From NCBI GenBank assembly GCA_946554445.1, contig CAMNSD010000001.1, positions 180,411 to 244,410 on the forward strand: a stretch of DNA of 64,000 bases. The letters run 5' to 3'. The position numbers and the translations under genes were made by a program. This document shows, in pieces, positions 1 through 64,000 of this stretch (its first letter is position 1; every line of letters starts with the position of its first letter). The DNA comes from an uncultured Lachnospiraceae bacterium. Lineage in GTDB: Bacteria; Bacillota; Clostridia; Lachnospirales; Lachnospiraceae. The notes below the pieces were generated by a model. The model worked only from the letters and a program-made list of their open reading frames with translations. It searched no databases and was not told where the DNA came from.

Positions 1-37
1 CTTTAGGATTATAAATAAAAAGCATTTTTTTATCCAT
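1..37 (-). CDS. N-terminus of a CDS running off the left edge (MDKKMLFIYNPK...), possibly a diacylglycerol/YegS-type lipid kinase
   Basis: ATG at 37 on minus strand preceded by AGGAGG-like RBS (cgaggaggttataATG); 12 aa 'MDKKMLFIYNPK' resembles the start of lipid kinases. Confidence 0.4.
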   Translation of the reverse strand, partial: MDKKMLFIYNPK

Positions 38-201
38 TATAACCTCCTCGCCGCCTTAGCTGTAAACCGTATAAATTTAAGACAATATTAGCCTTACAAT
101 AATCATATCAAAAAAGGAAAAAAAAGAAAAGACGGTCTACCCGTCTTCTCCAATTTCTTTATATTATGCCTGATCAAATGTCACTTGTGCCAGTTATTTC
201 C

Positions 202-456
202 TTACTTCGCGCTCAAGAATTTTTCAATCTCGGCAACAGCCGCTTCCTCATCATTTCCCTCAGCGATCACCGTCACTTCTGCACCACTCTCGAGCCCCAT
301 GCTCATCATACCCATGATACTCTTAGCGTTTACTTTTCTGTTCTCTGAGTTGATGTACACAGTACTCTCGAACTGACTTGCCACCTGCACAAGCATTGCC
401 ACCGGTCTTGCTTCCAGACCAGTTTCCAGTTTGATCTGGATAGACTTTTGAATCAT
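202..456 (-). CDS. HPr-family protein (Crh/HPr-like), Glu at the usual His15 position
   Basis: 84 aa, TGLEARPVA... and VNAKSIMGMMSMG Ser46 motif; adjacent to whiA/rapZ as crh is in Bacillus. Confidence 0.9.
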   Translation of the reverse strand: MIQKSIQIKLETGLEARPVAMLVQVASQFESTVYINSENRKVNAKSIMGMMSMGLESGAEVTVIAEGNDEEAAVAEIEKFLSAK

Positions 457-470
457 AATATTCTCCTCCT

Positions 471-1373
471 TTATGATCTGATTTTATCAGCAATTTCACT
501 CAGTCTGCGTAACCTGTGATTTACTCCCGACTTCCCCACAGGCGGTTCCAGATATTCACCCAGTTCTTTTAACGCGGCGTCCGGGTATTCCAACCGAATC
601 TCCGCCATCTGCCGCAGATTATCCGGCAGATTCTCAAATCCATACTTATCCCTGATCAACAGGATGTCCTCTATCTGCTTGGATGCCGCCGTCACCGTCT
701 TAGAGATATTGGCCGTCTCACAATTGACTCTTCTGTTGACAGAATTGCGCATCTCCTTCACAATTCGAAGGTTCTCCAGATTCATTAAAGATACATGCGC
801 CCCCATAACGTTCAGAAGATCCACGATGCCGGAGCCTTCCTTTAAATAGACCACATTGTATTTCTTGCGCCTGATGATCTTGGCCTCTATCTGAAATTCC
901 TGCAGAACCGTCTGCAGCTGCACTGCCTGCATCTTCTCATTGCAGACAAATTCCAGATGATAACTCTTCTTTGGATCGCTCATGGAACCAACACTCAGGA
1001 AAGCGCCTCTCAGATATGCCCTGGCACAACAGGAGTTTTTGATCAGAAGAACATTGACTGGTTCGGTCAAATTTAATCCCCTGTCGTCCATCCTGTTAAG
1101 ATGCAAAGCCTGTATAACCTTACCTTCCAGCGCATCATCAGGGATCAGTCTTTCTTTTCCCTGCATAACAGTTTCTATATTAAACGTTTTGCGAAGTAAT
1201 GTAAAGCATTTTCTCACAACTGCTTCATTTTCTGTATCAAGCCTAAGGTGCATATTTCCTTCACCGACAGCTGCACCAAAAAGCAAAAGACCCGTAAGTT
1301 CTGCCAACTGACAATGTCTGGCCGAACTGATATGAGCTGCAAGTTCTTCTTTGACATTTCCGGAAAAAGACAT
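471..1373 (-). CDS. whiA: DNA-binding protein WhiA
   Basis: 300 aa; MSFSGNVKEELA start, HTH C-terminus (GKSGVNHRLRRLSEIA); conserved neighbourhood. Confidence 0.95.
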   Translation of the reverse strand: MSFSGNVKEELAAHISSARHCQLAELTGLLLFGAAVGEGNMHLRLDTENEAVVRKCFTLLRKTFNIETVMQGKERLIPDDALEGKVIQALHLNRMDDRGLNLTEPVNVLLIKNSCCARAYLRGAFLSVGSMSDPKKSYHLEFVCNEKMQAVQLQTVLQEFQIEAKIIRRKKYNVVYLKEGSGIVDLLNVMGAHVSLMNLENLRIVKEMRNSVNRRVNCETANISKTVTAASKQIEDILLIRDKYGFENLPDNLRQMAEIRLEYPDAALKELGEYLEPPVGKSGVNHRLRRLSEIADKIRS

Positions 1374-1385
1374 CCATTTACTCCT

Positions 1386-2240
1386 TTATCTGACATCCCG
1401 GTGATACAGTTTCGTACCATAGGTTCCATGATCTTTCATCTTTGCATAAAGCTCATTGGCAAGTGTCACGCTCCTGTGTTTACCTCCGGTACAGCCAATC
1501 CCAACCACAAGCTGATGTTTACCTTCTTTCACATAGTTGGGAATCAGAAAATCCAGCATGTCCACCAGTTTTTTTAAAAACTCCGATGCTTCCGGAAATT
1601 CCATCACATAGTCCTGTACCTCTTTATCATTACCAGTTTTATGTTTGAGTTCATCAATATAGAACGGGTTCGGAAGAAATCTGACATCAAAGACCAGATC
1701 GGCATCCGCCGGAATACCATTTTTAAAACCAAAAGATAAAATACTCACAATCAGGGAATTATATTCCTTATTGTGTATAAAAATATTGTCAATCTCTTCT
1801 TTCAATTCCCGCGTTAGGAGATTGGATGTATCAAAGATATAATCCGCCATCTGCCGAATCTCTTTTAAGGTCTCACGTTCCTTGTTCACTCCTTCTATCA
1901 CCCGGCCTTCCGGGGAAAGGGGATGCAGTCTCCTGGTCTCCTTATATCTTTTCAGAAGAACAGCATCCGAGGCCTCCATAAAGAGAATCTCAAACAGATA
2001 TCCGTTCTCTTTAAGCTTTTCTAAAATTCTGCACACCCCGTCAAAGGACTGATCGGCGCGCACATCTATTCCCAGCGCCACCTTATTCACTTCGCTGTTG
2101 GGCATCGCGATCAGTTCCACAAATTTTTCGATCAGTGCTACCGGCAGATTATCCACACAGTAGAATCCCACATCTTCCAGCATTTTCATGGCGGTCCTTT
2201 TGCCAGAACCGCTCATTCCTGTCACGATCACAAATCTCAT
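1386..2240 (-). CDS. rapZ: RNase adapter protein RapZ (YvcJ family nucleotide-binding protein)
   Basis: MRFVIVTGMSGSGKRTAMKMLEDVGFYCVDNLPV; C-terminal GIGCTGGKHRSV motif; start chosen at internal ATG. Confidence 0.95.
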   Translation of the reverse strand: MRFVIVTGMSGSGKRTAMKMLEDVGFYCVDNLPVALIEKFVELIAMPNSEVNKVALGIDVRADQSFDGVCRILEKLKENGYLFEILFMEASDAVLLKRYKETRRLHPLSPEGRVIEGVNKERETLKEIRQMADYIFDTSNLLTRELKEEIDNIFIHNKEYNSLIVSILSFGFKNGIPADADLVFDVRFLPNPFYIDELKHKTGNDKEVQDYVMEFPEASEFLKKLVDMLDFLIPNYVKEGKHQLVVGIGCTGGKHRSVTLANELYAKMKDHGTYGTKLYHRDVR

Positions 2241-2272
2241 ACGTATCCCCCATGCCTTTATCAAAAACCGTA

Positions 2273-3184
2273 CTAAAAATCACCCAGAAAAATCACCTCA
2301 GGTTCCAGTGTCACATGGAATTTATCTTTCACCTTCTCCTGTACTTCCTCAATGACTTCACGGATATCCGCCGCCGCCGCATTGCCCGTATTGACTACGA
2401 ACCCGCAGTGTTTGTTAGACACCTGTGCCCCGCCAATCCGATAGCCCCGAAGACCGGCATCCATAATCAGCTTGCCCGCATAATTACCCTCCGGCCGCTT
2501 AAAGGTACTGCCAGCGCTGGGATATTCGAGAGGCTGTTTGCTCTTTCTAAGGCGTGCCAATTCTTCCATCCTCGCGCCGATCTGCGCCTGATCCCCCTCA
2601 GCCAGCTGGAACGTCACTTCCAGCACAATAAACGGTCTGTTCTTGATAATACTGGTACGGTATCCAAATTCCATCGTATCATTGTCAAGTATCATGATCT
2701 GTCCGTTCCGGTCCATCACCCGCACAGACTCCACAATCTGTTTCATCTCGCCATCATAGGCGCCCGCGTTCATAACGATCGCCCCGCCCACACTACCGGG
2801 AATCCCCGCCGCAAATTCCATGCCGGTAAGGCTGCTTGCCTTGGCCGTAGCTGCCGCCTTGGACAGCAAAGCGCCCGCCTTGGACACCATTCGACATCCT
2901 TCCACATGAACCTCAGCCATCGGTCCGTCCATCTTTACGATGATACCCCGGTAGCCCTTATCTCCCACTAACAGGTTGCTGCCGTTCCCCAGAATAAAAT
3001 ACTCCTGTTCTACCTGGTTCAAATAGGGGATCAGCTTCGCAAGTTCTTCCTCTGTCTGAACGATAACGATACACTCCGCCTCCCCGCCCACACGGAACGT
3101 GGTATATCTACTCATCGGTTCGTGAAATAATAGCCTCTCATCAGGAACGATCGTCCTGATATATTCATACATCGACGTATTCAA
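2273..3184 (-). CDS. murB: UDP-N-acetylmuramate dehydrogenase
   Basis: 303 aa; FAD-binding LGNGSNLLVGDKGYRG, GMEFAAGIPGSVGGAIVMNAGAY, YPSAGSTFKRP. Confidence 0.97.
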   Translation of the reverse strand: MNTSMYEYIRTIVPDERLLFHEPMSRYTTFRVGGEAECIVIVQTEEELAKLIPYLNQVEQEYFILGNGSNLLVGDKGYRGIIVKMDGPMAEVHVEGCRMVSKAGALLSKAAATAKASSLTGMEFAAGIPGSVGGAIVMNAGAYDGEMKQIVESVRVMDRNGQIMILDNDTMEFGYRTSIIKNRPFIVLEVTFQLAEGDQAQIGARMEELARLRKSKQPLEYPSAGSTFKRPEGNYAGKLIMDAGLRGYRIGGAQVSNKHCGFVVNTGNAAAADIREVIEEVQEKVKDKFHVTLEPEVIFLGDF

Positions 3185-3313
3185 TCTCTACCTCTGCTTC
3201 TTAAACTTCCTGTTCTATCTATATTCTCTCTTAGCATGTTCTGTTCCGCATAAATTATGTACAAGGCACATGCTATCCCTAACAAGTGCCCTGTCTATAA
3301 ATGCTGTTTTATT

Positions 3314-4258
3314 TTAATCCAAGACCATCCGCGCGGCACCATAAATGCCCGCATCATTACCAAGCGTAGCCAACGCAAATTTTGCGTCCTTGCATCCGTG
3401 GAACACCGTCCTCTCAAAAGGCGGTTTGATATAATCAAACAAAATCTCCCCGGCCTTAGACACGCCGCCGCCAATCACAAAGATTTCCGGATTGACCACA
3501 CCTGCAATGACTCCCAGCCCCTTTCCAAGATACTCACCAAAAGCACATGCCACCTCGATTGCAAGCCCGTCTCCCGCCTTAACAGCGTCGAACACCGTCT
3601 TGGCAGATACTTCGCCCGTCCGCAGGACACTGTCCTTATCACTGGCCTTTAAAGCCCTGTTCGCCAGTCTGGTGATACCCGTAGCGGAAGCATACTCCTC
3701 AAGGCATCCAAAATTACCACAGTTGCAGGCCTCCGTCTCATTATCCTCCACATGAATATGGCCAATCTCGCCGCCAGCCCCTGTAGAACCGGTCATGATT
3801 TCACCATTGATAATGATACCGCCGCCCACGCCGGTTCCCAGTGTAACCGCCACCAGATTCTTATGCCCCTGGCCACCGCCTTTCCACATTTCGCCCAAAG
3901 CCGCCACATTGGCGTCATTCCCGCACTCCACTCTCATACCATCCAGAAGCGTGGTAAGATTCTCCTTGAGGTTAAACATGTTCCAGCCAAGATTAACGGC
4001 CCTGTGCACGATACCATAGCCGTCTACCGGTCCCGGCACCCCGACGCCCACGCCTGCCACATCTTCTTTGATGATAGATTTCTCCGCCATTTTAGCCTTG
4101 ACACTTTGCGCAATGTCAGGAAGGATCAACTCCCCGCTGTTTTCTGTCCGCGTGGGAATTTCCCATTTATCGACTACCATACCGTTTAAATCAAACAACC
4201 CCAGTTTAACAGTGGTACCGCCCACATCTATCCCAAATACATAACTTTCCATCTCCAA
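3314..4258 (-). CDS. ROK family glucokinase
   Basis: FGIDVGGTTVKLGLFD, CNCGNFGCLEEYAS ROK zinc motif. Confidence 0.95.
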   Translation of the reverse strand: MEMESYVFGIDVGGTTVKLGLFDLNGMVVDKWEIPTRTENSGELILPDIAQSVKAKMAEKSIIKEDVAGVGVGVPGPVDGYGIVHRAVNLGWNMFNLKENLTTLLDGMRVECGNDANVAALGEMWKGGGQGHKNLVAVTLGTGVGGGIIINGEIMTGSTGAGGEIGHIHVEDNETEACNCGNFGCLEEYASATGITRLANRALKASDKDSVLRTGEVSAKTVFDAVKAGDGLAIEVACAFGEYLGKGLGVIAGVVNPEIFVIGGGVSKAGEILFDYIKPPFERTVFHGCKDAKFALATLGNDAGIYGAARMVLD

Positions 4259-4366
4259 TACCCCTCTCTTTCCTTTTTGGTTTTTATTGGTTTTATTGAT
4301 TTTTATTGTTTCCTATCAATACTTATCTTTTAATGCTTATCTCCCTGACAGCATCCCGGTCTAGCA

Positions 4367-5305
4367 CTATTCGTCCTCTTCCCGTCCCCGCGCCAAGGAG
4401 TTCTGTACCCGTTTGTACAACTCCTGCGCCGCATTATAACCCATCTTTTTCTGACGGTGATTGACTGCGGCCGATTCACAGATGATCGCCAGATTACGCC
4501 CCGGCCTGATGGGAATATTATGACAGACTACCTTATTGCCTAGATACTCCGTGTATTCTTCCTCCAATCCAAGACGATCGTACTCTTTATCCTTATCCCA
4601 GTCCTCCAACCGAATGACTAGGTCAATATTCTGTGTGTCCCTGACGCTGGAAGCGCCAAACAAAGCCTTCACGTCCACAATACCGATACCGCGCAGTTCA
4701 ATAAAGTGCTTCGTGATATCCGGTGCGGAACCAATCAGCGTATCCTCGCTCACTCTCCTCAATTCCACCACATCATCCGTCACCAGACGGTGTCCTCTCT
4801 TGATCAACTCAAGCGCCGCCTCGGACTTACCAATGCCACTCTCGCCCGTAATCAACACACCTTCACCATATACATCCACCAACACACCATGCACCGAGAT
4901 ACAGGGCGCAAGCTTCACATTCAGCCAACGGATAACTTCTGCCATACACGCGGAAGTGGCCTTCTTGCTCATCAAAAGCGGTACACCGTATTTGACCGCA
5001 ATCTCCCGGAACAGATCGTTCGGATACAGTTCCCGACAGAATACAATACCCGGAATAGGGTTATTTAACAATTTTTCATAAATCTCCCTCTGCCTGTCCT
5101 GCTCCAGGGCATTCATATACGAATATTCCACAAACCCCACAATCTGCAGGCGCGTTGTCTCAAAATGTTCAAAATACCCCGCCATCTGTAAGGCCGGCCT
5201 GTTGATATCCGGCTGTGTCACCTTGATTTTGGAAATATCAATCTCCGGTGTAAGATTCTCCCACTTGAATTTCTCGATTACTTTTGTCAGATTAATGCTC
5301 GCCAT
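4367..5305 (-). CDS. hprK: HPr kinase/phosphorylase
   Basis: 312 aa; Walker A GESGIGKSEAALELIKRGHRLVTDD, ELRGIGIVDVKALFG. Confidence 0.97.
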   Translation of the reverse strand: MASINLTKVIEKFKWENLTPEIDISKIKVTQPDINRPALQMAGYFEHFETTRLQIVGFVEYSYMNALEQDRQREIYEKLLNNPIPGIVFCRELYPNDLFREIAVKYGVPLLMSKKATSACMAEVIRWLNVKLAPCISVHGVLVDVYGEGVLITGESGIGKSEAALELIKRGHRLVTDDVVELRRVSEDTLIGSAPDITKHFIELRGIGIVDVKALFGASSVRDTQNIDLVIRLEDWDKDKEYDRLGLEEEYTEYLGNKVVCHNIPIRPGRNLAIICESAAVNHRQKKMGYNAAQELYKRVQNSLARGREEDE

Positions 5306-5347
5306 TTCCTTCTCCTTGTGATCGGTGTGATAATATTTACTAATCCA

Positions 5348-5450
5348 AACCTGCGTCTACTATATTATAATCACAAATGCTGTAATCCTTGGCAACTTCA
5401 GCAAGAATTGCATCGCAATTCTTGAGACGCAGGTTGCCGAACCTGCGTCT
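5348..5450. repeat. Nested inverted repeats upstream of hprK (AACCTGCGTCT in two direct and one inverted copy, plus a 10-bp perfect hairpin)
   Basis: AACCTGCGTCT 5348-5358 and 5440-5450, inverted AGACGCAGGTT 5425-5435; CAAGAATTGC-ATC-GCAATTCTTG 5402-5424. Confidence 0.85.
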
Positions 5451-5460
5451 ATTGTATCAT

Positions 5461-5511
5461 ATTAAAAAAGGGGGCGCAATACAGGACTGTTGCCCTGTGC
5501 GCTCCCCTGTC
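5461..5511 (-). terminator. Rho-independent terminator downstream of the YoeB gene
   Basis: Minus strand GGGGAGCGCACAGGG...CCTGTATTGCGCCCCC followed by TTTTTT. Confidence 0.75.
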
Positions 5512-5772
5512 TCAATCTTCATAATGTCCTTTGCAAGACGCTATAATGACAGCCCCATCCTTTTCTCGATAAACAATCCGATTAACTTCGTCGATTCTTC
5601 TGCTCCACCATCCACTCAAATTATTCTTCAATGGCTCCGGTTTCCCAATTCCTTCGTAACAATCTCTTTGTATATCTTTAATCAATGTATTGATTCTTTT
5701 TAATATCTTCTTATCCTGTATCTGCCACTCGACATACTCTTCCCAGGCATGTTCCTCCCAAAGTATTTTCAT
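5512..5772 (-). CDS. yoeB: Txe/YoeB family addiction module toxin
   Basis: 86 aa; GKPEPLKNNLSGWWSRRIDEVNRIVY ... SCKGHYED. Confidence 0.93.
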   Translation of the reverse strand: MKILWEEHAWEEYVEWQIQDKKILKRINTLIKDIQRDCYEGIGKPEPLKNNLSGWWSRRIDEVNRIVYREKDGAVIIASCKGHYED

Positions 5773-5775
5773 ACA

Positions 5776-6036
5776 TTAATCCTCAATCAGTTCATGCTCA
5801 ACAAGAACCGCTTTCCCTGATTCAATATCGCCTATCACTTTCTTTAAATAAGCCATATTACTGTCAGAATAAAAAGGATCTACGGATACATCAAAAGGAA
5901 TTCTTTTTTCCCTCGTCATTTTCTTCGCAAATATGGTAAACGCTGCCGTCATACTCAACCCTAAATCTTTGCAGGTTTCTTCCATATTCTTTTTCAATTC
6001 CTCATCCATCCGAAAATTAATCATTGCCTGTGCCAT
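5776..6036 (-). CDS. RelB/DinJ family antitoxin
   Basis: 86 aa; INFRMDEELKKNMEETCKDLGLSMTAAFTIFAKKM; immediately upstream of the toxin. Confidence 0.9.
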   Translation of the reverse strand: MAQAMINFRMDEELKKNMEETCKDLGLSMTAAFTIFAKKMTREKRIPFDVSVDPFYSDSNMAYLKKVIGDIESGKAVLVEHELIED

Positions 6037-6189
6037 ATCTGATACTCCTTTTCCCTTTTCTATAATTTTATAATATCACTCACCCATTTATTTGTAAAGC
6101 ATTTGTTATATATATGCTTTACATTATTATTTTCAATTTCTGTAGCAATATTCTTAAAAATTAGAAAAGGGGGGCGCAATAACAGTTTT

Positions 6190-8058
6190 TCATCTTTCTT
6201 CCGCCCGGAAAAACTCATAAATCTGTTTCCCGATATGTTCCGGAATCTCCGGCACCTCGCACAGCCGCTCCACCGATGCTTCTTTAATCTCATTAATGGA
6301 GCCAAAATGCCGCATCAACGCCTTCCGTCTGGCCGGCCCCACTCCCGGAATCTCATCCAATACAGACTTCACCTGGGCTTTGGAGCGCAGTGACCTATGG
6401 TACTCGATGGCGAAACGATGGGCCTCATCCTGAATCCTGGTGATCAGTTTAAAGCCCTCCGAATGGGTGTCAATGGGAATCTCCACATTCTGATAATACA
6501 AACCTCTGGTGCGGTGGTTATCATCCTTCACCATCCCGCACACCGGAATATCCAAATGCAGTTCCGCCAGCACCTGCAGGGCAATATTCACCTGCCCCCT
6601 GCCGCCGTCCATCAACAGCAGGTTCGGGAACTTGGTAAAGCTGCCAAAAGCATGGTCCACCTCTTTACGGGTTAAATCTTCTTTCTCTTCCATACCGTGT
6701 ACAAACCGTCTGGTAAGTACCTCCCGCATGCAGGCGTAGTCATCCGGCCCGGACACAGACTGAATCCGGAACTTACGATAATCGCTGCGCTTGGCCTTTC
6801 CCTTTTCAAAAACTACCATGGAACCCACATTGGCAAAACCGCTGATGTTGGAAATATCATAAGCCTCCATCCGGCTCACATCTTCTAACTCAAGAAGCGC
6901 CGCAATCTCTTTCATGGCGCCGATCGTGCGCCCCTCTTCCCGGCGGATGCGCTCCTTATCCTGGCTCAAAATGAGGTTGGCGTTCTGCGCCGCCAATTCC
7001 ACCAGTTTCTCCTTCGCACCCTTTCTTGGCACCCTGATATATACCCGACTTCCCTTTCTGGCGGAAAGCCATTTTTCCAGAATCTCTAAGTCCTCTATCT
7101 CCTCCTGCAGCATCAGTTCTTTGGGAATATAAGGTGTTCCCGCATAGAACTGTTTGACAAAATCCAGAAGAATCTGGGCTGTATTATATCCCTCCACATG
7201 TGTCATATAGAAGTGTTCCCTGCCGATTAGCTTGCCATCCCGGACAAAGAATACCTGCACCACCGCGTCATGCTCATCCTTCGCCAGGGCAATGATATCC
7301 TTATCCTCCCCGTCGCTGTCCGTAATCTTCTGCTTCTGGGCCACGCTCTTGACGCTGTTATATAAATCCCGGAATCTGGCGGCCTCCTCAAATTCCATAT
7401 TTTCTGACGCCAATGTCATTTTTTCTTCCAAATCTTTCAGAATCGGTCTGTAATTGCCATTCAAGAAATCCAGCGCCTGCTCCACCTTTTCCCGGTATTC
7501 TTCCTTACTGATATAACCCTGACAGGGCGCCGCACACTGTTTGATATGATAATTCAGACAAGGCCGTTCCAGGCCGATGTCCCGCGGCAGTTTCCGGTTA
7601 CAGGTCTTAAGCTGATACAATTTGTTCATCAGATCAATGGTATCTTTTACCGCCGCCGCACTGGTATAGGGGCCAAAGTATTTCGACCGGTCCTTTTTCA
7701 TTTCCCTAGAAAAAAGAATCCGCGGAAACTCCTCCCCCATGGTGACCTTGATGTAAGGATAGGTCTTATCATCCTTGAGCATGGTGTTGTACTTGGGGCT
7801 GTATTCTTTGATAAGGTTATTCTCCAACACCAGTGCCTCTAACTCGGAATCTGTCACGATATACTCAAACCGTGCGATCTGTTCCACCATCTTGTCAATC
7901 TGCGGGCCCCTTCCCACGATCTTACGAAAATAGGAGCGCACGCGATTGTGCAGATTTACGGCCTTGCCCACATAGATGATCGTATCATTCCCGTCATGCA
8001 TCAGATAGACGCCCGGTGAGTTCGGGAGTTTTTTCAGTTCTTCTTCAAAATCAAACAT
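6190..8058 (-). CDS. uvrC: Excinuclease ABC subunit UvrC
   Basis: 622 aa; GIY-YIG N-terminus ([22 protein letters not shown]), UvrB-binding and C-terminal HhH domain ([18 protein letters not shown]). Confidence 0.97.
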
Positions 8059-8151
8059 CTTCTTTTCCCTCTGCCAGTTTTATCTATCATAAATTGTACT
8101 GGAATAAACAGGGCAAAGTCAATCATAGACTTTGCCCTGTATTATGCCTTC

Positions 8152-10536
8152 CTATTTATCTTCCTCAGACGTCCTGTCCGGCGCCTGGGAAAACAATCCC
8201 CGGTTTCCAGACGGAATTTGCTGCTGTGACGCCGTCTGGCTGTTCCCATTATATTCGTTCGACGCCTGCTCTCCATACGGCTGCTGGTTACCAGCCGCAT
8301 ACTGTGTTTGAGACGCCTCAGCCTGTGCCTGTTCTGCAGGCTTTACACTGCCCGTTGACTGTTCTCCAGACTGTAGACTTCCTGCCGGCTGACCGTTTGC
8401 GCTATATCCTGCCGATGGCACTCCGTTCGTTATTTGTTCTCCAGACTGTAAATTTCCTGCCGCAGAATCGCCTGCCGGCTGATTTGCCGTTGTCTGGCCA
8501 GATGCATCCCCGGATTGTCCCGTCGTTGTTTTTTCTTCCTTCTTATCCTTAAACCTCTCGGTCTCTTCCTCCGCAGGTTCCGGCAGGCCCTTTTCCTTCC
8601 GGAAAATCTTCATAAATTCCTTGCCTGTAATGGTCTCTTTCTCTATCAGATACGCCGCCAGTTTATCCATGATCTCACGGTTTTCCTTCAGAAGCTTTTT
8701 GGCCTTCTTATAACTGTCATGCAGCAGCTTCATGACTTCCGTATCAATATCCGCCGCCGTCACATCCGAACAGGTCAAAGACGCCCTGCCGTCCAGATAT
8801 TGGCTCTCCACCGTTGCCAGTCCCATCAGCCCAAATTTCTTGCTCATACCGAACCGGGTTATCATGTTACGTGCAATGCTGGTCGCCTGTTCGATGTCAT
8901 TAGCCGCGCCGGTGGTCACCGTATCAAACACAATCTCTTCCGCAGCTCGTCCGCCTAAGAGGCCCACCAGTCTGTCTCGCAGCTCCGCCTCGGTATCCAG
9001 ATATTTCTCTTCCTCCGGCACATGCATGACATAGCCAAGAGCGCCCATCGTTCTGGGAACAATCGTAATCTTCTGTACCGGCTCTGCATTCTTTTGCAAA
9101 GCGCTCACCAGGGCATGGCCTACTTCATGATAGGAGACAATCTTACGCTCCTCCTTACTCATGATGCGATCTTTCTTCTCTTTGCCCACCAGCACCTGCT
9201 CTACCGCGTCAAACAAATCCTTCTGGCTCACATACTCCCTGCCCATCTTCACGGCATTAATAGCCGCTTCATTGATCATATTGGCCAGGTCGGAACCCAC
9301 GGCGCCGGAAGTAGCCAGCGCAATCTCATTTAAATCCACCGAATCATCCATCAACACATCCTTGGAGTGCACTTTAAGGATTTCCACACGTCCCTTTAAA
9401 TCCGGCTTATCCACGATAATCCGTCTGTCAAAACGTCCCGGACGCAGAAGCGCCTTATCCAAAATCTCCGGCCTGTTGGTGGCCGCCAGAATAATGATAC
9501 CCTTCTTACCGTCAAAGCCGTCCATTTCGGAGAGAAGCTGGTTTAAAGTCTGCTCCCGCTCCTCATTGCCGCCGCCATACTTGGTGTCACGACTTCTGCC
9601 GATGGCGTCAATCTCATCAATAAACACAATACAGGGGGCATTTTTCTCCGCCTCCTTGAACAGATCACGGACACGGGATGCACCCACACCTACATATAAC
9701 TCAATAAAATCCGAACCCGACAGGGAAAAGAACGGCACGTGCGCCTCGCCCGCCACCGCTTTGGCGAGCAGTGTCTTACCGGTACCGGGAGGGCCTACCA
9801 AAAGCGCTCCCTTGGGCAGTCTCGCGCCAATCTTGGAATATTTGCCCGGATTATGCAGAAAATCTACCACTTCCACCAGAGATTCCTTGGCCTCGTCCTC
9901 ACCTGCCACATCTTTAAAGGTAATGCCTGTCTCTTTCTGTACATAAGCCTTTGCCGTGCTCTTGCCCACACCCATGGGACCGCCTTTGCCGCCCATGCGC
10001 CGAAACAGCAGACTCAAAAGCCCCCACATCAAAAGGACAGGTAAAATATAATAAAGCAGTACCGTCATGATCACGCTGGAACTGTCCGAAACCTCTTTAT
10101 GCATCTCCACATCATGTTCTAACAGACGCTTGGCCAACGTGGCATCATCTTCCATCTTACCGGTATAATAGGTGATGCTGCTCATACCGTATCCGTAAGA
10201 AAATGGAGATTTCGTCTGTGCTGATTTCGGATAAATCTCAATCCGGTCAGAGCCAACCGAAACCTTCTCCACTTTACCTTCTTCCACCATCTTTACAAAC
10301 TCATTGTAAGTAATCTCCTGATTGGTCGCACCCGTCAGCATTTTCATAAACAGACTGATACATAACAGGGTAACTAATGCCGCCACCACCAGCATGATCA
10401 GACTCTGTTTGCGGGGATCACCGCCATTTCCATTGCGGTTTCCATTCCCGTTCGGGCCTCCCGGACCGCCATTATTACCGGGGCCACCCGGACCAGGGCC
10501 GCCGCCGTTATCATATTGGTTCATATTATCTTCCAT
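8152..10536 (-). CDS. ftsH: ATP-dependent zinc metalloprotease FtsH with Gly/Pro/Asn-rich N-terminal and Gln/Ser/Gly-rich C-terminal extensions
   Basis: GPPGTGKTLLAKAVAGEA, SRH region, YHEVGHALVSAL zinc site. Confidence 0.97.
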   Translation of the reverse strand: MEDNMNQYDNGGGPGPGGPGNNGGPGGPNGNGNRNGNGGDPRKQSLIMLVVAALVTLLCISLFMKMLTGATNQEITYNEFVKMVEEGKVEKVSVGSDRIEIYPKSAQTKSPFSYGYGMSSITYYTGKMEDDATLAKRLLEHDVEMHKEVSDSSSVIMTVLLYYILPVLLMWGLLSLLFRRMGGKGGPMGVGKSTAKAYVQKETGITFKDVAGEDEAKESLVEVVDFLHNPGKYSKIGARLPKGALLVGPPGTGKTLLAKAVAGEAHVPFFSLSGSDFIELYVGVGASRVRDLFKEAEKNAPCIVFIDEIDAIGRSRDTKYGGGNEEREQTLNQLLSEMDGFDGKKGIIILAATNRPEILDKALLRPGRFDRRIIVDKPDLKGRVEILKVHSKDVLMDDSVDLNEIALATSGAVGSDLANMINEAAINAVKMGREYVSQKDLFDAVEQVLVGKEKKDRIMSKEERKIVSYHEVGHALVSALQKNAEPVQKITIVPRTMGALGYVMHVPEEEKYLDTEAELRDRLVGLLGGRAAEEIVFDTVTTGAANDIEQATSIARNMITRFGMSKKFGLMGLATVESQYLDGRASLTCSDVTAADIDTEVMKLLHDSYKKAKKLLKENREIMDKLAAYLIEKETITGKEFMKIFRKEKGLPEPAEEETERFKDKKEEKTTTGQSGDASGQTTANQPAGDSAAGNLQSGEQITNGVPSAGYSANGQPAGSLQSGEQSTGSVKPAEQAQAEASQTQYAAGNQQPYGEQASNEYNGNSQTASQQQIPSGNRGLFSQAPDRTSEEDK

Positions 10537-10768
10537 GAGGAATCCTCACTTTCTTATTTTCCTGGTATCTATATACTCTATATCTTCTGCTGTCACAGTT
10601 TTTTTCACAAACTTTCATATCTGTTCCAACTACACTATTTACTATTATAGGGAAGGAAAAATCATAAATCAATAAGAGAATTATGAATTTGTGAACACAA
10701 GTATTAAAGTATTATAAAGTTTTTTACAAAAATTATGTTTTAGTCTGGATTTTCCCCAAATTATTCTC

Positions 10769-10774
10769 TATAAT
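10769..10774 (+). promoter_or_regulatory. Candidate -10 box of pyrG
   Basis: TATAAT between ftsH and pyrG; -35 not clear. Confidence 0.4.
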
Positions 10775-10803
10775 AATATGAGATATTGCTTTTTATTATA
10801 TAG

Positions 10804-10847
10804 AATTCCTCCGCTTATCCAAAGCTGCGAAGGAATTTACCTTTTTT
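10804..10847 (+). promoter_or_regulatory. Terminator-like hairpin in the pyrG leader (possible attenuator)
   Basis: AATTCCTCCGC ... GCGAAGGAATT stem followed by TTACCTTTTTT, between candidate promoter and pyrG start. Confidence 0.65.
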
Positions 10848-10874
10848 ATTACACTAGGAAACTTCTCGAAAGGC

Positions 10875-12494
10875 ATGGACAAGCAGATGGCAGTAAAATA
10901 TGTATTTGTAACAGGCGGCGTTGTATCTGGTCTCGGCAAGGGGATCACAGCCGCATCACTGGGAAGATTATTAAAAGCACGTGGTTACAAGGTGACCATG
11001 CAGAAATTCGATCCCTATATCAATATTGATCCCGGCACTATGAACCCAATCCAGCACGGTGAAGTGTTCGTCACAGAGGACGGCACCGAAACAGATCTGG
11101 ATCTGGGACATTATGAGCGTTTTATTGATGAAAATCTGGATAAGAACTCCAATGTAACTACCGGCAAAGTTTACTGGTCAGTGTTACAAAAAGAACGCCG
11201 GGGCGATTATGGCGGCGGCACCGTACAGGTCATTCCCCATATCACCAATGAGATTAAGAGCCGGTTCTATCGTAACTTTACGGATCAGGACACCCGCATC
11301 GCCATCATCGAGGTGGGCGGCACAGTGGGCGATATCGAGAGCCAGCCCTTTTTAGAGTCCATCAGACAATTCCAGCACGAAGTTGGCCATGAAAATGCGA
11401 TTCTGATCCATGTGACGCTGATTCCCTATTTAAGTGCCTCCCAGGAACTTAAGACTAAGCCCACTCAGGCCAGCGTCAAAGACCTTCAAGGAATGGGTAT
11501 TCAGCCGGATATTATTGTATGCCGCAGCGAACACCCTCTGGATCAAGGTATTAAAGATAAAATTGCGCTGTTTTGTAATGTGCCGAATAACCGCGTCCTG
11601 CAGAATCTGGATGTGGAGCACCTCTACGAGGCGCCCTTGGCCATGGAAAAAGAACATCTGGCGCAGGTGGCTTGTGAGTGCTTGAATCTGGACTGCCCGG
11701 AACCCGATTTGGCAGACTGGAAGGCTATGGTGGAATCCCTGCGGACTCCCACCGGAGAGGTGACGGTTGCTTTAGTAGGTAAGTATACACAGCTTCATGA
11801 CGCTTATATCAGTGTGGTAGAAGCCTTAAAACATGGCGGCATTTCTAACCGCTGTGTGGTGGATATTCGATGGGTAGATTCCGAAACTGTCACTACGAAA
11901 AATGTAGCGCAGCTTTTGGATGGCGTAAACGGTATTTTAGTACCCGGTGGTTTTGGCGACAGAGGCATCGAGGGCAAGATCAACGCTATCACCTATGCAA
12001 GAGAACACCGGATTCCTTTCTTGGGTCTCTGTCTCGGTATGCAGCTTGCCATTGTGGAATTTGCCAGAAATGTGATCGGTTACAACGATGCCCACAGTAT
12101 TGAACTGGATCCTTCCACCACCCATCCTGTGATTGCACTGATGCCCGACCAGAACGGTGTAGAGGATATCGGCGGCACCCTGCGTCTGGGTTCCTATCCT
12201 TGTGTGCTGGACAAGGCTTCCAAAGCATACGCCCTTTACGGAGAAGAGACTATTCATGAGAGACACAGACACCGTTATGAAGTCAACAACGATTATCGAG
12301 CTGTCCTCACAGAGAAAGGTATGCGTCTTGTAGGTTTATCCCCAGATGGACGCATTGTTGAAATGTGCGAATTGCCAGATCACCCGTTCTTTGTTGCCAC
12401 ACAAGCACATCCGGAATTAAAATCCCGGCCCAATAGACCACATCCGCTGTTCAAGGGATTTGTAGAAGCGGCGCTGGCACAAAAGAAGCTGTAA
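10875..12494 (+). CDS. pyrG: CTP synthase
   Basis: 539 aa; [33 protein letters not shown] domain [10 protein letters not shown]; start could be internal ATG 12 nt downstream. Confidence 0.97.
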
Positions 12495-12515
12495 AATCGT
12501 TTTAAACTTGGAATA

Positions 12516-12557
12516 AACAAGGCGGAACTTCTTTGATCAGTGTTCCGCCTTGTTTTT
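12516..12557. terminator. Intrinsic terminator after pyrG
   Basis: AACAAGGCGGAAC ... GTTCCGCCTTGTTTTT perfect stem. Confidence 0.9.
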
Positions 12558-12576
12558 AATATTATCTTATTTTTCC

Positions 12577-13854
12577 TCAAAAGCCCTTTTTTGTCACCCT
12601 AAACTCCGTCAGACAATAACTCCCGCCCTCCTCACAATTTCCAAACCAAATCTTTCCGCCATGGGCCAAAACAATTTTCTTTACGATCTGCAATCCATGA
12701 ATATCATGTCCCGATGCACCCCTTTTCCTGTTACGCAGTCCATGCAGAATTTCTTCGGAATAACCCATACCGTTATCTGCATAACGGATACGACATTTCC
12801 CCTTCTCTTTCCACATGGATATCTGGATTCTCACTGTATCATTCTGTCCGCCGTGTTTGAGACTGTTGTTGATCAGATTGCGAAACATTCGCATAAAAAG
12901 CTGTCTGTCTGCCTTCACGCACACACTCTCTGCGTCTGATGCAATCTGCACATCTAGCTCTAATTGTTTTTGCCGGGAATCATTTAAAAACTCTACAACT
13001 ATATTTCTGATGATTTCCGCCGGACGGACCTTTTCCCTTCTAAGCGCCTGCATAGAATATTCCAGCTGGGACGTTAGATTCAAATCTGCAATCAGTTCCT
13101 TCATCACCATACTCTGATGCCGAATCATGTCCGCCTGCTGTCTTGTCTCTTCTGGCAGACCTTCCTCATGTTCCAATGTATCCGCATAACCCATCACCAC
13201 GGATAAAGGCGTGCGGATATCATGGGAAACACCCGCAATCCATTCAATCCTAGCCTGTTCTTTTTTTCTGGTGTAGCGCCTAGTAAAAAAGAAAGCTAAC
13301 ACCGTGATCCAAGCAATGTTGATTAAAAAGTAATACCACCAGATTCTCTTGACAAAATCCATCCAGGAAATAGAAAATTCCAAATTATACTTCCAGACAG
13401 TATCCTTTTGCAGACCTACTACCATAATCTGATCTTCCCATACTCGAAGCTGCACAGGATATCCTTTCAAATAATAACGTGTCATACGGGCAATATCCGT
13501 CCGTGTATAAAACTCCTGCACTTCCTCCGGTTTTCGTATGCTCCATATCACCTGCCCGCTTGCATCCAAAAGCATCGCCCATTGATCCTGCTCAACAAAC
13601 TCCTGCTCCATTTCTTCTGCAAGCACATAACCATTTTCGGTAAGCGTAAGGGCTTCTATGACATCTCCCCCATGAATATAATCTATATCCATATTTTTTA
13701 AAGCCAAAATCCCCACTATAAAAAATACAATATTCAATATCCCCACCAGCAAAATAATCATGGTCAGCATAGCGACTCCATATAAAAATAATCTGATTGC
13801 TTTTTTATAATTATATTTTTGGCCCATTTTCTCTTTCCTCGCGCTGCGTTCCAT
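12577..13854 (-). CDS. Sensor histidine kinase
   Basis: Two TMs, HisKA SHDIRTPLSVVMGYADTL, HATPase N-box NLINNSLKHG. Confidence 0.93.
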   Translation of the reverse strand: MERSARKEKMGQKYNYKKAIRLFLYGVAMLTMIILLVGILNIVFFIVGILALKNMDIDYIHGGDVIEALTLTENGYVLAEEMEQEFVEQDQWAMLLDASGQVIWSIRKPEEVQEFYTRTDIARMTRYYLKGYPVQLRVWEDQIMVVGLQKDTVWKYNLEFSISWMDFVKRIWWYYFLINIAWITVLAFFFTRRYTRKKEQARIEWIAGVSHDIRTPLSVVMGYADTLEHEEGLPEETRQQADMIRHQSMVMKELIADLNLTSQLEYSMQALRREKVRPAEIIRNIVVEFLNDSRQKQLELDVQIASDAESVCVKADRQLFMRMFRNLINNSLKHGGQNDTVRIQISMWKEKGKCRIRYADNGMGYSEEILHGLRNRKRGASGHDIHGLQIVKKIVLAHGGKIWFGNCEEGGSYCLTEFRVTKKGF

Positions 13855-13895
13855 AACAAGACCACAAATTTTCCATTGGAAATTAAGTATTCAAT

Positions 13896-14621
13896 TTATA
13901 TCAGCCGATACCCCAATCCTCTCACCGTCAAAAGGTATTTCGGATGAGAAGGATCCTCCTCGATCTTTTCCCGCAGCCTGCGGATATGGACAATCAGCGT
14001 ATTTTCATAACCATAATTTTCTTCTTGCCAGACCGCCTCACACAAAGCATCAATCGTCACGATTCTTCCCCTTTCCTGCGCCAGCTTCTGTAAAACAGCA
14101 TATTCTTTTGCTGTAAGGGTAATTTCGGTATCTGTTTCTTTGGTATCAGAGTTCTCTTCCCTATGCCAATACACTACCCCGCTTCCCATATCCACACGAC
14201 ACGCACCCAGTACAACCACATCTTCCTCCCGCACATCCTTGGCCCGATACACACGCTTCAACACCGCCTTTACCCGCAAGATCAATTCCTCCGGTAGAAA
14301 AGGCTTTGTGATATAGTCGTCCGCGCCAAGGCCTAAGCCCCGCAGTCTATCCTCATCTTCATCCCGCGCGGAGAGAAAAATAACCGGCACCTGCGAATCC
14401 TTTTGCAAATCTTCAAAAAGAGAAAATCCATCCCCATCCGGCAGCATCACATCCAGAAGGACCAAATGTGGTGTCTCTTTACGAAATAATTCTCTGGCCT
14501 GCCTGCAGTCCGCCGCCGTGATCACATTATGAAAGTTTGCCCGGTGTAAAAAGCCACACACCATTTCCCGCAATGTTTTCTCATCATCCACCAATAAAAT
14601 TTTATATTCATTTATATACAT
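13896..14621 (-). CDS. OmpR/PhoB-family response regulator
   Basis: 241 aa; KILLVDDEKTLREMV, LDVMLPDGDG, winged-helix RGLGYRLI. Confidence 0.95.
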   Translation of the reverse strand: MYINEYKILLVDDEKTLREMVCGFLHRANFHNVITAADCRQARELFRKETPHLVLLDVMLPDGDGFSLFEDLQKDSQVPVIFLSARDEDEDRLRGLGLGADDYITKPFLPEELILRVKAVLKRVYRAKDVREEDVVVLGACRVDMGSGVVYWHREENSDTKETDTEITLTAKEYAVLQKLAQERGRIVTIDALCEAVWQEENYGYENTLIVHIRRLREKIEEDPSHPKYLLTVRGLGYRLI

Positions 14622-14742
14622 CTAAAATGTTCCCGCCTCTCCGTCTCAAAAAATATAACGATGCTCTCTGCCTCCAATTTGTCCAGTGTGCTTTTATTTA
14701 TCATTATATTACTTACCATATTTCCAGAAAAGATATACTCCC

Positions 14743-14766
14743 GTTTCTTAAGGTAAATGTAATCTC
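14743..14766. repeat. 24-bp direct repeat, left copy (GTTTCTTAAGGTAAATGTAATCTC)
   Basis: Identical to 16765-16788; bounds the ATPase/RloB-like cassette. Confidence 0.95.
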
Positions 14767-14770
14767 AAAA

Positions 14771-14793
14771 AAACAGCACCTGCAACGGTGCTA
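14771..14793 (-). terminator. Hairpin terminator at the 3' end of the ATPase/RloB-like cassette
   Basis: Minus strand AGCACC-GTTGCA-GGTGCT-GTTTTTTT; overlaps the stop codon of the downstream gene. Confidence 0.8.
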
Positions 14794-15303
14794 TTTTCTT
14801 ATCAGGTATTTATCTAATACATTCAAAATATTACTTCGACATGCCTTGATTGTGTCATCTGATAATTCTTTCACAGACATTTCCTCAATCTTCCTTTTTC
14901 TTCTAAATGCTTCTGCCTTCTGCACTTTAGCAGAATCCGGAATTTTCTTACCCCAGAATACTTCTTCCACATCATGGCAAAACCATATCAGATCATAGTC
15001 ATTTCTTTTACAAAATTGTTGAATATCATTAAGTTCTTTGGCATGTTTTGTGTCCTTCTCATACTCGTCTGTATCAATACAATAAATAACCTTGGTCTCG
15101 CCTTGTACATAGTCCTTAGTCTTCCGGCTGATTTCTTTCAAAACACTACTGGCACAATATTTCGATTTAGTCTTCATATACACAATGCTGATTTTAACCT
15201 GATTACTTTTCTGATACAGATAATCAATCGTCTCTTTCATATAAATGTAGTCAGTATTTGCTCTTTTATTTGTCTCCAAACACAATATCATTTGTATCGC
15301 CAT
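14791..15303 (-). CDS. RloB/Toprim-like putative effector protein
   Basis: 170 aa; MILCLETN..., VIYCIDTDEYE (DxD), YDLIWFCHDVEEVFW; 6 nt downstream of the ATPase gene. Confidence 0.55.
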   Translation of the reverse strand: MAIQMILCLETNKRANTDYIYMKETIDYLYQKSNQVKISIVYMKTKSKYCASSVLKEISRKTKDYVQGETKVIYCIDTDEYEKDTKHAKELNDIQQFCKRNDYDLIWFCHDVEEVFWGKKIPDSAKVQKAEAFRRKRKIEEMSVKELSDDTIKACRSNILNVLDKYLIRK

Positions 15304-15309
15304 ACTCTG

Positions 15310-16647
15310 CTACTCCCCAAAAATCCCTACAAAGTCTGTTGCATCTATATTGAATGGTGAATCTTCAATCATGCCATTCTTATAACAGTTTTCTGGCGAC
15401 GCGTTGCCTCTGGACGTCCATGGAACCAAATGGTTATCACTAGATAAGAAATCTATGGAATTTCTGTTCTCTTTTAGTACGTTCATGGGATCTAAATTAT
15501 GTGTGGTGAAGCATAACTGCCCTTTGCCATAATACATAAAATATTCAATCAACTTGCACAGATACACATCATTTAAATTAGCATCCATCTCATCGACAAA
15601 CACAATTCCACCCGTACTGGCAGATTCAAAACAATCAAAAAGTCTAATCAGTTTTTTAATACCCGTACTCTCAAATTCTTTATTAATTATATAGTCACCG
15701 TAATTGAGATTTAGGTCACATACATATACTTCGCCATTTTCCTTAGCATCAATATCTATGGATACTAGATCCGGTTTAAAGATCTTGATAAACTGTGCCA
15801 ACCGATTTACTTTTTTCTTATATCTCTTAAAATACGTTTTTACTACATACTTTTCACTAACACTGGCATATATATTCCATCTGTCTTCAATTGCAAAAAG
15901 ATTATCCATAAGTTCTTTCTGCTCTACTCCTTCTTCCTTTAAGCGCCTTTGTAAAAAATATAATTCATGTTGGTCTTCTGCTGGAATATATATATTCATA
16001 AACAAAGGTGCAAAAGAAATCAGCATCATATAAGCAAAAAAATCTTCATCAAAAAAATCTTTTTGGGGCACCGCAATTTTTTTTGTATTTGTAATATATA
16101 GATAGATAAATGACTGCATAGACAATAAATTTGTGGTCACCTTTTCTATGACTTCCTTGGCTTTCTCAATACAAGAAATATAAATCAGTTCTCCCTCTTT
16201 GCATTCAAAAAGCGTCTGGTATTTATCGTTGGGATAGTTTCCATTTTTCACCTTTAATACTTCAGATTTAATTTCATATAGTCCATTATTATTTTTTCCT
16301 AAACAGAATGAATACTTAAAGATAACCAGTCTTTTATCTGTCCCAATAAGAAACTCACATGCAAATCGAAACCTATGTGTTGTTTTATTGATAATTTCAT
16401 CCAAAAATTTCTGTGTCTGCGACTCCATCAGATAATTGGTCTCTATGACTAAATCTTGAAAAATCTTGACGGCCGTCATAAGCGCGGATTTCCCGGAACC
16501 ATTTTCACCATAAATGGCTTTTACCCTATATTTGTCGGGATTAAAATTTTTATCAATTGTTTTTTTATAAAAATCCAGACGCACATCCTCTTTGATACAT
16601 TTCACACCGGAAACCGTAAGATTTAACAAATAAAGTTGATTTGCCAT
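15310..16647 (-). CDS. AAA family (AAA15/21, SMC/ABC-like) ATPase
   Basis: 445 aa; YGENGSGKSALMTAV Walker A, GGIVFVDEMDANL Walker B/D-loop, LCFTTHNLD H-loop. Confidence 0.88.
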   Translation of the reverse strand: MANQLYLLNLTVSGVKCIKEDVRLDFYKKTIDKNFNPDKYRVKAIYGENGSGKSALMTAVKIFQDLVIETNYLMESQTQKFLDEIINKTTHRFRFACEFLIGTDKRLVIFKYSFCLGKNNNGLYEIKSEVLKVKNGNYPNDKYQTLFECKEGELIYISCIEKAKEVIEKVTTNLLSMQSFIYLYITNTKKIAVPQKDFFDEDFFAYMMLISFAPLFMNIYIPAEDQHELYFLQRRLKEEGVEQKELMDNLFAIEDRWNIYASVSEKYVVKTYFKRYKKKVNRLAQFIKIFKPDLVSIDIDAKENGEVYVCDLNLNYGDYIINKEFESTGIKKLIRLFDCFESASTGGIVFVDEMDANLNDVYLCKLIEYFMYYGKGQLCFTTHNLDPMNVLKENRNSIDFLSSDNHLVPWTSRGNASPENCYKNGMIEDSPFNIDATDFVGIFGE

Positions 16648-16764
16648 TTTTTATACCTCTTTTTATAATATTATTTCCATATACTATAAAAATATTACAA
16701 AATGTATTTTTTTCTATCTGTATTATATAGGCTTTTGAATCAAAAAGCAACGAAAATAAAAAAT

Positions 16765-16788
16765 GTTTCTTAAGGTAAATGTAATCTC
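16765..16788. repeat. 24-bp direct repeat, right copy (GTTTCTTAAGGTAAATGTAATCTC)
   Basis: Identical to 14743-14766. Confidence 0.95.
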
Positions 16789-16922
16789 TCCTTCATCATC
16801 ACGTAAGCCAGCCATTGTATCCTAAATCTAACAGAGGTCGCAAGCTTCAACAATACCCAATGGCAAACATAAGGTTTACCGCAAAAAGGCAGAAAATTCA
16901 ACACAGGAAAGGACGATACACT

Positions 16923-17843
16923 ATGTCAACACAAAATCTGGTAGAAACTCATAATCTCACAAAACAATACGGTAAAATCCGCTGTGTCAACAGCGTCAAT
17001 ATGCAGGTAACATCCGGCGCTATCTATGGTTTCTTAGGGCCCAACGGCGCCGGCAAATCCACCACCCTCAAGATGATCCTCGGCCTGGCCAGGCCTACGG
17101 ACGGTAATATTACCCTCTTTGGCATACCAGTCAATGAAAAAAACCGCATCAAACTCCTCACCCAGACCGGTTCCCTGATTGAATCTCCCAGTTACTACGG
17201 CCATCTGAGCGGAGAGGAAAATCTGCGCATTATCCAAACGCTCAAAGGCTGTTCCGCAAAGGATATTGATGAGGTATTAAAAATCGTCCGTTTAGACAGC
17301 GCCCGTCATAAACTTGTCAACCACTATTCTCTCGGCATGAAACAGCGTCTCGGTCTGGCCGCCGCCCTACTGGGATTCCCAAGGCTTTTAATTCTGGACG
17401 AACCTACAAACGGCCTGGATCCGGCCGGTATCCAGGAGATGCGGGAACTGATCCGCTCCTTGCCTGGCGCTTATGGTATGACCATCCTGGTCTCCTCCCA
17501 CCTGCTCAGTGAGATCGATCAGATGGCTGACCATGTAGGCATTATCCGTCAAGGGGAATTGGTCTACCAGAACACATTGGCTTCCCTGCATTCCCACGCC
17601 AAATCCCAAATTGCACTGCGCGTCAGCCACACGGCTATCGCCGCGGATCTGCTCCGCGAAGATGGAATCGACATTTCGCTGGAGGAAGATTACCTGCTGT
17701 TTCCCATGATAGATGACGCCTATGTAGCTAATCTGTGCAGGCGGCTCATCGTCCAGAATATATCTCTATACCGTGTAGAAAAACGAGAGACGAGTCTGGA
17801 AGATATTTTCTTATCCCTGACAGGAAAGGAGACCAGTTTATGA
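16923..17843 (+). CDS. ABC transporter ATP-binding protein (BcrA/LanF-like)
   Basis: GPNGAGKSTTLKMI, YSLGMKQRLGLAAALLG, LLILDEPTNGLDP; start at internal ATG. Confidence 0.94.
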   Translation: MSTQNLVETHNLTKQYGKIRCVNSVNMQVTSGAIYGFLGPNGAGKSTTLKMILGLARPTDGNITLFGIPVNEKNRIKLLTQTGSLIESPSYYGHLSGEENLRIIQTLKGCSAKDIDEVLKIVRLDSARHKLVNHYSLGMKQRLGLAAALLGFPRLLILDEPTNGLDPAGIQEMRELIRSLPGAYGMTILVSSHLLSEIDQMADHVGIIRQGELVYQNTLASLHSHAKSQIALRVSHTAIAADLLREDGIDISLEEDYLLFPMIDDAYVANLCRRLIVQNISLYRVEKRETSLEDIFLSLTGKETSL

Positions 17844-18592
17844 TCACACTCAAAACAGAATTTCAAAAGATAAAAAGAAGAAAAATCGGACTGACCATGT
17901 CAGTCCTGATCAGCGTACAGTTTGCATGGTTTCTCTGGGCCACGAAAAATCCAGATGAAAAAGAACTTGCCCAGGGTTGGATGAACCTGCTATATACCCT
18001 GCCATTACTCAATGTCATTATGATGCCTACCTTTATGTCCGTGCTTGCCTCCCGTCTCAGCGACCTGGAACACAAGGGCAATACTTATAAACAGCTTAAG
18101 ACGCTGCGCCGACCGGGCATTCTTTTTGACGCCAAGGCAATCTGCGGTCTGCTTTTCGTAGCCGCCATCTCCATTGGACAGATGCTCTTTTTGCTGATTT
18201 TAGGATACTGTCATCATTATACGGGAAATCCGGATATGCATTATTATGCACTATCCCTGATTCTAAACTTCGCCTGCTGTCTTGCCTTGTACCTGCTGCA
18301 GCTGGATCTGTCCCTGCTTTTCTTTAATCAGATGATCCCTCTGGTGATAGGACTGTGCGGCTCCCTGCTGGGATTAATATTGATGTACATTAAAATGTAT
18401 TCGTTTCTGCCCTGGGGCGGATTTTTATCCTGCACGCTGGTGGGAATGGATTGGAATATTGAAACCAGAGTCGTAACGCTCTTTTACAGGGAGCATTCTA
18501 TCATAGAATATTGCGCGATGGGAATGGTCTTTATTTGGATTATCGTTTTTTATACGACGGGCAGAATCGCATTCACACGCAAAGAAGTCTGA
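17840..18592 (+). CDS. ABC-2 type permease (lantibiotic-immunity MutE/EpiE-like)
   Basis: ATGA overlap with ATPase gene; six hydrophobic segments; second permease follows. Confidence 0.8.
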   Translation: MITLKTEFQKIKRRKIGLTMSVLISVQFAWFLWATKNPDEKELAQGWMNLLYTLPLLNVIMMPTFMSVLASRLSDLEHKGNTYKQLKTLRRPGILFDAKAICGLLFVAAISIGQMLFLLILGYCHHYTGNPDMHYYALSLILNFACCLALYLLQLDLSLLFFNQMIPLVIGLCGSLLGLILMYIKMYSFLPWGGFLSCTLVGMDWNIETRVVTLFYREHSIIEYCAMGMVFIWIIVFYTTGRIAFTRKEV

Positions 18593-18649
18593 CGAAATAA
18601 GGCAATCTAATGAAACAGAGAAGTCTCATGAAATGAGGAGGAAACATAC

Positions 18650-19387
18650 ATGAATACATCTTATCAAAAGGCTGTTAAAGCCGAACGATTAAAACTGAGA
18701 CGAAGCCCGGTATGGCTGGCTTTTTTTGCGCTGCCCATAATATCCGCCTTCTTCGGCACCGTCAATTACAAGATCAATATCTCTATCCTGAAGTCGGAAT
18801 GGTACAGTTTATGGAGTCAACACACCCTGTTTTTATGTTATTTCTTTATGCCCGCGCTGATCGGCACTTACTGTTCCTATCTTTGGCGTCTGGAACACAC
18901 GCACCACAACTGGAACAGTTTCCTGACCGCTCCTGTGCCAATCGTCAGCCTTTATCTAGGCAAACTAACGCAGGCCATATTCATGGCGGTATTGGGAAAT
19001 GCATGGATTTTCCTGTTGTTTTATGTATGCGGTAAATTTGCGGGCATCAAAAGTTCCTTTCCACCGGAAGCTTTGGAATGGTTCCTCTGCGGCCTCCTTG
19101 GTACAGTTGTCATCTGTTGTGTACAGCTTTTACTGTCCCTGATCATCCGTTCTTTCGCCATTCCCATCGGTATTGCTCTCTTAGGCGGCGTCCTGGGGCT
19201 TATGATGACCAACCGGGATCATGGGCTGGACTACCCTTATTCTATCTATTGTATGGGCATGCGCGCCAACAATCCCAGCATGGAAGTGAATATACCGACT
19301 CTGGTGATCAATTCCCTTGGTTATATCATCATCTTTGCCACCCTGGCAGTCCTGTATCTGCGCAAGCGGGAGATTGCTGCCAACTAA
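18650..19387 (+). CDS. ABC-2 type permease (lantibiotic-immunity MutG/EpiG-like)
   Basis: 245 aa, hydrophobic, same orientation as LanF/E-like genes. Confidence 0.8.
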   Translation: MNTSYQKAVKAERLKLRRSPVWLAFFALPIISAFFGTVNYKINISILKSEWYSLWSQHTLFLCYFFMPALIGTYCSYLWRLEHTHHNWNSFLTAPVPIVSLYLGKLTQAIFMAVLGNAWIFLLFYVCGKFAGIKSSFPPEALEWFLCGLLGTVVICCVQLLLSLIIRSFAIPIGIALLGGVLGLMMTNRDHGLDYPYSIYCMGMRANNPSMEVNIPTLVINSLGYIIIFATLAVLYLRKREIAAN

Positions 19388-19394
19388 AAAGATA

Positions 19395-19435
19395 TGAAAA
19401 ACGCTGGTCAACTTAATGATCAGCGTTTTTCAAGT
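19395..19435 (+). terminator. Intrinsic terminator after the ABC transporter operon
   Basis: AAAACGCTGGTCAACTTAATGATCAGCGTTTTT. Confidence 0.85.
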
Positions 19436-19440
19436 ATATT

Positions 19441-19668
19441 TTATTTTTGTTGGTCTAGCAATTCTTTCAACGCCTCGTCGCCCACGCTCACCCAGACGTC
19501 CTCCTCTTCCTCATTCAATCCAAGGTACTCCCGCAGAGTCACTGGCGCTTCGCTGAATCCCCAGTCTTGGCTGTAATCGTCAATCTCTTCGAACTCTATC
19601 TCCCCTGCCAGGTACTTTTCTTTAAATTTTTTCTCTGTATTTTCCACCATTCTTCTTTCACTCCCCAT
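19441..19668 (-). CDS. Small acidic hypothetical protein
   Basis: 75 aa; RBS-like spacing; no overlapping better ORF. Confidence 0.6.
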   Translation of the reverse strand: MGSERRMVENTEKKFKEKYLAGEIEFEEIDDYSQDWGFSEAPVTLREYLGLNEEEEDVWVSVGDEALKELLDQQK

Positions 19669-19709
19669 ATTTCTTTTGCTAAAATCTTTCTAAGTTAAAT
19701 AGTCTAATT

Positions 19710-20630
19710 CTATTTCAACCCGTCTTCCCGCGCCTTCTTCTCCACCATCTCGTAGGTGGGCGTAGGCACGCCGTACTTCCTGCCCATTCGCACCACTTCA
19801 TAAATCAGCCCGTCAATCTCCGAAGGTTTGCCGGCATAGATATCCCGCTGCATGGATGTGCTCGCCGTAGGATTCAATGAATCCAGAATCTGCAGATTGG
19901 TAGTCACGATATCTATCAGGAAAGGAACTTCCATTGCCACTGCCAGCGCGTCCACTTCCCTCATCAGCTTCACAAATGTATCCCGGGAATCCCCTGTCTT
20001 CTGTACTTCCCCTGCAGAAACATGATAATAGAGACCACAGGCTGCCATAGGCGATACATAAGCAAATTTCTGCAGGGCATCCCGTCTGATATTATCCGAC
20101 AATACTCCCTCAATGCCGCTCTCTTTTAAATCCTTGGCCACTTCAAACAATTCCGGCCTGAGTTCTTCTTTCTCCCGCACACCATACACAATTCGAAAAA
20201 TATCCCCATTCTGCCAAATCGTACCCGGCTCTTTGATTTCTGCTGCCACATAGATACATCCATCCGTCACAAGCAGATCCGGCAATTCCTTCTGTAACCT
20301 GCTTCCAGTGCCATAGATATTTAGGATTGGAATAACGATTGTTGTCTTCTTCGCCACACGTCTGATAAAGGGTATCACATCTTCCAAGGAATAACCTTTC
20401 ACACACACAAAGATAATGTCCGGCTGTTCATCATAATGCTCCATATCCACAGCCTTCACCGGGAAAACCGTATAATTCCCTTTTTTTGTGGTCTCCATTT
20501 TGAGACCTTCTTCCTGCATTTTCTTTAAATGTTCTCCCCTTGCGATGAGCGTTACGTCTTTGCCAGCCTCTGTCATATAAGCTCCAATGCTGCCGCCGGT
20601 ACCGCCCGAACCGATTACCAAATACTTCAT
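19710..20630 (-). CDS. Ketopantoate reductase family protein (PanE/ApbA-like)
   Basis: MKYLVIGSGGTGGSIGAYMTEAGKDVTLIARG Rossmann motif; start at internal ATG. Confidence 0.88.
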   Translation of the reverse strand: MKYLVIGSGGTGGSIGAYMTEAGKDVTLIARGEHLKKMQEEGLKMETTKKGNYTVFPVKAVDMEHYDEQPDIIFVCVKGYSLEDVIPFIRRVAKKTTIVIPILNIYGTGSRLQKELPDLLVTDGCIYVAAEIKEPGTIWQNGDIFRIVYGVREKEELRPELFEVAKDLKESGIEGVLSDNIRRDALQKFAYVSPMAACGLYYHVSAGEVQKTGDSRDTFVKLMREVDALAVAMEVPFLIDIVTTNLQILDSLNPTASTSMQRDIYAGKPSEIDGLIYEVVRMGRKYGVPTPTYEMVEKKAREDGLK

Positions 20631-20832
20631 AGAAACCTCCCGTTGCCTTTCATCCCATAATCTGTATATTACCAGCAAACGACACGACACCGCTCCTCTT
20701 CGCGTTCCTGACGCCTGCCGCCACACTCACATTTTATCTGATTCTTCCATGAATGACAAGTGCAAACCCTATGTCTGACACTGTGCTCATATCAATCTGA
20801 AAAGATAAAAACTTCTGACTCATAAATGCTGC

Positions 20833-20861
20833 TTGACACTTTTATAAAATAGGTACATAAT
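20833..20861 (+). promoter_or_regulatory. Sigma70-type promoter of the Mrp/Mbh-like operon
   Basis: TTGACA-17 bp-CATAAT. Confidence 0.7.
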
Positions 20862-20914
20862 AGCTACTGTTACTAATACCTCTTTTTAATAGGTAGAAAC
20901 TTTTTCGGAGGAAG

Positions 20915-21385
20915 ATGAAAATGTTTGTACTTTTTTTCCTTATTTGGGTTATTTTTAACGGTCAGTTTACTCTTGAAATCGCCCTCTTTGGCGTTGCTAT
21001 CGCCGGGGCAATGTACTGGTTTATCTGTAAATTCCTGAATTACAAGTTCAGTTACGATCTTTTTTTCTTAAAAAAGGCACCCCTTTTAATTCACTACTTG
21101 ATAACGCTCATTCTTGAAATCTTAAAGGCAAACGATGCCGTTTTTAAGATGATCTACAGCGCGCAATATGAACTGGAACCGGCCGTCGTTCATTTTAAAA
21201 CGAATCTGCGCACTACTTTTGCACGGGTGATCTTGGCTAATTCCATCACGCTGACGCCGGGTACGATCACGGTTTCCCTGGAAGATGATGTATACACGGT
21301 GCACTGTCTCGACAAGGAACTTGCCAAAGGTATTGATTCCTCTGTTTTTGTAAAACTTCTGGAAAGAATAGAAAGGATGGACTAA
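20915..21385 (+). CDS. mrpE: Na+/H+ antiporter subunit E (MrpE/MnhE)
   Basis: 156 aa; ...VILANSITLTPGTITVSLEDDVYTVHCLD. Confidence 0.93.
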   Translation: MKMFVLFFLIWVIFNGQFTLEIALFGVAIAGAMYWFICKFLNYKFSYDLFFLKKAPLLIHYLITLILEILKANDAVFKMIYSAQYELEPAVVHFKTNLRTTFARVILANSITLTPGTITVSLEDDVYTVHCLDKELAKGIDSSVFVKLLERIERMD

Positions 21386-21386
21386 C

Positions 21387-21722
21387 ATGGTATACCACAC
21401 GATCTATATTGCGATGTTGATTTTATTATCCTTCATGCTGTTAGCCTGCCTGATCCGTGCTGTCAAAGGCCCTCTGATTGCCGACAGGCTGATGGCTGTC
21501 AATATGATGGGCACTATGGTCATGGTCATGATCGCCGTCCTCGCGCTGATGCTGCAGCAGGGATACCTTGTAGATATTTGTCTCATCTATGCAATGATCA
21601 GCTTTCTGGCCGTCGTTGTCCTTTCCAAGGTATATATTGGCATCTACGAAGAAAAACAACGTGAGAAGAAATCTCACAAGGAGGAGACTGGAAAGGAGGA
21701 TCTGCCTGATGGAAACGCTTGA
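21387..21722 (+). CDS. mrpF: Monovalent cation/H+ antiporter subunit F
   Basis: GPLIADRLMAVNMMGTMVMVMI ... VDICLIYAMISFLAVVVLSK. Confidence 0.9.
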   Translation: MVYHTIYIAMLILLSFMLLACLIRAVKGPLIADRLMAVNMMGTMVMVMIAVLALMLQQGYLVDICLIYAMISFLAVVVLSKVYIGIYEEKQREKKSHKEETGKEDLPDGNA

Positions 21723-22098
21723 ATGGATTAAAATAGGTATCGGATGCACTTTTTTGCTCTGTGGGATTGCCATCTTTTTTACAGAATTGTTTGGCGTTTT
21801 TCACTTTAAATATGTGCTCAACAGGATGCACGCCGCTGCTATGGGCGACACGCTGGGAATCACTTCCTGCTTGATCGGGCTGATGATCTTTTCCGGTTTT
21901 AACTATACTACTTTAAAAATTTTATTGATCATTATTTTCTTATGGTGTGCCTCTCCGGTCTCTTCCCATGTGCTTGCAAGGCTGGAAGCTGCCACCAACG
22001 AAAATCTGTCCGAGCACTGTGAAATTTATGAAGATCTCAGCGTCCTCGAGCAGGAACTTGCCGACCGCGAAACGGCGGAAAAGGAGGAGATAGAATGA
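21709..22098 (+). CDS. mrpG: Monovalent cation/H+ antiporter subunit G
   Basis: GVFHFKYVLNRMHAAAMGDTLGI; overlaps mrpF end. Confidence 0.9.
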   Translation: METLEWIKIGIGCTFLLCGIAIFFTELFGVFHFKYVLNRMHAAAMGDTLGITSCLIGLMIFSGFNYTTLKILLIIIFLWCASPVSSHVLARLEAATNENLSEHCEIYEDLSVLEQELADRETAEKEEIE

Positions 22099-22400
22099 CG
22101 GCTTTTCAAATTATTTTGATGGGACTATTGATCATCTGTGCAGTCTCTGTCAGTTTTTCCAAAAATCTGCTGAATTCCGTCCTAATCTATATGTCTTTCA
22201 GTCTGGTTATGTCCTTATTGTGGATTTGTCTCGAATCCCCAGATCTTGCCATCACGGAAGCGGCCGTCGGCGCAGGGATCACCAGCGTCCTGTTTTTCGT
22301 GACGCTCAAGAAAATACATGCCATAAACGTGGCTGAAAAGGAAGAAGAACAGAAAGCTACTCAACGTAACTTGCCTGAGAATGGAGGAAAAGATGAGTAA
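22095..22400 (+). CDS. MbhD/DUF4040-like subunit (MrpA C-terminal part)
   Basis: SPDLAITEAAVGAGITSVLFFVTLKK motif. Confidence 0.85.
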   Translation: MTAFQIILMGLLIICAVSVSFSKNLLNSVLIYMSFSLVMSLLWICLESPDLAITEAAVGAGITSVLFFVTLKKIHAINVAEKEEEQKATQRNLPENGGKDE

Positions 22401-23373
22401 AAGAAAACCCGCAGAGGAATATCATAAAACATTTGCCTTTCATTTTTTCAGTTGGCTTCGAGGAGAAAAGGATCCATATCTGGGAAATGTGGAGATGAAA
22501 CCACAGAAGGAATATGAACCTGATCCGGAACTACATCTTCGTCATGAAAAGGAACACGACGCCATTCTGGATAAAGTTTACGATATGAAGCACAACAGGG
22601 CATTAGGGCTTTTTCACCGCCTGTACCAGGCTACAAGTATTCTTTTTTGTCTGTTCCTGATGGCACTCCTTTTGGTGACTATTTCTCATCTGCCTGCCAC
22701 CGGCGCAGCCGTAAAACCCGTCAACAATGAGGTGGCCGCCCGTTATATCGAAAGCGGACTGGAAGAGACCGGCGCCGTGAATATCGTGGCTGGTATGATC
22801 CTGGACTATAGGGCCTTCGACACCCTGGGGGAATCCCATGTCCTTTTTGTGGCTACCATTACGGTTTTGATCATGCTTCGTCTGGACAAGAATAAGAAAG
22901 GTGAGCCAAATCCTTTAACCAAAGATATGAACCCTAACGACCGTATCTACGAGCCCAAAAATGATGCTATCTTACAGATGGTGGCGTCTTTTCTGGTGCC
23001 GATCATTATCATCTTTGGCATTTATATCATATTGAACGGACATCTGGGCCCCGGCGGCGGATTTTCCGGCGGCGCAGTCATCGGCGCAGGACTGATCTTA
23101 TATCTGAACGCCTTTGGTTTCGGCAAAACGGAGCGGTTCTTTACGGAAAAGACTTATAAATGGATCTGTTTCTTTTCCCTCTCCTTCTATTGCCTGGCCA
23201 AAAGCTATTCCTTTTATACAGGCGCGAACCATCTGCACAGCATCATCCCCAAGGGAACGCCCGGCGCGATTCTCTCGAGTGGTCTGATCCTGCCCCTCAA
23301 TATTGCTGTGGGCCTGGTAGTAGCCTGTACGATGTATGCTTTTTATGCTATGTTCCGCAAAGGAGGATTTTAA
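22393..23373 (+). CDS. MbhE-like domain fused to MrpB (MnhB) domain
   Basis: VNIVAGMILDYRAFDTLGESHVLFVATITVLIML followed by MrpB-type GHLGPGGGFSGGAVIGAG. Confidence 0.85.
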   Translation: MSKRKPAEEYHKTFAFHFFSWLRGEKDPYLGNVEMKPQKEYEPDPELHLRHEKEHDAILDKVYDMKHNRALGLFHRLYQATSILFCLFLMALLLVTISHLPATGAAVKPVNNEVAARYIESGLEETGAVNIVAGMILDYRAFDTLGESHVLFVATITVLIMLRLDKNKKGEPNPLTKDMNPNDRIYEPKNDAILQMVASFLVPIIIIFGIYIILNGHLGPGGGFSGGAVIGAGLILYLNAFGFGKTERFFTEKTYKWICFFSLSFYCLAKSYSFYTGANHLHSIIPKGTPGAILSSGLILPLNIAVGLVVACTMYAFYAMFRKGGF

Positions 23374-23374
23374 G

Positions 23375-23749
23375 ATGGGCCCGAACCTTTGGATCAATTA
23401 TGGGGAGGCTGTAGCCGCAATCTTATTCTGTATTGGTTTCACCAATCTCCTCCTGCAGACTAACCTGATCAAAAAAATTATTGGCTTAAATATCATGGAC
23501 AGTGCAATCTATCTCTTTTTGGCGGAAAAAGGATATATTGCCGGCAGGACTGCGCCTATCGTCACAGATGGCGTGACCAATGTGGAAGCCTATATCAACC
23601 CCATTCCCAGCGGTCTGGTGCTGACCGGTATCGTGGTGTCTGTATCGGTGTCGGCGCTCATGCTGTCCTTGACCATACGTCTCTATATCAGATACCATTC
23701 CCTGGACCTGGATGAGATTGCCGCGCAGTTAAAAAAGGAGGGAAGATAA
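23375..23749 (+). CDS. mrpC: Antiporter subunit C (MrpC/NuoK-like)
   Basis: GFTNLLLQTNLIKKIIGLNIMDSAIYLFL ... ALMLSLTIRLY. Confidence 0.92.
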   Translation: MGPNLWINYGEAVAAILFCIGFTNLLLQTNLIKKIIGLNIMDSAIYLFLAEKGYIAGRTAPIVTDGVTNVEAYINPIPSGLVLTGIVVSVSVSALMLSLTIRLYIRYHSLDLDEIAAQLKKEGR

Positions 23750-25243
23750 GTGGATTTTGTCTGTAATTTTCCGTTTTTTTCCATCCTGATCAGCCTCTTT
23801 TCGGGCACCATATGTTCTATCCTTCCGGAGAAAGCTGCCAAAGCGGTAAACCGGATAGTGATCGCAGCAGTAGGCGTCATGTCTGGGATATTGCTTTTGT
23901 ATCTGCTGGGTACAGGTGAAAGTTTCGTCTACTGGATGGGACACTTTCCGGCCCCCTGGGGCAATGAAATCCGGGCTGGCGTCCTGGAAGCGGGCATGGC
24001 ATTGTTTTTCTGTATCATCATGTATTTGTCCATGGCCGGCGGCGCGCACAAACTCTTTGACGAGGTGGAAGAGAGCAAACACAACCTGTACTATATCCTG
24101 ATCAATCTGCTCTTGAGTTCCCTGCTGGCGCTGGTCTACACCAACGATATGTTTACGGCCTATGTCTTTGTGGAGATTAACACGATCTCCGCCTGCGGCC
24201 TGATCATGATCCGTCAGGTGGGCCGCACGATCGAGGCCGCCGTGCGTTATATGATCATGAGTCTGCTGGGCTCAGGACTTTTCCTGTTTGGTCTGTGCAT
24301 CATGTACGATCTGACCGGACATCTTTTGATGAGCAATATCAAAGAATCCGTGGCTCTCCTGATACAGAATGGAGAATATCAGATTCCCCTGATCGTCTCC
24401 GTAACTTTGATGTGCATTGGTCTGTGTATTAAGAGCGCGCTGTTTCCTTTTCATGCCTGGCTGCCGGATGCCTACGGCTACTCCACAGTATCTTCGGCGG
24501 CAATCCTGTCGAGCCTGGTATCCAAGGGATATATCTTCCTGTTAATCAAGATTATCTACCGAGTTATCGGTTTTGATATTTTTAACAGTACCAGGATCAT
24601 CGATGTGCTGTTTGTCTTCGGACTGATGGGGATGATCTTCGGCTCCTTAAGCGCCATTAAGGAAAATGACATCCGCCGGATGATCGCTTATTCTTCCGTG
24701 GCGCAGATTGGTTATATCTATATGGGCTTTGGTATGGGTACGCAGGCCGGTATGGTGGCCAGTGTCTTCCATATCCTCTCCCATGCAGCCACCAAGTCCC
24801 TGTTATTTATTGCTGCCATCGGCCTGACGGAGGTATCGGGCGGCAGTCGTAAGTTTATCGACCTGACCGGGGCCGGATACCGCAATAAATGGGCAGGTGT
24901 GGCTTTCACCGCCGGTTCCCTGTCAATGGTGGGCGTACCCTTGTTTTCAGGCTTTATCAGCAAGTTGCTGTTCGCCCAGGCCGCCGTACAGGTGGAGGGC
25001 AAAATGTTGGCGACACTAATCGTCTTAGGCATCAGTACGGTCTTAAACGCCATCTATTTTATGAAAACAGTGATTCGCATCTATGCCACAACAGGGGATA
25101 CTTCCTATCCTTGTATTACCTTTAAGGATATGAAAGTCCATGCGATAGTATTGATATTTTTTATTTTGTTAAATATAATCCTGGGCGTCAACTCCCAGCC
25201 AATCGTGAATATGATCGAGCAGGGACTTGCCATGTTCGCATAA
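23750..25243 (+). CDS. Proton-conducting antiporter-like subunit (MrpD/NuoN family), copy 1
   Basis: 497 aa, GTG start; FVEINTISACGLIMI, IKSALFPFHAWLPDAYGYS. Confidence 0.9.
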   Translation: MDFVCNFPFFSILISLFSGTICSILPEKAAKAVNRIVIAAVGVMSGILLLYLLGTGESFVYWMGHFPAPWGNEIRAGVLEAGMALFFCIIMYLSMAGGAHKLFDEVEESKHNLYYILINLLLSSLLALVYTNDMFTAYVFVEINTISACGLIMIRQVGRTIEAAVRYMIMSLLGSGLFLFGLCIMYDLTGHLLMSNIKESVALLIQNGEYQIPLIVSVTLMCIGLCIKSALFPFHAWLPDAYGYSTVSSAAILSSLVSKGYIFLLIKIIYRVIGFDIFNSTRIIDVLFVFGLMGMIFGSLSAIKENDIRRMIAYSSVAQIGYIYMGFGMGTQAGMVASVFHILSHAATKSLLFIAAIGLTEVSGGSRKFIDLTGAGYRNKWAGVAFTAGSLSMVGVPLFSGFISKLLFAQAAVQVEGKMLATLIVLGISTVLNAIYFMKTVIRIYATTGDTSYPCITFKDMKVHAIVLIFFILLNIILGVNSQPIVNMIEQGLAMFA

Positions 25244-25255
25244 GGAGGTGATGAC

Positions 25256-26725
25256 ATGTATCCGATTCTTTTACCCATACTCTTTCCCATCCTCGCCGGG
25301 CTCTGTCTCCTGGTCTATAGAAAGGACCTGGAAAGAAAACTGCTCACCGGAATCACAGGAAGCTGTCTTGTCATCACCGGCGCACTGGTAATCAGCGTGC
25401 TGGCTCTGGCAAAGAAAAGCCTTATCCTGTTTTATCTGACCGAAACACTGCCAATTTATTTCCAGATTGATGAGATAAGTGTCATCTTTTCTGTTCTGAC
25501 AGTGGTCGTCTTTGTCTGTGCAGGCTTTTTTGCTTTTGCCTATATGAAACATGAACAAAAGGAAAAACGTTACTATGGGTTTTATCTGATAGCATTCGGC
25601 GTGTTAAACGGGCTCTGCTTTGCAGGAAACCTAATCACCTTTTATCTGTTTTTTGAATTGCTGACGCTTTCCTCGTTTCCTCTGGTACTGCACACAGGCA
25701 CCAGGGAAGCAATTATGGCCGGATTAAAATATTTATTTTACTCCCTGTGCGGCGCCTATGCATCCCTGTACGGTATTTATTTTCTCTATCGGCACTGCGA
25801 TACTTTGACTTTCACGGCAGGAGGCATTTTACAGGCTTCTCCGGCATCACCGGACGGCCGTTTCCTGCTGCTTGTCGCTTTTTTGATGATTTTGGGCTTC
25901 GGTGTAAAGGCCGGCATGTTTCCTATGCACGCCTGGCTCCCCACCGCCCACCCGGCAGCACCGGCACCAGCATCCGCCGCTCTCTCCGCTGTCATCGTCA
26001 AGGCCGGCGTGCTGGCCCTGATTCGGGTTATTTACTATATATTTGGCGCAGACTTTCTGCGGGGAAGCTGGGTGCAGACCGCCTGGCTTACCCTGGCACT
26101 AGTCACTGTCTTTATGGGCTCCATGCTGGCCTACCGGGAACCAGTCCTAAAAAAAAGACTGGCCTACTCCACCGTCAGCCAGCTTTCCTATATCCTCTTT
26201 GGCCTGGCGGTAATGGATCAGGACGCTTTTATGGGCGGACTCCTGCATGTACTGGCGCACGGCTTTATCAAAGGCACTCTCTTCCTGATTGCCGGAGCGA
26301 TCATCTTCACCACCGGCAAAACGAGAGTGGACGAACTGCACGGCATCGGTAAGGAAATGCCACTTACCATGTGGTGTTATACTATCGTATCCCTGGGGCT
26401 GATTGGCATCCCGCCCACAGGCGGCTTTGTCAGCAAATGGTATCTGGCCATCGGCGGACTGGCTGGCGATATTGGTATCTTCCGCTATATCGGCCCGGCT
26501 GTTTTGCTAATCAGTGCACTGCTCACCGCGGGCTACCTGCTGCCGCTTACCATCCGGGGCTTTTTCCCTGGTGCAGACTACGACTACAATGCATTACAGA
26601 AACGGGAACCGGCGCGGCTTATGACAATACCGATTCTATTTATGACAATACTGTCGGTTTTAATTGGTCTGTTTCCCAATATCATCACCGATTACCTGAC
26701 GAAATTCGTCAGCAGTCTATTATAA
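25256..26725 (+). CDS. Proton-conducting antiporter-like subunit (MrpD/NuoM family), copy 2
   Basis: 489 aa; FFELLTLSSFPLVLHT, VKAGMFPMHAWLPTAHPAAPAPASA. Confidence 0.9.
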   Translation: MYPILLPILFPILAGLCLLVYRKDLERKLLTGITGSCLVITGALVISVLALAKKSLILFYLTETLPIYFQIDEISVIFSVLTVVVFVCAGFFAFAYMKHEQKEKRYYGFYLIAFGVLNGLCFAGNLITFYLFFELLTLSSFPLVLHTGTREAIMAGLKYLFYSLCGAYASLYGIYFLYRHCDTLTFTAGGILQASPASPDGRFLLLVAFLMILGFGVKAGMFPMHAWLPTAHPAAPAPASAALSAVIVKAGVLALIRVIYYIFGADFLRGSWVQTAWLTLALVTVFMGSMLAYREPVLKKRLAYSTVSQLSYILFGLAVMDQDAFMGGLLHVLAHGFIKGTLFLIAGAIIFTTGKTRVDELHGIGKEMPLTMWCYTIVSLGLIGIPPTGGFVSKWYLAIGGLAGDIGIFRYIGPAVLLISALLTAGYLLPLTIRGFFPGADYDYNALQKREPARLMTIPILFMTILSVLIGLFPNIITDYLTKFVSSLL

Positions 26726-26741
26726 GAAAGGAGAAGCCGTT

Positions 26742-28205
26742 ATGATCATCTGTATTATTTTACTGCCCATCATTGCCGGGATACTGGTTCCTCTGCTTCC
26801 CTTTCACAAAAGATGCCATAAGGAGATTTTCCTGGAGGGCGCCGTTATCCTAAACAGTATTCTGGTATGGTATCTGCTGTTACATCATTCCGAGAGCACC
26901 TTCCTGCTGGCCCATTTTACTGGTGACCTAAACATCAGTTTCCGGGTGGACGGCATGAGTATGGTATTCGCCGGCCTGGTCTCCGGGCTGTGGCCTTTTG
27001 CCACCCTCTATGCCTTTGAATACATGACAAAGGAAAAACATGAGAATTCCTTTTTTCTCTTTTATACCATGACCTATGGCGTGACACTGGGCATCGCTTT
27101 TGCCGCCAATCTGTTGACCATGTATTTCTTCTACGAACTGCTGACTTTGGTCACCGTTCCCCTGGTCATGCACACTCTGACCAGAGAGGCCGTCCTGGCC
27201 AGCCGCAAATATCTCTATTATTCCCTGGGCGGCGCCGCCTTTGCCTTCATCGGCCTGATCATGGTCATTGTCTATGGCAACACGACGGACTTTATCCTGG
27301 GCGGTGTGCTGGATCTGGCAAAGATTGGAGACAGGACCAATGTCTTATTATTAATCTATGTTATGGCCTTTATGGGCTTCGGCGTCAAAGCAGCCGTCTG
27401 CCCCTTTAACTCCTGGCTCCCCCAGGCGGGTGTGGCTCCCACGCCTGTCACTGCCCTTTTGCATGCAGTAGCTGTCGTGAAATCAGGCGCTTTTGCCATT
27501 ATCCGGCTGACCTATTACAGCTTTGGTACAGAATTTCTGCGGGGCACCTGGGCCCAAACTACTGTTATGATTGTGGTGATGTTTACCATCGTATATGGCT
27601 GCAGCCGCGCAGTCAAAGAAACCCACATCAAGCGCCGACTGGCATATTCCACCATAAGCAATCTGTCTTACATTCTTTTTGGGGCAGTTATTATGACACC
27701 GCTTGGGCTGACAGGAGCCATCACCCACCTGGTATTTCATGCTGTGATGAAGATTTCTTCCTTCTTTTGCGCCGGCGCCATCATGCATCAGACAGATAAG
27801 CGCTATGTACATGAACTAAACGGTCTGGGCTATAGGATGCCCTGCGTATTCGGTATTTTTACGATTTCCGCTCTTGCCCTTATGGGCGTACCGGGGCTGG
27901 CCGGCTTTATCAGCAAGTGGAACCTGGCGCAGGCGGCAGTGGACAGTCAGAATCCTCTGGCCTATGGGGGCATTGCCTGTCTGCTGATATCAGCATTGTT
28001 GACGGCAATCTACATGCTCTCCATTGTGGTGCGTGCTTTCTTTCCCGGGAAAGATTTCGATGACAGTTCCCTACAGGATGCACACGATCCCAACTGGAAA
28101 ATGCTCTTACCGCTTTTTGTATTTACCGTGTTTATTATTTTATTTGGCATCCATTCCCAGTCGATTGTAAATTTCTTTTATGACGTAGCTGCCGGGGTAT
28201 ATTAA
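26742..28205 (+). CDS. Proton-conducting antiporter-like subunit (MrpD/NuoM family), copy 3
   Basis: 487 aa; FFYELLTLVTVPLVMHT, VKAAVCPFNSWLPQAGVAPTPVTALLHAVAVVKSG. Confidence 0.9.
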   Translation: MIICIILLPIIAGILVPLLPFHKRCHKEIFLEGAVILNSILVWYLLLHHSESTFLLAHFTGDLNISFRVDGMSMVFAGLVSGLWPFATLYAFEYMTKEKHENSFFLFYTMTYGVTLGIAFAANLLTMYFFYELLTLVTVPLVMHTLTREAVLASRKYLYYSLGGAAFAFIGLIMVIVYGNTTDFILGGVLDLAKIGDRTNVLLLIYVMAFMGFGVKAAVCPFNSWLPQAGVAPTPVTALLHAVAVVKSGAFAIIRLTYYSFGTEFLRGTWAQTTVMIVVMFTIVYGCSRAVKETHIKRRLAYSTISNLSYILFGAVIMTPLGLTGAITHLVFHAVMKISSFFCAGAIMHQTDKRYVHELNGLGYRMPCVFGIFTISALALMGVPGLAGFISKWNLAQAAVDSQNPLAYGGIACLLISALLTAIYMLSIVVRAFFPGKDFDDSSLQDAHDPNWKMLLPLFVFTVFIILFGIHSQSIVNFFYDVAAGVY

Positions 28206-28232
28206 GCAACGCAGCACAGAAACGAGGACAAT

Positions 28233-30365
28233 ATGAGTATATTACTTTACAGTACAATTTTGCTGCCCATGGCGGCGGCCATTCCATGTTATGCGATCGG
28301 GCGGTCACATAAAGCTGCAAGAGACTACCTGGCCGATGTCGTGACAGGCATCACCTTCATCCTGTGCCTCTGTCTAGCCATACAGACAGTTACCAACCGC
28401 AATGCCTCCGGAATTCTGATGGAGATTCCTTATATCTGCGGCATGGGACTGCACTTTACCCTGGACGGTTTCCGGGGCCTCTATGGAACGATTGCCGCTT
28501 TTATGTGGTTCATGAGCACCCTCTTTTCCAGGGAATATTTTAAACATTACCGGAACCGCAATCGGTATTATCTGTTCCTGCTTTTGACCTTGGGCGCTAC
28601 GGAAGGCGTATTTTTCTCGGCGGACTTCTTCACTACTTTTATTTTCTTTGAAATTATGTCCTTCACCTCCTATGTCTGGGTGGCGCATGATGAGAGAGAG
28701 GAATCTCTGCGGGCCGCTGGCACCTATCTGGCTGTGGCCGTGATTGGCGGCCTAGTGATGTTAATGGGTATCTTCCTTTTATATGATGTGACGGGCACTT
28801 TATTCTTCCGCGACCTGACAGGTGTGTCAGATAGCTTTATAAATAATCCTGCTAACCTTACGCAGCTCTGGACAGCCGGCTTGTGTCTGCTGTTTGGATT
28901 CGGCGCCAAAGCCGGCGCCTTTCCCCTGCATATCTGGCTGCCAAAGGCCCACCCCGTGGCGCCTGCACCGGCATCCGCCCTGCTGTCCGGTATCCTGACC
29001 AAGGCAGGCATGTACGGCATCCTCATTCTGACCGCCTATCTTTTCCTGGGCTCTTCCCTCTGGGGCGGACTGATTCTGGCCATCGGTGTATGTACCATGG
29101 TGATTGGCGCCGTGTTGGCCCTACTATCCATGGATTTAAAAAGGACGCTGGCCTGTTCTTCGGTATCTCAAATTGGCTTTATCCTGACAGGCGTCGGCAT
29201 GTCCGGCCTGCTTGGCACGGAAAATACACTGGCTATGCGCGGAAGCCTGCTTCATATGGTGAATCACTCGCTGATTAAACTGGTACTCTTTATGGCGGCG
29301 GGTATAGTTTTTATGAACGTGCACAAACTGGACTTGAACGAAATCCGTGGTTTCGGCCATAAGAAACCGCTCCTCAATTATATTTTCCTGATGGGCGCCC
29401 TGGGGATCGGCGGCATCCCCCTCTGGAACGGTTATATCAGTAAAACTTTGATTCACGAAAGTATTGTGACATATATCAACTTAAGCCACTCCGATGCAGT
29501 CACAGGTCTTTTCTCCGCCTCATTCATGAAAGGTGTGGAATGGATCTTCCTTGCAAGCGGCGGCCTGACCATTGCCTATATGGCCAAACTCTATGTCTGC
29601 CTTTTCCTGGAAAAAAACAGCAATCCGACCATACAGGCTGCATATGACAATATGGGCAAACACTATATGAATAAAGTAAGCGCTTCTGTTCTGGCTTTGA
29701 GTGCCACATTACTGCCCCTTATGGGATTTTTCCCGGGTATTATCATGAACGGTATCGCCGATATGGGACAGGAATTTCTGCAGATAACCTCTCTGTCAGA
29801 GTCGTTTTCATACTTCTCCCTGACAAATTTAAGAGGCGCTGCTGTCTCCCTGGCCATCGGGGCATTGGTTTACTTTACCGTAGTACGGCTTTGGCTGATG
29901 AAGCAGACGGATTCAAATATTCCTGCCCGGATATACATTGATTGTCTTCCCCGTTGGATGGATCTGGAAGAATTACTTTACCGGCCTGTCCTGCTAAATA
30001 TCCTGCCGGCTACTTTTGGTATGATCTGCCGGCTTTTGGACAGCCTTGTAGACACCATAGTGGTAGTGCTCCGCAAAACACTCTTCCGGGACAGTAAGCT
30101 GCCCCATGAATTACCCCAGGGCACTGCCTTAACCCATATGTGCGCCGGAATTGCCGCAAGTTTTCAATGGCTTGGCAACCGGACCATTCATCGAAAGCAT
30201 CCCAGAAACAAGGATTACGATCATAAATTTGCCCTGTTTTATGAGGAGTTCAGTGAGAACAGCATGATGATTGCCAGAAGCATGTCCTTTGGCCTGTTGC
30301 TCTTCTGCGTCGGACTGATTCTGACAGTTGTCTATCTATTTATTAAGGATGTGTTTGGCATGTGA
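28233..30365 (+). CDS. Large proton-conducting antiporter-like subunit (MrpA/NuoL/HyfB-like)
   Basis: 710 aa; FFEIMSFTSYVWVAHD, AKAGAFPLHIWLPKAHPVAPAPASALLSGILTKAG, C-terminal extension with final TM. Confidence 0.88.
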   Translation: MSILLYSTILLPMAAAIPCYAIGRSHKAARDYLADVVTGITFILCLCLAIQTVTNRNASGILMEIPYICGMGLHFTLDGFRGLYGTIAAFMWFMSTLFSREYFKHYRNRNRYYLFLLLTLGATEGVFFSADFFTTFIFFEIMSFTSYVWVAHDEREESLRAAGTYLAVAVIGGLVMLMGIFLLYDVTGTLFFRDLTGVSDSFINNPANLTQLWTAGLCLLFGFGAKAGAFPLHIWLPKAHPVAPAPASALLSGILTKAGMYGILILTAYLFLGSSLWGGLILAIGVCTMVIGAVLALLSMDLKRTLACSSVSQIGFILTGVGMSGLLGTENTLAMRGSLLHMVNHSLIKLVLFMAAGIVFMNVHKLDLNEIRGFGHKKPLLNYIFLMGALGIGGIPLWNGYISKTLIHESIVTYINLSHSDAVTGLFSASFMKGVEWIFLASGGLTIAYMAKLYVCLFLEKNSNPTIQAAYDNMGKHYMNKVSASVLALSATLLPLMGFFPGIIMNGIADMGQEFLQITSLSESFSYFSLTNLRGAAVSLAIGALVYFTVVRLWLMKQTDSNIPARIYIDCLPRWMDLEELLYRPVLLNILPATFGMICRLLDSLVDTIVVVLRKTLFRDSKLPHELPQGTALTHMCAGIAASFQWLGNRTIHRKHPRNKDYDHKFALFYEEFSENSMMIARSMSFGLLLFCVGLILTVVYLFIKDVFGM

Positions 30366-30418
30366 TAAAAGGGTGCCGCTCATTCATCGAATTTGATGAT
30401 TTTGCGGCACCCCTTTAT
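30366..30418. terminator. Bidirectional intrinsic terminator
   Basis: AAAAGGGTGCCGC ... GCGGCACCCCTTTAT. Confidence 0.88.
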
Positions 30419-30441
30419 GGCATTATTCCTTATAAAATCTT

Positions 30442-33400
30442 CTACGCTTCTTCGGCATCTGGAACAACTCTTCTTTTCTTTTTCTTCCTTCTACTTACCA
30501 TGATTATCACGAGCAGGGCAATAACTGCCACGCCCCCGATTATGATATAGACCAGATAATCCATAATCCCGCTTTGCACATTGCAGACTACAATCTCAGC
30601 CTCATTTCCATCAATGGTAAACAGGTGATATATTCCCATCATCTCTGTTTCCATTTCAGTCCATCCGCTGCCGTTCTTTAAATAAATCACTACCCCCTCG
30701 GTCTGGCCCTGCGGCGCCTGATATCGAATCTGATGTTTTTCGCCGCCATCATCAGGACAAACAATCTGCCAGTGTTCCAATACATCTTCCGGTTCCATAC
30801 CTGCTATGACAATTCCCGCTGTATCGCACTTTGTATCTTGCAATTGGTCTTCCGCCTTGAAGGCGCCATCCACCAGAAGCGCCGACTGTCCATTATCCCG
30901 CATCTGGCTTCCTGCCAGCGTCGTCAGATAACGCACATATTCTACTGTCACATCCTCATCCGACAGGACTCTATCAATCTCCTTGATATCCCAGTCGGCA
31001 TAGAATCCTTCCTTCACCGGTATATTCGGATACTGTTCTGTTCGCAGACTGCTGCCATAAGGACAGTCCAAACGATAGACTTCCTCCTCATCCGCATAAA
31101 ACGTAATGCGCATCATGCGAAATCTTGCCGGCAATCCTTCTATCTCCAATAACTCTCTATACGTCAGAGGCTCCGCCTTGCCGCTGTAACTAATCCTATC
31201 AATACCCGCAATCTCTTCCGACACGAAATAATTATTCAGCACATCTTCTTCACTGTTCACCTGACCTGCGATAGCTCCATAGAAAGCTGTCGCCTCCTTG
31301 ACACAGACCATGGCAATGCTGTTCTCTATCCCATTTCCATAACCCGCAATCCCTGCTACGTATTCCCCGCCGGATACCATACATTTGGCATAGCCGTTAG
31401 TAATATGGGACAATGACTGTCCCGCAATGCCACCCACATAGTCTCCTGATTCGCTCTCTATCCTGCCATAATTTTCACATCGCAAGATAGTTCCCATCTC
31501 CTGAAGACCGGCAATACCGCCTGCATAACTCTTCTGTGCCGTCACTGTGCCGTCATTGACATTCTGCCTGAGAACGCATTTTGTCAGGAATGTGGAATTG
31601 GCCCTGGCGTCCTCGATACCAGTCACATCACCTTCCAAGTCAAAGTCATATTCTATGGCCATTGTCCCCGCAATACCCGACACATTGATATCTGCTTTAA
31701 CAATTCCGGTATTCACACAATCAGCGATGGTGGCGTCTATGCTTTCCTCCGCATTTTCCTGGGAATTATCCTCATAGATGCCGGAGTAGTCCATATCCAA
31801 AACCCCATCCAGCGCATCTGTATACAACAGCATAATCTCACTGAACTGATCGTTGATATCCGTCAAGTCTTCTCCCAGTAAATCGCTGGAAGAAGACATC
31901 TCATCGTTCAAGTAGCCCATATTCTCTGAGATACTTTTCAGATTAGAATTCAGACTTCCCGTGGTAGAACGATAATCTCCTCCCAACTGTGGAAATGCAA
32001 TGTCCCCCTTCTCATTCAGCGTTCTAAAGATGTCCTTAACCTGGCCGCCTGCCGTTTCCAGATTTTCCGTGGCATCTTTGGCCGAATCAATGGCATCGCC
32101 CAGACTTTCCCTGGCGTCCTCTGTCATCTCATCGGTATGCCTTGTGGCAATATCCGAAATGGTATCCAGATAATCTCTCATGTCTTTCTCGTAGCTTTCC
32201 GTACTGCCGGACCATTCTATATAACGATCATCTGCATAATTGGAAGCCCCCTGTTCAGCATCAGACTTCTCATCTTTCATCATCTGCGCCGCATCGTCCA
32301 GAAGTTCCCGGTCTAATTCACCCTGTTCCCCATCGCCGGGAAATGAAGCCGTATCGTCCTCATCCATCCGATCCGGGTATCCAAGCCAGTGTACCCACTC
32401 TGTCACTTCTATATAGTCTTTCGGACTTCCTTTTGCACTAGCCCAATCCTTATCCAGACCATCCACTTCTACAATTGGTCTCAAATCAAGTTCATGGGGA
32501 TCGTTATTCTTGTATTTATCTTCTGAAAATCTAATTTGATCAATACAGTAATTCTTATACGCCCTCATATAATCGGCGTAATCTTCGGCATGCTTCTCCG
32601 ACGCCTCCTTCATTGCATCTTTCGCCGTGTTGTATTCTTCCTGTTCCTCCGGCGTCATATACTGATAGATATCCATGGAATCAACCATATCTGCCAATTC
32701 TTTGGCCGCATCCTTCACATTGCCGGCCGCATCCTTGCCCTGATCTATCACGCCATCGTCTTTGGCCGTCTCCTCTATCACATAGTCAAAACGGTTGATC
32801 GCTTCATTGACGGAATCCACCATCCCGTCCGTCCACTCCACCGTCCTATCGGCAAGAAAATAAGTGTCATCCAACGCCTTGTCGGCAAAGTCCTGAATCA
32901 CCGTCAGCCGGTTAGAAAGCGTGTCAGATTCATTCCCCGCGTCATCCAGCATCTTCCCAATCTGATCGTGCAGGACATCGATATGATCCGATAACTGTCT
33001 CACAATATCCTCGGACAGGTCTACGGCGATATAAGGCTCCGCCTGCCCTACAATACCGCCCACATCCTTACGGCCATAGACAATACCTGTATTTTCACAG
33101 GCATGTATATAACCGGACTGCCGGCCCGCGATACCGCCCACGTTATAGCCCACGTGCTCATAGCCGATCGTGCCGGTATTTTTACACCCCTGTATGATAC
33201 CCGTGGAAAGTCCTGCAATACCGCCCGTATCCACATTGCTCTGAACAGCCGACGCTTTCTCCGCTCTGTCGCTGTTATCCTCCGGATTCAAAAAACCGGC
33301 CTTGTACTGCTCCAGATTGATATCTTCCAAAGATTTTCCTTTATCTTCGTTAAAAATATTCACATCCGCCTGATTGAGACAGCCCACAATATTACCCACA

Positions 33401-34170
33401 TTATGTCCCGCAACACCGCCGCTGTAATGTGCTCCCGTAATCGTGCCGCTCGCTTTACACTCCATGAGGATACCGCTCAGTTCATTGATTCCCACAATGC
33501 CGCCCACATAGTCGTTGCCCTCTATGACACCCTCAAAGGCGCAGTTTAAAAGAATACCTCTGTTATCCCCTACAATGCCGCCTACCACCATCTGTTTACC
33601 GGAGGGCCTGACCGTCCCCTCCACTCTCAGATTCGCAATAACCGCCGTAGGCTGGGTATAGCAGAACAATCCCACATAAGACGTGGAATCCCGAACTGCC
33701 AGTCCGCTTATGGTATGTCCCTGTCCGTCAAAATATCCGCCAAAAGTCGGTATGGATACAAACTCACCGCCGGAAATTATAATGTCCTCTTCCAGATACA
33801 CTTTCTTATTCTGGGACCAAGTATCCAGCCAGCAATTTCTGGAAAACGCCTGCAGGTCTTCCAAATCTTTTATATGTATCTCTACCCACTCTATCTCTTC
33901 ATCATTATAGGAATCAATCGTCTCGTTGGCGTCCTCTACGCTGGTGACTTCCTCCTCCACGGTAGTCTCCTCTTCCTCCGCCCAGACATTCATCACCGGC
34001 AGAATACCAATCAACACCGCCAGCATCAAAGACATTCTTCTCTTGTGATGTTGTAAAAATTTATTTCTACGCCTGTCCGAGTCCGCAAAGCGGATCTCAA
34101 AATCAAAATTCCTACGCCTACCCGAATCCGCAAAGCGGATCTCGTGATCGAACTTGTTCGATCTATTCAT
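30442..34170 (-). CDS. Large GLUG-repeat surface protein with helical middle region and C-terminal TM anchor
   Basis: 1242 aa; repeated GGIVGxxxG/GGIAGxxxG motifs, signal-like MSLMLAVLIGILPVMNVWA, C-term TM + KKKKRR; start uncertain (may be internal Met46). Confidence 0.85.
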   Translation of the reverse strand: MNRSNKFDHEIRFADSGRRRNFDFEIRFADSDRRRNKFLQHHKRRMSLMLAVLIGILPVMNVWAEEEETTVEEEVTSVEDANETIDSYNDEEIEWVEIHIKDLEDLQAFSRNCWLDTWSQNKKVYLEEDIIISGGEFVSIPTFGGYFDGQGHTISGLAVRDSTSYVGLFCYTQPTAVIANLRVEGTVRPSGKQMVVGGIVGDNRGILLNCAFEGVIEGNDYVGGIVGINELSGILMECKASGTITGAHYSGGVAGHNVGNIVGCLNQADVNIFNEDKGKSLEDINLEQYKAGFLNPEDNSDRAEKASAVQSNVDTGGIAGLSTGIIQGCKNTGTIGYEHVGYNVGGIAGRQSGYIHACENTGIVYGRKDVGGIVGQAEPYIAVDLSEDIVRQLSDHIDVLHDQIGKMLDDAGNESDTLSNRLTVIQDFADKALDDTYFLADRTVEWTDGMVDSVNEAINRFDYVIEETAKDDGVIDQGKDAAGNVKDAAKELADMVDSMDIYQYMTPEEQEEYNTAKDAMKEASEKHAEDYADYMRAYKNYCIDQIRFSEDKYKNNDPHELDLRPIVEVDGLDKDWASAKGSPKDYIEVTEWVHWLGYPDRMDEDDTASFPGDGEQGELDRELLDDAAQMMKDEKSDAEQGASNYADDRYIEWSGSTESYEKDMRDYLDTISDIATRHTDEMTEDARESLGDAIDSAKDATENLETAGGQVKDIFRTLNEKGDIAFPQLGGDYRSTTGSLNSNLKSISENMGYLNDEMSSSSDLLGEDLTDINDQFSEIMLLYTDALDGVLDMDYSGIYEDNSQENAEESIDATIADCVNTGIVKADINVSGIAGTMAIEYDFDLEGDVTGIEDARANSTFLTKCVLRQNVNDGTVTAQKSYAGGIAGLQEMGTILRCENYGRIESESGDYVGGIAGQSLSHITNGYAKCMVSGGEYVAGIAGYGNGIENSIAMVCVKEATAFYGAIAGQVNSEEDVLNNYFVSEEIAGIDRISYSGKAEPLTYRELLEIEGLPARFRMMRITFYADEEEVYRLDCPYGSSLRTEQYPNIPVKEGFYADWDIKEIDRVLSDEDVTVEYVRYLTTLAGSQMRDNGQSALLVDGAFKAEDQLQDTKCDTAGIVIAGMEPEDVLEHWQIVCPDDGGEKHQIRYQAPQGQTEGVVIYLKNGSGWTEMETEMMGIYHLFTIDGNEAEIVVCNVQSGIMDYLVYIIIGGVAVIALLVIIMVSRRKKKKRRVVPDAEEA
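34067..34163. repeat. Two-unit 45-bp-period repeat plus adjacent ATCGAAC-TT-GTTCGAT palindrome
   Basis: CTACGCCTRYCCGARTCCGCAAAGCGGATCTC at 34067-34098 and 34112-34143; palindrome 34146-34163. Confidence 0.85.
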
Positions 34171-36664
34171 GGTCCGCCACCTCCCTGCTCGCTAATTCCG
34201 CAGACACCGTGTCCGCCATCTGTCTGTATTCTTCCTCCGAAAGCTCCGTCACATCACCGGCCTCCACATAGGCGCTTACATTACCTCTGACAATGGCCTT
34301 CATCGTACCGGTCACAACACCGTCAATCCTGCCGCGCACCAGACCGTCCACCTTCATCAGCCCGGTCGCATTCTTCGTGCGGATCGGCATGTTCATCACA
34401 AAGGCCGTCTTCTCTATAATCTTATCACCCACCAGAAGAATCTGCGGCAAAACAAACATGGTTATCAGAATAGAAATCGAAGTCCCTCGTCCCAAAGATT
34501 TTCCAATACCGAATATCGCTGCATTGGAAGTCAGCTTACCAATCAGGAACCCGGCCACCACCATCATGGTTCCGGATGTAATGATTGTCGGAAAAGCCTG
34601 ATTCATGGCATCTATGATGGACTGTTTCCTGCCGTTGGTCTCCCGCAGTTCCATATACCGTCCCGCTATGACGATGGCATAGTCGATATTGGCGCCCATC
34701 TGAATCGAACTGACAATCAGATAGGACATAAAGAAAATGTTGTCATGCTGCAGTGCCGGCACTGAGAAGTTCAGCCAGATACACCCCTGAATCACCGCAA
34801 TCAAAAGCACCGGCATACCTGCGGATTTAAAGGTAAACAATAATACCACAAGCACCGTCAAGATAGACAGGATATTGGTCACCAGATTGTCCCGCCCGAA
34901 AGTCTTTTGCAAATCGTACTGGCTCACTGACTCGCCGCAGACCAGAACCTTACCGCTATAATATTTCCCCGCAATCTCATGTATTTTATCGAGGAAAGCA
35001 AAGGTCTCCGCACTCTCCTCCGGGAGCGTCAGATAGACCAGCATACGGCTGTAATTTTCTCCCTGCAGCTGATTCTTGGCAAAGTTCATCTGCCGGTAGG
35101 CGTCATCCAGGGTATCCTGCAATTCATCATCCAACGTGACGTACCCTTCCTCCACCTCTTCATAGACAAACATAAACATGTCGATCAGAGACACCTTATA
35201 TTCCGGAAGTCCATTGACTACTTTCGCATAATCCTCATCATTCACAGCATACGCCGCATAGACCAGTTCCGCCACCTCATAATCCAGATCAATCAATTCC
35301 GAGAACTGTCTGGGCGTCAGCTTATCCGTCAGGCAATAACCGTCCATCGCCTCTATATTGGTAAGCCCCATAGTATAATCTACTTCTGGGCAGGCCTCCA
35401 AATCTTCTAACAGTTTCGCTTCTTTCTCATAATCTCCCGCCGGTACAATGAGTGCCACCATATTGCTGGCGCCAAAATTTTCCGTCTGCATCTCCTCTGT
35501 TTTCTGGATGCTGTTCTGAATCGGCGGCGTGATCGTTGTATCGCCAAACACATACGGACAATCCTTCGACACCATATAGGCTCCCACGATCACTACTACA
35601 AAAAGCGGCGCCACAACATGCCTCGTTGCGTAATCCAGTTTGCCCACAAACGGGATATCCGGGATGAAATTCTTATGCTTCGTGCTGTCCATCCACTTGG
35701 AAAACAACATAATCACACCCGGCATCAACAGGAACACAGATCCCAACGCCAGGAAGATAGATTTGATCAGACACATGGACAAATCCGGCCCCATCTTATA
35801 CTGCATAAAGCCCATGGCTATCAGACCGCCTATGGTGGTCATCGAACTGCCGCAGATTTCCGGGATTGCTTTGCTCAGGGCAATAATGATGGCTTCTCTG
35901 GATTCCAGATTCGCATGTTCTTCTTTATATCGGTTAAGGAGAATAATCGCATAGTCCACCGACAGCGCAAGCTGTAATACCACAGTAACCGAATTGGACA
36001 CAAAGGAGATCGTCCCAAAAATAAAGTTGGTCCCCATCTGCAGGATCGCCGCCGCCACAAACGTGAGCAAAAGCACCGGCACCTCCGCATAAGCCTGTGA
36101 TGTGAGCAAAAGCACCGTCACCACCACCACAGCTACTAAGACAACGATGACATTCATCTCCTCCGCGATCAGTTCCGCCTCGATGTCTCCCAATGTCGTA
36201 GACAGATAATAATCATATCCATCGAGTTTTTCCTTAACACGATCCAGTACTTCCAGACACCGGTCATCTTTCTCGTCATAGTCAAAAGTGACATTATAAT
36301 AGGAGGAACCATTATAATAATGTTCCTCCGTATCGTCATAATCCACCGAAAAAATTCCCGGCATAAATTCCAAATCGCGCCCAATCGTCTGTGCCTGCTC
36401 GTACGACACATTGGCAACCATTATATTACAGGTTCCATATGTAATAAATTCCTGTTCCATTAAATCCAGGCCCTGCTTCGTCTCCGTAGAGTCCGGCAGA
36501 TAATGGGACATAGAATTCTCCACATTAACCCAGTTTCTGGAAATGGCAGAAAAAATGATCAAGATCCCAAACAACAGGAAAAACAGATTGCGCTTATCCA
36601 CAATAAACCCGCAGATCTTGAGCATTGCCTGATTGCCGCCCTTTTTTGCCTTTTGTTCATTCAT
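34163..36664 (-). CDS. MMPL/RND family transporter
   Basis: 833 aa; multiple TM segments, SSD-like GANIDYAIVIAGRYMELRE and SVDYAIILLNRYKEE. Confidence 0.92.
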   Translation of the reverse strand: MNEQKAKKGGNQAMLKICGFIVDKRNLFFLLFGILIIFSAISRNWVNVENSMSHYLPDSTETKQGLDLMEQEFITYGTCNIMVANVSYEQAQTIGRDLEFMPGIFSVDYDDTEEHYYNGSSYYNVTFDYDEKDDRCLEVLDRVKEKLDGYDYYLSTTLGDIEAELIAEEMNVIVVLVAVVVVTVLLLTSQAYAEVPVLLLTFVAAAILQMGTNFIFGTISFVSNSVTVVLQLALSVDYAIILLNRYKEEHANLESREAIIIALSKAIPEICGSSMTTIGGLIAMGFMQYKMGPDLSMCLIKSIFLALGSVFLLMPGVIMLFSKWMDSTKHKNFIPDIPFVGKLDYATRHVVAPLFVVVIVGAYMVSKDCPYVFGDTTITPPIQNSIQKTEEMQTENFGASNMVALIVPAGDYEKEAKLLEDLEACPEVDYTMGLTNIEAMDGYCLTDKLTPRQFSELIDLDYEVAELVYAAYAVNDEDYAKVVNGLPEYKVSLIDMFMFVYEEVEEGYVTLDDELQDTLDDAYRQMNFAKNQLQGENYSRMLVYLTLPEESAETFAFLDKIHEIAGKYYSGKVLVCGESVSQYDLQKTFGRDNLVTNILSILTVLVVLLFTFKSAGMPVLLIAVIQGCIWLNFSVPALQHDNIFFMSYLIVSSIQMGANIDYAIVIAGRYMELRETNGRKQSIIDAMNQAFPTIITSGTMMVVAGFLIGKLTSNAAIFGIGKSLGRGTSISILITMFVLPQILLVGDKIIEKTAFVMNMPIRTKNATGLMKVDGLVRGRIDGVVTGTMKAIVRGNVSAYVEAGDVTELSEEEYRQMADTVSAELASREVADHE

Positions 36665-36734
36665 TGCTAAACACCTCTCTCATTTAGCAAGAAATATAGC
36701 ACTGTGTTAAAACCTTGTCAATCATTGGAACGGC

Positions 36735-36772
36735 AAAACTATACATTCCTATGAAATTGTATAGTTTTTACT
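36735..36772 (-). terminator. Hairpin at 3' end of hypothetical membrane protein gene, immediately upstream of the MMPL promoter
   Basis: AAACTATACA ... TGTATAGTTT inverted repeat; stem overlaps stop codon; minus-strand TTGACA-17-TATATT promoter lies just beyond it. Confidence 0.6.
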
Positions 36773-37258
36773 ATCTTTCCCGAATAACTTCCTCATCTTC
36801 TCCAAGGTATTTCTCGCCGATAAATAAAAGATGCTTCTGAATGCCCACTGACCACAGCACAGCATCAGCCCCGCCCAGTATAAAAAGTAGGTATCACTTC
36901 TATCGGCATGAAATGCCAAAATCCCTTTTAACATAAATCCTGCGGCTGCTAAATGCCATAACACGTAGCATAACGACATATTCCAACGCATTCTAATCTT
37001 AATCGAAATGATGGATATTCTGCCCTTCATCCTTATGTCCCCTGTTACGACCGGCAGGGCAAATAATTGAATATTATACATTTTTTCCGGATGAGTTACC
37101 TTAAACCCAGCTGTGTTTACTTCGCCCACAAACTCCGGCTTTTTCTTCCAAAAACGATATTCCTTCCGTGGAATCGTTACTGCACTGAGCGCTTCACAGA
37201 TCTCATCCGGACTCATTTTGGATACAATAGCTTCGTCCCTTGAAGGAAATAGAATCAT
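36749..37258 (-). CDS. Hypothetical membrane protein
   Basis: ~169 aa from internal ATG; two hydrophobic segments near the C-terminus. Confidence 0.7.
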   Translation of the reverse strand: MILFPSRDEAIVSKMSPDEICEALSAVTIPRKEYRFWKKKPEFVGEVNTAGFKVTHPEKMYNIQLFALPVVTGDIRMKGRISIISIKIRMRWNMSLCYVLWHLAAAGFMLKGILAFHADRSDTYFLYWAGLMLCCGQWAFRSIFYLSARNTLEKMRKLFGKDSKNYTIS

Positions 37259-37268
37259 AACGTTCCCC

Positions 37269-38681
37269 TTACAGCGAAATCCACCCCAATACATTAGCTA
37301 TCGAACTGAGCAGTATAATGGCAATACAGATCGGCGCCAAGTATTTCAAGAAAAAGTAGTACAGCTTTTTCCTGTGAAATGCAGATGAAATCTCCACTTC
37401 CTCCTCAATCTTCTTAAATCCGACCACACGCAAGATAAGGAAACATGTGGCCAGCGCACCGATTGGCATCATAATCGAGTTGGTCAGGAAATCAAAGAAA
37501 TCCAAGAACTGCATACCTAAAATCCTAATCCCATCCCAGACTCCATAACCAAGCGCCGATGCGGAACCCAAAACAAAAGTCACGACCACCATAATCAGAC
37601 AGCTTTTAAAACGACTCAAATGCAATTCATCCTGCAAGGTAGCCACACTCGCTTCCATGATCGAAATAGCACTCGTCAGCGCCGCAAACAAAAACATCAG
37701 GAAAAAGGCAATCGCAATAATCGTTCCTCCACCCATGTTGGCAAATATTTTGGGCAATGTAATAAAGGTAAGGGAAGGACCAGCCTTCAAAGTAGCCATA
37801 TCCCCACCGGAAAAGGCAAAGACCGCCGGAATGATCATCAATCCGCCTAACATTGCGATACCCGTATCAAAAATCTCCACCTGCGAAGTACTCTTCTCAA
37901 TATCCACATCCTTACTGATATAAGAACCATAAGTATAAAGCACGCCCATCGCAATCGACAGGGAATAGAACATCTGCCCCATGGCCGCCACCACCGTCAT
38001 CCAGGAAAAGTCCTTAAAGTTTGGAATCAAGAAATATTTCACACCATCCAGTGCGCCTGGACGAGTCATAACATATATTGCCACAAAAACAGCCAGGACA
38101 ACCAGCACTGGCATCATGACCTTGGTCACACGCTCCACGCCCTGTTCCACACCTGCCAAGATTACCGCAAACACAAAAAAAGAGAATAATAAAAACCATA
38201 ACTCTACACTGCCGGATGACGCAATAAACTCGGGAAAATATCCATCCCCAGCCAACATCCCCGCATGTCCAAACAGATACTCGATCAAGAATTTGAGAAC
38301 CCAGCCGCCGATCACACAATAATATGGAACGATGATCATCGGCACTACCGCATTGATCCATCCCCCAAAATGAAACGGCAGACTCTTCCCGAAACAGTGA
38401 AACGCGCCCACGGGCCCTTTCTTCGTCATACGCCCCAGCGCCGTCTCCGATACGATCAACACATATCCAAAGGTAACCGTTAAAAGCAGATAGACTAACA
38501 AAAACATACCGCCGCCATATTTCGCCGCCAAATAGGGGAACCGCCAGATATTGCCCAGCCCTACCGCAGAACCTGCAACCGCTAAAACATAACCGATACG
38601 TCCCGAAAATTTTCCTCTCATTCCAGCCTTCTTTTCTGATTTCTTATCAGATGCTGCTTCCCTCATAAGTACAACCTCCAA
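37269..38681 (-). CDS. Sodium-dependent transporter (NSS/SNF family)
   Basis: GYVLAVAGSAVGLGNIWRFPYLAAKYGGGMFLLVY. Confidence 0.95.
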   Translation of the reverse strand: MEVVLMREAASDKKSEKKAGMRGKFSGRIGYVLAVAGSAVGLGNIWRFPYLAAKYGGGMFLLVYLLLTVTFGYVLIVSETALGRMTKKGPVGAFHCFGKSLPFHFGGWINAVVPMIIVPYYCVIGGWVLKFLIEYLFGHAGMLAGDGYFPEFIASSGSVELWFLLFSFFVFAVILAGVEQGVERVTKVMMPVLVVLAVFVAIYVMTRPGALDGVKYFLIPNFKDFSWMTVVAAMGQMFYSLSIAMGVLYTYGSYISKDVDIEKSTSQVEIFDTGIAMLGGLMIIPAVFAFSGGDMATLKAGPSLTFITLPKIFANMGGGTIIAIAFFLMFLFAALTSAISIMEASVATLQDELHLSRFKSCLIMVVVTFVLGSASALGYGVWDGIRILGMQFLDFFDFLTNSIMMPIGALATCFLILRVVGFKKIEEEVEISSAFHRKKLYYFFLKYLAPICIAIILLSSIANVLGWISL

Positions 38682-38929
38682 TTTTGATAATATTACGTTA
38701 TATTATAACTTTATACTTCTAGGTTTGTCTACTGAAACCTATTATTATTCTTTTCTAATGCTTTTCCATAAAGTTTTTCTATAAATTAATTTATCCTTGA
38801 CAAAACAACATCTATGACGCATAACAAAAGTGATACAAGTATTGCAAAACAAGAGGAATATATCTATAGGACTGAAAAAGGATGAGTGTATGCACGAAGT
38901 AATTGATTACAGGAGCGTATAGAAAGCAA

Positions 38930-39535
38930 ATGAAAAACAAAAAAATGATACTAAGATTACTGGCATCGGCGGCAGCAATCTTAAGCATAGCAGTCATGTT
39001 TCTAGGATTCCGGCTTCGCAATGGTGTGACGATCCGGGCAGGTGAGACGGAAATACCACCCCATGATGTGATAACTTACCGACAAGACGATACACGGTGG
39101 GCCAACGATACACTGGGCGATTCTTCCTTTACAATGAAATCATCCGGATGCCTGGTATCCTGCATCGCATCGGCAGTCAGTATGGAAAGCGGAACGGAAA
39201 TGACACCGGGAGAATTAAACAAGATTTTCACGAAATCCAATGTTTATGACAAGGAAGGAAACGTTCAATGGACAGCCATCGACCAGATGGAAGGATACGC
39301 CGCACAGGCCTATCCCCGCGTATCCCAGCAGGAGATTGAGCAATGTCTCCTGACCGGCCACTATCCCATTGTACGCGTGAGAGTAAATGCCATCGGCAAT
39401 TTCCATTATATATTAATCGCAGGCACAGAAGATGGAGATTATATCTGCATGGATCCGCTAAAAGATGAGCTGACCAGATTGTCACAGTATGCCGGAAGAG
39501 TATACGCTGTGCGTATGGTGCAGGTTGATGCGTAA
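38930..39535 (+). CDS. Exported C39-like/papain-like cysteine peptidase family protein
   Basis: N-terminal TM; SSGCLVSCIASAVSM, later FHYILIAG and D/N residues typical of C39-like domains. Confidence 0.75.
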   Translation: MKNKKMILRLLASAAAILSIAVMFLGFRLRNGVTIRAGETEIPPHDVITYRQDDTRWANDTLGDSSFTMKSSGCLVSCIASAVSMESGTEMTPGELNKIFTKSNVYDKEGNVQWTAIDQMEGYAAQAYPRVSQQEIEQCLLTGHYPIVRVRVNAIGNFHYILIAGTEDGDYICMDPLKDELTRLSQYAGRVYAVRMVQVDA

Positions 39536-39589
39536 GCCTTATAATATATCGCATCCTCATGCATCTCGTTCCTTCCCCGTATTATGCTT

Positions 39590-40234
39590 TTATAGCTTCA
39601 ACTCCACCTGAATACTGCCGTCAAGTGTTTCCAACTCCTTTTGAAACGCCGGCCCATCGGTGACCTTCCCCACAATACTGCCGTAATGCGTAGGGATTAC
39701 AGCCCTTGGCTTTATCTGTGCAACATACTCCGCCGCCTGCTTCCAATCCATTGTATAAAATCCCCCGATGGGAATCATCGCCACATCACACTGTACTTTC
39801 ATGATATCCTCATTCACATCCGTATCCCCGGATACATAATAACGGATATCATCCAGCGTTACCACATATCCCTGCCACTTCTTCCCTTTCGTGTGAAAAG
39901 GCTTTAACTTATTGTAAGCCGAAACCGTTTCTATTAAGATCCCCTGCTTCTCATGTGTTTCACCCGGCTGGTAAAATATACAATTCTCCGACGCGATACC
40001 CGACTCGGAAAGCGCCTTCTTTTTCATGGACTCCGGCGCTACAAGACAAGTATCATTCTTCTTAATTTTCGCGATGGATTCCGGTTCAAAATGATCGTAA
40101 TGCTCGTGAGTGATAAAGATAAAGTCGGCATCATGCGTGTCTGCCTGCACCTGATACGGATCAAAGTACAATATCCTTGAATCCTCGATACGGATGCTGC
40201 TTTGCGTATTGACAGTTATATTGGTTAAATTCAT
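39590..40234 (-). CDS. MBL-fold metal-dependent hydrolase (UPF0173-like)
   Basis: FITHEHYDHFEPESI, VSGDTDV, VIPTHYGS. Confidence 0.9.
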   Translation of the reverse strand: MNLTNITVNTQSSIRIEDSRILYFDPYQVQADTHDADFIFITHEHYDHFEPESIAKIKKNDTCLVAPESMKKKALSESGIASENCIFYQPGETHEKQGILIETVSAYNKLKPFHTKGKKWQGYVVTLDDIRYYVSGDTDVNEDIMKVQCDVAMIPIGGFYTMDWKQAAEYVAQIKPRAVIPTHYGSIVGKVTDGPAFQKELETLDGSIQVELKL

Positions 40235-40252
40235 TCAGATATCCTCCATTCT

Positions 40253-42673
40253 TTAATTTTCAAATTGTTCCCTGGCCGCCTCAAACAGATTGTGAAGATA
40301 AGGGTACTCCCATTGGTCCGCACCTACGTTGGGACCTGCGTCATCGCCCCATCCCATACCCGGCTTGCCACCATAATCAGTGAAACTGGCCGCCATATAA
40401 CGAACGGTATTCACCAGCACAGTGTTCGGCTCCTGCTTACGCACGCCAATTACTTCCGCCATATTGTCTTTACCAAACTTGAAGAAATCCACATATTCCA
40501 GAATTTCCTCCCCCGTATCATATTCGAAGGAATACCCGTACAAATCACAGCCATCCTCCATATGGTACTTTTCAAAAGTAAGGTTCGACACTCTTCCCGG
40601 ACAAAGTTCTTCGCTGCACCGTATCGCCTCCGCCTGAAATGCTTCCCAAGCCTCCCGTTCACGAAATGGATTTTGCTCCACAGGATTGGTTACCGGTAGG
40701 CTGTGAATCTGATTCTCTTCCTCCCAAGACACATAACTCACATCGCCACGCAGGAAATAATGGGCAAATCCATACGGCTGTTCAATCTGAAAACTTCCCT
40801 CAGATCTCAAACCACCCCTGGAAGACGGATCTTTACGGATATAGGAAATCTCTGGTATAAATACCGTCTCGCCTACCAGCAGATAATCCGGATCCTTCGG
40901 CGCATCCTCAGAGCGCACGATTGTCGTCCACTGATATCCGCTTCCATAAAAACGTTCGCTGATACGCCAAAGACTGTCTCCTTCCTGCACTTCATATTCT
41001 ATCATCTTGTCACCCGTGAGTTTGATATAATCCTCCGGTTCAACTCCCTCCGGCAACTCCTGAGTGAGCGCAAAAGAATCTCTCCGTTCCCGTTTAGTCT
41101 TTTCCTCCTGCTCCTCCTCCGTCAAGCCATTTGCTACTGCCTGTCTGCTGTTTTCCACCTCTTTTTCCGTCTTACGCACAAACTCTTCCGTCTGCGGATC
41201 CCAGAGCAGATAGGAGGGCGGTGTATAATCATCCTCCATCGCTTTTAATCCGCTCATATGAACTGGTGCACCGACTCGCATATCTGCATAACCGTCACCG
41301 TTTAAGTCCGGGTAGGTAATCGTATCCGGCAGTTCAATACTCAAAGATAGGCTGCGCTCCTGCAGCACTTCGCCGGTCTCCATATCCGTCACTGTCATGT
41401 CGTAAGGTTCATCCATGCAAAAACCGTTTAAGAGATAGTAGCGAAGCTCCGTATCCTCTTCCTCGGCAGACATTTCCTGTTCTTCCACGAAAGTCTCATT
41501 TTCGTCTTCCGTCAGAGAACTGGCAGCGGATATAATGGTATCTTTTCTGACATCATACAAATAATCGTCAAAAGTGAATTCTTCTTTCCCATCCTCCGGT
41601 GCAAGCGAAAAGTGCAGGGAGAGCATCCTACCGTTTTCCATAAGCGGCAGCTCGTAATCAGCCTCCACAAGCAAGCCGAAATACCGCATAATCCCTTCGT
41701 CTCCGGCGGATTCCCAATTCTTATCAATTCCACGAACTTCCCGAAAACTGCGCTTCGGATCCTCCAACTCGGTCAGCCGCTCTTCATGATCGATCCAGTA
41801 CAGGTTTTCCTCCTCCAGCCCCCAGCCACTCCCCAAAATGCCATAGCGCTGGAAAATATCTTGAAACACATACTCCAATGTTTCATCATCTTCCGATGGT
41901 GCGTTCAACAGGGTAAGCCCGTATGCCGTCCGGTCCTTTACATAAAGATTAACCCTTGAGTTCCGGCTGTACGAATAGGAAAACTCATAGCCATCCTCCT
42001 CTTCCAGCGTTTCCTGTATATAGTAAAACAACTTCCCGTTGTCTACGCTACATGCTGACAGAGGATGCTCCTCCGAATCAAATTTTCTTTTCAGAGTATG
42101 GTACAGATCGAGAGCGTAGTCATTCTCCGTCATGGGGAAAGTATAGTACAGAAAGTGAAGCGCGTCCCCATCCGTTTCCTGCACAGCGGCCTCATTTAAC
42201 GCTGTTTCCATTTCCGCAAGAGAATCATAATACCACCATGTCACATCCGACTCCCCCGCGAACTGAAAAGCCCAAGGTTCACCCCATTCGGCTTCCAACA
42301 TTTCTCCCTCATAATCCTTTATCGTAATTTCCGCACCGGCATAAGGACTTACGGAAATATGTTCATATAGATACCCGCTAAGTTCCTGTACCGCACAGCT
42401 GTCATGCTCCACCGGCCATTCCTTCGGCTCTTCCTCTGTTTCCGTGCTTCCCGTTTCTTCGCCAATATCATCCTCTTTAGAAAGTTTTCCCATATCCAAG
42501 CCATCTCCGGTGTCGGAATCTTCCCCGCTATTAGGATTCCCTTCCGTCTCTCCTGAAGGTGCACCGCAAGCCACAAGCAGCAAAGCAAGCATAGCTATAA
42601 CAATGAGGCTGCTTTCTCTTTTTTTGTTCCGTCGTTTTCTTGCGTTTAAATCTTTTTTATTATTTTTTGCCAT
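40253..42673 (-). CDS. LysM-domain lipoprotein
   Basis: Lipobox LLLVACG; LysM YEVQEGDSLWRISERFYGSGYQWTTIV; 806 aa. Confidence 0.85.
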   Translation of the reverse strand: MAKNNKKDLNARKRRNKKRESSLIVIAMLALLLVACGAPSGETEGNPNSGEDSDTGDGLDMGKLSKEDDIGEETGSTETEEEPKEWPVEHDSCAVQELSGYLYEHISVSPYAGAEITIKDYEGEMLEAEWGEPWAFQFAGESDVTWWYYDSLAEMETALNEAAVQETDGDALHFLYYTFPMTENDYALDLYHTLKRKFDSEEHPLSACSVDNGKLFYYIQETLEEEDGYEFSYSYSRNSRVNLYVKDRTAYGLTLLNAPSEDDETLEYVFQDIFQRYGILGSGWGLEEENLYWIDHEERLTELEDPKRSFREVRGIDKNWESAGDEGIMRYFGLLVEADYELPLMENGRMLSLHFSLAPEDGKEEFTFDDYLYDVRKDTIISAASSLTEDENETFVEEQEMSAEEEDTELRYYLLNGFCMDEPYDMTVTDMETGEVLQERSLSLSIELPDTITYPDLNGDGYADMRVGAPVHMSGLKAMEDDYTPPSYLLWDPQTEEFVRKTEKEVENSRQAVANGLTEEEQEEKTKRERRDSFALTQELPEGVEPEDYIKLTGDKMIEYEVQEGDSLWRISERFYGSGYQWTTIVRSEDAPKDPDYLLVGETVFIPEISYIRKDPSSRGGLRSEGSFQIEQPYGFAHYFLRGDVSYVSWEEENQIHSLPVTNPVEQNPFREREAWEAFQAEAIRCSEELCPGRVSNLTFEKYHMEDGCDLYGYSFEYDTGEEILEYVDFFKFGKDNMAEVIGVRKQEPNTVLVNTVRYMAASFTDYGGKPGMGWGDDAGPNVGADQWEYPYLHNLFEAAREQFEN

Positions 42674-42734
42674 ATATTACCTTCCCGCATATATTGGGCT
42701 ATCATTGCATCTTTATCCATCCAAAGAATGATGC

Positions 42735-43133
42735 TCATTTCCTAAGATTATTTTCCTTGTCAAAGAAAGCTTTGTTTAGCGCAGCATATTCTTCTTCCGA
42801 ACATATCAGTTTACACTTTTTCTGATATTCCCTGGACCGCTCCAACATATCGTTAATCTTTTCACACGGAAACTCTTTGCATTGATTACATTTTTCAACA
42901 CCATGCATACTTGTACAATCAACCAACCCATATGTACAAGATTTATGTGAAGAACAACCTGTGCAGGCAATTTCCTCATTCGATACCACCTTATCCCGCC
43001 AGCCAACCCTGTACCACAGTTTTGCAACATTTGTTAATTCCGTTTCGCTTTTGGCGTTGTACCTCGGACACTCTATACAATTATCTCCACATAAAGTAAT
43101 GATTTCTTTCATACGATTCCTCACAATTTTCAA
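42735..43133 (-). CDS. Cys-rich DUF3795-like protein
   Basis: CGDNCIECPRY ... CTGCSSHKSC ... CNQCKEFPCEKI; start may be internal ATG. Confidence 0.75.
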   Translation of the reverse strand: MKIVRNRMKEIITLCGDNCIECPRYNAKSETELTNVAKLWYRVGWRDKVVSNEEIACTGCSSHKSCTYGLVDCTSMHGVEKCNQCKEFPCEKINDMLERSREYQKKCKLICSEEEYAALNKAFFDKENNLRK

Positions 43134-43262
43134 TTACAAAAATATACATATATTATACTATAATAAACTTTGATTTACATTAGGATTCTTTCCTATACCA
43201 TAAAAAAGAGTATATCACCTGAATGATATACTCTCACAATTAATATTCGTATGTCCTCCCTG

Positions 43263-43940
43263 TTATCGAATGACTCCTCCATGAAAATAACACTCGTATA
43301 TTTTTTCATCCATATAAAATATTTCTTCGTATCCCTGAAACCATACAAACTCACCGTCCACTTTACAGTGATAATGGTAATCGCCTTTTGTATATATTTT
43401 TGGTCCGCGAAATGGCATGTCTGCCGGAACCCCTTTCAGCACTTCTTTCAAAAAATCCCCACTGAAGTTTTCACCGACTACACGGCCGGCATAATTCATA
43501 CTCCAAACAGGAATGCCATGCAGCCATACGCCTTCCTCCCCAGAAAAACACTCGCCACCCAAATAAGTATCATAATATTGATAACCGCTATTATCTTGAT
43601 AACAGAAATCGTGTGAATTGATTCTACATGAAACTGTTTTATTATCAGAAGAAGCATAGGTATTCTTTTTCGCTGTCAGAAGAAACTTTATAATCTTATT
43701 AATGTCACTGCCTGTATCTTTACATAGAGAAATATTACATTCATCACCTTCTTTTACGATACGGTCTATCGTCACCCCATAAAGATCACTCAATAAAATC
43801 AAACCGCCCAGTTCCGGGACAGCCTGTCCATTCTCCCATTTGCTGATCGTCTGACGTGCAATGCCTAATTCATCTGCAAGCTGTTCCTGTGAATAACCAT
43901 TTTGTTTTCTCAAAAATTGTAATTTATCCTTTAATTCCAT
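43263..43940 (-). CDS. XRE-family HTH regulator with C-terminal DUF5680-like domain
   Basis: LRKQNGYSQEQLADELGIARQTISKWENGQAVPEL; C-terminal GGECFSGEEGVWLHG...VWSMNYAG. Confidence 0.85.
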   Translation of the reverse strand: MELKDKLQFLRKQNGYSQEQLADELGIARQTISKWENGQAVPELGGLILLSDLYGVTIDRIVKEGDECNISLCKDTGSDINKIIKFLLTAKKNTYASSDNKTVSCRINSHDFCYQDNSGYQYYDTYLGGECFSGEEGVWLHGIPVWSMNYAGRVVGENFSGDFLKEVLKGVPADMPFRGPKIYTKGDYHYHCKVDGEFVWFQGYEEIFYMDEKIYECYFHGGVIR

Positions 43941-44091
43941 GAACGGCACCTCCTGTATTTACTATGAATTATATCAGGCAAAGTAAACTCAGGCCACCAC
44001 TTCCGAGATACAAAAATGTCATTATGTAATTACATATAAAGATGCCAAAGATTTCACAATATCCTCTGAACGATGCACCGCTTTGGATACA

Positions 44092-45315
44092 TCATACCAC
44101 CTTAAGCGACAATACCACCCAGTCATCCTCCCCCAGATAATAGGGATTGCCGCAGTATGGACAACTACGCTGCCTTGTGGCGTCAAAACTCCCACCACAG
44201 CCGACGCATTGTACCTTTTTAATAGAAAAGCCGAAATCCGCCGCCTTTTTGACAGACTTGCACACCACCATGCGGAACATGTCATCTTTCCTGCTCAATC
44301 TGCCCGTGTCATAAATATCGGACATATATACATCCAGATTCAGATAGCAATATCCATCCTTCACGAAACCTCTGTTCAATCCTATACTTCCTTCATAAAC
44401 GGATTCCACAATAGCAGAAAAATCAGGAGTCTTTTCCTGGCCTTCATAAACGGGTGAGTTCTCTAAATCATCCGTAAAAAGTATTATTTTCAACAGATTC
44501 ACTATTTCCCCGCAAAAATGTTCATAAGAAAAATTCGGATCATAGGGCTTAAGCAGACGATTAAGTTTTTGCTTCGTCCCCGCCACATTGGGGAGTCTGA
44601 CCACCTCACTCGCAGCGCCTATCAATAATTTGACCAGCATACCGAAACTCATAGCTAAATACCCCAAAAAGGCGCCGGGTATGCAACTGACGATCAAACT
44701 TACCAGCAGCCCGCCAAGACCATACGCCAGAATAGTTGCAGGCATACTGATCAAAAAGACCGCCAAAATCCCGCCAAACACCCATCTAAGCATCTTTCGC
44801 TTAAATTCTTTATTATTCATGAAAAAATTATGTTCAAAATAATAATTCGTCACTTTCGGGAACAGGTCAGATATCAGAAAATGAGTATGGCAGTATGGGC
44901 ATCCGTCCAAAAGTGTTTCTATTGAACTGACCGCACCGCAGTTAGGACAATTGTACATCTCCTGCGGTTTCCGCTGATCCATCCAGGTGATTGTCTGAAA
45001 AAAGGTCTGCGGATCTTCTTTTTCATACACCACCTCCCCATTGCGAGAAAAAATAGTACTCTGCAAATAACTGGAATTAGTAAACCTGTTGGTGTAAATC
45101 TGATCTTTATAAGTTATGCCGTAAATATTGTCCAGATGCTCTCCCCGCAACTTGAAACGATATTCCATCTGCAGGGAATGACTGCGCAGACGTTCCCTTT
45201 GCAGTTCCAGATAGTACCTGATATCCTGATTTCCCATGGATGGAACTTTGTCCGTCCTACTCCATTCCTCCAACTCTCTGGCAAAAGTCCTGTAGATTCT
45301 TTCTTCCTCTTTCAT
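44092..45315 (-). CDS. Membrane protein with two zinc-ribbon motifs, Tim44-like
   Basis: CPNCGAVSSIETLLDGCPYCHTHF and CVGCGGSFDATRQRSCPYCGNPYY, central TM pair. Confidence 0.75.
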   Translation of the reverse strand: MKEEERIYRTFARELEEWSRTDKVPSMGNQDIRYYLELQRERLRSHSLQMEYRFKLRGEHLDNIYGITYKDQIYTNRFTNSSYLQSTIFSRNGEVVYEKEDPQTFFQTITWMDQRKPQEMYNCPNCGAVSSIETLLDGCPYCHTHFLISDLFPKVTNYYFEHNFFMNNKEFKRKMLRWVFGGILAVFLISMPATILAYGLGGLLVSLIVSCIPGAFLGYLAMSFGMLVKLLIGAASEVVRLPNVAGTKQKLNRLLKPYDPNFSYEHFCGEIVNLLKIILFTDDLENSPVYEGQEKTPDFSAIVESVYEGSIGLNRGFVKDGYCYLNLDVYMSDIYDTGRLSRKDDMFRMVVCKSVKKAADFGFSIKKVQCVGCGGSFDATRQRSCPYCGNPYYLGEDDWVVLSLKVV

Positions 45316-45389
45316 AAGATATTCTCCCCCTGGTGTAACCGGCCGCATCTGTGTTGCTTTTATCAATTCTATCTTAAGATTTGGTCTAG

Positions 45390-45737
45390 CTATAGACTAT
45401 AATCTATCCACTGCCCATCTTTTAATATTTCAAGTTGTCCCCATTGTGGATTACCTATATTACGCCCTTTAACTCGTATTGGCAAAAAAGCATCATCTTG
45501 GCAATCTGGTAACGGATCGTCAATCTCTATCCAACCACTTTCATCTATTTCATCCTCCCAATCTTCATAGACAGATTCTACATCTGGATACCATGCATCA
45601 AAAGAACATTGAATCGCATCCATACTACAATACTTAAATAAAAGAACTTCTTTCTTTGTTTGATATAGCATGATTTTGTAAATAAAATCTCTATCATTAC
45701 ATTTTACTGGTTCCTTCAAAATTGCATATTTGCGCAT
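45390..45737 (-). CDS. Hypothetical acidic protein
   Basis: 115 aa ORF with plausible composition; no family recognised. Confidence 0.6.
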   Translation of the reverse strand: MRKYAILKEPVKCNDRDFIYKIMLYQTKKEVLLFKYCSMDAIQCSFDAWYPDVESVYEDWEDEIDESGWIEIDDPLPDCQDDAFLPIRVKGRNIGNPQWGQLEILKDGQWIDYSL

Positions 45738-45810
45738 TATTTTGTTTCCCTCCAGATGAGCATTTAAAGGTTATACTTTTCAAGGAACAAAATTTCTGAA
45801 AAGCATCTGC

Positions 45811-46020
45811 TTAACCGCAAGGTCCCTTTGAATTTTCTTTCACCAGTTTTTCATACTTCAACTGATACTCTATTAGCCGAGGGATATATTCCGGCGGGGT
45901 TCGCCGCCCCGCCTCCCAATCCTCCAATGTGCGGACAGGTATCCCTGTATGAACTGAAAATTCTTTTCTATTCTCGCCTATTTCCTCACGAAGTTCTATT
46001 ATTCTTTTTGCTATATCCAT
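45811..46020 (-). CDS. Small HTH (XRE-like) protein
   Basis: MDIAKRIIELREEIGENRKEFSVHTGIPVRTLEDWEAGRRTPPEYIPRLIEYQL. Confidence 0.8.
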   Translation of the reverse strand: MDIAKRIIELREEIGENRKEFSVHTGIPVRTLEDWEAGRRTPPEYIPRLIEYQLKYEKLVKENSKGPCG

Positions 46021-46135
46021 ATATACGCCCTCCACGCATTGCGATGTATGTATCATAGCACATTATTTGTTTCTTCGCAATGTGCATCCCACTTAAATTT
46101 CCGCAGTCAAAAATTAAATGTGTTAAACTATGTGC

Positions 46136-46164
46136 TTGACAATTCATTGTTTTACAAGTAGAAT
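46136..46164 (+). promoter_or_regulatory. Promoter of DUF4180 gene
   Basis: TTGACA-17 bp-TAGAAT. Confidence 0.75.
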
Positions 46165-46211
46165 GTTGCCTTAACTGGAATTTGTACTGCAAATGAGGTT
46201 AGGAGGATATT

Positions 46212-46580
46212 ATGAATATTGAACACTTGAAAGACAACGGAACAGACATTGCAGTTATTTCCAGTGAAGAAAAGCTGATTGTTGATACGCAATCTGCTTT
46301 AGATTTGGCTATGACTGTCAAGTATGAAACAAATGCAACAAATATAGTAATCAGCAAATCGGCAGTATGTGAGGAATTTTTTATCCTTAGCAGCGGCATG
46401 GCTGGAGAAATACTTCAAAAGTTTATCAATTATCATGTCAGAATTGCCATTTACGGAGATTACTCACAATATACGAGCAAACCATTAAAGGATTTTATTT
46501 ATGAATCCAATCATGGCAATGACTTCTTCTTTGTATCAACCAAAGAAGAAGCGATTCAGAAGTTGACACAAACACAATAA
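46212..46580 (+). CDS. DUF4180 domain protein
   Basis: 122 aa; ISSEEKLIVDTQSALDLAMTVKYE...KPLKDFIYESNHGNDFFFV; AGGAGG RBS. Confidence 0.85.
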   Translation: MNIEHLKDNGTDIAVISSEEKLIVDTQSALDLAMTVKYETNATNIVISKSAVCEEFFILSSGMAGEILQKFINYHVRIAIYGDYSQYTSKPLKDFIYESNHGNDFFFVSTKEEAIQKLTQTQ

Positions 46581-46861
46581 CCATATCGTGCAAATTCCAG
46601 TTACTATAAATACTTGTCACAGAAAGATAGTGACACTAAAACAGAAGGGAAAGACCACCTGCGAAGTATCGTTACATTTCAGTAAGACCAGCACCGCGGG
46701 CGCATATGACTAGCAGAAACAAAACTTTTAATCCTACAAGCCAGTCATTCCCACATCAACTGCCAGTTTTAAAATCACCTTTGGTTTCATTCCGATTCCC
46801 TCTCATTTCTAACACATACAGGCGTTCTGTTTTGGGGTTGATAACTCAGGCGTAGTCCTCC

Positions 46862-47308
46862 TCAGATACCTTCTCCAAGTTTCTCCGCCTCGCTTCTGTT
46901 CGTTGCCATTCCTACATACGCAAATCCATAGAGCTTTGCAAAGCGGTTCATAGTATACTCGCCCGCCTCCAGCATCCATTTTTCTGGCGAAGCGCCCTGA
47001 AACAGAAAATATAATTTTCTCCCTGAAAACACACCGTTTTCCACCAGCCCATAAAAACGATCCAGCACATTACGCACAGAACCGCAGATATTGTGCCAGT
47101 ATAGAGGCGAGCCGATTACAACCACTTCGGCCTCTTTCATCTTCGCAATAATCTCCACAAGCTGGTCGTCCTCAAACGTCTGTCCATAGCTGCCAATCCG
47201 GTAATCTGTCAGGTTTAATACCTCATACTCTTTCCCTCTCAAAAGTGCTTCCGCCAGCGCCGCCGTATTTCCTTTCTTATTCGGACTTCCGTTGATAAAT
47301 AAAATTTT
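46862..47308 (-). CDS. Flavodoxin-like NAD(P)H-dependent oxidoreductase
   Basis: MKILFINGSPNKKGNTAALAEAL, GSPLYWHNICGSVRNVLDRFYG. Confidence 0.88.
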   Translation of the reverse strand, partial: KILFINGSPNKKGNTAALAEALLRGKEYEVLNLTDYRIGSYGQTFEDDQLVEIIAKMKEAEVVVIGSPLYWHNICGSVRNVLDRFYGLVENGVFSGRKLYFLFQGASPEKWMLEAGEYTMNRFAKLYGFAYVGMATNRSEAEKLGEGI

Positions 47309-47368
47309 CATCCTGCTTTCCTCCATTTTCTCATATATATTTTTTTATAACTTACAATAACCGGATAC

Positions 47369-48520
47369 CTATTTTCCCTCTGCCCACAGCCAGATCAGCC
47401 CATTATAAATATACTGCAGGGCAGCGTTCCCGTCATGTGCGTTGCCTTCCTGCACCCGGTATGCCAGATTGCCGTCATTTTCATTTGCAGCTTCAATAAA
47501 AATACCGTCAGGCGCATTTATCATCGCCTGAATTTGATTTGTAAAGGCAGCATAAGCAAAATCCTCCGTGCCGGACATGGCATAAATAAAGAAATCCTCA
47601 GAACCATATCCAGCATCCGTCACCAACCGCTCCATGTACACCCCATCAGAGGTCAGATTACCGCTGGACGGTAGGAAATACCGAAAATAGTCCATGCAGT
47701 ATTGAAACGTATGCCATGTGGTGACTGAACCCATAGAAAATCCTGCAAAAGCGCGGTAGCTGCGGCTTCCCATCAACGCCTGCGGGGAAGTCCCCTCTGC
47801 ATAAGTACTGTACTTTCCTTCCACAGCCGGAATCAGGTCATTTAGCAGTTCGTTGTGATAATTGTCCGTCAGCCGCAGTGCCAGACCGTAATCCGCACTG
47901 TCCCCCGGACTCGTATTGTTATAGGTCGGGCATACCACGATTACCGGCGCCATGCTTTTATCCTGTATGGCATGGTCGAGTATGTTCTTTAATTCATGTG
48001 GATTTTCCGGCGTGCCAAGATAAGTTGTCTCATTGCTCCATCCCCCATGCATCAGGTAAAGCACAGGATACGGTACCTCCTCTGAATAATTGTATGGCAG
48101 GTATACATATGCTGTTTTCGTAAGCGGTTCCGTCTGGTCGCCGTAGCTCATGGATTCCCAAGTCTGGTATTCCAACCGCGCCAGTGTACCCTGTTCTGAT
48201 GCCGCCCCGAAATATTCCTTTGGTATCTGGACCAGTTCTTCCGGTATTTGTCCTGAACCCGTCTGTCCATCCATAAGAGCTATCCCTTCCTCTGATAATG
48301 TAGTCTCTGCATTTGCAGTATCCGTATCTGCCGCCTCCATCTGTGTTCTGTCATCAACGGATATATTTTCCTGATTTTCCACACCATTTTGTCCCGTTTC
48401 ATCAGATACCGAACGTTCATTCCTATTTCCTGCAGGTGGTTGTGAACCTCCACAGCCTACTGTATACAGCGCCAGAATCACGCCCAGCAAATAAACTCCC
48501 CATTTCTTTCTGTTTTTCAT
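47369..48520 (-). CDS. Lipoprotein esterase (esterase D-like alpha/beta hydrolase)
   Basis: Lipobox YTVGCGG; YPVLYLMHGG, FAGFSMGS nucleophile elbow. Confidence 0.88.
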   Translation of the reverse strand: MKNRKKWGVYLLGVILALYTVGCGGSQPPAGNRNERSVSDETGQNGVENQENISVDDRTQMEAADTDTANAETTLSEEGIALMDGQTGSGQIPEELVQIPKEYFGAASEQGTLARLEYQTWESMSYGDQTEPLTKTAYVYLPYNYSEEVPYPVLYLMHGGWSNETTYLGTPENPHELKNILDHAIQDKSMAPVIVVCPTYNNTSPGDSADYGLALRLTDNYHNELLNDLIPAVEGKYSTYAEGTSPQALMGSRSYRAFAGFSMGSVTTWHTFQYCMDYFRYFLPSSGNLTSDGVYMERLVTDAGYGSEDFFIYAMSGTEDFAYAAFTNQIQAMINAPDGIFIEAANENDGNLAYRVQEGNAHDGNAALQYIYNGLIWLWAEGK

Positions 48521-48593
48521 TGTCAACACTCCTATCAATCACTCTTTCGGAATATCCAAACTTCATTTTGCATCACTTTCTATTATTATAGAA

Positions 48594-48652
48594 AAATCGA
48601 GACCTCGTAAGAAGTCTCGATTTGTTTATCAGTTTATACCCCAAGTTTATAG
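48594..48652 (-). repeat. Hairpin element copy 1
   Basis: aaatcgagacctcgtaagaagtctcgatttgtttatcagtttatacc...; similar at 53985 and 58417. Confidence 0.85.
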
Positions 48653-48658
48653 CTGAGA

Positions 48659-49072
48659 TCAGTCTTCTGTCCCATATACTTCCTGAATCATGGGAAATGT
48701 ACTCCACGCTTTCGGCCAGCCGCAGTAAAACGCAAGCTGTGTTACGATTTCCACCGCCTCTTCTTTTGTGATCCCATGTTCCTTTCCAAGCACCAGATGG
48801 GACTTTAATTGTGGGTACAATCCTGCCGAAAAGAGCGCCGCAATGGTGATCATACTCCGATCCCTTGCGGAAAGCTGTTCCTCCCTCGACCATACCTCCC
48901 CAAATAGAATATCATCATTTAATTCCGCAAATTTGGGTGCTAAATCTCCCAGCCTGTCCCTTCCTGCTGTCTGTTTCTTTGCCATAACTCCATACCACCT
49001 TTCATTTCTTATTATTTCTTCATATTCTCCTGTTTCAATTCGCAGGACATTGTTCCAATGCCCTGCGTTCAC
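48659..49072 (-). CDS. Carboxymuconolactone decarboxylase family protein
   Basis: LSARDRSMITIAALFSAGLYPQLKSHL...GITKEEAVEIVTQLAFYCGWPKA. Confidence 0.9.
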   Translation of the reverse strand: MNAGHWNNVLRIETGEYEEIIRNERWYGVMAKKQTAGRDRLGDLAPKFAELNDDILFGEVWSREEQLSARDRSMITIAALFSAGLYPQLKSHLVLGKEHGITKEEAVEIVTQLAFYCGWPKAWSTFPMIQEVYGTED

Positions 49073-49164
49073 ATCTGTATTTTCTTAAAATGTCTTTACG
49101 TTCAGTGGATATTCCTTTCTCGGTAAAATACCATGATATCTCCCTGTCTCTGAAAAATACAGAG

Positions 49165-49527
49165 TTAATTTACCAAAGCAGTAAATGTAAACTGAATCAG
49201 CTTCCATTCACCGCTCCGGTTTTGGTAGACCTCTGTGGTCATAAAGTGGTGGGTAGTCTCTTTGCCGCCCAGCAACAGACTATAATCCACATCCGTCATG
49301 CAGATAGAGGTATCACCCCATTCCCTGACTTCCTGCCCGTGAATATCAATCCTTGTGGGCTGGAAAAGCTTTTTATCAAAAGCTTCCATTTCCTCATCCA
49401 AACCACAGTTCATGCCGATGTGGACAAACCAGCAATCCGGATCACTGACTTCACGCATTCCTTTGGAATCTGCCCTCTCCAGCGACTGCCAAAATTTTTG
49501 TGACTGTTCGATAATTTTGTCTTTCAT
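49165..49527 (-). CDS. NTF2/SnoaL-like (DUF4440-like) protein
   Basis: 120 aa; SKGMREVSDPDCWFVHIG ... HFMTTEVYQNRSGEWKLIQFTFT. Confidence 0.75.
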   Translation of the reverse strand: MKDKIIEQSQKFWQSLERADSKGMREVSDPDCWFVHIGMNCGLDEEMEAFDKKLFQPTRIDIHGQEVREWGDTSICMTDVDYSLLLGGKETTHHFMTTEVYQNRSGEWKLIQFTFTALVN

Positions 49528-49665
49528 GTTTTTCCTCCTGCAAAAAGCGCCGTGACGCTAATCATACTTATATTTTCTTACTTAATTGTTACCATCTCGA
49601 CTATCGACTCAATGCCTTTTCTCATTCCATACCTGCTCATGCAAGCATGGCAGCCATTTCCCTCG

Positions 49666-50781
49666 TTATTTTTCCATATTATCTTCCCAAAACTGAACCG
49701 CATTGTCAAGCCAGCCTTCCGCTACCGTTCCCTCGCCCAGTCCGAATCCATGCGTCAGTCCTTCAAATACCTCGATCTCGGCATCCACTCCCTGCTCCCG
49801 TATCCGTCTGATCCGTTCTTCCATTGTTCCATAATAAGCAATACCGTCACTTGTACCAACACACACATAAGTCGGCGGTTCCGCTCCTGTCACCTCGGAC
49901 AATCCCGTATACTGCATAATAACGGCGCCCGGTTTCGGATAGTCCGCCCCGCCGAAAGCAGCCGTTCCATAGCTTCCAAGCCATGCCGCCATACGCGCGC
50001 CCGCTGAACCGCCCCAAAGGGAATAATCGGATACATCCACTCCCAATTTCTCCGCATTTTCATGAATAAAAGCGATTGCCCTTGCCAGATCCTCACAGGC
50101 AGTCTGTGCGCCGGGACGATAAATTAAAGCAAACGCATTGTATCCCTTTTTTGACAGTTCCAGTGCATGCGGAAAGCTGTCATGTATGGCTGCCACATAA
50201 ACGAACCCACCGCCCGCATTTGTAATGGCAAATTTTTCTCCGGGCGTTCCTCGGAAAAAGAATAAACCGGTATTCTCCTTTGCTGCATCCGCTGCCTTTT
50301 CTTCCTCCGTGTAAATATCATAAAATATCTGTTCTCCCGATGCCGCCTGTTCTCTCAGATAGTTCGCGATTTCAACCGTCCGGTCAGGACTGACATAAGA
50401 ATACCATGTGAGAATATTTCCCACATCCCCCAAAGTCAGGTTATCGCTGATTGATCTGTCCACCGGAAAAATCAGCCGGCCATACTCACCGAAAACCGGA
50501 TCTCTTATTACATCCCATACCTTTGTATCTGCTGTGAACACTGTTTCACTGCGGCTTGCCTCGTAAATCATCGCGTTGGACGCTCCTTCATCCCAATATG
50601 CCAGCGAACACGGTTCATATCCGTATCCCGGCGTACCTTTCTGCTCAATCTGCTCCGGCAGTTCCTCCACCGGTCCTGTCTGCACGGAGACTGAACTGGC
50701 ATGACCGGATGAAGAACATCCCGCCATGCCAAATGTGAATAATACCATTGTCAGAATCATCAAAACCTTTTTGACCATACC
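49666..50781 (-). CDS. Lipoprotein alpha/beta hydrolase
   Basis: MVKKVLMILTMVLFTFGMAGCSSS lipobox; LWGGSAGARMAAWLG; LTHGFGLG. Confidence 0.88.
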   Translation of the reverse strand, partial: GMVKKVLMILTMVLFTFGMAGCSSSGHASSVSVQTGPVEELPEQIEQKGTPGYGYEPCSLAYWDEGASNAMIYEASRSETVFTADTKVWDVIRDPVFGEYGRLIFPVDRSISDNLTLGDVGNILTWYSYVSPDRTVEIANYLREQAASGEQIFYDIYTEEEKAADAAKENTGLFFFRGTPGEKFAITNAGGGFVYVAAIHDSFPHALELSKKGYNAFALIYRPGAQTACEDLARAIAFIHENAEKLGVDVSDYSLWGGSAGARMAAWLGSYGTAAFGGADYPKPGAVIMQYTGLSEVTGAEPPTYVCVGTSDGIAYYGTMEERIRRIREQGVDAEIEVFEGLTHGFGLGEGTVAEGWLDNAVQFWEDNMEK

Positions 50782-50812
50782 CTCTCCCTGCCGCTGTTTA
50801 CAATACAAATAC

Positions 50813-51667
50813 TTATTTCTGGCCGTCTACATCCGGCACCATCTTCACATATCCCTCCAGCATCTGGGGCGTGCTGGTATAATATCTCTTATTCTTATCT
50901 ACAGCCGCCACCTGTGCCATCTCCGCATCAGTCAGAGCAAAATCAAACAAGTTAAAATTATCGCGGATATGGTCAGGGTTCTTAGAACCGGGAATCACTA
51001 TATTACCCGCCTGAATATGCCAGCGCAAAATAATCTGCGCATTGCTCTTTCCATATTTTTCAGCCAGTTCCGTGAAGACCGATTCTTCAATCAAAGCCTT
51101 ATCCCCGTGTCCGAGCGGATACCACGCCTGAATCACTATACCCTCTTTATCCAAAAAGGTTTTCAACTCTCTCTCCTGAAAATAAGGATGCACTTCCGTC
51201 TGCAGAATGGCAGGTTTTACTTCACAGGTGTCCAGAATTTCTTGAATCTGCTCTTTATTGAAATTGGAAAGACCGATTGCTTTTACCTTGCCTGCCTTGT
51301 AAGCCTTCTCCATCAGCCGATAGCCCGCCAGATAATTGCCCGCCGGCTGATGAATCAGAAGCAGGTCGATATAATCGGTATCCAGCCTTTCTAAAGACTT
51401 TTCCACAGCGTCCTCCTGCTCATAGAACGCCGGCCAAATCTTTGTCTCCAAAAAGATTTCCTCTCTGGGTACACCGGACTTTTTCATTGCCCTGCCCACA
51501 GCTTTTTCGTTTACATAGGCATTTGCCGTGTCAATCAGCCGATAGCCGCCCTGCAAAGCGCTTAAAACAGAAGCCTCCGCTTCATCCGGACTTAACAGAA
51601 AAGTCCCGATACCCGCCACAGGCATTTCAACACCATTATTTAATTTCACATATTTTTGCTCATTCAT
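50813..51667 (-). CDS. Aldo/keto reductase
   Basis: NGVEMPVAGIGTF, GYRLIDTANAYVNEKAVGRAM, GLSNF. Confidence 0.95.
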   Translation of the reverse strand: MNEQKYVKLNNGVEMPVAGIGTFLLSPDEAEASVLSALQGGYRLIDTANAYVNEKAVGRAMKKSGVPREEIFLETKIWPAFYEQEDAVEKSLERLDTDYIDLLLIHQPAGNYLAGYRLMEKAYKAGKVKAIGLSNFNKEQIQEILDTCEVKPAILQTEVHPYFQERELKTFLDKEGIVIQAWYPLGHGDKALIEESVFTELAEKYGKSNAQIILRWHIQAGNIVIPGSKNPDHIRDNFNLFDFALTDAEMAQVAAVDKNKRYYTSTPQMLEGYVKMVPDVDGQK

Positions 51668-51702
51668 TTTTGTATTCTCCTTATTATCTTAGTTTTCTTT
51701 TT

Positions 51703-51760
51703 CAGTCTGTCCGAGTTTACACAGCAAACCTCATAATCGAACTTGTTCGATTTGTTAATG
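51703..51760. repeat. Diverged copy of the palindromic repeat at 34067-34163
   Basis: cagtctgtccgagtttacacagcaaacctcataatcgaacttgttcgatttgttaatg; shares AATCGAAC-TT-GTTCGATT and flanks. Confidence 0.65.
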
Positions 51761-51777
51761 CCGAAGGAATTTATCTT

Positions 51778-52923
51778 TTACATGCACTCCATTAAAATAT
51801 CATAAACCTCATCCCTGCCAAGTTCGCGGGGATTGCATTTGATAATATTGCAGGTATCCGCTACCTTACACAGCACCTCAGGCGAGATTTCCGTCTTCGA
51901 CCGCAGTTCACCCATTTTGGTCGGGAGTCCGCACTCCTTTATAAAATCGCTGAGTGCCTGTACCCCCTCCTCGGCTGTATCTTTACCAAATACAGTTCTT
52001 GCAAACCGCTCAAATTTTTCTTCCGCATCCTTCAGAATATGGCGGTAATAGGCGGGATGGATCACCGCAAGTCCCTGTCCGTGATTACAGTCCGTAAATG
52101 CGCCGAGCTGATGCTCAATCTGGTGTGCCTGAAAGTCCGTAACCCTGCCGGCTTTTAGAATACCGTTCTCCGCCATAGCAGAATCCCACATCAGATTGCT
52201 TCTCGCCTGCATATCATTTACATCTGCAAGCAGACGGCGCATATTGACCACGGTGTTGCGCATGACAGCTAACGCCAAGTCATCAGAAACATTGTCCCGA
52301 TCGGAATTGCCAAGATAGGTTTCCATCGCATGGCTCAGTGTATCAAAAGCGCCGGAAATCACCTGCATTGCAGGAACGGAAGCCGTCAGTTCGGGATCAA
52401 GTACCGCAAAAGAAGCATATGCGCCAAACACACCGGTCTTAATACCTTTTTCCTCATTAGTAATGACTGCTCCGCAGTTCTGTTCGGCTCCTGTGCCGGA
52501 AGCGGTGACCACCGCCCCCATTGGCAGATACTCCGCAGGGAATTTTCCCTCCGAAAACTCCATTTCCCAGATATCCTTGTCAGTCTTTGCCTGTGCTGCT
52601 ATGATCTTGCAACAGTCAATAACAGAGCCTCCGCCTACCGCAAGGATAAAGTCCACGCCCTTTTCTTTTGCCAGCACCGCGCCCTCTTGTACCTTAGCAT
52701 AAGTAGGATTGGGCATAATACCCGAAAAATCTACAACCTCCTTTCCTTCCTTTGCAAGCAACTCCTTCACCCTGTCATAAATGCCATTCTTCTTTAGGGA
52801 AGCGCCGCCATAGGCAAGCATCACTGTCTTTCCATACTGATTTAACTCCGTATGGAGCGCCTTTTCCAAAGAATCCTTCCCGAAATATACTTTTGTGGGA
52901 TACGTGAAAACAAATTCGTTCAT
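51778..52923 (-). CDS. Iron-containing alcohol dehydrogenase
   Basis: GGGSVIDCCKIIA, LSHAMETYLG, DCNHGQGLAVIHPAYYRH. Confidence 0.94.
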   Translation of the reverse strand: MNEFVFTYPTKVYFGKDSLEKALHTELNQYGKTVMLAYGGASLKKNGIYDRVKELLAKEGKEVVDFSGIMPNPTYAKVQEGAVLAKEKGVDFILAVGGGSVIDCCKIIAAQAKTDKDIWEMEFSEGKFPAEYLPMGAVVTASGTGAEQNCGAVITNEEKGIKTGVFGAYASFAVLDPELTASVPAMQVISGAFDTLSHAMETYLGNSDRDNVSDDLALAVMRNTVVNMRRLLADVNDMQARSNLMWDSAMAENGILKAGRVTDFQAHQIEHQLGAFTDCNHGQGLAVIHPAYYRHILKDAEEKFERFARTVFGKDTAEEGVQALSDFIKECGLPTKMGELRSKTEISPEVLCKVADTCNIIKCNPRELGRDEVYDILMECM

Positions 52924-52939
52924 TACAACGTCCTCCTAT

Positions 52940-53944
52940 TCATTGACGGCACTTACAGTTCGTTCCGCCAAATACATCCGACATTTCTATGGTATCGAGC
53001 TGTTTATCCAAGACATCAATCTCTTTTTCTGTCAGCTTAATATCCGCTGCCCCGGCGTTTTCTTTTAGCCGGTCTGACTTTCTCGTTCCGGGAATCGGCA
53101 CCAGATACGGCTTTTTACCAAGCATCCACGCAAGGGCAATCTGACCGGGCGTGGCATGTTTCCCTTCCGCGACCATTCTGACCAGTTCCAGCAGCTTCTG
53201 GTTATGCTCCACTGCCTCTGGCGTAAACTGCGGCATCACGCTCCGGTAATCCGTTTCCACCTCAAATTTGGAATCTTTTCCATACTTCGCGGACAAAAAT
53301 CCATTTGCCAGAGGAGAAAATGCTACATAACCGATGTTTAATTCCTCCAATACAGGGAATAGTGCTTCATGCCAACGTGCCATCATGGAATAGCGGTTCT
53401 GAATTGCCGTTACCGGACAGACCGCATGGGCGCGGCGTATGGTTTCTTCGTCAGCCTCGGAAAGTCCCCAGTGGGTGATCTTGCCTTCCTGCATCAGTTC
53501 CTGCATGACGCCTGCTACTTCCTCAACCGGTACAAACGGATCAATACGGTGCTGATAGTATAGGTCAATATGGTCTGTTCCAAGCCGTTTTAAGGAATTT
53601 TCCACCGAAGCGCGGATAACCTCCGGTCTGGAATCCGGCAGCAACGGTTTATTTACCTGTTCGCTGCCCATATCAAAATAAATTCCGAATTTGGTGGCAA
53701 TAATGACCTTATTCCGGTACGGTCGCAGCGCCTCCCCTACCAGTTCTTCATTATGATGAGGATTTTCCAGCGTTCCATAGACTTCCGCCGTATCAAAAAA
53801 TGTATATCCTATGTCCACAGCCTCTGCAATCCGTTCTTTCATTTCTTTTTTATCTGCAGGCGCCCCGTAAGCATGGCTCATTCCCATACAGCCAAGTCCC
53901 ACTGCTGATACCGTCAAATCTTCTCCCAATGTTCTATACTGCAT
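52940..53944 (-). CDS. Aldo/keto reductase
   Basis: LGLGCMGMSHAYG, YTFFDTAEVYG, HWGLSEA. Confidence 0.95.
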   Translation of the reverse strand: MQYRTLGEDLTVSAVGLGCMGMSHAYGAPADKKEMKERIAEAVDIGYTFFDTAEVYGTLENPHHNEELVGEALRPYRNKVIIATKFGIYFDMGSEQVNKPLLPDSRPEVIRASVENSLKRLGTDHIDLYYQHRIDPFVPVEEVAGVMQELMQEGKITHWGLSEADEETIRRAHAVCPVTAIQNRYSMMARWHEALFPVLEELNIGYVAFSPLANGFLSAKYGKDSKFEVETDYRSVMPQFTPEAVEHNQKLLELVRMVAEGKHATPGQIALAWMLGKKPYLVPIPGTRKSDRLKENAGAADIKLTEKEIDVLDKQLDTIEMSDVFGGTNCKCRQ

Positions 53945-53984
53945 AACTTTCCTCCATCTTTTCCTTTACATTTTCAGTATAAAC

Positions 53985-54044
53985 AAACCAAGACCTCAAA
54001 AGAAGTCTCGATTTGTTCATCAGTTTATACTTTAAGGTTATAAC
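53985..54044 (-). repeat. Hairpin element copy 2
   Basis: aaaccaagacctcaaaagaagtctcgatttgttcatcagtttatactttaaggttataac. Confidence 0.85.
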
Positions 54045-54480
54045 CCCATCCTGTATTCCGCTTTGCCGCACTTCTCTCATTTCGAAAACAGCCAGCCCAT
54101 GATTTCTTCATCATACGCAAAAAGACCACCACCCCGTGCTCATTCGACATATTTCTTTCCGTGAAGTAATCATGCTCCTTTATATCCAGTACCAACAGCT
54201 TATCTATTTCATCATCGGACAGCCCCTGCTGTTCATATAAGGCATGGAGCGTGTCATAAGCCTCCTGTGTTGGTTCCGAACCATAGTATTCATCGTTCCT
54301 GCCAATGGCAAGATAGACCGGCAGTCTTTGCTCTGCAACCGGCCCATACGCTCCGTCCCACTGGGAGCTGACCTGCATATATGCTGTAAACAGATCCGGT
54401 CTCTTTCCCATCACAATCGACACGGTTTCCCCGCCACCGGAATATCCGTTTCCGTTCCTTCTGTAACATACCCCACTCCG
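54025..54480 (-). pseudogene. C-terminal remnant of an alpha/beta hydrolase (contains GYSGGGETVS nucleophile motif, lacks N-terminal half)
   Basis: Frame reads ...NGNGYSGGGETVSIVMGKRPDLFTAYMQVSSQWDGAYG...; only a GTG at 54423 could start it. Confidence 0.75.
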
Positions 54481-54999
54481 CTTTCCTTCTGCCCGGAATC
54501 TCCTTCTATTTGGTGATAACCAATTCCATCCGTAGTTATCAATATCTGCCCGCCCTCATGGATATGCCAGTTACTGATTACCCCAGTATTAAACACTACA
54601 TAATGAAGATCAGGAGCTCCGGCCGCATTGTTATCCCCTATAATGGTTGAAACATATGCCGGACCACTAAATGTATCAGAAGTCAATAGTCCCTCGGCTT
54701 TGGGAAACATAAACGACTGTTTCTCCAATGTTGTTGCGCGTTCCTGATATTCCTCTGTTTCCAGATTCGCATAATACTCATCTGTAACGGATAAATGATA
54801 TACATCGTCATTTGCAATCATCGACGCCAGATATGCCGTTCCTGAAAAACTATCGGAACGGATCGCCTGACCAATCGGAAAAGTTATTTCTTCCGCGCCG
54901 CCCGCCGTTTCATGATTACCTGCTGCATTCCCGCAGCCTGTCATGCAAAAAACCGCTGTAACCAATACTATTCCTGCATATAATAATTTTTTCATAATC
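54411..54999 (-). pseudogene. Cupin-domain lipoprotein, probably 3'-truncated and joined out of frame to the hydrolase remnant
   Basis: MKKLLYAGIVLVTAVFCMTGCGN lipobox; GVISNWHIHEGGQILITTDGIGYHQIEG cupin motif; ends abruptly GVGYVTEGTETDIPVAGKPCRL*. Confidence 0.65.
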
Positions 55000-55106
55000 T
55001 GTTCCGTCCGTTCTCCGGTTTTGCTTTCAGACCACAAGATTTATAATCTTCGTGGCAGGCCCAGTGATCGCACACTGCACTAACCTCTGCCTCATCCCCC
55101 TTTGTT

Positions 55107-56321
55107 TTAATTCATTCCCCTAGCCTCAAGCCATGCTGCAATATGATCCGCAATCACATCATTATTCAGCTCCTGAAACATAAAATGGCTGTTTCCAGTA
55201 ATTCCTTCATCCGGCAGATAAACTACGGTGCAATCGCCGCCGTCATTGTTGTAGCTTTCCGCGAACTGAAAGGCTCCGTCACGAACTGCCTGCCAGAAGC
55301 CTGTAGACATAATATCCTCCGGCCCATTGTCAATGTAATCTCCAAAGTAAATGGTAATGGGGATGCCTGCCTCCAACAGTTTCTGATACTGTTCTGACCC
55401 CGGCTCCGGTGTTCCACCCGGTTCAATGGCAACAATCGCAGAAATATTCTCCGCCGGCACATCCCAGCCTACCGCACCTCCCTGAGAGTGTGTCACAAAG
55501 ATGGCTTTGTTGCCTGTCATTTCATAAACATCTTCCATTACGGCTCCGAGCGCCGCCGCATCCAGCACCTGGTCAAAATCTCCGGTATTCGGCGTCATCT
55601 GGCGGAAAAACTGATTCTGAGCCTCATCTCCTTCCGGGAACTGGGAACCCTCATACCGCTCTGGCGCTACACGCCTGATCCTAAAATGAGTATACCATGC
55701 CTGATCTCCCGGTTTATAGTCTTTGGAATCTTCGGCCCATGTGTCAAGAAATCCGTCCGCTGTCATGGAAGTAGTTGCTCCCGCCTCACCGCGTCTCGGC
55801 TGATCTACTAAGAACGCCGCATATCCTTTTTTCAGGAATAAATCTGACCATCCGTCCCGTCCGTCCGGAGTTGTCATCCATCCCATACGGGACTGTCCGT
55901 AACCGTGCAGATAGACAATCGGGTTGCCGTTATCATTTGCCGGAATTTGATAAAATACATTGGCGTGGTCCACATGAGCGGTATTTCCCGCGCGGCTTGC
56001 ATCCATCCAGTTCATTGTCGGATCGTATTCTCCTTCCACCGGCTCCGTAACAGTGCCGCCGGAAGAGAACATTCCCTGTTTCGCAATCATCAGAACATCC
56101 TCGTTCCCGTCCGCCCTCACCAATGTGTCCTGCGCGGAGGCCGCCGATGCTTCCTGCGGCATATCTTCCGAAGTACTCTGCTCTGTATTTGCCGCTGCCT
56201 CCTGTTCTGTGCCGGCTACAGCTTCCTGCCTTGTACCGGCTGCCTGAGAACCGCAACCGGTTAGCAAGGATGCTGCCATAGTCCCTGCTAACAATATTGT
56301 TAAAAAAATTTTTTTATGCAT
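55107..56321 (-). CDS. Lipoprotein alpha/beta hydrolase
   Basis: LLTGCGSQ lipobox; IVYLHGYGQSRMGW; FVTHSQGGAVGW. Confidence 0.88.
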   Translation of the reverse strand: MHKKIFLTILLAGTMAASLLTGCGSQAAGTRQEAVAGTEQEAAANTEQSTSEDMPQEASAASAQDTLVRADGNEDVLMIAKQGMFSSGGTVTEPVEGEYDPTMNWMDASRAGNTAHVDHANVFYQIPANDNGNPIVYLHGYGQSRMGWMTTPDGRDGWSDLFLKKGYAAFLVDQPRRGEAGATTSMTADGFLDTWAEDSKDYKPGDQAWYTHFRIRRVAPERYEGSQFPEGDEAQNQFFRQMTPNTGDFDQVLDAAALGAVMEDVYEMTGNKAIFVTHSQGGAVGWDVPAENISAIVAIEPGGTPEPGSEQYQKLLEAGIPITIYFGDYIDNGPEDIMSTGFWQAVRDGAFQFAESYNNDGGDCTVVYLPDEGITGNSHFMFQELNNDVIADHIAAWLEARGMN

Positions 56322-56388
56322 TTAAAACCCTCCCTGTTTCTCTAATTTTTTAATTGTTTCAGTTCTCTGCAATCTGTCTCTTTCCGTT

Positions 56389-57168
56389 TTACAAATCCAG
56401 GCTTTCCACCCATGCCTGAACCGTTTCCTCGGAGGCGCTGGAGGCAAATCTTGCTCCCTCCAGCCAGTCTCCTGTTCCGGCTGCTTCCGCCAGCAATTCA
56501 CCACTCTCGCCCAGATCAGAACTGGATGAAGTGCAGAACGGAATTACTGTCTTTCCCGTAAAATCATTCGCCGCAATAAAGCCGTCTACCGGCCATGCCG
56601 CGATATGCCACCAGATGGGATAACCGATAAACACCGTATCATAAGACTCCCAATTATCGACGGCAGCTGAAACCAGTTCTACATTTCTTTCATCCTCATT
56701 TTCATGCTCTCTGGTCACACGGCTATTCTTGTCCGTCCAGTCCAAATCATCACTGCTATACGGTTCTACCGGTTCCAGTACAAAAGTATCGGCATCTGTT
56801 GCTGCAGCAATGTAGCCTGCCACACTTTCCGTATTCCCCGTTGCTGAATAGTAAACAACCAATGTCTTTCCACCTTCCGTAGACGATTGATCCGTATTCT
56901 CTGCCGAGATATCCGTACTGTTTTCCGCCTGCTGTTCTGTCTGGCCTGTCGTTTCCTGCCCAGCCCGTGCCTCATCCGACTGATTTCCCGTTCCCTTCTT
57001 TGACAGCGCAGGTGATTCCGGTGTATTTTCCGGCATCACATCTCCTCTTTCCTGACGGGTTTCCGGAGTATTGCTCCCGCTGTGCCGACTACCGCACGCT
57101 GTAAGGCTTGCGGCCAGAATCATTCCTGTTAATAGAGCCATTGCTTTCTTCATCATTTTCTTTCTCAT
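56389..57168 (-). CDS. Flavodoxin-domain lipoprotein
   Basis: LTACGSR lipobox; TLVVYYSATGNTESVAGYIA, FIGYPIWWHIAAWPV. Confidence 0.9.
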   Translation of the reverse strand: MRKKMMKKAMALLTGMILAASLTACGSRHSGSNTPETRQERGDVMPENTPESPALSKKGTGNQSDEARAGQETTGQTEQQAENSTDISAENTDQSSTEGGKTLVVYYSATGNTESVAGYIAAATDADTFVLEPVEPYSSDDLDWTDKNSRVTREHENEDERNVELVSAAVDNWESYDTVFIGYPIWWHIAAWPVDGFIAANDFTGKTVIPFCTSSSSDLGESGELLAEAAGTGDWLEGARFASSASEETVQAWVESLDL

Positions 57169-57181
57169 AATGTTCTCCTCC

Positions 57182-58351
57182 TTAATAGCATTCCTGAAAA
57201 ATTTCAAAGATTTCCTTGTGCGTCATTTGCTTATAGCTTCCGGCAGAAAGAATACAGGAATCCGCTATCTGCTTCAAATCCGTATTCTCGTCCACCCCTA
57301 TATCACGAAGCGTGACAGGAAGACCGACTTCTTTAATAAACCCAGCCAGTGCTTCCACTCCTTCACAGGCTGTTTCCTCCTCCGTCTTACCCAAGCCCGA
57401 AACTCCCCATACATTAACAGCAAACCTTTTGAACTTGGCACGGCCATTCCTGTATATATGACGATAGTAAACAGGATGCAGTACGGCAAGCCCCTCCCCC
57501 TGATTACAGTCTGTATAAGCAGCAATCTGGTGTTCCATCTGATGACACTGGAAGTCCGTCTGCTTCCCCAATTTCAGGATACGGTTTTCTGCCATTGCTG
57601 CATCCCATATCAGATTACTTCTAGCTGTATAATCCTTTGGATTTACAATAGCTGCCCTTAAGTTTTGTATGACGCTTTTCATCAGAGCCTCTGCAATGTC
57701 ATCAGACACATTATCCTCATCGGGTTTGCTGAAATAAATCTCCATAATACGAGACAGTGTATCAAAACCGTCTGACACCATCTGCCTTCTTGAAACACTG
57801 CAGCTATATACAGGATCAATCAATGCAAATCTGGGATTGCATTTGGGATAATCACGCCCCGTCCTGACCTTCAATGCTTTATTCGTGATGACAGCCTTTC
57901 CATTCACTTCGCTTCCTGTTTCCGGTTCCGTAACAACAGCGCCAAGTGGAACCGGATCAAAATCCATAATGCCGTGTCTTGCAAAAAAATCTTTCCAGAG
58001 ATCGCCGCCATAGACCGCAGCCATAGAAACGGCTTTACAGCAGTCCATTACGCTTCCGCCCCCAACGGCAAGGATAAAATCAATTTTATTTTCCTTTGCC
58101 AGTTTTGCGCCCTCCTGCACTTTTTCATAAGTTGGATTTTCACAAATGCCTGAAAATTCAAACACATTCTTTTCCGCTTGTGTAAGGCTCTCTATGATTT
58201 CATCATAAATACCATTATTTTTGATGGAATCTCCGCCATAACCAAACATTACATTTTTTCCATAATGTTTTACAAGGCAGGCCAAATATTCTTTTACGCA
58301 TCCCTTCCCGAAATATGTCTTAGTGGAATTTTCATAAATAAAATTGTTCAT
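57182..58351 (-). CDS. Iron-containing alcohol dehydrogenase (second paralogue)
   Basis: GGGSVMDCCKAVSM, DCNQGEGLAVLHPVYYRHIY. Confidence 0.94.
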   Translation of the reverse strand: MNNFIYENSTKTYFGKGCVKEYLACLVKHYGKNVMFGYGGDSIKNNGIYDEIIESLTQAEKNVFEFSGICENPTYEKVQEGAKLAKENKIDFILAVGGGSVMDCCKAVSMAAVYGGDLWKDFFARHGIMDFDPVPLGAVVTEPETGSEVNGKAVITNKALKVRTGRDYPKCNPRFALIDPVYSCSVSRRQMVSDGFDTLSRIMEIYFSKPDEDNVSDDIAEALMKSVIQNLRAAIVNPKDYTARSNLIWDAAMAENRILKLGKQTDFQCHQMEHQIAAYTDCNQGEGLAVLHPVYYRHIYRNGRAKFKRFAVNVWGVSGLGKTEEETACEGVEALAGFIKEVGLPVTLRDIGVDENTDLKQIADSCILSAGSYKQMTHKEIFEIFQECY

Positions 58352-58416
58352 ACCATACCTTCCCTGTCAGTGCTGCATTATTATCTGTAAATTTTCTGCT
58401 TTCCCTTAGTATAAAA

Positions 58417-58476
58417 AAATCGAGGCTTCTAAAGAAGTCTCGATTTGTTCATAAGTTTATACTTTTAGGTTACAAC
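58417..58476 (-). repeat. Hairpin element copy 3
   Basis: aaatcgaggcttctaaagaagtctcgatttgttcataagtttatacttttaggttacaac. Confidence 0.85.
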
Positions 58477-58489
58477 TTCGTTGTGCCTT

Positions 58490-59377
58490 TTATAATACTT
58501 TTTGCAATGCTGACAAGAATTTCTTTACGGTTGCCGACGGTTCACGGGAATGCAAGAGTCCATAAGGAATAGAATAATCCCATTCAACAGGAATCACTTT
58601 TAATAAAGGATGGACATTATCCCAAACCGAAACTGCCATCAGCACATCATTTCCATTCTCACAGCGGTTAAACACATCCACATTGTAAAAATCAAAATCC
58701 ACAATATGTATCTGGCTGTGGTTCTGCCAAATATCATCGCGTAATCTATCCACATAATGGCTCCAGTCACGATGCATCATCAGCAGGTTCTCCCCATACA
58801 AATCCTGAATCGCAAGTTTACTCTTATCTGCAAGACGATGGTGGATGGATACCGCACAGCACAATGGCTGTTCAAAAAGTTCAAAACCCGCACACTGGCG
58901 CAGGTTCAGCATTGTTTCATCAAAAATCCCTGCCACCACATCAATATTCTGCCCAAGGTTCTTCAGTATTTCCCTTGCATTTTCCGGGGTGTTTTCAAAG
59001 GGAACCAGCTGGAACTTGATCTCTGGGCACAAAGCATGTATCTGTGGCCAGAGTTCCACCAGAACCTGCGCAGGCGTCATCGGTGATGTGCCGATACGGA
59101 TAATGTCTGTGTTTTCCTGCATGGCATTTTTCGCCCATATCACGGAATCCCTGCAATACTGGATAATGTATTTTGTATCTTTATAAAGGGAACTGCCTGC
59201 TTTTGTCAAAGAAAGCCCCCTATGTGTTCTTTCAAAAAGCTGTACTCCTAAATCAGCCTCCAGCAGATTGATCTGTTTTAGGACCGCCGTAGGTGTAATG
59301 TATGCCTGTTCTGCCGCCTTATTAAAACTTCCAGCATCTGCAACACGGATAAATGTTTCCAGTTGTAGATTATACAT
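58490..59377 (-). CDS. LysR family transcriptional regulator
   Basis: LETFIRVADAGSFNKAAEQAYITPTAVLKQINLLEADLGVQLFERTHRGLSLTKAG. Confidence 0.95.
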   Translation of the reverse strand: MYNLQLETFIRVADAGSFNKAAEQAYITPTAVLKQINLLEADLGVQLFERTHRGLSLTKAGSSLYKDTKYIIQYCRDSVIWAKNAMQENTDIIRIGTSPMTPAQVLVELWPQIHALCPEIKFQLVPFENTPENAREILKNLGQNIDVVAGIFDETMLNLRQCAGFELFEQPLCCAVSIHHRLADKSKLAIQDLYGENLLMMHRDWSHYVDRLRDDIWQNHSQIHIVDFDFYNVDVFNRCENGNDVLMAVSVWDNVHPLLKVIPVEWDYSIPYGLLHSREPSATVKKFLSALQKVL

Positions 59378-59475
59378 CGCCTCACTGCCTTTCCTTCTGT
59401 ATTATATACCCGAATTTATTATAGTATATAGTCCACCATGAAAACAATATATTCATGCATAAATTAAATCCTGTT

Positions 59476-59816
59476 TTTATACTTGTTCCATTTTCCTTCA
59501 CAGGCTTTCTGAATACGCCTCTCCATTGTCTGCACACGAATATTCTCCCTCTCAATCTATGCATCTGCTGACAGGGCAGAAATCATCAACTTATCCGCAT
59601 CATATGTTTTTCCATCAAAGGCAGTGTAGGCAAATTTTGCCCACACTACTTCTTTTTGAAATTTGCCTTCTTTAAAAATATTTCTCACATGCTTTCCAAT
59701 AACACTTCTGTCACGCTGAAATAATTCTGCCATTTGGTCAATTGACCGCCAGACAGTCTCACCGTCAAAAATTGTTTCAATCTTACACAAACCATCTTTT
59801 GTTGTATAAATTATCT
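59476..59816 (-). pseudogene. Fused remnant of RhuM N-terminus and serine recombinase internal segment
   Basis: IIYTTKDGLCKIETIFDGETVWRSIDQMAELFQRDRSVIGKHVRNIFKEG (cf. 62640-63632) then DKLMISALSADA*IERENIRVQTMERRIQKACEGKWN (cf. 60921-62624). Confidence 0.85.
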
Positions 59817-59934
59817 ATGTCTAAATCTGCGCATATTTTTTAAAGAAATCTTGGTGTATTAACACCTATGGAAAATATGAGATGTGTGTATCGCTGTCGA
59901 TACGCGTGTGTAAATATAGCATTTTTTCTGCTTT

Positions 59935-60756
59935 TCACTTGGCATCACCTCCCGGAAGCTGCTTAAGTCCTTCCATGCTGACGATAGCAAGCATCTTCAT
60001 CTGCTTAACCGCAAATTCTCTGAGCAGAACTAAACGTTCCGACATCGCCTTTCCCTGTTCAATCAGAATTGCGTTGTAACTTTCCATATTTGCAAGAACA
60101 AGAAGCTGATTTAGGTTTGCCTCATCACGCATATTGCCTTGCTTGCCCGGATTGCTGTCCCTCCATTGCTTCGCTGTTCTGCCAAACAATGCGACATTTA
60201 AAAGATCGGCTTCGTTGGCATATTTGTATGAAATCTGCTCCGGCGTAAGCTCCGGCGGTATCAGATTGTCTTTGATTGCATCAGTATGGATGCGATAATT
60301 CAGCTTGGCTATCTCACGATTAAGATTCCAGTTAAGAGAAAGACGGCTGTTTTCATCAGACTTCAAACGCTGATAATCCTTTATGATATATAACTTAAAC
60401 TCTGGCGAAATCCAAGATGCAAACTCAAACGCTATATCAATATGAGCATAAATACCTCCGCCATATCTTCCTGATCTTGTCAACAAACCAATTGCACCCA
60501 GCACTTCCGTCCACTCCTTTATCGAAAATACATATGCATTTGATCCCGCATCTTTTTTAAACTTATCGAATTCGATAAGTTTAAAATTCGGATTGTGCAA
60601 TCTCTCCCATAATCCAAGGAACTCAATAACGTCTCGTCCGCGCAGCCAGTTATGAATAGTAATTGACGGCTGTATACTCTTATATTTTGCTATGTCTGTC
60701 AAAGAAATAAACTCGTTCTTAAAATCCGTTGTATAGATACCAATATCAATACCCAC
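59935..60756 (-). CDS. KilA-N domain protein
   Basis: 273 aa; FISLTDIAKYK...INNWLR-type TIHNWLRGRDVIEFLGLWE, NAYVFSIKEWTEVLGAIGL. Confidence 0.85.
   Translation of the reverse strand: MGIDIGIYTTDFKNEFISLTDIAKYKSIQPSITIHNWLRGRDVIEFLGLWERLHNPNFKLIEFDKFKKDAGSNAYVFSIKEWTEVLGAIGLLTRSGRYGGGIYAHIDIAFEFASWISPEFKLYIIKDYQRLKSDENSRLSLNWNLNREIAKLNYRIHTDAIKDNLIPPELTPEQISYKYANEADLLNVALFGRTAKQWRDSNPGKQGNMRDEANLNQLLVLANMESYNAILIEQGKAMSERLVLLREFAVKQMKMLAIVSMEGLKQLPGGDAK
60555..60586. repeat. 32-bp perfect palindrome TTTTAAACTTATCGAATTCGATAAGTTTAAAA
   Basis: Centre between 60570 and 60571; 16 complementary pairs, no loop. Confidence 0.95.
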
Positions 60757-60920
60757 TGCGTGAATAGTCTCTTTTTTTCATGATTGATGACATTTGTTTG
60801 GTAATTAGTTTTATAGCTTCCTCAATCTTTTCCTTAGCAATTTGCACATCTTCATTAATTTGAAGCTTACATTTCTCATCCACTGGTCCGTTCAAACCAG
60901 ACATATCCTCCAACGAAAAG

Positions 60921-62624
60921 TCAACCCTTATCTTTTTCGACTGGATTTCTCCCTTGGAAAGCAAGACACACCGTCTTAACATGCTTATCATCTTCCAAAC
61001 TCAAATTCATATCTTCCTCAATAATCGGAAGCTTGAATTTAATGGATTTTAGCCACTGTCCATTTGGCTGTCTGTTCTCATATATCTGTATTTCGGAAAT
61101 TAATGCTTCCATAAGCTGCCGCCGCTCTGCTTCATTCATCACAGCATACAGCTTTTCAAAATAAATCAATACCTTATAGATATTATCTCCCGTCAATTTT
61201 TCAGCTTCAACTGCCTGCTTCTTTGCCCTTGTTTCAATAAGCTGTGTTTCCACATTCTCTATTTTATCATACATTCGATAGAGCCTGTCATCAAGGTCTG
61301 CTTTCCGTTTGATATAATGTCTGTCATCCGGATCAAGAGAATCAATTTCCTCCGCCAGCTTTAGCTTGACGGCATAATATTGCCGCAACTGATTTTCATT
61401 TGACGCTAGTTCTCCGTCTATTGCAGCAGTATCCACTTTGCTGTTAATCTTCTTCTGCATCATGGCAGCAAACTTAGGATTACCTACTAACTTTACGATA
61501 ACTTCCGCCACCGCATCGTCCAATAATTCCTCCCGCACCTGCTTTTTATAATCGCACTTATGCCCGCGCGTCATGGTACGGTGCTTGCATCCATAGTAAT
61601 AAAAGTCTTTATACTTTGTCCCATCCTTTTTGCGCTTGATGCTCTTATTGCCATACATGCCCGCGCCGCAGACCGGACACTTGACGATTCCCGAAAGAAG
61701 ATGCGTTTTTGTGTCTTTACCTCTGTTTACATGTTCGTTTTTTTTCGCCTGTGCGAGCAGCTTTACCTGTGCCATCTGCCAGACATCTTCCGCAACAATA
61801 GCTTCATGCAGTCCGTCCACAAGAATATAATTATCCTGCTCCACAAGATGATACTCGTTTCGTGTTCCATGAACTTTTTCTGTCTTTCTGCGTCCATAAG
61901 CAATTTTACCGCAATATACCGGATTTTTCAGAATAAGGCGAACCAAGTGCGCATCAAAAAGAGGATTTTTCCCGTTCTGCCTCTGTATCTTGTGAATGCC
62001 GTGATTCTCAAGATATTTTGCCACGCCGTTGGCGCCGATGTCAGTTGTCACATACTGCTCAAAAATGACACGGATAGCGGCTGCTTCTTCCTCGTTAATC
62101 TGAAGTTCTCCATCCACAAGCTGATAGCCGTATGGCGCAAACCCGCCGTTCCATTTTCCCTCGCGGGCTTTCTGGATACGCCCCTCCATTGTCTGCACAC
62201 GGATATTTTCCCTCTCAATTTCCGCAACCGCCGACAGGACAGAAATCATCAACTTACCTGCATCTTTGGAAAAATCAATGCCATCCTCCACGCAAATCAA
62301 GTTTACACCAAAATCCTGCAAAACCTGCAATGTAGAAAGTACGTCCGCCGCACTTCTGCCAAATCTGGACAATTTAAAAACAAGGATAAATGAAACACCG
62401 TCTTTCCCTGATTTGATATCCTCCATCATACGGTTAAACTCCAATCGCCCCTCAATGGACTTGCCGGATTTTCCAACATCCCCATATGTGCTGACAATTT
62501 CATACTCATTATAGTCGGCATATGCTTTCATTCGGGCCTTCTGTGCGTCTAAGGAATAACCATCTGTCTGCATAGCTGTAGATACTCTTGTATATGTATA
62601 AACCTTGATTTTTTGTCCTTTCAT
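60921..62624 (-). CDS. Large serine recombinase (resolvase/recombinase/zinc-ribbon)
   Basis: 567 aa; YTRVSTAMQTDGYSLDAQ, FKLSRFGRS, CPVCGAGMYG...YGCKHRTMTRGHKC. Confidence 0.95.
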   Translation of the reverse strand: MKGQKIKVYTYTRVSTAMQTDGYSLDAQKARMKAYADYNEYEIVSTYGDVGKSGKSIEGRLEFNRMMEDIKSGKDGVSFILVFKLSRFGRSAADVLSTLQVLQDFGVNLICVEDGIDFSKDAGKLMISVLSAVAEIERENIRVQTMEGRIQKAREGKWNGGFAPYGYQLVDGELQINEEEAAAIRVIFEQYVTTDIGANGVAKYLENHGIHKIQRQNGKNPLFDAHLVRLILKNPVYCGKIAYGRRKTEKVHGTRNEYHLVEQDNYILVDGLHEAIVAEDVWQMAQVKLLAQAKKNEHVNRGKDTKTHLLSGIVKCPVCGAGMYGNKSIKRKKDGTKYKDFYYYGCKHRTMTRGHKCDYKKQVREELLDDAVAEVIVKLVGNPKFAAMMQKKINSKVDTAAIDGELASNENQLRQYYAVKLKLAEEIDSLDPDDRHYIKRKADLDDRLYRMYDKIENVETQLIETRAKKQAVEAEKLTGDNIYKVLIYFEKLYAVMNEAERRQLMEALISEIQIYENRQPNGQWLKSIKFKLPIIEEDMNLSLEDDKHVKTVCLAFQGRNPVEKDKG

Positions 62625-62639
62625 ACCAAGTACTCCATT

Positions 62640-63632
62640 TTAATTTTTATCTGCCTTTTTACCCAATATTTTTATTGAGTCCAAATAGTCCTGTTCCACA
62701 TCGCTTAAAGTACGCTCTTTATATTTCTTATATTCTCTGGTTGCTTTTTCCACAGCCTGCTTATGCGTCACACTTCCACTCCCTGACAATAACTGTTCGC
62801 CGCTCATTGTTAGAATCCGGTCTAAGTGCTTCGCCCAATCTTCCATGGTCATAGCCTGTTCCCGTTCTGCCTGACGTTCTGCAAAATCCAAATATCCCGA
62901 CACAAGCTGCCCCATTGCACGAAGTTCTTTTTCATCCAGATAGTTTTTAGCAGTGACGGCTTCCCGCAAAGTCGGCTGGTTTCCTGCAAACGTGATAAGC
63001 CCCATAAATTCCTTTTCTGCATCCGCCCTTGTATAAATAATTTCCGCCGCCGTCTGCCCATGAATGGCATAATGAATTTTGTTCTGAACCTTCTGAAAAA
63101 ACTGAATGGATATTTCAGCTTTTGGATCATAGTCAATGCTGGTAGCGTAAATCTCCAATACCTGCCTGTAAAACACCTTTTCAGATGCACGAATATCTCT
63201 GATTCGTTCAAGCAGTTCTTTAAAATATCCACCGCCGCCTAATTTTTTCAAGCGTTCATCATCCAGCGCAAAACCTTTACGCATATACTCTTTCAAAACC
63301 CCGGTCGCCCATATCCTAAACAGCGTGCCTTGTTTTGATTTCACACGATAGCCGACAGAAATAATTACATCAAGATTATAAAATTCTACAGGTTTATCTG
63401 AATTTGTAATGTGCAAAATTTGCACATTACCTTCTCTGGAAAGCTCTCCTTCTTCAAATATATTTTTTATATGTTTTGAAATTACAGAACGGTCTCTCTG
63501 AAATAACTCCGCCATCTGTGCCTTTGACAGCCAGACCGTATCGCCATCAAAGATTGTTTCAATCTTTGATAAGCCGTCCTCTGTTGTATAAATTATCATA
63601 TTTGATTTTCCAATTTCTTCTCTATAATCCAT
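62640..63632 (-). CDS. RhuM family virulence-associated protein
   Basis: TEDGLSKIETIFDGDTVWLSKAQMAELFQRDRSVISKHIKNIFEEGEL; YNLDVIISVGYRVKSKQGTLFRIWAT. Confidence 0.93.
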   Translation of the reverse strand: MDYREEIGKSNMIIYTTEDGLSKIETIFDGDTVWLSKAQMAELFQRDRSVISKHIKNIFEEGELSREGNVQILHITNSDKPVEFYNLDVIISVGYRVKSKQGTLFRIWATGVLKEYMRKGFALDDERLKKLGGGGYFKELLERIRDIRASEKVFYRQVLEIYATSIDYDPKAEISIQFFQKVQNKIHYAIHGQTAAEIIYTRADAEKEFMGLITFAGNQPTLREAVTAKNYLDEKELRAMGQLVSGYLDFAERQAEREQAMTMEDWAKHLDRILTMSGEQLLSGSGSVTHKQAVEKATREYKKYKERTLSDVEQDYLDSIKILGKKADKN

Positions 63633-63754
63633 AGTCACCTCATTATTTGATATTTTCACCAACAATGGTTTGGACACTCTTATCATGTTTTATTATATCT
63701 CTTATAACCATCATTAACAAGACGCATCTTTCAATTTTTCGCATGATTATCTCC

Positions 63755-64000
63755 TTATATCAGGTAAATTTTCACTGCATATTCCGGATACCGTATCTGT
63801 ACCGCCTGCCAAAAATAAGGTACATAGGCACAGCAGAATAATTCTTCTACTGTATAAAGTCTGCACTCGTCCACCTGTTCCTCCGCATCATCATAGTCGA
63901 GGATGCTCGGCGTACCGTTGCAGTAAAGGTTATACGCCATCCTGACTACTTTCACGCTCCCGCTGGTCTGCCAGCCTTCATGCAGGCACTCCGTTTTTAC
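63755..64000 (-). CDS. Partial CDS running off the right edge; small protein typical of mobile-element cargo
   Basis: Open frame continues to 64000: VKTECLHEGWQTSGSVKVVRMAYNLYCNGTPSILDYDDAEEQVDECRLYTVEELFCCAYVPYFWQAVQIRYPEYAVKIYLI. Confidence 0.6.
   Translation of the reverse strand, partial: VKTECLHEGWQTSGSVKVVRMAYNLYCNGTPSILDYDDAEEQVDECRLYTVEELFCCAYVPYFWQAVQIRYPEYAVKIYLI

Follow-up and report, generated by a model that had tools for sequence, protein, structure and literature searches.

A ten-gene operon on the forward strand of the window (the whole 64,000-nucleotide stretch of DNA that was analysed) probably encodes a multisubunit cation/proton antiporter of the stand-alone Group 3 Mrp type, with four antiporter-like subunits (ALS) where two are usual. 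It would join Na+ and H+ gradients. Conserved copies of the operon occur in many gut Lachnospiraceae, without a hydrogenase partner. Judged from its sequence, the product would be a variant of a transporter that is already known and not a new kind of machine; gene content and order, conservation, key residues, the absence of a NuoB/NuoH-type partner and phylogeny are all evident at that level. The preliminary description had offered two readings, a complex with extra subunits that translocates cations and protons on its own or a membrane module with a partner encoded elsewhere, and the former is supported by the Group 3 architecture, by the conservation of the operon on its own in many genomes and by the complete set of ion-path residues.

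The ten genes (20915-30365, + strand) are tightly packed, overlapping or separated by at most 27 bases, with GGAG-type ribosome-binding sites before almost every start. All ten open reading frames (ORFs) were assigned by Pfam with scores above the curated cut-offs (MNHE, MrpF_PhaF, PhaG_MnhG_YufB, MbhD, MbhE plus MnhB in one ORF, Oxidored_q2, and four copies of Proton_antipo_M), bearing out the order originally proposed, E-F-G-MbhD-(MbhE+B)-C followed by ALS of 497, 489, 487 and 710 aa. All small Mrp subunits and the four ALS are present and intact. A sigma-70-type promoter-like site, TTGACA-17-CATAAT (20833-20861, + strand), is a consensus match only, at 11 of 12 positions. For regulatory RNA 5' of mrpE, no Rfam match was obtained in the window, nor in a permissive search of 20640-20960. 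At the junction with a convergent gene, and common to both, lies a hairpin (about 30365-30418, not assigned to a strand) that likely acts as a two-way terminator. It folds at a minimum free energy of -29.6 kcal/mol (z = -6.4), in keeping with the strong terminator noticed earlier; its T-run is short, and a simple terminator scan did not call it because the loop exceeds the length that the scan allows, so a strong terminator is only likely here. The nearest neighbours are a ketopantoate-reductase-like gene, ABC-2 transporter genes and genes for a GLUG-motif protein and an MMPL protein, and no hydrogenase or oxidoreductase module was found in or beside the operon, as first noted.

The small subunits, all on the + strand, begin with mrpE (20915-21385, 156 aa; PF01899, 98.9 bits), mrpF (21387-21722, 111 aa; PF04066, 53.5 bits) and mrpG (21709-22098, 129 aa, its start refined to 21709; PF03334, 75.8 bits). 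These are followed by an mbhD-like gene (22095-22400, 101 aa; PF13244, 72.6 bits), which was aligned to 6cfw_D and 6u8y_D, and by a fused mbhE and mrpB (MnhB) gene (22381-23373, 330 aa) with PF20501 and PF04039 within one ORF, the refined start of which is either 22393 (ATG, 326 aa) or 22381 (330 aa). The last is mrpC (23375-23749, 124 aa; PF00420, 63 bits), with 6u8y_G as its best solved relative. Alignments indicated that the cation-path residues are retained in MrpF, MbhD, MbhE and MrpB, including the Asp of the GPxxADR motif in MrpF, and DYRAFDT and GHLGPGGGFSGG in the fusion.

The genome has no PF00361 genes besides the four for ALS, which are likewise on the + strand and encode ALS1 (23750-25243, 497 aa; 177.7 bits; nearest solved chain 6u8y_H), the middle subunit ALS2 (25256-26725, 489 aa; 202.8 bits), the duplicated middle subunit ALS3 (26742-28205, 487 aa; 182.2 bits) and the last subunit ALS4 (28233-30365, 710 aa; 181.5 bits). 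The Glu and Lys motifs recognised at the outset hold in every one, and the charged residues of the proton path, Glu-TM5, Lys-TM7, Lys-TM8 and Lys-TM12, are E142, K228, K259 and K405 in ALS1; E134, K218, K249 and K394 in ALS2; E132, K216, K247 and K392 in ALS3; and E140, K226, K257 and K404 in ALS4. ALS4 consists of a 14-TM core, TM15, a long helical region and a C-terminal TM; its AlphaFold model (pLDDT 79, with a low-confidence lateral-helix region at pLDDT 38-65) best matches the structure of the MrpA chain 7qru_A. The C-terminal length of the last ALS was considered as a ruler for ALS number and showed no clean relation across clusters.

In the phylogenies, each ALS groups with the same-position subunits of other clostridial Mrps. 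ALS2 and ALS3 are sisters (support 100/99), and the trees show them to be a duplication of the middle subunit; ALS1 and ALS4 fall in position-specific clades. Groupings of ALS4 with classical MrpA (p-AU 2e-74) and of ALS1 with classical MrpD (p-AU 2e-7) were rejected, and a grouping of the ALS4 clade with MrpA/NuoL was not (p-AU 0.27). Of the two outcomes named beforehand as telling against the idea of an unusual complex, clustering with ordinary MrpA/MrpD was not observed, and the other, an existing description, applies, as stand-alone Mrp operons with several mrpD genes have already been described as a class (PMC8415708, PMC5703873).

All ten genes stand in this order at 71 of 80 named loci, nearly all from Lachnospiraceae, with the other nine cut by contig ends; most of another 17 genomes of the family have the order too. 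Across the family, ALS2 and ALS3 both hold the same position with nearly complete key residues, which argues against redundancy. The extra ALS could have no special role in an otherwise ordinary Mrp, for example as partly redundant subunits in alternative three-ALS complexes; the two ALS are paralogues of one position, and the equivalent operon of other, related Clostridia mostly has two or three ALS, often directly behind rnfCDGEAB. We consider this unlikely given the joint retention of ALS2 and ALS3, and the rejected groupings indicate that the subunits are not classical copies. Among open-licence papers, we found neither the four-ALS form of Lachnospiraceae nor the rnf-mrp cluster described, and no measured activity for a four-ALS member; one candidate phylum has been annotated with MrpEFGBBBCD plus MrpDD (PMC6305446).

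The gene order is also that of the membrane part of Mbh and Mbs, and by sequence, among solved chains, ALS1 is nearest to MbsH and ALS4 to MbhH, as would fit a membrane arm for a redox module encoded at another site, be it of hydrogenase, formate hydrogenlyase or complex-I-like type. We hold this to be highly improbable. A search for a partner elsewhere detected neither a PF01058 (NuoB-type) nor a PF00146 (NuoH-type) gene in the own genome (96% complete); with no catalytic module nearby either, the suggested partner elsewhere is therefore unsupported for [NiFe]/complex-I-type partners. PF01058 is missing as well from 17 of the 18 family genomes that carry the operon, and the one genome with both (G010) has an Ech-type locus on another contig with its own large ALS. 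In the examined loci of this kind, the operon has no neighbouring NuoB/NuoD/NuoH-type gene, and over 120 family genomes the operon showed no association with PF01058 genes. The NuoB/NuoH-type partner reading is largely refuted. Since multi-mrpD stand-alone Mrps are already described, the Mbh order is the ordinary Group 3 order and no sign of a lost hydrogenase.

For the antiporter reading, we infer the subunit order in the membrane, the ion, the direction and the stoichiometry; from gene order and conservation, all four ALS would sit in one complex. The cation-translocating block would consist of MrpE, F, G, MbhD, MbhE-B and C; ALS1 would dock on this block, with ALS2 and ALS3 next and ALS4 closing the far end, its C-terminal helices possibly serving as a brace like those of MrpA or NuoL. 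H+ movement through the four ALS would be coupled to opposite movement of Na+ (or K+), and the complex may help to regulate internal pH and Na+. If one H+ passed through each ALS per cycle, the H+ to Na+ ratio would exceed that of a two-ALS Mrp, and a weak proton gradient could therefore still expel Na+. A more tentative proposal, to which we give no better than a modest chance, is a secondary antiporter in which added pump subunits raised the gear ratio, so that about four H+ move per Na+. It would have arisen in gut Lachnospiraceae when the middle subunit was duplicated, parallel to four-ALS complex I, and would be related to a clostridial Rnf-Mrp energy-converting unit.

The own genome encodes rnfCDGEAB (contig C5, separate from the contig of the mrp operon) and an ATP synthase c subunit with the Na+-type motif (GVGQG and VAETTGLY). 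In such a cell the complex would pass energy from one of the Na+ and H+ gradients to the other. A closer tie is conceivable, although we are inclined to doubt it: the multi-ALS Mrp and the Rnf ferredoxin:NAD+ oxidoreductase could work as one unit, in which Rnf makes an Na+ (or H+) gradient that Mrp converts, possibly in contact. A complete rnfCDGEAB lies directly upstream of mrp in the same direction at 12 of 40 loci, in about eight other families of the phylum, a count that is not a frequency because the loci from other families were chosen among the strongest matches. In Methanosarcina acetivorans, rnf and mrp are highly expressed and mrp is induced on acetate (PMC2838876). However, the two operons are apart in the window's family, Rnf is near-universal with or without the mrp operon (16/18 vs 104/120 in the family genomes, no enrichment), and gene order does not show physical contact; adjacency may reflect one ancestral cluster.

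For complex I and related enzymes it has long been asked whether ALS number determines how many protons are moved, and non-redox antiporters with two, three or four ALS would allow the H+ to Na+ ratio to be measured directly, with no electron-transfer step. In gut Lachnospiraceae the operon is widespread and, it seems, uncharacterised, and the rnf-mrp clusters of other Clostridia suggest how anaerobes join Na+- and H+-based energetics.

Among known systems, MBH and MBS of Pyrococcus furiosus (6cfw, 6u8y) share the membrane gene order and small subunits; they have hydrogenase-type redox subunits, whereas the NuoB-like and NuoH-like subunits that define MBH, MBS, Ech and formate hydrogenlyase are lacking here. 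Complex I with four ALS ("2M complex I", "green complex I"), as outlined in passages of PMC7419157 and PMC9040806 that cite Chadwick et al. 2018, similarly extends the ALS to four, but those are redox-driven enzymes and the complex in the window has no NADH- or quinone-linked redox arm. Classical Group 1/2 Mrp (Bacillus, Anoxybacillus, Dietzia; 7qru, 6z16, 7d3u) is built from the same homologous parts, with MrpA as the best match of the ALS4 model, but has MrpA as one fused polypeptide and, with one MrpD, two ALS in all, in contrast to four ALS and no fused MrpA. Stand-alone Group 3 Mrp is defined by no mrpA and one or more mrpD (PMC8415708); in the window the four ALS are separate ORFs apart from MbhD and MbhE-B, MrpE, F, G, C and MrpB-domain proteins are present, and a redox module is lacking both within the operon and as a dedicated partner. 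The P. furiosus representative (mrpEFGBB'CD, PF1147-1153; PMC8415708) has the same E-F-G-B-B'-C-D order without mrpA or redox module, in a cell that also has an Na+-dependent ATP synthase, but one ALS instead of four. It uses Na+ and affects pH-dependent growth (PMC8415708), and in vivo data suggest Na+ in and H+ out at low pH, which is the reverse of what a high H+ to Na+ ratio would favour. Rnf-linked Mrp clusters have rnfCDGEAB directly upstream of mrp, an arrangement absent from this genome. The three-ALS Mrp operons of Peptoclostridium acidaminophilum (plasmid EAL2_808p) and Halomontanus rarus run E-F-G-MbhD(-E)-B-C and then ALS genes, and the P. acidaminophilum ALS group by position with those of the window in the tree; these clostridial and haloarchaeal operons have three ALS, whereas in the window's lineage the middle ALS is duplicated and MbhE is fused to MrpB.

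The operon comprises ten genes on the plus strand of the window (20915 to 30365), whose products are, in order, MrpE, MrpF, MrpG, MbhD, an MbhE-MnhB fusion, MrpC, and four antiporter-like subunits (ALS1 to ALS4; Proton_antipo_M, PF00361) of 497, 489, 487, and 710 aa (Pfam). Neighboring genes overlap or are separated by no more than 27 bases, with a GGAG-type ribosome-binding site at nearly every start; the start of MrpG was placed at 21709, and that of the fusion gene at 22393 or 22381. A promoter-like site (20833-20861) lies upstream, and the hairpin at the 3' end (z = -6.4) is common to the operon and the convergent gene. The best NCBIfam matches of the operon proteins were Na+/H+ antiporter or related families and fell under the curated cut-offs, indicating superfamily members without a fit to a named subfamily. 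The plus-strand genes upstream (16815-19387) encode an ABC transporter ATPase and two ABC2_membrane_4 permeases resembling lantibiotic-immunity or bacitracin-type exporters. The convergent minus-strand genes (30442-36664), for a 1242-aa GLUG-motif protein and an 833-aa MMPL-family transporter, likely form one operon.

GTDB genome contigs were scanned with the ALS4 alignment, which matched at least 596 stretches. The full order E-F-G-MbhD-EB-C-ALS1-ALS2-ALS3-ALS4 was found in 71 of the best 80 of these; in the other nine, the contig reaches no more than about 7 kb upstream of ALS4. Record titles among the matches listed were mostly Lachnospiraceae (hereafter, the family), with Parablautia muri and Hominisplanchenecus murintestinalis among the species named. 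An ALS4-type gene (E ≤ 1e-80) is present in 60 of 399 genomes across the phylum Bacillota, and 40 loci were read from them. At most of these loci the Mrp operon stands alone and has two, three, or four ALS; nearly all encode MbhE and MnhB separately. Named three-ALS operons occur in Peptoclostridium acidaminophilum and a haloarchaeon. At three loci (L171, L183, and L197) the Mrp order is rearranged to B-C-ALS-E-F-G-MbhD-MbhE-ALS-...-ALS4.

In a maximum-likelihood tree of 64 rows, with which a larger quick tree was concordant, ALS1 clustered with the first-position subunits of other clostridial Mrps (100/99) and ALS4 with the last-position subunits (99/95). ALS2 and ALS3 paired (100/99) within the middle-position group, and the family thus came to four ALS through duplication of the middle subunit. 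Outside the family, locus L167 carries an ALS2-type copy but no ALS3. The additional subunit is a different one in the four-ALS clusters L168, L178, and L189, and the four-ALS state thus seems to have more than one origin. Tree tests rejected the grouping of the window's ALS4 with classical MrpA and of its ALS1 with classical MrpD; a deep grouping of the ALS4 clade with MrpA/NuoL was not rejected (p-AU 0.27).

The preliminary description had reported that the Glu and Lys motifs are retained in all four large subunits, and indeed the proton-path Glu on TM5 and Lys on TM7, TM8, and TM12 are present in each; Asn takes the place of the ALS3 TM8 Lys in L051, a distant member of the family. Cation-path residues of solved structures are also conserved (MrpF ADR, MbhD TEAAVGAG, MbhE DYRAFDT, and MrpB GHLGPGGGFSGG), and the Asp known from MbhG occurs in MrpC as well. 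The AlphaFold model of ALS4 (pLDDT 79) has a 14-helix core, an extra membrane helix, a long helical stretch, and a final membrane helix, and its closest solved structure is MrpA of Bacillus pseudofirmus. The helical stretch resembles the NuoL and MrpA lateral helix, but it is poorly modeled, and across clusters its length showed no correspondence with ALS number.

At 12 of the 40 phylum loci, from about eight families (L170, L175-L177, L179-L182, L184, L191, L193, and L194), the mrp genes (mrpEFG-MbhD-MbhE-B-C-ALS) are immediately preceded by a complete, codirectional rnfCDGEAB operon (Rnf, ferredoxin:NAD+ oxidoreductase); at L175 one short gene intervenes. No description of such a cluster was found in the literature searched. 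At L174 (genome G215) and L185 (G128), rnfCDGEAB is followed by only two ALS genes, and L185 has a short RnfB reading frame. MrpG was sought across G215, G128, G403, and G448 and found in none of the four, which apparently combine Rnf with bare antiporter subunits. G279 and G426, of the same genus, have MrpG near ALS4, which suggests its loss in the MrpG-less genomes. A lone RnfG-like (FMN-binding) gene sits directly upstream of mrpE at L186 and L192, in stretches without other rnf genes.

The window's genome encodes Rnf on another contig, and its ATP synthase c subunit carries GVGQG and VAETTGLY, which we take, from the Ilyobacter c-ring, to be the Na+-binding motif. Rnf and this c subunit point to a Na+-based energy economy, with Mrp linking the Na+ and H+ gradients. 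Among 120 family genomes, Rnf is common both in those that have the operon and in those that lack it, so their co-occurrence gives no added support.

On the model of the solved Mrp complexes (PMC7419157) and of the P. furiosus stand-alone Mrp (PMC8415708), the passage of protons through the row of ALS would be coupled to cation flow in the small-subunit block. If each ALS moved one proton, four would give a higher H+ to Na+ ratio, and a weak proton gradient could then expel Na+. The P. furiosus data suggest the opposite, with H+ export at low pH powered by inflowing Na+ (PMC8415708); direction, ion, and stoichiometry are what we infer for the four-ALS Mrp by analogy.

The preliminary description had proposed either a stand-alone complex or a module with a partner encoded elsewhere. 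ALS1 to ALS4 are the only PF00361 genes in the window's genome (96% complete), in which neither a NuoB-type (PF01058) nor a NuoH-type (PF00146) gene was found; both searches were positive in 11 of 14 control genomes. The operon occurs in 18 of the 120 family genomes, the window's included, and only one of these 18 also has PF01058, in an Ech-type locus that has an ALS of its own and sits on a separate contig. These results give no support to a reading of the operon as the membrane arm of a hydrogenase encoded elsewhere, and the operon is not the relic of a lost hydrogenase.

The stand-alone reading is supported, as the operon shows all the tested defining features of the Group 3 stand-alone Mrp (no mrpA, one or more mrpD, without a redox module; PMC8415708). 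No characterization of the four-ALS operon in Lachnospiraceae was found in the literature searched; it is real and widespread, and not a new class. It lacks the tested hallmarks of MBH/MBS, of classical Mrp, and of complex I. Its set of four ALS is most closely paralleled in 2M and green complex I (Chadwick et al. 2018, as cited in PMC7419157 and PMC9040806).
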